Shown here: in pieces, positions 1 to 34,641 of the stretch
Layout of the letters: every line of letters begins with the position of its first letter
How positions within the stretch are numbered: the stretch's first letter is position 1
Source: an uncultured Verrucomicrobiota bacterium
GTDB lineage: Bacteria > Verrucomicrobiota > Verrucomicrobiia > Verrucomicrobiales > Akkermansiaceae
Length of the DNA: 34,641 nucleotides
Direction of reading: 5' to 3'
NCBI GenBank assembly: GCA_937867415.1
Contig: CALMKO010000028.1
Location: forward strand, 1 to 34,641
Made by a program: the position numbers and the translations under genes
The notes under the pieces: model-generated
Database searches by the model: none
What the model was told of the DNA's origin: nothing
What the model saw: only the letters and a program-made list of their open reading frames with translations

Positions 1-18
1 GATGTGTATAAGAGACAG
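1..18 (+). other. Nextera/Tn5 sequencing adapter (artefact)
   Basis: The first 18 bases, GATGTGTATAAGAGACAG, equal the Tn5 mosaic-end sequence used in Nextera library adapters (established knowledge), lacking only its first A. The match starts exactly at base 1. It is not genomic sequence: the stop codon at 9-11 that appears to close the first reading frame lies inside the adapter. Confidence 0.95.
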
Positions 19-20
19 CT

Positions 21-3000
21 CCCGCCCCCGAACGCGAAGTCAGAGCGCCCAAATCCCGCATCTCAACCGCCGGGCCCATCGTCGATTCCGAGGAGACCTG
101 GGACATCGGCCTCGCTGGAAACCCCTGCTCCATCAAACTCGCGCTGGATGAAGCGTGCCTCCGTGACCGCGATGGCAAGGACACCATCCACCGCCTGGTC
201 CCGCCTGCCACTCAGGAAATGCTTCCCGCACGCCTCGCCCAACTCGCCGCATCGGGCGGCGTTTTTCCCGTCGCCTATCTCGTCGGGGAAGAACGCTCCG
301 TCTCATCACGCCGCATCATCACCCCCGATCTTCGCGTCCAGTTGGACCCTGAGGATTTCGAAAAAATCGCTTCACAAAACGGACTCAAAATCAAGGACCG
401 GCCCGACTATGCCCCCGGCTGGGTCATCTTGAGCGCCGGCGATGCCTTCGCCGCCCTCGACGCCATGATCCATCTCCGCGCCGCCCGGGAAGTCACCTCT
501 GCCGACGTGCTGCTCGCCATGCAACACAGCCCCCGCGCCTTGCCCAACGACCCGCTCGTCACCAATCAGTGGCATTTAAAACGCTCTGGCAGCGCCGTCG
601 TCGGTTCAGACATGAACATCGAGGGCGCGTGGAATTACCCTGCCGCCACCGGCAGCCGTGGTGCGGGCATCCGCATCGGCGTGATTGATGACGGCCTGCA
701 AACCGCCCATCCCGACCTCGCCCCCAATACCGACACCGTCAATGATCGAGACTGGAATGGAAATGACTTCGACCCCAACCCCGGCGCGGGTGACGACCAC
801 GGCACCGCCTGCGCCGGAAATGCCGCCGCCAAGGGGAACAACGGCATCGGCGTCTCCGGCTCCGCGCCTGATGCCACCCTCGTCGGCATGCGCCTCATCG
901 CCGCAGCCACCACTGACGCCCAGGAAGCAGAAGCCATGGCATACCTGCCACAGCTCATCGAAATCAAATCCAACAGCTGGGGCCCCAACGACACCGGCAC
1001 CCTCCTCGACGGGCCCGGCCCCCTTACTCTAACCGCCCTGCAAACCGCCACCACCAGCGGTCGGGGCGGCAAGGGCAGCATCATCCTCTGGGCCGGCGGA
1101 AATGGCGGGGACGTCCAAGACAACTCGAACTACGACGGCTACGCGAACTCGATTTATACCATCGCCATCGGAGCCACCGACAGCGCTGGCAGGCGGGCCT
1201 ATTACAGCGAACCGGGCAGCAATCTCGTCGTCTGCGCACCCTCCAGCGGCATCACTGGCACCCCGGGAATCACCGACACCCTGGGAATCACCACCACCGA
1301 CCGCACCGGCACTCTCGGTTACAACACCGCCTCCACCGCAAGCGGTGGTGACTATGCCAATAGTTTCGGCGGGACCTCATCCGCCACCCCCTCCGCAGCC
1401 GGAGTCGTAGCTCTGATGTTGGAAAAAAATCCCAACCTCGGCTGGCGTGACGTGCAGGAAATCCTCATCCGCACTGCCGCCCGCCCCCCTGGCTCCACCG
1501 GCTGGATTACCAATCCCGCAGGCATCGCATTCAACCATGACTTCGGTGCCGGCCTCATCAACGCCACCGCCGCAGTCAATCTCGCCGCCACCTGGGTGAA
1601 CCTACCCGCCCAGACGTCCACCACAGCCAACCAGACCGGACTCACCGCCGCCATCCCGAACAACAACACGACGGGCGTCAGCCGCAGCTTCGACCTCTCC
1701 ACATCGAACATCCGCGTCGAGCATGTCACCCTCACCCTCAGCGCCAACCACACCGCACGGGGGAACTTGCAAATCACCCTCACCTCCCCCGGCGGCATGT
1801 CCAGCACGCTCGCGGCCGTCCGCTCCGACAGCGGCGACAATTATTCCAACTGGACCTTCAGCACCGTTAGGAATTGGGGCGAACTTTCCACCGGCACCTG
1901 GACGCTCAATGTCGCCGATCTCAGCGCCACCGGCAACACCACCGGCGGCACCCTCACCGCAGCATCGTTGAAAATCTTCGGAACCCCGGGAACGCCGGTG
2001 AACCCACCGCCACTCGTACAAATCACCCAACCCGGCACCGCCCAGGTTTTCAGCCCCGGAACGCCCGTCACCATCAACGTCACCGCCACCGATCGGACCG
2101 TCACCAATGCCCCGGGCTCGGTCACCCAGGTGGAGTTTTTCGCCAACGACATCTCCTTGGGCACAGACACCACCGCTCCCTACTCGTTCACCTACACCCC
2201 AACTCCGGGAAACCACACCCTCATTGCCAAGGCCACGGATAACGAGGCGGCCATCGGCACCTCCTCCTCCGTCAATATCAGCGTCATCAATCAAGCCCCC
2301 GTCATCACCGCCGCCACCTTGTCGGCCAGCGGCCAAAGCTTCTCGGACGTTCCGCTGACCGTCTCTTCCATCACCGCAACTGATCCTGAAAACGCTCCCC
2401 TTTCCTACTCCTACCAATGGCAGTCCAGCATCAACCAGACCGTCTTCACCGACGAGCCCGCCGCGAACTCTAACACCTCACCCCCACTCGCCGGGAAACT
2501 CCTGCGCTGCGTGATCACCGCATCGGACGGAAATTCTAACAGCCAAGCCTTCACCACCGAGGCCGTCAACCTGCTACCACGCCCCAGCACCACCACCGCG
2601 GTCAACACCCCCTATTCCTACAGCAGCGGCCTCGTCCTCCGCGGCACCGATTCGCCGCTCTCCCGCCAAGCCATCATCCACGAGTTCAGCCAAGGGAGTT
2701 CAAGCACTTCGGAATGGGTGGAAATTCTCACGCTCAAGTCAGGCAGCCTCGCCTTCTGGGATCTCACCGACGCCGCCGGAAACATGATCGTGTTTCTGGA
2801 TGACCCCGTCTGGGATGACATCCCCGCCGGCACCCTGATTGTCGTTTACAATGGGGACTCCAGAGACCCACTGCTTCCCGCCGATGATCTCGATCCGAGG
2901 GATGGCCGAATGATCGTCAGCAGCACCAATCCCAGCTATTTCGATGCCACCTTCGACAACTGGATCCCCCTCGGAAACAGCGGGGACTCCATTTTCCTCA

Positions 3001-4718
3001 GCGATCCCGGGCAAGTCGTCGCCCACTCCCTCGCCTACGGCAACAGCGTCGCCACCACTCCCAACGTCGGCAGCGTCGGCAGCGGAAGAAGCGCCTACTT
3101 CACCGGCGATACCGATTCCGAGGCCGACCTTGCCGCCAACTGGCGGACCACCAGTTCCACCATGGCCAGAAACGTCAAAACCACCCGTGCCCTCGGTGAT
3201 CTTTTCATCTCGGAATACGTCGAAGGAAGCGGCAACAACAAGGCCCTTGAAATTTACAACCCTTCCGCCTCTCCCGTGAACCTGACTACTGACGGGTATA
3301 AGGTAGAAATCTATCTGAACGGCGCAACAACCGCCTCATCCACCACCAATCTCACTGGAACCCTCCTGCCGGGTGCCACTTTTGTGATCAAAAACAACTC
3401 CACCACCGGGACCATCGCGGCTGTCACAGCCCAACTTTCCTCCGGCAACATGAACTTTAACGGGGATGACGCCATCCTTTTGAAAAAAGGAACCCTCGTT
3501 GTCGATAGCTTCGGCCAAGTCGGCTTCGACCCAGGGACGGCATGGAATGTCGGCGGCGTCACGACCTCGGACAAGACCCTCCGCCGGAAGTCCACCATCA
3601 CCCAGGGCGACCCCGTTTCCTCTGATGCCTTCAACCCGTCGCTGGAATGGGACTCTTTCAATATCGATACACTTTCAGGCCTGGGTAGCCACAGCGTCGG
3701 TTCCAGCGGGACCAACGGGCTCACTCTCACCGTCAATCCCGCCACCTTCGCCGAGAACCTCGGTGCCGCCGCCGCCACCGCCACCGTCAGCATCCCAGCC
3801 GCCGTGGCATCCCCGGTGACGGTGACCCTGACATCATCCGACACCGGCGAGTTCACGGTCCCCGCCACCGTCACCATCGCCGCAGGACAGACCAGCAGCC
3901 CGAGCTTCGCGATCACTGCGGTGGATGACCTTGATTCCGACGGCCCCCAGACCGCCATCCTGAGTGCCACGGCCCCCGGCTATCAGAACGGATCCACCAC
4001 GCTCACCATCACCGACAACGAGCCCTCCGTCGAGGGGGTCACTCCGGCAGCGGCGAACAACGCGGAAAACTCGGGATTTGTAGCAGCCTTGCGCTCCGGC
4101 TCCCTGAATAGCCCAGCCCTCTTCCGCGCCGGAGTCGGTGCGGTGATCCCCGCCGGTCTCACTTTGGACCCCGGTTCAGGCGTCCTCAGCGGAACCATCG
4201 ACCCCGCCAATCCGGTCGGCCCTTACCTCATCGTCATCGAGCGCTACAACTCACTGGGCGAGACCATCTCCCAATCGTTCACTCTCACCGTGACCTCAGG
4301 CTCAAGCAGCACCTTCAACACGTGGGTAGGTGGCTTCCCGTCCTTGGGAGACGCTACCGGACTCACGGATGACTTCGACCGCGACGGCCTGCCTAACGGA
4401 ATTGAAAACCTTCTTGGAACCGCTCCGGACCTTTCCAACCCCGGCCTCACCCAGGTCTCCGCCACCGCCACCACGCTGGTCTTCCAGCATAGCCGCTCGA
4501 ACACCCCCGCAAGCGATCTCACTCCGAGCTACGAGTGGTCAAGCGACCTGACAACCTGGAATACCTCCGCAAGCACGGTGGCAGGAACCACCGTCACCTT
4601 TGGAACCGCCGTCATCACGGACACCACAGCCCCGGCCAATGACCTCATCGAGGTCACCGCCACCCTTTCCGGAACTCCCGCAGCGAAAATCTTTGTCCGG
4701 CTCAAAGCCGTGAAGTAA
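21..4718 (+). CDS. Secreted subtilisin/kexin-like serine protease, multidomain, 5' partial
   Basis: This is an S8-family endopeptidase missing its 5' end. The frame stays open from the adapter junction through the first ATG at 219, so about 66 residues precede that ATG and the true start lies off the contig. Numbering from 219, the catalytic triad is D157 (IGVIDDG), H194 (DDHGTAC) and S387 (GGTSSATP), with oxyanion N295 (AGGNGG). The segment just before the catalytic domain (DPLVTNQWHL) is kexin/furin-like, and a P/homoB domain follows at about 485-588. Beyond it come Ig/cadherin-like modules (about 595-780), two lamin-tail-like domains (about 815-1165), a Calx-beta-like module and a putative-Ig repeat. 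The C-terminal domain (about 1365-1499) begins with an acidic DFDRDGLPNG loop and ends FVRLKAVK; a related domain ends the protein at 23787-30692. It is probably extracellular. The P domain would stabilise the protease; the substrate is unknown. Confidence 0.9.
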   Translation, partial: PAPEREVRAPKSRISTAGPIVDSEETWDIGLAGNPCSIKLALDEACLRDRDGKDTIHRLVPPATQEMLPARLAQLAASGGVFPVAYLVGEERSVSSRRIITPDLRVQLDPEDFEKIASQNGLKIKDRPDYAPGWVILSAGDAFAALDAMIHLRAAREVTSADVLLAMQHSPRALPNDPLVTNQWHLKRSGSAVVGSDMNIEGAWNYPAATGSRGAGIRIGVIDDGLQTAHPDLAPNTDTVNDRDWNGNDFDPNPGAGDDHGTACAGNAAAKGNNGIGVSGSAPDATLVGMRLIAAATTDAQEAEAMAYLPQLIEIKSNSWGPNDTGTLLDGPGPLTLTALQTATTSGRGGKGSIILWAGGNGGDVQDNSNYDGYANSIYTIAIGATDSAGRRAYYSEPGSNLVVCAPSSGITGTPGITDTLGITTTDRTGTLGYNTASTASGGDYANSFGGTSSATPSAAGVVALMLEKNPNLGWRDVQEILIRTAARPPGSTGWITNPAGIAFNHDFGAGLINATAAVNLAATWVNLPAQTSTTANQTGLTAAIPNNNTTGVSRSFDLSTSNIRVEHVTLTLSANHTARGNLQITLTSPGGMSSTLAAVRSDSGDNYSNWTFSTVRNWGELSTGTWTLNVADLSATGNTTGGTLTAASLKIFGTPGTPVNPPPLVQITQPGTAQVFSPGTPVTINVTATDRTVTNAPGSVTQVEFFANDISLGTDTTAPYSFTYTPTPGNHTLIAKATDNEAAIGTSSSVNISVINQAPVITAATLSASGQSFSDVPLTVSSITATDPENAPLSYSYQWQSSINQTVFTDEPAANSNTSPPLAGKLLRCVITASDGNSNSQAFTTEAVNLLPRPSTTTAVNTPYSYSSGLVLRGTDSPLSRQAIIHEFSQGSSSTSEWVEILTLKSGSLAFWDLTDAAGNMIVFLDDPVWDDIPAGTLIVVYNGDSRDPLLPADDLDPRDGRMIVSSTNPSYFDATFDNWIPLGNSGDSIFLSDPGQVVAHSLAYGNSVATTPNVGSVGSGRSAYFTGDTDSEADLAANWRTTSSTMARNVKTTRALGDLFISEYVEGSGNNKALEIYNPSASPVNLTTDGYKVEIYLNGATTASSTTNLTGTLLPGATFVIKNNSTTGTIAAVTAQLSSGNMNFNGDDAILLKKGTLVVDSFGQVGFDPGTAWNVGGVTTSDKTLRRKSTITQGDPVSSDAFNPSLEWDSFNIDTLSGLGSHSVGSSGTNGLTLTVNPATFAENLGAAAATATVSIPAAVASPVTVTLTSSDTGEFTVPATVTIAAGQTSSPSFAITAVDDLDSDGPQTAILSATAPGYQNGSTTLTITDNEPSVEGVTPAAANNAENSGFVAALRSGSLNSPALFRAGVGAVIPAGLTLDPGSGVLSGTIDPANPVGPYLIVIERYNSLGETISQSFTLTVTSGSSSTFNTWVGGFPSLGDATGLTDDFDRDGLPNGIENLLGTAPDLSNPGLTQVSATATTLVFQHSRSNTPASDLTPSYEWSSDLTTWNTSASTVAGTTVTFGTAVITDTTAPANDLIEVTATLSGTPAAKIFVRLKAVK

Positions 4719-5004
4719 TCGCCCGCCGCTTGCCAAACCCACCCCAACAGCGACCCCGGAAACGCAAGCACGCGTGTCCATCCCGCTCGATTAAATCCAA
4801 GAAAACCAAGGGAAAATCCATGGTCTGAAAAACGTTTTTGTGAATAGGCTTTTCCGAAAGCATCATCGGTGCCACCTGATTCTCAAGCGATTTTGGTGCA
4901 AGCGGATTCCGCCAACGCATCGTGTCACCGCAATCTTGGCTTTTGCCCGTCACCTGTCTTGAAAATCCTCAAGTGACGGCTTCTCTCACCATTACGATTC
5001 AACC
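4719..5004 (+). promoter_or_regulatory. Intergenic region before the CAZyme cluster
   Basis: This 286-bp gap separates the protease from the carbohydrate-enzyme row and is the likeliest place for the cluster's main promoter. It is more AT-rich than its surroundings. It holds a perfect 12-bp palindrome, AAAAACGTTTTT, at 4828-4839, and a larger interrupted inverted repeat close to the next start codon (listed separately). I see no clear sigma-70 -35/-10 pair and no Shine-Dalgarno sequence before the ATG at 5005. Confidence 0.4.
4948..4978. promoter_or_regulatory. Interrupted inverted repeat, possible operator or hairpin
   Basis: CGTCAC (4948-4953) plus TTGA (4959-4962) pair with TCAA plus GTGACG (4969-4978), leaving a 6-nt loop and a 5-nt bulge on the left arm. 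It sits 27 bp upstream of the first gene of the glycosidase row, where an operator or 5'-leader hairpin would fit. No regulator gene is adjacent, so a role is inference. Confidence 0.3.
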
Positions 5005-8000
5005 ATGTCCAAAAGACCGACCATTCCCACCTTCTTGATGCTCCTCGGCCTCGCAAGCGCCCAAGGTGCCACAGACTGGACCAAGCTCCCCGGCGTGACT
5101 CCCAACCCCAAGTCTCCCGGCTTCATCATCCAGTCCGCTCCGCAAACGCTCACCCTATCGAACAAAGTCAGCATTCCCTACGACAAGTATTCCGTCTGCT
5201 CGTTCACCGTCGAGGATGGCGCGGCGGCGCCGGACCTGCAAATCTCCGGCGGTATCTCTGAGGTCGATGGCTCATGCGGCTTTGTCAAAGATGGACCGGG
5301 CACGATGCAGGTGGCAGGCGAGGTGAGACTCGGCGGCTTCATCACGGTCTATGACGGCACTCTGGATTTTTCCAAAGCCACGCTCGCAAAGGGCGTGCGG
5401 GTCAATGTCATGGGAGATGCGATTCTCATCCCGCCCGCAGCCGGTATCCCGATCTCGGAAATCCATATCAATGACCAGAAACTCAGCCCCGGCATCTGGG
5501 GACCACCCGGCAGCGTGGCCGCAGGTAAAGCATCACACGAGTCCCCTTCCCTCGGCGGACTCGTGAAACTCCCGGACACCGGACCCTCCCGCCGCGAAAT
5601 CTGGAAAGGCCTGAAATACGGCATCTTCAGCCATCTGGCATGGAACGGCTACGGCATGACCGCGGGAACGGCAAATGCGGATGGATCGCGGGCGCAGAAC
5701 ATCGATGAAATGGCCGAGAAGTTCGATGTGGAAAACTACGTCAATCAATTGGTGGAAATAGAAGCGCAATACGTCGTCTTCACCGCCTGGCACTCCGGCA
5801 CTTGCCCGCTGTTTCCCAGCGCCGCCATGGAAAAATGGGCACCCGGCAGACCGAGTTGCCCGAAACATGACCTGCTGGGAAAACTGCTCGACACCTGCCG
5901 CGCCAAAGGCATCCGCACCTTCTTCTACTGCCACCCCTACCAACCGGTCGCCAACCCGCACAACGATTGGATCAATGACCTCTTCGCCGAGTTGGTGGAC
6001 CGCTACAGCTCACGTCTTGACGGACTTTGGCTCGATGAGAATTTCCAGGATTGCACCCAGGACAAGGTCGTCGATTACCGCCGCCTGATGAAAACCATCA
6101 AGGAACGCAACCCGGATCTGGTGCTGACCCATAACAATGGCGGCTATCAGAGTTATGGCGTCGATGGCGGCGTCCAGGAGGTCCAATGGGAATATCACGA
6201 AGGCCGCATGGCTTCCATCTATCAGATTTTTAATCAGACCGCAAAATCGCCGGAGGACATGCTCGTCACCACCGTGATTCAAGCCGCCGCCAATACCATG
6301 GGCGGCGGCATCCAGTGGAGCATCGATGCCCACGGCCCGGGCAACAACTCCCGCGGCGGACTCGACGCCAGCTCCCGGCCGATCCTCGATGGCTTTGTAA
6401 AACTCTTCAAACCGATCAAGGATTCCGTCCACCACACCCAACCCAGCAGTTCCTATCCGCCGCCGTTCAATGGCGTGGTGGTCAAGCTTTCCAGCCTCAA
6501 CTGGGGGGTGGCCACCCAATCGCTCGATGGCACCCGGGAATACCTCCACGTCCTCAAGGCGCCTGAAGGAAACTCCCTCACGCTTCCGCCACCTGCGGAT
6601 GGCAAGGTCTTCACCAAGGCCCGCCTTCTCGATGGCGGCCGCGCGGTCACCTTGTCCCAGAGCAACCGCGGCATCACCCTCACACTCCCGGCCGGCACCT
6701 CGTGGAAAAAACCGGATACCGTCATCGTCATGGACGTGCTCGCACCCGGCGGCGTGGGACTCGTCAACAACACCAGCCGCGCGGCAAGCTATTCCGGCAC
6801 TTCCTGGGCCTATCAGCGCGATGGCAAGGGCCGCGAGTTCCGCAATGATTCGCATCGCTGCACTGCCGATGGCGATTCGTTCTCGTTCACCTTCGATGGC
6901 ACCGACATCTCATGGATCAGCAGCCGCGGACCGGATCGCGGCTTGGTCGATCTTGCCATTGATGGAGCTCCCCAAGGCACCGTGGATCTCTCAAAAGGCA
7001 GCGGCGGCTTTCAAACCGTATTCTCCAAATCCGGACTGCCGCGCGGCACCCACACGCTCACCGGAACCAAGCGCGGCGGCGCGGTGATGACTGTCGATGC
7101 CTTCCAGGTCAGCGAACTCATCAATGACGGCGATGCGGATGTGGCGTTTCCCGATACCACCCGCTACGGCGCGAGGGCCGCCACTCTCACAGGCCCGTGG
7201 GAGCCGCGCGGCAGCAGTTGGATCAATGGACAGAGTTTCAGTTTTGCCTTCCATGGCACGGGCGTAGAGATCTTCGGCGGGTCCGCCCATGGCAGCGGCG
7301 ATCTTGTGATCACCATCAATGGCCAAACGCATTCCACCGCCCATTGTCACGGCGACCAGACAAGCCGAAGCCTGGCAAAGATATCCGGTCTCCCCAAGGC
7401 CGACCACACGGTGGTCGGTCACTACACCAACCCGCATCCGGCTGGATTCATCGCCGCGCTCGACGGCTTCGACGTCACCCGCCCGGACTTCTGGAGCCAT
7501 CAGAAAGACCGCAAGCTCGGTGAACTCAACGACGACGCCCACGTCGGCGAAATCAAGGATTCCACCGGAAGTTACTCCTTCAACGGCTCCGGTGTGGAAA
7601 TCCACACCACCAGGGATGTCGAGTCCCGCACCGTCCATTACACGCTGGACGGCGGCGGCAGTTCGCTGTGGGTCGGGCTCAATCATTACTCGCCCGTCAC
7701 CATCCCCGGCGAGCGCGTTTTCCGTTACCTGAACCTGCTGCCCGGCAGCTACAAGGTCGGGTTCTCCAACGCGGCGAATCCTTCCGGCGTCAATTTCTCT
7801 TTCGTGCGGTTGAACATCGATGCCCTGCGTGTTCACAAGGGCGAGTCAGCATCCGCCACGCCCTTGTTCTGGGGTGCGAATGCCGCCGGCGGAAACGGCA
7901 CTTGGGACATCGCCTCATCCGCCAACTGGCACGACGGTGTTTCCGCCACCCAGTGGCTCGACCTCGGTGCCAGCGATTACACCGCCATCTTCTCCGGCAA

Positions 8001-8262
8001 AGGCGGCGTCATCAACGTCGCTGCCCCGGTCCGTGCCAATCGTCTGGTTTTCCGTGGAAACGGCTATGTGCTCCGTGGCCAGAGCTTGGATCTCACCGGT
8101 GACAAACCCGGCATCCATGTCGCTGATGCCGCAAAGGCCACCTTCGCTCTCCCGGTCCGCCTGCCGGATGGCACGACACTCGCCACCGGAACCTATACCT
8201 CTGCCACCCACCCGCATCTTGTAACCGGTGGCGGCGTGTTGTTGATAGAAACTCCCCGCTGA
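5005..8262 (+). CDS. Secreted GH29-like hydrolase flanked by beta-strand and beta-sandwich modules
   Basis: A 1085-residue exported protein with a signal peptide at about 1-22. Residues 25-190 resemble autotransporter-associated beta-strand repeats (DGPGTMQVAG followed by a turn-rich stretch ending in SLGG). The catalytic barrel (about 195-500) opens with KYGIFSHLAWNGYG and carries GLWLDEN, whose D344 is where the GH29 nucleophile would be. The usual GH29 HHDGFxLWDS motif is replaced by TAWHSGTCPLFPS, so the family call is tentative and specificity may differ from plain alpha-L-fucosidase. About 588-950 holds three tandem beta-sandwich, CBM-like modules, the first with DRGLVDLAIDG. Residues 954-1085 form another beta-strand module (FWGANAAGGNGTWDIASSANW). 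It is first in the row and 34 bp from the next GH29 gene. Likely role: trimming terminal fucose or a related deoxy sugar from a polymer it also binds. Confidence 0.7.
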   Translation: MSKRPTIPTFLMLLGLASAQGATDWTKLPGVTPNPKSPGFIIQSAPQTLTLSNKVSIPYDKYSVCSFTVEDGAAAPDLQISGGISEVDGSCGFVKDGPGTMQVAGEVRLGGFITVYDGTLDFSKATLAKGVRVNVMGDAILIPPAAGIPISEIHINDQKLSPGIWGPPGSVAAGKASHESPSLGGLVKLPDTGPSRREIWKGLKYGIFSHLAWNGYGMTAGTANADGSRAQNIDEMAEKFDVENYVNQLVEIEAQYVVFTAWHSGTCPLFPSAAMEKWAPGRPSCPKHDLLGKLLDTCRAKGIRTFFYCHPYQPVANPHNDWINDLFAELVDRYSSRLDGLWLDENFQDCTQDKVVDYRRLMKTIKERNPDLVLTHNNGGYQSYGVDGGVQEVQWEYHEGRMASIYQIFNQTAKSPEDMLVTTVIQAAANTMGGGIQWSIDAHGPGNNSRGGLDASSRPILDGFVKLFKPIKDSVHHTQPSSSYPPPFNGVVVKLSSLNWGVATQSLDGTREYLHVLKAPEGNSLTLPPPADGKVFTKARLLDGGRAVTLSQSNRGITLTLPAGTSWKKPDTVIVMDVLAPGGVGLVNNTSRAASYSGTSWAYQRDGKGREFRNDSHRCTADGDSFSFTFDGTDISWISSRGPDRGLVDLAIDGAPQGTVDLSKGSGGFQTVFSKSGLPRGTHTLTGTKRGGAVMTVDAFQVSELINDGDADVAFPDTTRYGARAATLTGPWEPRGSSWINGQSFSFAFHGTGVEIFGGSAHGSGDLVITINGQTHSTAHCHGDQTSRSLAKISGLPKADHTVVGHYTNPHPAGFIAALDGFDVTRPDFWSHQKDRKLGELNDDAHVGEIKDSTGSYSFNGSGVEIHTTRDVESRTVHYTLDGGGSSLWVGLNHYSPVTIPGERVFRYLNLLPGSYKVGFSNAANPSGVNFSFVRLNIDALRVHKGESASATPLFWGANAAGGNGTWDIASSANWHDGVSATQWLDLGASDYTAIFSGKGGVINVAAPVRANRLVFRGNGYVLRGQSLDLTGDKPGIHVADAAKATFALPVRLPDGTTLATGTYTSATHPHLVTGGGVLLIETPR

Positions 8263-8296
8263 ATTCATCGGTCCGGCCACACCTATATCCACTGCC

Positions 8297-10351
8297 ATGA
8301 AACACCACGCCCATATCCTTTGTCTATCGCTCGCCGCATGTTCGCTTGCAGGCGCAGCTCCCGATCTCACCAAGGAAGCCGAGGTCAACGGCGACCGCAC
8401 ACCCACCGATGCCTACGGCGGCAACCGCAAGGTGGAACAACCGCTCACACCCGATGCCGCGAAGGCTCCCTACCTGATCCCGGATGAAATCGCGCCGGGT
8501 CCGTTTTCCGCGGATTGGAAATCATTCAGCGCGGACAAGCTCAAACGCGAACCCGATTGGTGGCGCGAGGCGAAAATCGGCGTCTGGTTCCACTGGGGGC
8601 CGCAATCCATGGGCCGCAATGGGGATTGGTATGCTCGCTTTCTCTATCAGGAACCACCGGAAGGCCGCAAGGGCCGCGCCAACAACCGCTGGATGTATGA
8701 CCAGCATGTGAAGAATTTCGGCCACCCTTCCGAGTTCGGCTACATGGATGTGCTCAATGCATGGAAAGCTCCCAAGTTCGATGCGAAGAAACTGATGGAT
8801 CTTTATGCAAACTCCGGCGCCCGCTACATCCTCGTCCAGGGCGCGCATCATGATAACTTCGATCTCTGGGATTCAAAACATCAACCTTGGAACTCGGTCA
8901 ACGTCGGCCCCAAGCGCGATATCGTCGGCGAGTTGTTCACCGAGGCCCAAAAGCACAATTTCCGCACCGGCATGGCCTTCCACGCCGACTACTCGCTGTG
9001 GTGGTTTCAAACCGCTTTCGGTGCCGACAAGACCGGCCCGAAAGCCGGCGTGCCCTACGACGCCGCCACCCGCACCAAGGAAAACGGCAAGGGCAAATGG
9101 TGGGAGGGACTCGATCCCAAGGACCTTTACGGCATCGATCTCAAGGCGGAGGAACTCCCCGGCAAGAACATCCGCGATGGCTTCTTCACTCCTGTGAGAG
9201 ATCTCTTCGTGGACCCGGAAAACCGCAAGTTCGCCGAGCAATACACACTCAAGTGGTTTCACCGCGTGAAGCAGTTCGTGGACGATTACGATCCGGACAT
9301 GCTCTATACCGACGGCACCGAACCCTTCACTGGGAGCGGCACGGCCAAGGGCGTCATCAGCGATGCCACCGTCAAGGCGGTGGCCCACATGTATAACAAA
9401 CGCGCCGCCAAGACCGGCGGCACGGTCGATTGCATGGCGGTCATCAAGGGCGGCCCACGCATCCCCGGCATCGCCGCGCCGCATGAAAACGGCTACACCG
9501 GCCCCATCAAGCGCGATCCCTGGGTTTGGGAAAACACGCTCGGCGAGTGGTTCTACGAAGACAACACCCTCTATGACTCCCGCGCCATGATTTTCCAAAT
9601 GATCGAAGCCATCTCGCGCGATGGGAATTTCAATCTCAACATCGGCCTCACCCCCGAAGGCGATCTCGAACCCGGCGGGGTGAAGATGTGGCAGGACTTC
9701 GGCGAGTTTACCCGCCGCAACGCCGCCGCGATCTATGGCAGCAGCGCATGGAAAATCATCGGCGAGGACGGCGCCGCTGGAGCCGATCCCCGGTCCGCCG
9801 ATGTCGGGGCGAAGGTCCGCGCGCTCGTCGCCGACAAGAGACTCGACCTCATCGTGTCTACCCAAGCCCTGGGTGGTGACCCCGCCCCCGGCGTCCCCAA
9901 GGTCCTCGTCGTGAAATACAAGCTCCACGGCAAGCCGGGCACGATCACCCGTGCCGAAGGCGAGCGGCTGCTCATCGCCGGGAACGGCCCGCTGGAGATC
10001 CTCGACGCCCGCTTCGGCCCCGCCGCCGACGCCACCATCCCCCGCGCCTTTCCATCCGGCCCGATCGTCCGTGAACACGCGGAGTTCGCCATGGCAACGA
10101 GCGATGTGCGTTTCACCCAAGGCAAGGATGGCGCGGTCTATGCCTTCATCATGGCCACCCCCAAGCCCAGCGAAACCCTGCGCATCCGCGCCCTCGGCCG
10201 CAATGCGGGATTGCTGGAAAAACCCCTAACCACCGTGAGCTTGTTAGGCGCCAAGGAGAAGCTCCGGTGGAAACAGGAAGCGGATGCCCTGGTCATCGAT
10301 TATCCAACATCCGCAGATTTTCCCTTCGGCGTCGTTTTCAGAGTCGATTAA
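8297..10351 (+). CDS. Alpha-L-fucosidase, GH29
   Basis: A 684-residue exported GH29 enzyme that hydrolyses terminal alpha-L-fucosides with retention (family knowledge). The signal peptide MKHHAHILCLSLAACSLAGA is followed by the GH29 hallmarks KIGVWFHWGPQS (substrate-binding His-Trp), GAHHDNFDLWDSK and DPDMLYTDGTEPF, in which D339 fits the nucleophile. The barrel closes with DGNFNLNIGLTPEGDLEPGG. A beta-sandwich of about 190 residues follows, longer than in the next gene. The next gene product is a close paralogue: both share NFGHPSEFGY, DVLNAWKAPK and PWNSVNVGPK. The gene starts 34 bp after the GH29-like gene and ends 27-51 bp before its paralogue, consistent with one transcript. The acid/base residue cannot be assigned by eye. 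Confidence 0.9.
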   Translation: MKHHAHILCLSLAACSLAGAAPDLTKEAEVNGDRTPTDAYGGNRKVEQPLTPDAAKAPYLIPDEIAPGPFSADWKSFSADKLKREPDWWREAKIGVWFHWGPQSMGRNGDWYARFLYQEPPEGRKGRANNRWMYDQHVKNFGHPSEFGYMDVLNAWKAPKFDAKKLMDLYANSGARYILVQGAHHDNFDLWDSKHQPWNSVNVGPKRDIVGELFTEAQKHNFRTGMAFHADYSLWWFQTAFGADKTGPKAGVPYDAATRTKENGKGKWWEGLDPKDLYGIDLKAEELPGKNIRDGFFTPVRDLFVDPENRKFAEQYTLKWFHRVKQFVDDYDPDMLYTDGTEPFTGSGTAKGVISDATVKAVAHMYNKRAAKTGGTVDCMAVIKGGPRIPGIAAPHENGYTGPIKRDPWVWENTLGEWFYEDNTLYDSRAMIFQMIEAISRDGNFNLNIGLTPEGDLEPGGVKMWQDFGEFTRRNAAAIYGSSAWKIIGEDGAAGADPRSADVGAKVRALVADKRLDLIVSTQALGGDPAPGVPKVLVVKYKLHGKPGTITRAEGERLLIAGNGPLEILDARFGPAADATIPRAFPSGPIVREHAEFAMATSDVRFTQGKDGAVYAFIMATPKPSETLRIRALGRNAGLLEKPLTTVSLLGAKEKLRWKQEADALVIDYPTSADFPFGVVFRVD

Positions 10352-10402
10352 CCCCGTTCCACCCCGTTTAAATCCGCCGTGAAATCCACCATCCTGCATC
10401 CC

Positions 10403-12154
10403 ATGATGAAATCCCATCGCAAAACCGCTCTGATCGCTGGCATCTCCGGCCTTCTTGTCTCCCTTGGCCAGGCAGCCCCCACCTTCGCGCCATCCGCGGG
10501 CTGGGCTCTCGACAAGGCTCCGGCCGTTCCGCCGCCCGCCGCGCCTAACAGCAAGAACCCCGCGGATCCCGCCTCATTCCCGGAAGCCAAAATGGACTTC
10601 AAGATCGCACCCGGCCCCTTCGAGCCGACATGGGAATCCATCAAAAACAACTACCCCGGCACACCGCAATGGTTCAACAACGCGAAGTTCGGTGTCTTCG
10701 TCCATTGGGGACCGCAGGCATCCGGGCGCAGTGGCGACTGGTATGCCCGCAAACTTTACCGCGAAGGCGAAGGACCTGCCAACAACCACCGCCAGAACTT
10801 CGGCCACCCTTCCGAATTCGGCTACAAGGACGTGCTAAATGCCTGGAAAGCCCCGAAGTGGGATGCCGCAAAACTCACGGAAGCGTTTCACGACGCGGGC
10901 ATGCGCTTCATGATGGTCGTCGGCGTCCATCATGACAACTACGACCTCTGGGACTCGACATACAACCCTTGGAATTCCGTCAACGTCGGACCCAAAAAGG
11001 ACATGATCGGCGAGTGGTCGAAGGAAGCGAAAAAACGCGACATGCGCTTCTGCATCACCTTCCACCATGAATACAGTTGGTGGTGGTGGGCGGATGCCTA
11101 CCGCGCCGACCGCAACGGCCCCAAAGCCGGCATCCCCTACGACGGCAACCTCACCCTCGCCGACGGCAAGGGAAAATGGTGGGAGGGACTCGATCCCAGA
11201 TTGTTATATAATATCAACCTCGGCGAATACACCGATGGAACCGGCAAGTCGGTCACCGAGATCGCCTTCGGACAAAAGGGCATATTCCAGGATCACCAGG
11301 ACTATGCCAAATGGTATGCGGAACGCTGGGCACTCCGCATCATGGACGCCATCGACAAGTATGATCCGGACATGTTCTATACCGACGGCAATGGCCCGGA
11401 ACCCTTCTGCGGCACCCTGAGCGGTTCCGGTTTCAAGTGCGACGCCGGCCGCCGCGTGGTCGCCCATTACTATAACCGCTCACTCGCCAAACATGGCAAG
11501 GTGGACACCCTCGCGCTCATCAAGTTCCAGGCCGGGAATCCTGCCGTAGGCATGACTTATGAAGTGAACGTGCCAGACAGGATCCTGAGCGGTCAGCCAT
11601 GGATCGGTGAGAACCCGATCGGCGATTGGTATTACGGCCCCGGTTACACATACAACGCGGTGAACCTGGTCCGTAGCTTGTTAGAGTATGCCTCGCGTGG
11701 CGGAAACTACGCCTGCGCCGTGCCGGTGGACCCGGAAGGTGGCATGGAACCGGAATGCGTCGCAATGCTCAAGGACATGGGCGAGTGGATGCGCGTGAAC
11801 GGCGAGGGAATCTACGGCAGCCAAGCCTGGGACAAGTGGGGCGAGGGCTCGGTGGTGATGCCGAACGGACCGCTCAGCCAACATCAGGTCAATACGCCAT
11901 ACACCGCAGCTGACATCCGCTTCACCCAAAAAGGCGATGACCTCTACGCCTGGCTCATGGCCTGGCCAGCCGATGGCAAAGTGCTCATCCGCTCGCTGCC
12001 GGAAGGCTCCGGTGAAATCTCAGACATCAAACTGCTCGGCAGCAGCGCGAAACTCACCTGGCGCCAAACCAGCGAAGGACTTGAAGTCAAACTCCCCTCA
12101 CAAGCACTTGGCAAGTTCGCCCACGGGCTTAAGCTCTCCCGAGCCAAGCCATGA
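10403..12154 (+). CDS. Alpha-L-fucosidase, GH29 (tandem paralogue)
   Basis: A second GH29 enzyme, 583 residues from ATG 10403. An in-frame GTG at 10379 would add 8 residues; I prefer 10403 or 10406 because the product then begins with a compact signal peptide (MMKSHRKTALIAG). Motifs: KFGVFVHWGPQASG, VHHDNYDLWDS and DPDMFYTDGNGPEPF, with predicted nucleophile D328 counting from 10403. It is clearly homologous to the previous product (shared NFGHPSEFGY, DVLNAWKAP, PWNSVNVGPK, KWWEGLDP) but has diverged after the barrel and has a shorter C-terminal sandwich, so the pair may act on different fucosyl linkages. The stop overlaps the next start by ATGA (12151-12154), which suggests translational coupling to the GH95 gene. 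Confidence 0.9.
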   Translation: MMKSHRKTALIAGISGLLVSLGQAAPTFAPSAGWALDKAPAVPPPAAPNSKNPADPASFPEAKMDFKIAPGPFEPTWESIKNNYPGTPQWFNNAKFGVFVHWGPQASGRSGDWYARKLYREGEGPANNHRQNFGHPSEFGYKDVLNAWKAPKWDAAKLTEAFHDAGMRFMMVVGVHHDNYDLWDSTYNPWNSVNVGPKKDMIGEWSKEAKKRDMRFCITFHHEYSWWWWADAYRADRNGPKAGIPYDGNLTLADGKGKWWEGLDPRLLYNINLGEYTDGTGKSVTEIAFGQKGIFQDHQDYAKWYAERWALRIMDAIDKYDPDMFYTDGNGPEPFCGTLSGSGFKCDAGRRVVAHYYNRSLAKHGKVDTLALIKFQAGNPAVGMTYEVNVPDRILSGQPWIGENPIGDWYYGPGYTYNAVNLVRSLLEYASRGGNYACAVPVDPEGGMEPECVAMLKDMGEWMRVNGEGIYGSQAWDKWGEGSVVMPNGPLSQHQVNTPYTAADIRFTQKGDDLYAWLMAWPADGKVLIRSLPEGSGEISDIKLLGSSAKLTWRQTSEGLEVKLPSQALGKFAHGLKLSRAKP

Positions 12155-13200
12155 AATCACCCTTCTTATCCCTATCTCGATTCCTTTCCCTAGGTTCCCT
12201 TTTCGTCATCCCATGGTCAGCAGCCTACGGCGCGCAGCCTACCGGGAATCCCCAGACCCTATGGTTCGACGAACCCGCGCGCGATTGGAACGGAGCCTTG
12301 CCTTTGGGCAACGCGCATCTCGGCGCCATGGTTCACGGCGACCCTGCCAAGGAAGTGATCCAGCTCAATGAATCCACCTTCTGGGCCGGCTATCCGCACG
12401 ATTATGTAAAACCGGGCGCGGCAAAGCATTTGCCAGAAATCCGCCGCTTGTTGTTCGAAGGCAAGGAAGGCGACGCTACCAACCTCGCCAACGCCCACTT
12501 CATGGGCGATCCACCGTTTTTGGCAGCCTATCAACCGCTCGGGCACCTCCGCCTCGAAAATGCCCTGCCAGACCAAACCACAAAATACCGCCGCGAACTC
12601 GATCTGCGCACGGGCGTGGCCAAGGTCTCATTCCAGTCCGCGGATGTCACCTACACCCGGGAGTATTTCATTTCCCATCCGGATCGTGTCATGGTCATCC
12701 GTTTCACCGCCTCCGCACCGGGCAGCATTTCCTTCACCGCAGGCATGGATTCCGATTACCCGCACCGGACCGAAAGCGGGGCTGGCGGAAGCTTGGTGAT
12801 GAACGGCCAGTGGCATGAGGATGGCAAACCGAAGGACTGGATCGCGAAATGGGACAAACCCGGCATGAAGTTTTCCTGTGGCCTGCAAGCCATCCACGAC
12901 GGTGGACAACTCCAATCCGCGGGAGACAAACTCCGCGTTGAAAAAGCCAATTCCGTCACCCTTGTGATGGGCGCAGGCACCAGCTTCCGCAACTTCCGCG
13001 ACATCTCCGGAGATCCCTCGTCCGAATGGCCGGGCAAGGTGAAGGCCGCCAAAGCTGCCGGCCATCAAATACTGTTAGAAAAACATCTGGCGGACTTCCA
13101 GGGGAAGATGGACCGCGTGAAACTCGACCTTGGCGGCGCGGAAGCGGACGTCAAACCGGTCAATCAACGAATCGGACGCCGTCAAGGCCGGTGCCGATGA
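12151..13200 (+). CDS. GH95 N-terminal part (upstream of the frameshift)
   Basis: A 349-residue fragment with a signal peptide ([20 protein letters not shown]...). It covers the N-terminal beta-sandwich of GH95, with [20 protein letters not shown] and [10 protein letters not shown], typical of the family. Its last ten or so residues (GRRQGRCR) are out-of-frame reading after the extra G at 13174-13175. The ATG overlaps the stop of the preceding GH29 gene. Alone it would have no active site. Confidence 0.8.
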
Positions 13201-14563
13201 TCCGGCCCTGGCCGCGCTCTATTTCCAATTCGGCCGCTACCTGTTGCTTTCCTCCAGCCGCCCCGGATCCCAGCCCGCGAACCTTCAGGGAATCTGGAAC
13301 AAGGATACCGTCCCTGCATGGGGCAGCAAATACACCACCAACATCAATCTCCAGATGAACTACTGGCATGCCGAGGTGGCCAATCTATCAGAATGCGGTA
13401 TGCCGGTTTATGAGATGATCGACGATCTCATGCTCACCGGTTCGCGGGTTGCAAAGGAATACTACGGTTGCGACGGATGGACCTTGCACCACAATACCGA
13501 CATCTGGCGCGCGACCACCCCGGTCGATGGGGTGTGGGGTGTCTGGCCGATGGGTGCCGCTTGGCTGGTGCGCCAACCGTGGGAACATTATCTCTTCAGC
13601 GGTGACAAGGATTTCCTCGGCAAACGCGCCTGGCCACAAATGAAAGGCGCTGCGGAATTCATCCTCGATTTCCTGGTAGAAGCCCCGCCCGGCTCCCCCG
13701 TCGCCGGCAAGCTCGTGACCGCGCCATCGCACTCGCCGGAAAACGCCTTCCTCAAACCCGATGGCAGCCGTGGCATGTTCACCTACGCCGCCACCATGGA
13801 TTTGATGATCATCCGGGATTTGTTAGAAAATTGCCTCGCGGCAGCTAGGGATCTTGGCGGCGAATCGTTCGAGCCCGCCTTCCAGCAAAAACTCCGCGAT
13901 ACCCTCGCCCGCCTCGCCCCCGTCCAGATCAGCCCGGAATCCGGCCGGATCCAGGAATGGGTTCGCGACTATCAGGAACCCGAGCCCGGCCACCGCCACA
14001 TGTCGCACCTGTATGCACTGCACCCCGGCAGCCAGATCACCCAGCGCGGCACCCCGGAACTTGCCGCAGCAGCCCGCAAAAGCCTGGAAACACGCCTCGC
14101 CAACGGGGGCGGCGGCACCGGCTGGAGCCGCTGCTGGTTGGTCAGCTTTTTCGCCCGTCTCCACGATGGCAAAGAAGCCCAAAAACACCTCCAACTGCTC
14201 TTTGCCAATTCCACCCTGCCCAACCTTTTCGACAGCTGCCCGCCATTCCAGATCGACGGGAATTTCGGCGGCGCGGCCGGCATCGCCGAAATGCTCCTGC
14301 AATCGCACGATGGCGAAATCGAACTCCTGCCCGCGCTGCCTCCGAATTGGCAGAACGGCTCGATCCACGGTCTGCGCGCCCGCGGCGGCTTCGAAGTCGA
14401 CCTCACCTGGAAAGATGGCCAACTCAGTTCAGTCGGCATCCGCAGCATCAAGGGTGGCAAAAATCAATTGCGCCATGGCAACAAGACGGTTCCGCTGCTC
14501 TTGAAGCCCGGTGAACGCATCCTCCTTGATCGCGAGTTGCATACTGCGAATTCAGGCAACTGA
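13130..14563 (+). CDS. GH95 catalytic part (downstream of the frameshift)
   Basis: The continuation of the GH95 gene in the +1 frame: the (alpha/alpha)6 barrel and C-terminal domain. The nominal start near 13130 is a TTG inside out-of-frame sequence; authentic coding begins at about 13175 ([10 protein letters not shown]). Motifs present are [38 protein letters not shown] and QIDGNFGG. Without the upstream half the fragment lacks both a signal peptide and the N-terminal sandwich, so it would not be a working exported enzyme by itself. Confidence 0.8.
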
Positions 14564-14601
14564 ACCCGAAGTGGATTCGTTAGAACCAATCCCACATCAC
14601 G

Positions 14602-14616
14602 GCGCTTTCGCAGCGC
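14602..14616. terminator. Small hairpin between GH95 and GH97
   Basis: GCGCT (14602-14606) and AGCGC (14612-14616) form a 5-bp stem with a 5-nt loop in the 120-bp gap after GH95, the longest gap among the glycosidase genes before 23480. No T-run follows, so it may be an attenuator or RNA-processing hairpin, or chance. Confidence 0.25.
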
Positions 14617-14683
14617 ATCCAAACAATCACAAACGAACACTTCACCCTCATCGATCACTGATCCTCAAGAGAGAAAACTTATC

Positions 14684-16603
14684 ATGACGACACACCTTCC
14701 ATTTTTCGCAATCACCTTGATCGCGAGCATTCCACTCACCACATCCGCTGCGGAGTCGGTGACGCTCACCAGCCCTGACCAACGCATCAGCACCAAGGTT
14801 TCCATTCGCGACAAGGAACTCTTCTATCAACTCCAGCTCAGCGGTAAGACCCTGCTCGAAGACTCCCGTCTCGGCGTCACCGTCGATGGCGTGGACCTCG
14901 GTGCGGGCGTGAAGGAAATCAAGCTCGGTGAAACCACCAGCCATCAGGAAGAATACCGTCTCAACGGCGATGAAAGCCTGCTCAAAAGCCATGACAAGCG
15001 GGTTACCATCACCGCCGAGCGTGACGGCGAGCCACTCGTCATCGAACTCCGCGCCTTCAATCAAGGACTCGGCTTCCGCTATATCGTCCCGGGCGATACC
15101 ACACGCAGGATATCCGGTGAAGCCACCTCTTGGAAATTGCCCGCGCAAACCAAAGTCTGGTCCCGCACCAACACCCACGGGGATTACTCGGACCGGGCTG
15201 CAAGTGCAAACACCGGCACCTTGCCCGTCGGCAAGGAAGTCGTCGGACCGCTGTTAGGTGAACTCCCGGGTGGCCACGGCTACGTCGGCATTACCGAAGC
15301 GGCCCCATGGAACTACTCCGGACTCAGCTTCAAGTTCAACTCTGCGGAAAACATCGCTTCACAATTCAAATATGACGCCGAGTGGACCATGAACGGAGGA
15401 TCGCCCACCCCATGGCGCGTGGTAATGGTCGGCAGCGACCTCCACTCCGTGATGCAAGGCCGCCAGCTCGTCACCCATCTCTCCCCCGCCCCGGATCCGC
15501 AACTCTATCCACAAGGATCACAGACCTCCTGGATCCAACCCGGCCGCTCGGCCTGGAGCTGGCTCGACCCCCACGCCCGCGCACGCGGCGGCGTCACCGT
15601 GGACCACCAGAAGCGCTTCATCGACATGGCCGCCGAACTCGACTTTGAATACAACACGGTCGATGATGGTTGGGAAATGTGGCCGGACAAATGGAAGACC
15701 CTCGCCGATCTCGCTGCCTACGCGAAATCAAAAAATGTGAAACTCATCGCTTGGAAGGACACTGCCGATGGCGATCGCGTCCCGGATCCCGCCGACAACT
15801 ACAGCAACCTTCGTAGTTTCCTCGACAAGTGCCGCGATGCTGGCCTCGCCGGAATCAAGATCGACTTCCTCCACGGCAATCCACTCATCGGCGAGGGCAC
15901 CAAAACCTTGAGTTATATGCCAGTCGTCTATCGCATGTGTGCCGAGCGCCGATTGATGGTGAATTTCCATGGCGCGGTCAAACCTACCGGCCAGGCCCGC
16001 ACCTGGCCGAACGCGATCACCCAGGAACCCGTGCTTGGCATGGAAGCCGGTGCCGCTCCGGCAGATGCCACCGTCGTCGCCTTCCTCTGCGGCCTGTCAG
16101 GATACTGCGATTACACCCCCGGACTCTTCGCACAGGGCGAGAACCCGGAACTGCGTGGCAAGTCCACCTGGGCGCATCAACTTGCACTGGGCGTGGTATA
16201 TTGCTCGCCGATGCAGCACTGGGCAAGCGGCCCCGAACTCACCGCGGCCGCGTTTCCTCAAGACTCACTGCAACGCGCCGTCTATCAATCCATTCCTCCG
16301 ACGTGGGATGAAACCATCGTTCTATCAGCAAGCAAACCCGGCAGCATCGCCGCCTTCGCACGCCGCAAGGGTAAGGATTGGTTTGTCGGAATCATCAACG
16401 GCAACGAGAATGAAGCGGTGATGATCGAAAAACTCGAACTACCATTCCTCGGCACCAAGAATCACGCGAGCGTGTGGGTTGCCGATGGCACGAAACCCGA
16501 CGAATTCCGGACCGGCAAATCCTCCGGAGCAAATTCCAACAAACCACTCACCGTCAAACTCGCTCCTAGCGGCGGCTTTGTCGCGATGTTCCGGGCCGAG
16601 TGA
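14684..16603 (+). CDS. GH97 alpha-galactosidase/alpha-glucosidase
   Basis: A 639-residue exported GH97 enzyme. The signal peptide MTTHLPFFAITLIASIPLTT precedes the N-terminal super-sandwich (about 25-275), a TIM barrel (about 280-540) and a C-terminal sandwich. Hallmarks: NTVDDGWEMW, NVKLIAWKDT, AGIKIDF, VNFHGAVKPTG and ITQEPVLGMEAG. GH97 contains inverting alpha-glucosidases, which use two glutamates as base, and retaining alpha-galactosidases, which use an aspartate nucleophile in the GxKxDF strand (family knowledge). D394 in GIKIDF and E448 in TQEPV therefore favour a retaining alpha-galactosidase; this is inference. A purine-rich AAGAGAG lies 10 nt before the ATG, one of the few Shine-Dalgarno-like sites here. 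The next gene begins 29 bp downstream. Confidence 0.9.
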   Translation: MTTHLPFFAITLIASIPLTTSAAESVTLTSPDQRISTKVSIRDKELFYQLQLSGKTLLEDSRLGVTVDGVDLGAGVKEIKLGETTSHQEEYRLNGDESLLKSHDKRVTITAERDGEPLVIELRAFNQGLGFRYIVPGDTTRRISGEATSWKLPAQTKVWSRTNTHGDYSDRAASANTGTLPVGKEVVGPLLGELPGGHGYVGITEAAPWNYSGLSFKFNSAENIASQFKYDAEWTMNGGSPTPWRVVMVGSDLHSVMQGRQLVTHLSPAPDPQLYPQGSQTSWIQPGRSAWSWLDPHARARGGVTVDHQKRFIDMAAELDFEYNTVDDGWEMWPDKWKTLADLAAYAKSKNVKLIAWKDTADGDRVPDPADNYSNLRSFLDKCRDAGLAGIKIDFLHGNPLIGEGTKTLSYMPVVYRMCAERRLMVNFHGAVKPTGQARTWPNAITQEPVLGMEAGAAPADATVVAFLCGLSGYCDYTPGLFAQGENPELRGKSTWAHQLALGVVYCSPMQHWASGPELTAAAFPQDSLQRAVYQSIPPTWDETIVLSASKPGSIAAFARRKGKDWFVGIINGNENEAVMIEKLELPFLGTKNHASVWVADGTKPDEFRTGKSSGANSNKPLTVKLAPSGGFVAMFRAE

Positions 16604-16632
16604 ACAGCCCTAACAACATCTCACCTTTTATC

Positions 16633-19600
16633 ATGCGATCCTTCAGCAGCCTCTTATCATTCCTGCTCTCCACCTTGCTTCCCGCAAGCGCCGATCCCGA
16701 GGCCGTGTTCCGCAATCCTCCGGAATCTGCAAAACCCGGTGTCTGGTGGCATTGGATGGGCTCGAATGTCAGCAAGGAGGGCATCACTCGGGATTTGGAA
16801 GAGTTCAAGAAAGCTGGCATCAGCGGCGCGACGATTTTCGGCATGGCCGATGTCTGCACCCCCTGGGCGGGCCACATCGAGAACTCACCCAACGACGGCC
16901 TGTTAGCCTTCACGGATCCTTGGTGGAAACTCGTCCGCCACGCGGCGGCGGAGGGGCAGCGCTTGGGTGTCGATGTCGGCTTGCACAATTGCCCGGGCTA
17001 CACCAGCACCGGCGGCCCGTGGATCACGCCGGAGTTGTCGATGCAGGAAATTTTCCAATCTCAAACGATCGTCGATGGCGGCTCCACCTTCCGCGGCGTC
17101 TTGCCAAGACCCGCCGTGGATCCCCGGGGCAACATGCTTTTCCCGATGGTCAACAAACAGATCGGCGTGCTCGAGAAACCGATCATTGATGGCCGGAACA
17201 CCTACTGGCGGGATATCGCCGTGCTGGCGACCCCGGCGGAAGGGGTGATCGCCAAGGAACAAATCATCAACCTGACCGCTAAGATGGCCGCGGACGGAAG
17301 ACTCGAATGGACGCCCCCTGCCGGCAAATGGGTCATCTATCGGTTCGGCCACACGACCATGGGCGCGCTGACCCAGCCGAACCAGTGGGAGATCATGGGC
17401 TTGGAATGCGATAAGATGAGCGAAAAGGCCGTCGAATTCCACCTCAGCCATGTGATCGGAAAACTCAAGGAACACCTCGGACCACTGGTGGGAACCGGCT
17501 TGCAGCACATTTTGTTAGATAGTTATGAGGCAGGCACGCCATCGTGGACTCCGCGGATGCCCGAAGAGTTCTCCACCCGCCGTGGTTATGATATCACCGC
17601 ATTTTTACCGACATTCGCCGGGCGCGTGGTTGGCAATGATGGCGCGACCCACCAGTTCCGCGCGGACTTCGGCCGCACCATCGCGGATCTCTACCGCGAT
17701 GTGCTTTTCGTCACGATGGCAAGGATGCTGGAAAAGGAAAACCTGCGTTTCGTTTGCGAACCGTATGGAGGACCGTTCCAGACTGGCGAGGTTTCTCCAC
17801 ACGTCCACCGCGTGATGACCGAGTTCTGGTCCGGCGATGCGTATTCGCCCCATGGCATGGATGGCATCTTCAACGCAGCGGGCGGAAAACGTCACAACAT
17901 CCTGGAAGCGGAGGCCTTCACCGGGAGCCCCGGCCGGAGCCCATGGATCGAGACACCTGCCGCACTCAAGCAAGCCGGCGACGGCGCATTCTGTGCAGGC
18001 ATCAATCGCTTCATCCTGCACACCAATCCCCACCAGCCATGGAATGACAAGATCCGCCCGGGCATGACGATGGGTCAGTGGGGCACCCACTTCGGCCGCA
18101 CCCAGACGTGGTGGGAACCGGGCAAGGCATGGCTCGCGTATCTCGCTCGCTGCCAAGCGCTCTTGCAGTGGGGAAACCCCGCACCGGCTCCTGGTATCTC
18201 GGGAGTGAATGCCACCGGATTAAAAATCCAAGGCATCCATCGCAGCGATGGCCCATCCCATGTGTTTTTCATCGCCAACACCAGCCAAGGCACGGGCTCC
18301 GCCGTCTGCACCTTCCAAGTCGCAGGGATGACTCCGGAGTTATGGGATCCCGTCACCGCCACGATGCGCCCTCTAACCGATTTCCAGGTTTCCGAAACCA
18401 CCACCCGTCTCACGCTCGACTTTGCCCCCGCCCAAAGCTGCTTCGTGGTCTTTCGCAAGACAGGTGCAAAACCCGAACCCACCCGCCGAAATTCTCCAAC
18501 ACATCAGGAAGCCGCCGTCATCTCTGGCACATGGCAAGTAAGCTTCGATCCCGCTTGGGGCGGACCTGAGAAAGCAGTCGAGTTCACGAAGTTGGACGAC
18601 TGGACATCGCGCCCCGAGCCCGGCATCCGTTACTACAGCGGCACCGCCGTTTACCGGACCCTCTTCGATGTCCCGCAAACGGGAAAGGCGGCGTCATTTC
18701 TCGAACTCGGCACCGTTCACCATCTCGCACGGGTCCGCCTGAATGGGCAGGACCTCGGCGTCGTATGGTGCGCTCCATGGGGCGTGGATCTCCCCCCCGG
18801 CCTGCTGAAACCCAAAGGCAACCGCCTCGAAATCGCCGTCACCAATGTCTGGGCCAACCGTCTGATCGGCGACGAACAGGAAGCGCCGGATTGCGAATGG
18901 CAGCCCGGCCACATGGGCCACGGCGGCTACCTGAAGCGCTTCCCCGATTGGTTCGTAAATGGCCGGAACCGCCCTTCGTCCAAACGCTACACCTTCACCA
19001 CATGGAACTATTTCAACCGCGACTCGAAACCAGTTTCCTCCGGCTTGTTAGGTCCGGTGCGAGTGATGGCGGCGGACTGGAAACAGGAACAATCCGCACT
19101 CGCCGGGGTTCTTGTCGCCGAGTCGTTCGCCAATGCCTCCTCCGAGGATGCCTTCGAGGCGGACATCCCGCCGGCCGAGCGCCTGTTGACCATCGCCACG
19201 GTCTCCGAAACCGGCACGATGGAGGCAAGTGGCGGCAGCACCGATGCCGACGCCATCCGCAACGGCACCACGCGCAACGGCTCCAACTCCGCAGCCTCTG
19301 CCGACGATGGCAAAACCTTCCGCGCCTACGGCCAAGGGAATAGTCTCTTGTTCCGGCTCGATCTCTCCAAAAATCCCGGCGGCCTTCCACTCGAAGAAAT
19401 CCGCAGCTTCGCAGGTCATGCTGACAGCCGTGCCAGCCAAGCCTACAGCATTTGGATCACCAAGGCGGACAAACCAGACGATTGGATACGAATCGGCGAT
19501 GCCACCGTCACCGCCAGCAATGGGGCGACCCAACTCCGCGTCCCGGTCAAGGCCCAAGGAGTCTCCGCCGTTCGACTCGACTTCGCCAACAGCCCTGTAG

Positions 19601-19647
19601 GCTTCAATGTTTACCGCGAAATTTCGCTCATCCGGGGTACGCCATGA
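16633..19647 (+). CDS. GH106-type alpha-L-rhamnosidase with C-terminal discoidin-like domain
   Basis: A 1004-residue exported protein. The frame is open to a GTG at 16600 that would overlap GH97, but ATG 16633 gives a clean signal peptide (MRSFSSLLSFLLSTLLPASA) and is preferred. GH106-like motifs: GVWWHWMGSNVSKEGITRDL, KAGISGATIFG, LLDSYEAGTPSWTP (E299) and FVCEPYGGPF (E376). A beta-sandwich follows with ARVRLNGQDLGVVWCAPW, typical of the accessory domain in this family. About residues 835-1004 form an extra galactose-binding/discoidin-like domain (TGTMEASGG, GFNVYREISLI) that standard GH106 proteins lack. GH106 enzymes remove terminal alpha-L-rhamnose, including from pectic rhamnogalacturonans (family knowledge). 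Which glutamates act as acid and base is not settled by inspection. Confidence 0.82.
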   Translation: MRSFSSLLSFLLSTLLPASADPEAVFRNPPESAKPGVWWHWMGSNVSKEGITRDLEEFKKAGISGATIFGMADVCTPWAGHIENSPNDGLLAFTDPWWKLVRHAAAEGQRLGVDVGLHNCPGYTSTGGPWITPELSMQEIFQSQTIVDGGSTFRGVLPRPAVDPRGNMLFPMVNKQIGVLEKPIIDGRNTYWRDIAVLATPAEGVIAKEQIINLTAKMAADGRLEWTPPAGKWVIYRFGHTTMGALTQPNQWEIMGLECDKMSEKAVEFHLSHVIGKLKEHLGPLVGTGLQHILLDSYEAGTPSWTPRMPEEFSTRRGYDITAFLPTFAGRVVGNDGATHQFRADFGRTIADLYRDVLFVTMARMLEKENLRFVCEPYGGPFQTGEVSPHVHRVMTEFWSGDAYSPHGMDGIFNAAGGKRHNILEAEAFTGSPGRSPWIETPAALKQAGDGAFCAGINRFILHTNPHQPWNDKIRPGMTMGQWGTHFGRTQTWWEPGKAWLAYLARCQALLQWGNPAPAPGISGVNATGLKIQGIHRSDGPSHVFFIANTSQGTGSAVCTFQVAGMTPELWDPVTATMRPLTDFQVSETTTRLTLDFAPAQSCFVVFRKTGAKPEPTRRNSPTHQEAAVISGTWQVSFDPAWGGPEKAVEFTKLDDWTSRPEPGIRYYSGTAVYRTLFDVPQTGKAASFLELGTVHHLARVRLNGQDLGVVWCAPWGVDLPPGLLKPKGNRLEIAVTNVWANRLIGDEQEAPDCEWQPGHMGHGGYLKRFPDWFVNGRNRPSSKRYTFTTWNYFNRDSKPVSSGLLGPVRVMAADWKQEQSALAGVLVAESFANASSEDAFEADIPPAERLLTIATVSETGTMEASGGSTDADAIRNGTTRNGSNSAASADDGKTFRAYGQGNSLLFRLDLSKNPGGLPLEEIRSFAGHADSRASQAYSIWITKADKPDDWIRIGDATVTASNGATQLRVPVKAQGVSAVRLDFANSPVGFNVYREISLIRGTP

Positions 19648-19660
19648 CTCCAACATTTTT

Positions 19661-20626
19661 GTGAAAACCGCACTCATCCCTTCGATCACCGCCGCCCTCT
19701 GTGCGTTGCCACTGGCCTCCGCACAACTGGCTCTCAAGGAAGTCCCGCAGCAATCGCTCGCCCTGGAAAAGGACGGCAAACTCGTCTGGCAGTTCAACTT
19801 CGGCAAAGAAGATCCCAAGCCATTCTTCCACCCGCTCCGCACCTTGGATGGACATGATCTCACCTGGCTGCGGCCCGACGATCACCCATGGCATCTCGGG
19901 CTTTGGTTTTCCTGGAAATATATCAATGGCAAAAACTACTGGGAGAGCGACCGGACGACGGGAAAATCCGAGGGCGTCACCGAAGTCACCCATTCCAAGG
20001 TCACGAAGAACGCCGATTCATCCGCCGAAGTGAAACTGCGGATCTCCTATCACCTTCCGGATGCGCCGGAAGTCCTCGGTGAACTGCGCACCCTCCACAT
20101 CTCGCCGCCCGACGCCAGCGGTGCCTATCGCATCGATTTCAATCACACCTTCACCGCCGCCAGCGAGAAAGTCGTGCTCGACCGCACGCCCCCACAATCC
20201 GCCGGCGGCCCGGCCTGGGGTGGATACGCCGGTCTCGCATTCCGTTCCGCCGCCACCATGACCGACCGCGTGGCGCTGGACTCCAACGGCTTCACCCACA
20301 GCGGCCCGATCATGGGCTCCGGCAAAACCGCCAACTGGATGGACCTCAGCGGCACCGTGGACGAGACCACCAAGACCACGGCTGGCGTGACAATCTTCGA
20401 GCATCCCGCAAGCTTCCGCCACCCTACCCCGTGGTATCTTTATTTCGACGGGAAATTCGGCGCGATCAAATCCGGCCCGATTTACGCCGAACCCATCACC
20501 CTTGAGGCCGGAAAATCCTTCCAATTGGCATACCGCGTCTTTATCCACCCCGGCATCGGCGGGGCCACCGCGCTCAACGCCGAATACCAGCGCTATGGCG
20601 GGACTGCCAAACCTCGCTCCAAATAG
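19661..20626 (+). CDS. DUF6807 (PmoA-like) family secreted protein
   Basis: A 321-residue protein starting at GTG 19661, chosen because it gives a signal peptide (MKTALIPSITAALCALPLAS) and lies 13 bp after the previous stop; the frame is open further upstream to 19607. Family marks: FHPLRTLDGHDLTWLRPDDHP, then HLGLWFSWKYINGKNYWE, and later FEHPASFRHPTPWYLY. Databases often call this family 'methane oxygenase PmoA', but nothing here relates to particulate methane monooxygenase: there are no membrane helices and the neighbours are glycosidases. The His/Asp-rich DDHPWH segment could be a metal or catalytic site. Position between two rhamnosidases suggests a carbohydrate role, perhaps a hydrolase or lyase for an unusual sugar; this is inference and the function is unknown. 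Confidence 0.8.
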   Translation: MKTALIPSITAALCALPLASAQLALKEVPQQSLALEKDGKLVWQFNFGKEDPKPFFHPLRTLDGHDLTWLRPDDHPWHLGLWFSWKYINGKNYWESDRTTGKSEGVTEVTHSKVTKNADSSAEVKLRISYHLPDAPEVLGELRTLHISPPDASGAYRIDFNHTFTAASEKVVLDRTPPQSAGGPAWGGYAGLAFRSAATMTDRVALDSNGFTHSGPIMGSGKTANWMDLSGTVDETTKTTAGVTIFEHPASFRHPTPWYLYFDGKFGAIKSGPIYAEPITLEAGKSFQLAYRVFIHPGIGGATALNAEYQRYGGTAKPRSK

Positions 20627-20672
20627 TCACACATCCCGCTGATTGGCGGAAATCAAAACCATCACTCTGATC

Positions 20673-23480
20673 ATGATTCTAACTTCCCGATTGACCCGCA
20701 AGATCAAGCATCTCCTCGGCTGCCTCACCATGGCTTGCGCCATCACCGGAGCCGCGCCAACAGCCCGTGCCGAAAGCCCGTCCACCGAACCATGGCAGGC
20801 CCGCTGGCTGCTTCCTCCGGCCACGCCGGAAGTCTCGCTCGATGGCGCATCGTGGATCTGGGCGGACGAACCGGGCGTGAACCCGACCACCAACGCGCCC
20901 GCCGGGAAACGCAGCTTCCACGCCACACTCGACCTCCCGCCGGAAGCCACCATCACCCGCGCCACCGGAAAGATCGCCGCAGACAACCGCTTCAGCCTCA
21001 CCATCAACGGGACCGCCGCAGGAAGCGGTGACTCATGGCAGCACCCGGCCAACGTCGAGATCTCAAAACTCCTGCGCCCTGGCCGCAACGCGATTGTCAT
21101 CCACGCGGAAAACGACCCTGCGCAAGGCGCCATCAACGCCGCCGGACTGATCGCCCGCTTCCAAGTGCTGCTCAAGGACCATCCACCCGTCATCCTCGAG
21201 ACCAATGCCGCATGGACAGGTGGAACGGACGCGCACGCCGCCTCGGGCCTGCCACCGGTCAAGGTGATCGGACCGCGCGGCACCGCCCCATGGACCGCCG
21301 TGGCACCGAACGCATCCGGCCCTTCCCAGAACCTCTGGACCTGCTGGAGAAAATCCTTCGAACTCGCCGAGATCCCCACCAGCGCACCCACCCGCATCGC
21401 CGTGGATTCCAAATACTGGCTGTGGGTAAATGGCCGACTGATCATCCGCGAAGGCGCGGTAAAACGCGGCCCGAACCCGGAAGACACCTACTATGACTGG
21501 ATCGATCTCGCTCCGCATCTAACAAAAGGCAAAAACCAGATCGCCGTGCTCGCCTGGTTCTTCGGAAAAGAGGGATTCTCCCACAAAAACAGCGGCAAGC
21601 CCGGCTTCTTGTTCGAGATGCAGGCAGGCGCAACCCACATCCTCTCCGACACTTCCTGGAAGACCCTCCGCCATCCGGCATTCGGGCAAGCATCCAACAC
21701 CCCCAACTTCCGCCTCGCGGAAAGCTCCGTCCGCTTCGATGCCCGCGAGGACATTTCCACCTGGGTCCGACCCGGCTTCGATGACTCCGCCTGGAGCGCG
21801 CCCGCCGATGCCGGCGCGCCACCCGCCGCGCCGTGGAACCGCCTGTGGCGGCGCAGCATCCCGCAGTGGAAAGACTTCGGCCTCAAGAGTTATACCAATG
21901 CCACCGAGTTGCCGAAATCCGGTGGTCGCACCGCAATCACGGCCCGCCTCCCCTACAACGCGCAAATCACACCCTGGCTCAAAGTCTCCGCACCTGCCGG
22001 ACTGATGATCCGCATCCGCACCGACAACCCAGCCAATGAAATCTTCGCGGAATACATCACCCGCGAGGGCGAGCAGGAATTCGAAACTCCCGCATGGATG
22101 AGCGGTCACGCCGTCATTTATGAAATCCCCGAAAACGTCCGCATCCTCGGCCTGCAATATCGGGAAAGCGGGTTCGACACGGAACTCACCGGCAGCTTCC
22201 AATCCGACAACGAGTTCCTCAACAAGCTATGGGAAAAATGCGAACGCACGCTTTATATCAACATGCGCGACACCTTCTTCGACTGCCCGGACCGCGAGCG
22301 CGCCGCCTGGTGGGGTGACATCGTGATCCAACTCGCCCAGGTCTTCCACACCTATGATACCCAAAGCCATTCGCTCATTCGCAAGTGCATGTATAATCTC
22401 GCCAACTGGCAGCGCCCGAGCAAAACCTTCTTCTCTCCCATCCCCGCCGGTAATTGGGACAAGGAACTTCCCCAGCAAATGCTCGCAAGCATCGGCCAGT
22501 ATGGCTTCTGGACCTACTATCTCTATACCGGCGACAAAAAAGCCATCACGGATCTCTATCCAAATGTCGTGGCCTATCTATCCATTTGGCAGACCGATGC
22601 GGACGGACTCATCGTCCATCGCTCCGGAGAAAACGGCTGGGACTGGGCGGACTGGGGCGATCATGTGGACATCCGCATGCTCGACCAGGCCTGGTTCTGC
22701 CTCGCCCTCGAAGGTGCCGCCCGCATGGCCGATGAGTTGGGAAAACCCGACGAAGCAGCTGGCTTCCGCAAACAACGTGAAGCCCTCATCACCGCCGCCA
22801 ATACCAAGTTCTGGAATGGCAGCGCCTACCACGATCCCGCCTACAAGGGACCCACCGATGACCGCGCCCAAGGTATGGCTGTGGTCTCCGGCATCGCGGA
22901 CCGCAACAAATTCCCCGCCATCAAGACCGTGCTCGCCAATACCAACCACGCCAGCCCTTACATCGAAAAGTATATCTTGGAATCGCTCTATCTGATGGGA
23001 GAACCCGAAGCCGCGTTCGAACGCCTCCAAAGACGCTACAAGGAAATGGTCGAAAGCGAAACCAGCACACTCTGGGAATTGTTCACCCGGGATGGCACGC
23101 TCAACCACGCCTGGACCGGCGGCCCGCTTACGCTTATGCATCAATACATGGCCGGCATCACCCCGACATCGCCCGCATTCGCCACCTATCAAGTCAAACC
23201 CCAACCCGGCGACTTGCAACGGGTCAATATTTCCATCCCCACGGTGAAGGGCGATCTCAAAGCAGCCATCCTGCGGAAAGCCGGCCGCTTCAACTTCAAG
23301 CTGATCGCACCGGCAGGCACCCAAGGCACGATCCACCTGCCCGTCAAAGGACCCATCACCCTCAATGGCAAACCCGCATCCACCGTCGCAGGGGCCACCC
23401 ACCGAGGATCCATCGCAGGTCACGAGGTTTATGAAGTCGGCCCAGGCGAATGGACTTTCTCCGCTGCGGAGACCCCATAG
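20673..23480 (+). CDS. GH78 alpha-L-rhamnosidase
   Basis: A 935-residue exported enzyme. A TTG at 20643 is in frame, but ATG 20673 gives MILTSRLTRKIKHLLGCLTM plus AITGAAPTARA as a signal peptide and is preferred. N-terminal beta-sandwiches (about 30-430) include YWLWVNGRLIIREGAVKRGP. The (alpha/alpha)6 barrel has RDTFFDCPDRERAAWWGD (E542), GENGWDWADWGDH and STLWELF (E802), followed by NHAWTGGPLTLMHQYMAGI and YQVKPQPG, the standard GH78 ending. E542 and E802 are the best candidates for acid and base by family analogy. GH78 inverts and releases alpha-L-rhamnose. It is the last closely packed gene of the row; a 306-bp gap holding a decayed domain follows in the same frame. Confidence 0.9.
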   Translation: MILTSRLTRKIKHLLGCLTMACAITGAAPTARAESPSTEPWQARWLLPPATPEVSLDGASWIWADEPGVNPTTNAPAGKRSFHATLDLPPEATITRATGKIAADNRFSLTINGTAAGSGDSWQHPANVEISKLLRPGRNAIVIHAENDPAQGAINAAGLIARFQVLLKDHPPVILETNAAWTGGTDAHAASGLPPVKVIGPRGTAPWTAVAPNASGPSQNLWTCWRKSFELAEIPTSAPTRIAVDSKYWLWVNGRLIIREGAVKRGPNPEDTYYDWIDLAPHLTKGKNQIAVLAWFFGKEGFSHKNSGKPGFLFEMQAGATHILSDTSWKTLRHPAFGQASNTPNFRLAESSVRFDAREDISTWVRPGFDDSAWSAPADAGAPPAAPWNRLWRRSIPQWKDFGLKSYTNATELPKSGGRTAITARLPYNAQITPWLKVSAPAGLMIRIRTDNPANEIFAEYITREGEQEFETPAWMSGHAVIYEIPENVRILGLQYRESGFDTELTGSFQSDNEFLNKLWEKCERTLYINMRDTFFDCPDRERAAWWGDIVIQLAQVFHTYDTQSHSLIRKCMYNLANWQRPSKTFFSPIPAGNWDKELPQQMLASIGQYGFWTYYLYTGDKKAITDLYPNVVAYLSIWQTDADGLIVHRSGENGWDWADWGDHVDIRMLDQAWFCLALEGAARMADELGKPDEAAGFRKQREALITAANTKFWNGSAYHDPAYKGPTDDRAQGMAVVSGIADRNKFPAIKTVLANTNHASPYIEKYILESLYLMGEPEAAFERLQRRYKEMVESETSTLWELFTRDGTLNHAWTGGPLTLMHQYMAGITPTSPAFATYQVKPQPGDLQRVNISIPTVKGDLKAAILRKAGRFNFKLIAPAGTQGTIHLPVKGPITLNGKPASTVAGATHRGSIAGHEVYEVGPGEWTFSAAETP

Positions 23481-23519
23481 GCCTGGTGGAATATTTTCTC
23501 ATCACATGCCCCTCCCCGC

Positions 23520-23777
23520 TCAGCCAATCCTGACGGCTGGGCAGGTCACCTCCTCGCATTCGCCGCCGGCCAGAATCCGAATGCTACCACAGGCACCGTA
23601 ACCACACCTGAAACAACCAGCACCGGGCTCGAATTCATCTCCATCCGCGGCAAGGCGGCCGTGCAGGATAAGTTTGCATTTGAACCCCAATTCAGCGACT
23701 CTCTCACCCCGACATGGTTCTCTGCTGGACTCGGTGAAGTAATCGCCGATGATGGTAATCTCCAAGCCATATTCCCC
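23520..23777 (+). pseudogene. Decayed C-terminal domain remnant
   Basis: Within the 306-bp gap after GH78, the frame shared by GH78 and the downstream lyase stays open and reads ANPDGWAGHLLAFAAGQNPN ... FISIRGKAAVQDKFAFEP ... FSAGLGEVIADDGNLQ. This matches the layout of the C-terminal domain ending the lyase (ADPDGDGLANLLEFALFLNP ... MEYTYTRARS ... VERSDSL): an acidic loop, an LLxFAxGxNPN helix, a strand, then DDGxLQ. The calcium-like loop is damaged (DGW instead of DGD) and the final FxRLxV strand is missing. No start codon or signal peptide precedes it. I read it as the leftover end of a lost gene. Confidence 0.6.
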
Positions 23778-23786
23778 CATAAACCC

Positions 23787-26700
23787 ATGCTTTCCTCGAT
23801 CCAGAAAATAGCTCTTCTGGCGTGCCTCGCCCTGAGTTCATCCCTACTTCCCGCAAACGCACAGCGGCAGGTGGAAACCCTCGGTCGCGGCTTGATCGCC
23901 TTGCGCTCATCCAGCACCCAGGTCCATGTGAGTTGGCGGCTTCTGGGCCATGAACCCGCCGATCGCGCCTTCAACTTGTATCGCTCCACGAACGGCGGCG
24001 CACCCGTCAAGTTGAATGCCTCGCCGATCGTTCAGACCACCGATTTCCTGGACAGCTCCGGCTCCACTCTGCTCGCCAGCGCGAATTCCTATTTCGTCAG
24101 ACCCATCATCAACGCGGTGGAGGGAAGCGCCAGCACCGGATTCACCCTGCCGGCCAACGCACCGGTCCGCCAATACCTCACCATCCCGAAAGTGCCGGTC
24201 GGCGCCAACCAATACGGGCTCAGCCAAACCTATCCCGCCGATGTCGATGGCGATGGTGAGTTCGAACTGATCTGCCGGCTCGATTTCCTCGGCAGCGGCA
24301 CCGCGCCTCTCGGGCGTTTTGCTTTCGATTGTTACAAACTCGATGGCACCCATCTCTGGCGGGTCCTGAGCGGGCCCAATCTCCTCGCCAGCAACGACGG
24401 CGATGGTTACCTCAACGCGGCGGACTACGACGGCGACGGCAAGGCGGAAGTCGCCATCCGCACCACCGCCGGCACCGTATTCCCGAACGGCGTCACCATC
24501 ACCGACACCAGCAGCCAGGAGTTTCTCTCCATCGTCAACGGCATGACCGGCGTGGAAATGGCGCGCATCCCCTTCAAGCCGGCGCTCGGCCCGGATTATT
24601 TTACCTATTGGGGGGCAAACATGCGGCCTTTCTATATGTATATGGCCACCGCTTTTCTCGATGGCGTCCACCCGAGTCTCATCACCTGCCGTGGCATCGG
24701 CGGCAACCGCCTGCACGTCCATGCCTGGGATTTCAAAAACGGTGCCATCACCGAGCGCTGGAGCTGGATTGCAAACTCCACGGAATACATGGCCACCGGC
24801 CACAACATGCTCGTTTATGATCTCGATAACGATCAGAAGGACGAGATCGTCTTCATCGGCGGTGCCCTCGACGACAACGGCCAATTCCTCTACTCCACCG
24901 GACTCGGCCACGGGGATCACATTCGCTTCGCCGATCTCGATCCGGACCGCCCGGGCTTCGAGTGTTACGCCATCCAGCAGGACGCGGCTCTCGGCGCTCT
25001 CATCTATGACGGATCCACCGGCCGGGCGATCCGCAAGTGGTATCTCGATACTCCAGGCGACCCCAGCCGCGGCGATGCCGGTGACGTGGACCCCAATTTC
25101 CGCGGCGCGGAGGTGTGGTCGATCATGCCGAACATCTGGAGCGCCAAGGGCGAGCTGATCGGAGACAAATCGATCTTCCCCGCACGCGGCATCTGGTGGG
25201 ACCGCGATTTGCAACGGGAAATCTTCAGCGGCGCGGGCAGCGGGCAGATGGCGCCCGTGATCAACAAGATCAACGCCGATCACAATGAAACCCGGCTTTA
25301 CTCCATCTACAACGAAGGCGTGACCCAAGGTTTCGGCGGTTTCCCACCCTTCTCCGGCGATCTGTTAGGCGACTGGCGCGAGGAGGTCGTGCTGGATTCC
25401 AGCGACCGCACGCAGATCCGCGTTTACGCCACCAGGATCCCTGCGGAAAACCGTTTCTACACTCTCATGCACAACCCGGCCTATCGTGTGGGGGCCACCT
25501 GCAAGGGACGCACCGGCGCCATGTCGCCCGACTACTATCTCGGCACCGGCATGGAAGCGGTCCCGCCACCACCGATCGTCGATTCCGATCTCGTTTGGAA
25601 AGGCGGACTTGCCTCGAATGCCTGGGACGTCAACAGCACCTCGAATTGGAAAAAGAACACCGCAACCTTGAGATACCTCCAAGGCCAGAGCGTGTTGTTC
25701 GACCTCACGGGAAACACCGCCGCCCCCGTCCAGTTGGGCAACACGCTCACGCCTTCTGCAGTGACCGTGCATTCGCCGCTTCCCTATACCTTCAGCGGCG
25801 CGGGCGTGCTCTCCGGCACCATGCCACTGGTCAAGGCGGGCGCTGGTAGCCTGACCGTAAATGGCAGCCATCCCTTCTCCGGCCCGACCACCGTCTGGGA
25901 CGGCGCGTTGCTCGTGAATGGCAAACTCACCCAAAGCCCGGTGACCGTGCGCGGTGGCACCTGGGGCGGCGCACTCGCCGGTGGCCACACTGGCGGTCGC
26001 ATCGGCGGATCCGGCGAGTTCGGCAACGGCGTCACCCTGGAATACGGCGCAGCCATCACCCCCGGCAATGGCATGGGCGCGGCGGGAACCCTTACGATCC
26101 AAGGCACGCTCACCCAGCGCGATGGCGCGGTGAACGCCTTCGATCTATCAAACGATCCCTCCGGCACCACCCAAGCGAACGACCGGATTCAGATCACGGG
26201 AAATCTCAACCTGTCCGGCAGCAGCACGATTTTCATCAAGCGCCTGAACGCCTCGCTCGCCCCCGGCACCTACACCCTCATCACCTACAGCGGTTCGCTG
26301 ACCGGCAGCCTAGCAAATCTCAAGCTCGCCGGCCTACCCGGAGTGCCCGCCACCCTCGCCAATCCGCCCGGGGCCATCACTCTCGTCGTGCCCAACCTCC
26401 GCGCCGCTTCCAGCCTCACTTGGACCGGCAGCGCAAACAGCGATTGGGACCTCGCCCAATCGAACAACTGGCTGCGCGCCGGAAATCCCGATACCTTCGT
26501 CCCGGGCGACGCCGTCACCTTCAACGACAGCGGCGCGGCCAGCCCTTCCGTCAATCTGAGCACCTTCCTCAACCCGGCATCCATCACCGTCAACAGCACC
26601 TCAAACTACACCCTCGGCGGACCGGGCCGCATCATCGGCAGCGGCAACCTCACCAAAAGCGGCAGCGGCACCCTCACCATCCTCACCGCCAACGAGTTCA

Positions 26701-29700
26701 CCGGCATCACCCACATCCAAGGCGGGGTGCTGGAAGTGGCCACACTCGCCGAAGCGGGCGAAGCAAGTCCCATCGGTGCAGCAGGCGTCAGCCCGAGCAA
26801 TCTCCTCCTCGACTCCTGCACCCTGCGCATGCTCGACCAAGGTGGCGGCTTCACCAACCGCGGCGCAACCTTCGGCGCGGGCGGCGTCACGCTGGAGGTC
26901 GTCGGAACCAGAAGCGGCATGACCATCGGCGGCACGGTGACCGGTCCCGGGCGACTGACCAAAACCGGCCCGGGCACCCTGCAATTCACCCGCGCGAACA
27001 ACTACACCGGCGGCACCGTGATCGCAGGCGGCACGATCTCGCTCGGCAGCTCCGCCGCCAATGCCAACGGACTCGGCAGCGGACCGGTCACCTTTCAAAA
27101 CGGCACGCTGACCATGGCCAATATCGAAAGCTCCGCCAACGCTTCGTGGAACATGATCGTGCCCGCAGGCTTTTCCGGCCTCCTCAATGCGGACGGCCGT
27201 TGCTCGTTGCGCGGAAACCTAACAGGCAGCGGCAATTTTACGGTTTCCGGGCCCTACGTGCGCACGGACTTCTTCGGCGATTGGTCGCAATTCACAGGAA
27301 ACATCCAGATGCGCGGCGACATCCGTATTGCCAACACCTTCGGCTACGGCGCTGCGGCGGTGAACCTCGATGATGCCAATCTCTACGGCATCATCACCGT
27401 GCCCGCCGCCGGAATCCGCCTCGATCTCGGCGAGCTTTCAGGCACCCCCGCCGCCCGCCTGCGCGGCGCGGCCACCGCGACGAACGTGCTCACCTGGCGC
27501 GTCGGCGGACGAAATACGGACGCCACTTTCGCGGGCAACATCGGCGAGCAAAACACCAGCTCCGTCACCGCCATTCAAAAAGTCGGCACCGGCACCTGGA
27601 CCTTGGCGGGCATCAACACCCACCGCGGAGCCACCACGGTGAGCGCGGGCAAGCTCATCCTCACCGGATCCATCACCGGCAGCAACCTGACGGTGCAATC
27701 CGCCGCCACCCTCGAAAACCGTGGCACGATCACCGGCAACGTGACCATCGAAACCGGCGGCACGCTCACTCCGGCCGGCGTGATCATCGGCAATCTCACC
27801 AACTACGGAACCGTCCGCGTCACCGGCAGCGACGTCCTATCCGTCAGCGGCACCTTCACCAACTACGGCACGCTCGACCTCGGCACCTGGGGCGGCACGC
27901 TGCCGGCGAATTTCATCAATCAAGGCACCATCATCAGCGCGCCGCTGCCCGCCGTCGCCATCACCAGCCCGGCGGCCGACCCGGTTTCCATCGCTGGAAT
28001 CTCATCCCGGCTGGAACTCACCGGATCCGTCGTCGGTGCCAACGTGCACGAGTGGTCGATGGTTTCCGGCCCCGCCAGCGTGAGCTTCAGCGATGCCGCA
28101 GCGCTGCAAACAAGCGCCGGATTCTCCGCACCGGGAGTCTATGTGTTGGAGCTGGCCGCGACAAACAACAGCGGAACGGCCATCGCCCGGCGCAGCGTGC
28201 TGATAGGCCCTGCCCCCACCTACACCTTCCGCGAAGGGGAAAACAACTACTCGCACACCTGCGCCATGATTCGCGAGGACACCCCGTCCTGGAACTCCGG
28301 CGCGCGTGATCAATTCCTCATCGGCCGCACCACTTCACGCCTCCGCGCGGTGTTCGCATTCCCGCTCCCCGCCAGCCTGCCAGCCAACGCGGTCTCCTCC
28401 GTCTCGCTCGATCTCTCCACCGCCGCCGCCGGCACCGTGGGCGATCTCCAATTGCACAGTCTCCTCGCGATTCCCACCGAAGGCAGCGGCAGCAGTTCCA
28501 CCGACTCCACCAACGGCGCGGGCACCGGCGTCACCTGGTCCCGCCGCACGGATTCCACCGGGAATCTCAACTGGACCACCGCCGGCGCTGACTTCCATGC
28601 CACCGTGCTTTCCACCATCCCCGGCTTCACCGCCGCCGCCGGAAATCAACAGAAAACCTTTCCCTCCTCCGCCGGGTTCGTCGCCTCCGTACAATCCGCC
28701 ATCCACTCCGGGCAGCCCTTGGGATTGTTGATCCATTCTCCCGCCACCGCCACGAACAACCAACTCATGCGCTTCGCCTCGGATGATTTCAGTCTCATTG
28801 CGCAGCGCCCGCTTCTCACCATCAACCTCTCCGGCACCCTGCTACCCGCCGCGGCTCCCGGAAACGCACCCGCTGCCATCGCTGGGGTGGCGGCACCCCT
28901 TGCAGGCAACATCAGCGCAGGTTCGGGCGGCACGCCGGTCGCTTCGTGGAGGCTGGTCAGCGGCCCGGGCAGCGCGACCTTTGAAAACTCGGCCCAAGCA
29001 TCCACCAACGTCACCTTCAGCCGCCCTGGAAACTATCTCCTGCGACTCACCGCCACGGATCCGAATGGCACGACATCGACCGACCTAACAGTCGTCGCGG
29101 CGCCCAACCCGGCACTTCGCCCGGAAGTCATCATCACCAGCCCGTCCATCGATGCCGCCACGCTTGAGAACTCGAACACCACCCTGCATCTAACGGCCAC
29201 CGTCGATTCCACACTTCCTGCCACCATCGCGTGGTCCATGGTCTCCGGACCGGGGGAAATCTCCTTCGGCACCGCCACGGCACCAAGCACCACCGCGAAT
29301 TTCACGGCCAACGGCAGCTACCTGATCGAATGCACCGCCACGAATCAAAACGGCAGCGGCACCGCCCGCCGAACCATCCTCGTTGGCAACGGCCAAATCA
29401 CCTACCGCCAGGGTGAAAACGGCTACTCGCACATCGCCGCCATGATCCGCGGGGACACCACCACCTGGAACTCCGGCACACGCGATCAAATGCTCGTCGG
29501 CAAACTCAGCGGTGGCCAAGGCCTGCGCAGCGTCCTGACGTTCGGCCTGAGTGGCATCCCGGCAGGAACCACCCTCACAAGTGCCACACTCGACCTCTGG
29601 ACCAGCGGCGAGCCAGGACCCGGCACCGTGGACGAACTCGAATTGCGCCCCTTGCTCGGCACGGTGGTCGAAGGCACCGGATCAAGTTCCAGCAACACGA

Positions 29701-30692
29701 GCAACGGCGCAGGCAGCGGCGTCACCTGGACCTCCCGCAACGGACTCAGCACACCGGAAAACCTCTGGTCCACCCCGGGCGGGGACTTCAATAGCAACGT
29801 GCTTTCCACCATGCCAGGCTTCGATGCGACTCGAACCAACCAGCGCAGAACCTTTCCTAACAGTCCGACTTTCGTCAACGCCGCCCAAGCAGCGGCGCTC
29901 GCTGGCGAGGAACTCCGTCTCATCATCGTCTCGCCCGTGACGGCGCTCGGTGCATCCAATCGCTTCGTTCGCTTCGCCTCGGATGATTTTGCTACCGCCA
30001 GCAACCGGCCTCTCCTCACTCTCGAGTTCACAGGCACGCCGCTGCCCGGCATCCACACCGGCCAGGCACTTGCTGCCACCAGCGGCCAGGCCATTGAGAT
30101 CAATCCCAGCGTGACGAATGCCTCCATGGCCACATGGAGCCAGCTCAGCGGGCCCGCAGCCGCCGTTTTCACCTCCACGAACCAGGCAGCCACCGCCGCC
30201 ACCTTCAACACCCCGGGCGATTACCTGCTGCGCCTCACCGCCGCCAACGCAGCCGGGGAAGCTTCCTCCGATCTCTTGATCACCGTCGCGCCGAATCCTT
30301 CGCTGCTCCCGGACTGGCAGGAGATCCACTGGCCGGGTGTCAGCAATCCCGACATCACCGGACCCTACGCAGACCCGGATGGCGACGGCCTGGCCAACCT
30401 GTTAGAGTTTGCGCTTTTCCTCAACCCCGCAATTCCCAGCCAATGGGAGGGGCAGCTGAGTATTTCGGAAGGTGTGATGGAATACACCTACACCCGCGCC
30501 CGCAGCGCGGCCGGGATTTCCTATCATGTGGAACGGAGCGATTCTCTAGCCGACGGAAGCTGGAGCGAGCAGGATGTGATAGAAACGATCGTCCTGCCCG
30601 ATACCCACCCGGACCGGCAGACGATCAAGGCAAGCGCACCGCTTGGCATGGGTGGAAAACGATTTATCCGACTGCGGGTCACACAACCGTGA
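23787..30692 (+). CDS. PL11-type rhamnogalacturonan lyase, giant multimodular secreted protein
   Basis: A 2301-residue protein. The frame is open upstream into the decayed domain, but ATG 23787 starts an obvious signal peptide (MLSSIQKIALLACLALSSSL) and is chosen. Residues 25-600 match PL11, an eight-bladed propeller that beta-eliminates rhamnogalacturonan I backbone: RQVETLGRGLIAL, SQTYPADVDGDGEFELICRL, AADYDGDGKAEVAIRT, TGHNMLVYDLDNDQKDEIVF, GDLLGDWREEVVL and LMHNPAYRV. The repeated DxDGDG loops bind calcium in this family. About 600-1380 is a run of autotransporter-type beta-strand repeats (LTKSGSGTLTIL, NNYTGGTVIAGGTISLGS) without any beta-barrel. About 1390-2170 holds two copies of a PKD-like/CBM96-like (DNRLRE)/PKD-like unit. 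The last 130 residues carry the DPDGDGLANL domain shared with the protease at 21-4718. It probably acts at or outside the cell surface. Confidence 0.88.
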   Translation: MLSSIQKIALLACLALSSSLLPANAQRQVETLGRGLIALRSSSTQVHVSWRLLGHEPADRAFNLYRSTNGGAPVKLNASPIVQTTDFLDSSGSTLLASANSYFVRPIINAVEGSASTGFTLPANAPVRQYLTIPKVPVGANQYGLSQTYPADVDGDGEFELICRLDFLGSGTAPLGRFAFDCYKLDGTHLWRVLSGPNLLASNDGDGYLNAADYDGDGKAEVAIRTTAGTVFPNGVTITDTSSQEFLSIVNGMTGVEMARIPFKPALGPDYFTYWGANMRPFYMYMATAFLDGVHPSLITCRGIGGNRLHVHAWDFKNGAITERWSWIANSTEYMATGHNMLVYDLDNDQKDEIVFIGGALDDNGQFLYSTGLGHGDHIRFADLDPDRPGFECYAIQQDAALGALIYDGSTGRAIRKWYLDTPGDPSRGDAGDVDPNFRGAEVWSIMPNIWSAKGELIGDKSIFPARGIWWDRDLQREIFSGAGSGQMAPVINKINADHNETRLYSIYNEGVTQGFGGFPPFSGDLLGDWREEVVLDSSDRTQIRVYATRIPAENRFYTLMHNPAYRVGATCKGRTGAMSPDYYLGTGMEAVPPPPIVDSDLVWKGGLASNAWDVNSTSNWKKNTATLRYLQGQSVLFDLTGNTAAPVQLGNTLTPSAVTVHSPLPYTFSGAGVLSGTMPLVKAGAGSLTVNGSHPFSGPTTVWDGALLVNGKLTQSPVTVRGGTWGGALAGGHTGGRIGGSGEFGNGVTLEYGAAITPGNGMGAAGTLTIQGTLTQRDGAVNAFDLSNDPSGTTQANDRIQITGNLNLSGSSTIFIKRLNASLAPGTYTLITYSGSLTGSLANLKLAGLPGVPATLANPPGAITLVVPNLRAASSLTWTGSANSDWDLAQSNNWLRAGNPDTFVPGDAVTFNDSGAASPSVNLSTFLNPASITVNSTSNYTLGGPGRIIGSGNLTKSGSGTLTILTANEFTGITHIQGGVLEVATLAEAGEASPIGAAGVSPSNLLLDSCTLRMLDQGGGFTNRGATFGAGGVTLEVVGTRSGMTIGGTVTGPGRLTKTGPGTLQFTRANNYTGGTVIAGGTISLGSSAANANGLGSGPVTFQNGTLTMANIESSANASWNMIVPAGFSGLLNADGRCSLRGNLTGSGNFTVSGPYVRTDFFGDWSQFTGNIQMRGDIRIANTFGYGAAAVNLDDANLYGIITVPAAGIRLDLGELSGTPAARLRGAATATNVLTWRVGGRNTDATFAGNIGEQNTSSVTAIQKVGTGTWTLAGINTHRGATTVSAGKLILTGSITGSNLTVQSAATLENRGTITGNVTIETGGTLTPAGVIIGNLTNYGTVRVTGSDVLSVSGTFTNYGTLDLGTWGGTLPANFINQGTIISAPLPAVAITSPAADPVSIAGISSRLELTGSVVGANVHEWSMVSGPASVSFSDAAALQTSAGFSAPGVYVLELAATNNSGTAIARRSVLIGPAPTYTFREGENNYSHTCAMIREDTPSWNSGARDQFLIGRTTSRLRAVFAFPLPASLPANAVSSVSLDLSTAAAGTVGDLQLHSLLAIPTEGSGSSSTDSTNGAGTGVTWSRRTDSTGNLNWTTAGADFHATVLSTIPGFTAAAGNQQKTFPSSAGFVASVQSAIHSGQPLGLLIHSPATATNNQLMRFASDDFSLIAQRPLLTINLSGTLLPAAAPGNAPAAIAGVAAPLAGNISAGSGGTPVASWRLVSGPGSATFENSAQASTNVTFSRPGNYLLRLTATDPNGTTSTDLTVVAAPNPALRPEVIITSPSIDAATLENSNTTLHLTATVDSTLPATIAWSMVSGPGEISFGTATAPSTTANFTANGSYLIECTATNQNGSGTARRTILVGNGQITYRQGENGYSHIAAMIRGDTTTWNSGTRDQMLVGKLSGGQGLRSVLTFGLSGIPAGTTLTSATLDLWTSGEPGPGTVDELELRPLLGTVVEGTGSSSSNTSNGAGSGVTWTSRNGLSTPENLWSTPGGDFNSNVLSTMPGFDATRTNQRRTFPNSPTFVNAAQAAALAGEELRLIIVSPVTALGASNRFVRFASDDFATASNRPLLTLEFTGTPLPGIHTGQALAATSGQAIEINPSVTNASMATWSQLSGPAAAVFTSTNQAATAATFNTPGDYLLRLTAANAAGEASSDLLITVAPNPSLLPDWQEIHWPGVSNPDITGPYADPDGDGLANLLEFALFLNPAIPSQWEGQLSISEGVMEYTYTRARSAAGISYHVERSDSLADGSWSEQDVIETIVLPDTHPDRQTIKASAPLGMGGKRFIRLRVTQP
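27955..30299 (+). repeat. Internal duplication of a ~1.18-1.2 kb module
   Basis: Two consecutive units within the lyase have the same order: PKD-like (ITSPAADPV / ITSPSIDAA), CBM96-like (REGENNYSH / RQGENGYSH, then WNSGARDQ / WNSGTRDQ), and PKD-like ending in APNPALRPE / APNPSLLPD. The GEN motifs lie 1176 nt apart, and an identical 20-bp stretch, CGCTTCGCCTCGGATGATTT, recurs at 28770 and 29970, exactly 1200 nt apart. The copies are diverged at the DNA level elsewhere, so the duplication is not recent. Confidence 0.8.
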
Positions 30693-30723
30693 TCAAAAAC
30701 GGCCCCATGAAAAGCGATCCCCC

Positions 30724-30740
30724 TGTGCGCTGACCGCACA
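30724..30740. terminator. Candidate bidirectional terminator hairpin
   Basis: TGTGCG (30724-30729) and CGCACA (30735-30740) form a perfect 6-bp stem with a 5-nt loop. It lies between the convergent stops of the lyase (30692) and the reductase (30743), where a shared terminator is expected. There is no strong T-run on either side, so it may only stabilise 3' ends. Confidence 0.35.
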
Positions 30741-30742
30741 CC

Positions 30743-31318
30743 CTACATCTTCAGCTTTGTGATAAGACCACCCACCAAGGATTCTATCGCCTTTGTTTGG
30801 GCGGCCGCCACTAGATTCCCGTCCGCATCAAACGCTTCATAGGCATTCGGAATGGTCACTTGCTCAGGCATCACATAGATCCCGATATTCACCAGAAATG
30901 GCCTCAGCTGGGCCAAGCCCCGCGAGCCACCGTAGGCACCCGGCGATGCAGAAAGAATCGCCGCAGACTTCCCCTTCAAGGCCAATAAAGGCGCCTCATC
31001 CTGTGAAGTCGCACGAGACACCCAGTCGATCGCATTCTTCAAGGCGGCCGTAAGCGTGCTGTTATACTCGGGAGATGCGATGATCAAGCCGTTGTGCGCC
31101 AGGAAAAGCTTCTTCAATTCACTCGCACTCGCCGGCATGCCCTCCTCAGACTCAAGGTCCTCATCAAACAGCGGCAGGCGGAAATCCCGCAGTGAAATCA
31201 ACGTAACGTCAGCACCTGCCGAACGAGCGACTGCCGCAGCGATGGTGGCGACTTTCTGATTGTAAGACCCGGCGCGAAGACTGCCGCTCAAGGCGAGGAT
31301 GCGTGGTTTGTTCATCAT
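30743..31318 (-). CDS. NADPH-dependent FMN reductase (flavodoxin-like quinone/chromate reductase family)
   Basis: A 191-residue cytoplasmic protein without signal peptide, the only convincing intact minus-strand gene. ILALSGSLRAGSYNQKV (residues 6-22) is the phosphate-binding loop for FMN, and SPEYNSTLTAALKNAIDWVS (about 81-100) is the second family signature. Members reduce FMN, quinones, chromate or azo compounds with NAD(P)H, often as obligate two-electron reductases limiting oxidative damage (family knowledge). Two adjacent ATGs (31318 and 31315) make the exact start ambiguous by one codon. It is convergent with the lyase and divergent from the ECF sigma gene across 353 bp. No link to polysaccharide breakdown is evident. 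Confidence 0.9.
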   Translation of the reverse strand: MMNKPRILALSGSLRAGSYNQKVATIAAAVARSAGADVTLISLRDFRLPLFDEDLESEEGMPASASELKKLFLAHNGLIIASPEYNSTLTAALKNAIDWVSRATSQDEAPLLALKGKSAAILSASPGAYGGSRGLAQLRPFLVNIGIYVMPEQVTIPNAYEAFDADGNLVAAAQTKAIESLVGGLITKLKM

Positions 31319-31671
31319 GATTTGGTGAAAGGTGATTTGAAAATCTGCTTGGCGATACTCGGTGGAATAACCGATATCCGGAATGATTCAAGGGCACAAT
31401 TTGATTTCGATAGAACACCGTCCTCCCGCGATGACAAATTTGAAGACCTGGACTTCCCTTACAAGGTCGCCCCGCTGCCCCCTTTTCCGCCGGTTGATCT
31501 CCGTCGCGGGATGTCAGCTCGGCAAATCAGCCTGACTTCGACCTCTCCGCTGATCATCTCAGATTACAGGCCCACCCTGACACTGGACCACCTTTTCAAA
31601 TTATTTTCTAAGGAATTCCAGACAGGTGTGTCATCCTTACAGGCAAAGCATAAGTTGCCCGTCACCCTCAT
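31319..31671. promoter_or_regulatory. Divergent intergenic region, reductase / ECF sigma
   Basis: A 353-bp gap with no convincing gene; an open frame runs through it but lacks family resemblance and collides with the sigma gene in another frame. It must carry promoters in both directions. Visible details are the palindrome-like GATTTGAAAATC at 31334-31345 near the reductase start, and an AT-rich patch (TTCAAATTATTTTCTAAGG, about 31593-31611) 60-80 bp before the sigma start. I cannot assign -35/-10 boxes with confidence. Confidence 0.4.
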
Positions 31672-32262
31672 ATGGAAACCCACTTCGCCAACTCCTTCCA
31701 GATGGTTGAATCGAGCCAGGATTCCTTGCCTCCCCCCCCTCCTGCTTCCGCGGAAATGGAGTCCAAACCCACACTCCGCCAGGTCTTCGAAGCAGAGGAA
31801 TCTCCGCTGCTCCGTTACGCCCAAGGCCTCGTAAGGCAACGCGAAACCGCAGAAGACCTCGTCCAAGACGCCTTCCTCAAGCTCCACGCCCACTGGGATC
31901 ATGTGACCCACCCCCGCGCTTGGTTGTTCCGCTGCACCCGCAACCTCGCCCTCAGCCACCTTCGCGATCATCGCCACGAAGTTCCCATGGATGCCACACA
32001 CGAGTGGGATGCCAACTCTCCTGATCCTGAACACACTCTCGAGAAACTCGAAACCATCGAAATCCTCCAGTTGTTAGTCGCCGAACTCCAGGATGACGAC
32101 CGCATCCTGATCACCCTCAAATACCAAGAAGGCCTGAAATACGACCAAATCAGCCAACGCACCGGCCTCAGCATCAGCAATGTCGGTTACAAACTTCACC
32201 ACGCGCTCAAGCACCTCGCCGACTCCCTCCGCCGACTCGGTGTCGATCAATCAGCTCCCTGA
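31672..32262 (+). CDS. ECF-type RNA polymerase sigma factor
   Basis: A 196-residue sigma-70 family protein of the extracytoplasmic-function class, carrying only regions 2 and 4. Region 2 (about 43-105): LLRYAQGLVRQRETAEDLVQ, DAFLKLHAHW, HPRAWLFRCTRNLALSHLRD, the standard core-binding and -10 recognition helices. Region 4 (about 130-190): LQDDDRILITLKYQEGLKYD then ISQRTGLSISNVGYKLHHAL, a helix-turn-helix for the -35 element. The first 40 residues are low-complexity (SLPPPPPAS), so a downstream ATG (codon 12 or 29) could be the real start. The gene 41 bp downstream encodes a predicted membrane protein, the usual place for the anti-sigma partner. No evidence shows it controls the CAZyme row. Confidence 0.9.
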   Translation: METHFANSFQMVESSQDSLPPPPPASAEMESKPTLRQVFEAEESPLLRYAQGLVRQRETAEDLVQDAFLKLHAHWDHVTHPRAWLFRCTRNLALSHLRDHRHEVPMDATHEWDANSPDPEHTLEKLETIEILQLLVAELQDDDRILITLKYQEGLKYDQISQRTGLSISNVGYKLHHALKHLADSLRRLGVDQSAP

Positions 32263-32303
32263 TCAGGCACACATCTCCCATCTCCTAATTTCCATCTGCT
32301 CCC

Positions 32304-33332
32304 ATGAACCAACAGCCACCAAATCCATCCGACGCTTTCGGCGATGCAGCGATCGAGGCCCGCATCGTTGCCTGGGTACTCGGTGAGGCTTCCAACTTCG
32401 AAGCCGCGGAACTCGAACGCCTCTGCCATCAACAACCCGCACTCCTTGCCTTCCATCAACGGATGACAACGCTCCACGGATTGCTCACCGAAGCCGAGCC
32501 CGCAGAACCCGATACTTCATGGAAGCTCCCTCCTGAAAAACGCCAAATCCTCGATGAAGTCCTCGGCAAGCCGAATGCAATCGCTCACCAGACTCAGAAA
32601 CAAGGACGTCGCAACCACAGCCGCAACGCGCTGGCTGCCCTGGCTGCTTGCCTCGTTCTAACACTCACCGTGATCAAGCTCTTGGGTCCGGCAGATCACG
32701 TGAATCCTGTCCATTCGATCAAATCCCATCCTCCCGCCACACCCGGCCGATATGCGATGGAGGCAAAACCCAAATCCCAAATCCCCGGATCGATCCAATC
32801 GAAAGAACAGACTCAACTCGCCAGACAATCCGCACAACGGCAGATGGTAGCAGCTCCTGCCGTGGCTGCCGCAGACGGAAATTTCCCCGATGTCGGAATA
32901 AGTTCCTCGATCACCCCGATGGGGCCGCTCGCCGACGGCCAGCTCTCGGAACACTCAACCGATGCCGGACTTGGAATCAGCCGGACTTGGGCGGCGCCCT
33001 ACACCTCAAGCGCGGCAAGACTATCGAAAAATGCACCGGCTATCGTCGATCTAGCAGCTCCCAGCCCGGCCAAGCGCAGCCCCTCGTCCGGAAAAGGAGC
33101 CCGTTTCGAAGCGGGCCACTCACTCACCACGCGACAGCCTCAGGTCTTGTCAGTCGAACAGCCCACCCTCAACCCACAACATCCAGATCCTTCCGCCATC
33201 GCCCCCCTGGCACCCGAGATCCGGAATCCATCCCCACACCCAGCGGAGCCAGTCTCACGCACAAGCTCCAACAAGCTTGCAAACCCTTCTCCCGAAACGA
33301 ACCCATCTCAAAATCCCCACTCCGGTTTTTGA
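32304..33332 (+). CDS. Putative anti-sigma factor-like membrane protein, probably truncated
   Basis: A 342-residue product. Residues 15-65 (ARIVAWVLGEASNFEAAELE, then RLCHQQPALLAFHQRMTTLH) resemble the N-terminal domain of proteins that follow ECF sigma genes in Verrucomicrobiota and Planctomycetota. A membrane helix follows at about 107-127 (NALAALAACLVLTLTVIKLL); the rest is Pro/Ser-rich with no recognised domain. The stop TGA at 33330-33332 is followed in the same frame by 61 more codons with normal composition (LKPGNASFQAAKPVTKATES ... GLSEVIVNFNLNTALEADPD) up to TAG at 33516, where a 72-bp repeat begins. The gene therefore looks doubly damaged: an internal stop, and a 3' end possibly displaced by inserted DNA. 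Relatives often continue into a VWA domain; that link is memory-based inference. Confidence 0.65.
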   Translation: MNQQPPNPSDAFGDAAIEARIVAWVLGEASNFEAAELERLCHQQPALLAFHQRMTTLHGLLTEAEPAEPDTSWKLPPEKRQILDEVLGKPNAIAHQTQKQGRRNHSRNALAALAACLVLTLTVIKLLGPADHVNPVHSIKSHPPATPGRYAMEAKPKSQIPGSIQSKEQTQLARQSAQRQMVAAPAVAAADGNFPDVGISSSITPMGPLADGQLSEHSTDAGLGISRTWAAPYTSSAARLSKNAPAIVDLAAPSPAKRSPSSGKGARFEAGHSLTTRQPQVLSVEQPTLNPQHPDPSAIAPLAPEIRNPSPHPAEPVSRTSSNKLANPSPETNPSQNPHSGF

Positions 33333-33517
33333 CTCAAGCCCGGCAACGCTTCCTTCCAAGCCGCAAAACCTGTCACCAAAGCAACGGAATCCGCGACTGC
33401 CGCAACCGGAATCACGAGCGATCAACTCGAACCCCTCGCCTCAGGCTCGGGCGGACTCAGCGAAGTCATCGTCAATTTCAACCTCAATACCGCACTTGAG
33501 GCGGACCCGGATAATTA

Positions 33518-33589
33518 GGCCATTGGCTAAGCGATGATGGTGGTGTGTGGGATCGGCCTGTAAACCGAACCGAACACACAAAATGAAAG
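33518..33589 (+). repeat. 72-bp structured repeat, copy 1
   Basis: This copy runs from GGCCATTGGCTAAGCGATGA to ACACACAAAATGAAAG. It matches the reverse complement of 34486-34557 at about 64 of 72 positions without gaps. Outer arms GTGTG/CACAC and inner CGG/CCG can fold into a hairpin, and the differences between copies cluster in the inner stem-loop. It abuts the TAG that ends the reading frame following 32304-33332. It may be the solo end of an IS element or a REP-like element. Confidence 0.75.
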
Positions 33590-33710
33590 GCAACCCCACT
33601 TTTTCCCCGCCTTGGGTCCACCGCTTCACCAAACGCAAGCCCTAAAGGGGCGGGACAAATGCACGCCTCCACATGAAATGTGCCCCGAACTCGCATGATC
33701 CAAATCCATC

Positions 33711-33775
33711 TTCATCCGTGCGCTCCGTGGTCCGAAGATGATTTAACCACGGAATGCACAGAATTCACGGAGGTG
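33711..33775. repeat. CCGTG/CACGG hairpin repeat, unit 1
   Basis: An imperfect palindrome: a TCCGTG..CTCCGTGGT left arm and an ACCACGGAAT..CACGGA right arm, joined by a short AT-rich loop (CCGAAGATGATTTA). The left arm lacks about 10 nt relative to unit 2. It belongs to a family of 'CCACGGAnnnCACGGA' intergenic repeats seen in many environmental bacterial genomes (from memory). Confidence 0.7.
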
Positions 33776-33810
33776 GAGCACCGCGCTTTCTAACCAATTC
33801 CATTCTCCTC

Positions 33811-33885
33811 TTCATTCCGTGTATTCCGTGCACTCTGTGGTTAGAAGATTGTTAAACCACGGGATGCACGGAATGCACGGAGGTG
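33811..33885. repeat. CCGTG/CACGG hairpin repeat, unit 2
   Basis: A long hairpin with 27-nt arms (33816-33842 and 33855-33881) that differ at only about four positions, around a 12-nt loop AGAAGATTGTTA. It is homologous to unit 1, 35 bp upstream, and starts and ends with the same flanks (TTCAT and GGAGGTG). No protein is encoded. It could be a non-autonomous mobile repeat or a transcript-end hairpin. Confidence 0.75.
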
Positions 33886-33923
33886 TGAGGCGGCCCCGAA
33901 AATCCGACCACTCAGGGGCTTAA

Positions 33924-34548
33924 CTAAGCGATGGTGCGGGGGGCGGCGGATTGATGGGAGATCATGGAGGTTGGATCAAAGATGGATTGGCGAGGGACGC
34001 CTAGGGGGAATCATGCGGCCGCCAGTGGTTGTAGCGGTCGAGTCATTCCTCCAGACTCTCGCGCAAGGCTGGTTGCGTGCCGTGTTCAAACAGGTAGATC
34101 CGCTCCTATTTCACGCCCCTCCAGAGCCGCTCGATGAAGACCTTGTCCATCCAGCGCCCTTTGCCGTCCATGCTGATTTTCACTCCCAGATCCGTCAGGC
34201 GGCCCGTCCATTCCGCCGAGGTGAACTGGCAGCCCTGGTCGGCGTTGAAGATCTCGGAGACCTTGCCGGTGGAGTTCAGCGCCTTCTCCAAGGCTTCCAG
34301 CCAAAGGTCGCTTCCCATGGTGTTGGAAAGCGCCCCGCCAAGCGCCTTGCGCGAATGCCAGTCCATCACGGCACACAGGTTTGTCAGCCAGTCCTGTTCG
34401 ACAGCCTGCTGGATGGTTTTAGCGCTCTTGAGCGCCTCAAGCGCCACTCGGGCCTTGAAATCGGGGTCGTGTCGTCTTCGTTTGTCTTTCATTTTGTGTG
34501 TTCGGTCCGGCTTTAACGCCGCTCCCACACACCACCATCATCGCTTAG
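33924..34548 (-). mobile_element. Degenerate IS3-family insertion sequence remnant
   Basis: The remnant is bounded by similar inward-facing ends: CTAAGCGATGGTG at 33924-33936 and, on the minus strand, CTAAGCGATGATGGTG from 34548. Both continue into G-rich sequence with GGCGGCG/GAGCGGCG, as expected for terminal inverted repeats. Inside lies one decayed transposase gene. At about 625 bp it is half the usual 1.2-1.5 kb of an IS3 element, so it cannot transpose by itself. The exact ends and any target-site duplication are uncertain. Confidence 0.6.
34001..34492 (-). pseudogene. IS3-family transposase, internally deleted with in-frame stops
   Basis: Reading from the ATG at 34492, the first residues (MKDKRRRHDPDFKARVALEA) are a typical IS3 OrfA N-terminus. 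They run directly into the OrfB DDE domain at LTNLCAVMDWHSRKALGG, so the rest of OrfA, the frameshift window and the first catalytic aspartate are deleted. The second Asp (NADQGCQFTS) and the Glu (WMDKVFIERLW) remain. TAG at 34108-34106 sits where a tyrosine would follow RLWRGVK; the same frame then reads ERIYLFEHGTQPALRESLEE, meets TGA at 34045-34043 where a Trp is expected, continues LDRYNHWRPHDSP and ends at TAG 34003-34001. It is non-functional. Confidence 0.9.
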
Positions 34549-34557
34549 CCGCTGGCC
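34486..34557 (-). repeat. 72-bp structured repeat, copy 2
   Basis: The inverted partner of 33518-33589. On the minus strand it ends in ACAAAATGAAAG, which contains the transposase start codon, so this copy is the leader of the IS remnant. The inner hairpin here is CGGC-GTTAAA-GCCG inside GTGTG/CACAC arms. After it, 84 bases to the window end contain no recognisable gene. Confidence 0.75.
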
Positions 34558-34641
34558 TGATTTTCTGGGACCGCCTCAAGGCGTTGTAGGGGCGTGTCTA
34601 TGACCGCCCAAGTGACTGAAGAGGCGATTCCCGCTTTTTTC

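Follow-up and report, generated by a model that had tools for sequence, protein, structure and literature searches.

Among the described systems with which this locus can be compared, the 3-keto-glycoside pathway has a DUF1080 protein that is a 3-ketotrehalose hydrolase, and other DUF1080 proteins have been proposed to act with a lactose 3-dehydrogenase (PMC9007349). For DUF6807 (PF14100), a family formerly named "methane oxygenase PmoA", the literature searched assigned no function and described no assayed protein, an absence that is not in itself proof; a PF14100 gene does share a soil-metagenome operon with the assayed novel beta-galactosidases Lac161_ORF7 and ORF10 (PMC5342196). In work on lake metatranscriptomes, the profile taken for pmoA in scoring methane oxidation genes was PF14100 (PMC10291797). 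The old name is therefore harmful, as genes of sugar loci may be counted as methane monooxygenase and scored as methane oxidation. Here, we analyzed a DUF6807 gene lying between two rhamnosidase genes in a 34,641-nucleotide stretch of DNA (the window) from an uncultured verrucomicrobial bacterium of the Akkermansiaceae.

The DUF6807 gene and the surrounding cluster

The gene was read as a single complete frame without interruption (Table 1). An alternative in-frame ATG lies at position 19607, overlapping the 3' end of the GH106 gene, and a clean signal peptide, MKTALIPSITAALCALPLASA followed by Q, is read from the GTG start. The product matched PF14100 over profile positions 2 to 268 of 270 (E 8.2e-62; score 209.7 bits, where the cut-off is 27). 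It matched no other Pfam family at an E of 0.001 or lower, the DUF1080 profile (PF06439, 3-keto-disaccharide hydrolase) included, and no NCBIfam model at an E of 0.1 or lower, so that no glycosidase or lyase model of either collection was matched. Searches of solved structures by sequence returned no relative, whether the window protein alone or an 86-sequence profile was the query.

Particulate methane monooxygenase subunit A (PmoA) is a multi-span integral membrane protein. That identity was rejected for the window protein, which matched no Pfam family besides DUF6807, let alone a methane-monooxygenase one, and is predicted to be an all-beta exported protein with one N-terminal hydrophobic stretch. 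The preliminary description had called the gene a member of a misnamed DUF6807 family, tightly packed between the two rhamnosidases and encoding a signal peptide and a His/Asp-rich core, and all of this was borne out.

Table 1. Positions of the features in the window
Feature	Position	Strand	Basis
Subtilase, 1499 aa, with P-domain, bacterial Ig and lamin-tail domains, at the cluster head	219-4718		
Three GH29-type alpha-L-fucosidase genes	5005-12154	+	PF01120
GH29-type gene 1, with CE2_N domain	5005-8262	+	PF01120
GH29-type gene 2	8297-10351	+	PF01120
GH29-type gene 3	10379-12154	+	PF01120
GH95, two overlapping frames (12151-13200, 13130-14563)	12151-14563	+	PF14498 + PF22124
GH97	14684-16603	+	PF10566/PF14508/PF14509
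GH106 alpha-L-rhamnosidase, upstream neighbor (13-bp gap)	16600-19647	+	PF17132, E 3.8e-128
DUF6807 gene, 321 aa, GTG start	19661-20626	+	Pfam (PF14100) and reading frame
Predicted signal peptide MKTALIPSITAALCALPLASA, about 21 residues	19661-19723	+	Read from sequence
Motif RPDDHPWHLGLWFSW, residues 71-85, containing D74, H75 and H78	19871-19915	+	Conservation over 168 homologues
E141	20081-20083	+	E in 85% and D in 14% of homologues (99% acidic)
R195	20243-20245	+	Conserved in 99% of 168 homologues
GH78 alpha-L-rhamnosidase, downstream neighbor (46-bp gap)	20673-23480	+	PF17389, E 3.3e-35; PF17390
PL11 rhamnogalacturonan lyase, 2343 aa, with PATR and PKD repeats	23661-30692	+	PF21348, E 3.7e-92; PF18370; PF12951
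ECF-type sigma factor, then 342-aa ORF	31672-33332		
Integrase core (rve) fragment, window end	34106-34528	-	

Every gene between positions 5005 and 30692 is on the plus strand, and the families found there fit the breakdown of a rhamnogalacturonan-type, fucosylated glycan. Genes for Gfo/Idh/MocA, ThuA, DUF1080, or AP_endonuc_2 proteins were not found within the window. GH95 is divided so that one frame encodes its N-terminal domain and the next its catalytic one, an apparent frameshift in either the gene or the assembly. The passenger-associated transport repeats and PKD domains of the PL11 protein suggest a surface-anchored or autotransported lyase. Toward the window end, the 342-aa ORF, which had no Pfam match, is possibly the anti-sigma partner of the ECF-type sigma factor, and the rve fragment may be a mobile-element remnant.

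Conserved residues and predicted fold

We then determined conservation in an alignment of 168 homologues (about 135 effective), in which RPDDHPWHLGLWFSW, the His/Asp-rich core, was the most conserved block of the family. Conservation there was 96% for H75, 91% for H78, 89% for D74, and 88% for P72, and outside the block W94 and H248 reached 98% and 74%, respectively. Both the family assignment, with its full-length Pfam match, and the motif, with its conserved block, lie well outside what chance would give. The near-invariant set of acidic, His, and Arg residues (D74, H75, H78, the acid at 141, and R195) suggests a putative active site, the pattern appearing active-site-like and not structural-shell-like.

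A structure was predicted from the 86-sequence alignment and compared with known folds by Foldseek and VIA-align. The model (pLDDT 91.6, pTM 0.89) consists almost entirely of beta strands and is predicted to be a single-domain galactose-mutarotase-like beta super-sandwich, matching carbohydrate-active proteins of that fold. The top match was a domain of the PL26 rhamnogalacturonan lyase, aligned over 243 residues with an rmsd of 3.2 (Z 19), followed by near-full-length matches to aldose epimerases at Z 16 to 17; beta-galactosidase and alpha-mannosidase domains, OpgD (GH186), and GH174 chains were among the further ones, as was the periplasmic domain of YidC, a non-enzyme. The super-sandwich is common to many non-catalytic domains, and the fold alone gives no function. 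Profile comparisons gave no significant result for either the aldose epimerases or the central sandwich domain of PL26 (hhalign probability, 0.2% in both). GalM catalysis relies on a His and on a C-terminal Glu acting as general base. The region weakly aligned to that His holds no conserved His in the DUF6807 homologues, and in the columns expected for the Glu, which are likewise weakly aligned, the top frequencies were 0.26 for D and 0.15 for E.

Neighbors, fusions, and co-occurring genes

Neighborhoods were compared in a phylum sample of 81 DUF6807 loci, the window included, and in a set of 80 named loci of close homologues from Planctomycetota, Verrucomicrobiota, Lentisphaerota, Bacteroidota, and other groups. 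Members of the family were also seen in the culturable genera Zobellia, Maribacter, and Caulobacter. Genes were called by codon usage with the DUF6807 ORFs fixed, and the immediate same-strand neighbors of DUF6807 were set against the remaining genes of these loci; ThuA domains were trimmed for the family search and DUF6807 fusion parts excluded, while DUF1080 neighbors were counted by Pfam tally. Gfo/Idh/MocA genes made up 22 of the 131 neighbors versus 10 of the 839 other genes in the phylum sample (odds ratio [OR] 16.7, p 3e-13) and 46/132 versus 24/583 among the close homologues (OR 12.5, p 1e-20). The ORs for AP_endonuc_2 in the two sets were 13.6 and 14.2, and those for DUF7133, which in some proteins overlaps the glucose/sorbosone dehydrogenase profile and is often found with cytochrome c, were 4.0 and 5.5. 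The Pfam tallies agreed, giving Gfo/Idh/MocA in 20/107 and 45/120 and 3keto-disac_hyd (DUF1080) in 6/120. A twin-arginine motif was present in 57 of the 70 Gfo/Idh/MocA proteins of the close-homologue loci and an N-terminal hydrophobic, signal-like stretch in 78% of the DUF6807 ORFs there, and the AP_endonuc_2 proteins had no signal-like N termini; DUF6807 and Gfo/Idh/MocA are therefore likely an exported pair with a cytosolic AP_endonuc_2 partner.

Fusions pointed to further partners. Of 186 ORFs, 40 joined ThuA to DUF6807 (examples confirmed by Pfam), with ThuA N-terminal in 34 and C-terminal in 6; that both orders occur speaks strongly for a joint function. DUF6807-DUF7133-HEAT-cytochrome c was found in locus L037, DUF6807-DUF7133-HEAT with plastocyanin in L036, and DUF6807-cytochrome c in L042. 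Large proteins of DUF6807, DUF7133, HEAT, and cytochrome c or plastocyanin were seen in L036, L037, and L039, which suggests that electrons are passed on from sugar oxidation. A nucleoside-hydrolase-like domain (IU_nuc_hydro), DUF6807, and PL11 share one frame in L040 (8354-11962), and in L041 about 2 kb separate PL11 from DUF6807; the window and these two were the only loci with PL11 near or fused to DUF6807.

At the genome level, DUF6807 was found in 68 of the 289 genomes of the phylum, in up to 6 copies. With partner matches counted at E below 1e-20, and with shared ancestry and genome size left uncorrected, DUF1080 was present in 65/68 of the DUF6807 genomes versus 41/221 of the others (OR 95) and GH106 in 45/68 versus 34/221 (OR 10.8). 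The association with DUF1080 held in GH106-positive and GH106-negative genomes alike (OR 24 and 143, respectively), while that with GH106 dropped to an OR of 3.1 (p 0.009) within DUF1080-positive genomes. Partners are available in trans, since the genome to which the window belongs encodes 4 ThuA and about 13 Gfo/Idh/MocA proteins and has at least 11 matches to DUF1080. One of its DUF6807 paralogues adjoins two Gfo/Idh/MocA genes, and another has no obvious partner nearby.

Rhamnosidases turned out not to be the usual partners. Neither GH78 nor GH106 was adjacent to DUF6807 in any of the 80 loci from close homologues; within the phylum sample, four loci had GH78 adjacent (the window, L088, L089, and L091) and two had GH106 (the window and L038). 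The link to GH106 across genomes weakens with DUF1080 fixed. The DUF6807 proteins of L088, L089, and L091 belong to a distant clade, at a tree distance from the window protein of about 3.7 to 4.5, versus 1.5 to 1.8 for its nearest relatives. In L038 (2626-12417), from a genome of the window's family, a tandem pair of DUF6807 genes, encoding 1270 and 500 aa, was observed together with a sulfatase and GH106. The clade of the window protein (support 0.98) is otherwise made up of Bacteroidota and one Bosea homologue, with AP_endonuc_2, DUF1080, DUF7133, and AraC/cupin genes nearby, as well as SusC/D-like and sugar ABC transporter genes recognized by eye only. Among 73 same-genus genomes, 16 had a match at an E of 1e-20 or lower, but the best was 44% identical, and for this reason no clear orthologue was recognized; several of these matches sit in operons of ThuA-DUF6807, AP_endonuc_2, and Gfo/Idh/MocA, none of them with GH78 or GH106 adjacent.

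These observations bear on the reading of DUF6807 as a glycoside hydrolase or polysaccharide lyase of the ordinary, non-oxidative kind, removing a linkage left by GH78, GH106, and PL11. The tight packing into the cluster speaks for it, as do the PL26, GH174, and GH186 chains among the fold relatives, the PL11 fusion in L040, the rhamnosidases next to DUF6807 in L038 and in the distant clade, and the Lac161 beta-galactosidase operon (PMC5342196). We nevertheless consider it unlikely, as rhamnosidase adjacency is rare and missing from the closest homologues, the partners are mostly redox and isomerase-like genes, and sequence similarity to solved enzymes is undetectable. The protein may still carry out an enzyme step not yet described, as put forward in the preliminary description, but the partners (Gfo/Idh/MocA, AP_endonuc_2, ThuA, DUF7133, and DUF1080) favor oxidation-assisted cleavage over a single leftover hydrolase step.

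Proposed function and comparison with known systems

A carbohydrate role for DUF6807, already suspected from the cluster, is supported by the fold, the neighborhoods, the fusions, and the genome co-occurrence. Our preferred, though still tentative, reading makes DUF6807 an exported enzyme with an accessory part in oxidative (3-keto) glycoside cleavage, placed here in a rhamnogalacturonan/fucoside cluster. A Tat-exported Gfo/Idh/MocA dehydrogenase, or in other lineages a DUF7133/cytochrome c oxidase, would oxidize a hydroxyl of the sugar ring; DUF6807, often fused to ThuA, would process the oxidized glycoside or sugar at a site formed by H75, H78, D74, E141, and R195, and DUF1080 and AP_endonuc_2 enzymes would finish the cleavage or rearrangement. 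The window protein, set among secreted GH29, GH95, GH97, GH106, GH78, and PL11 enzymes, would treat rhamnogalacturonan-type fucosylated oligosaccharides and would rely on dehydrogenases encoded elsewhere in the genome. We infer that DUF6807 works as a catalyst, that it takes an oxidized glycoside as substrate, and which bond it acts on. Gfo/Idh/MocA and AP_endonuc_2 are broad families, and the members seen here would presumably make or use 3-keto sugars. The oxidative context itself is borrowed from homologues of about 35 to 49% identity because the window has no partner genes.

Two readings start from the fold. As a mutarotase, DUF6807 would interconvert the anomers of sugars released by glycosidases or of sugars destined for anomer-specific dehydrogenases, in keeping with the near-full-length aldose-1-epimerase matches and with the sugar dehydrogenase-like proteins fused to or adjoining it. 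The insignificant profile comparison, together with the absence of a conserved acid or His where the GalM catalytic residues are expected (a weak residue mapping), makes this quite improbable. A non-catalytic sugar-binding or scaffolding domain, holding the substrate for fused or neighboring enzymes, would agree with the numerous fusions to varied catalytic partners and with the accessory position of the super-sandwich in several structural matches, but it has little chance of being correct, since the near-invariant acid, His, and Arg set and the frequent free-standing, one-domain exported forms better suit an enzyme.

The genomic context narrows a family with no function assigned in the literature searched to a testable chemistry and names its partners, ThuA included. 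A stronger form, which we regard as possible but doubtful, is that DUF6807 represents an unrecognized enzyme class on a mutarotase-like super-sandwich fold. Working with ThuA outside the cytoplasm, it would cleave or rearrange oxidized (3-keto) glycosides and so give Planctomycetota, Verrucomicrobiota, and Bacteroidota an oxidative route to glycans left by ordinary glycosidases.

How far the locus resembles known systems differs from one to the next. Particulate methane monooxygenase PmoA shares with DUF6807 only the old family name. GalM (PF01263) has the super-sandwich in common with the predicted model (Z 16 to 17), but there is neither a Pfam Aldose_epim match nor a profile match between it and DUF6807. 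The central super-sandwich of the PL26 exo-rhamnogalacturonan lyase is the best structural match (Z 19), whereas that enzyme has about 880 aa with extra domains, compared with 321 aa in the window protein, and no profile match. To the 3-keto-glycoside pathway (DUF1080/PF06439, Gfo/Idh/MocA, AP_endonuc_2) DUF6807 is linked by genomic association and co-occurrence; its dehydrogenase and cleavage genes sit beside DUF6807 in homologues but not in the window, and the enzymes named for it do not include DUF6807, DUF1080 being a different protein family (PMC9007349). The operons of ThuA-DUF6807, Gfo/Idh/MocA, and AP_endonuc_2 encode DUF6807 of the same subfamily as the window's, at about 36 to 49% identity, although the window protein differs in having no ThuA domain and no such neighbors. 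With Pfam family PF14100 itself the agreement extends over the full length, and the highly conserved residues are present in the window protein.
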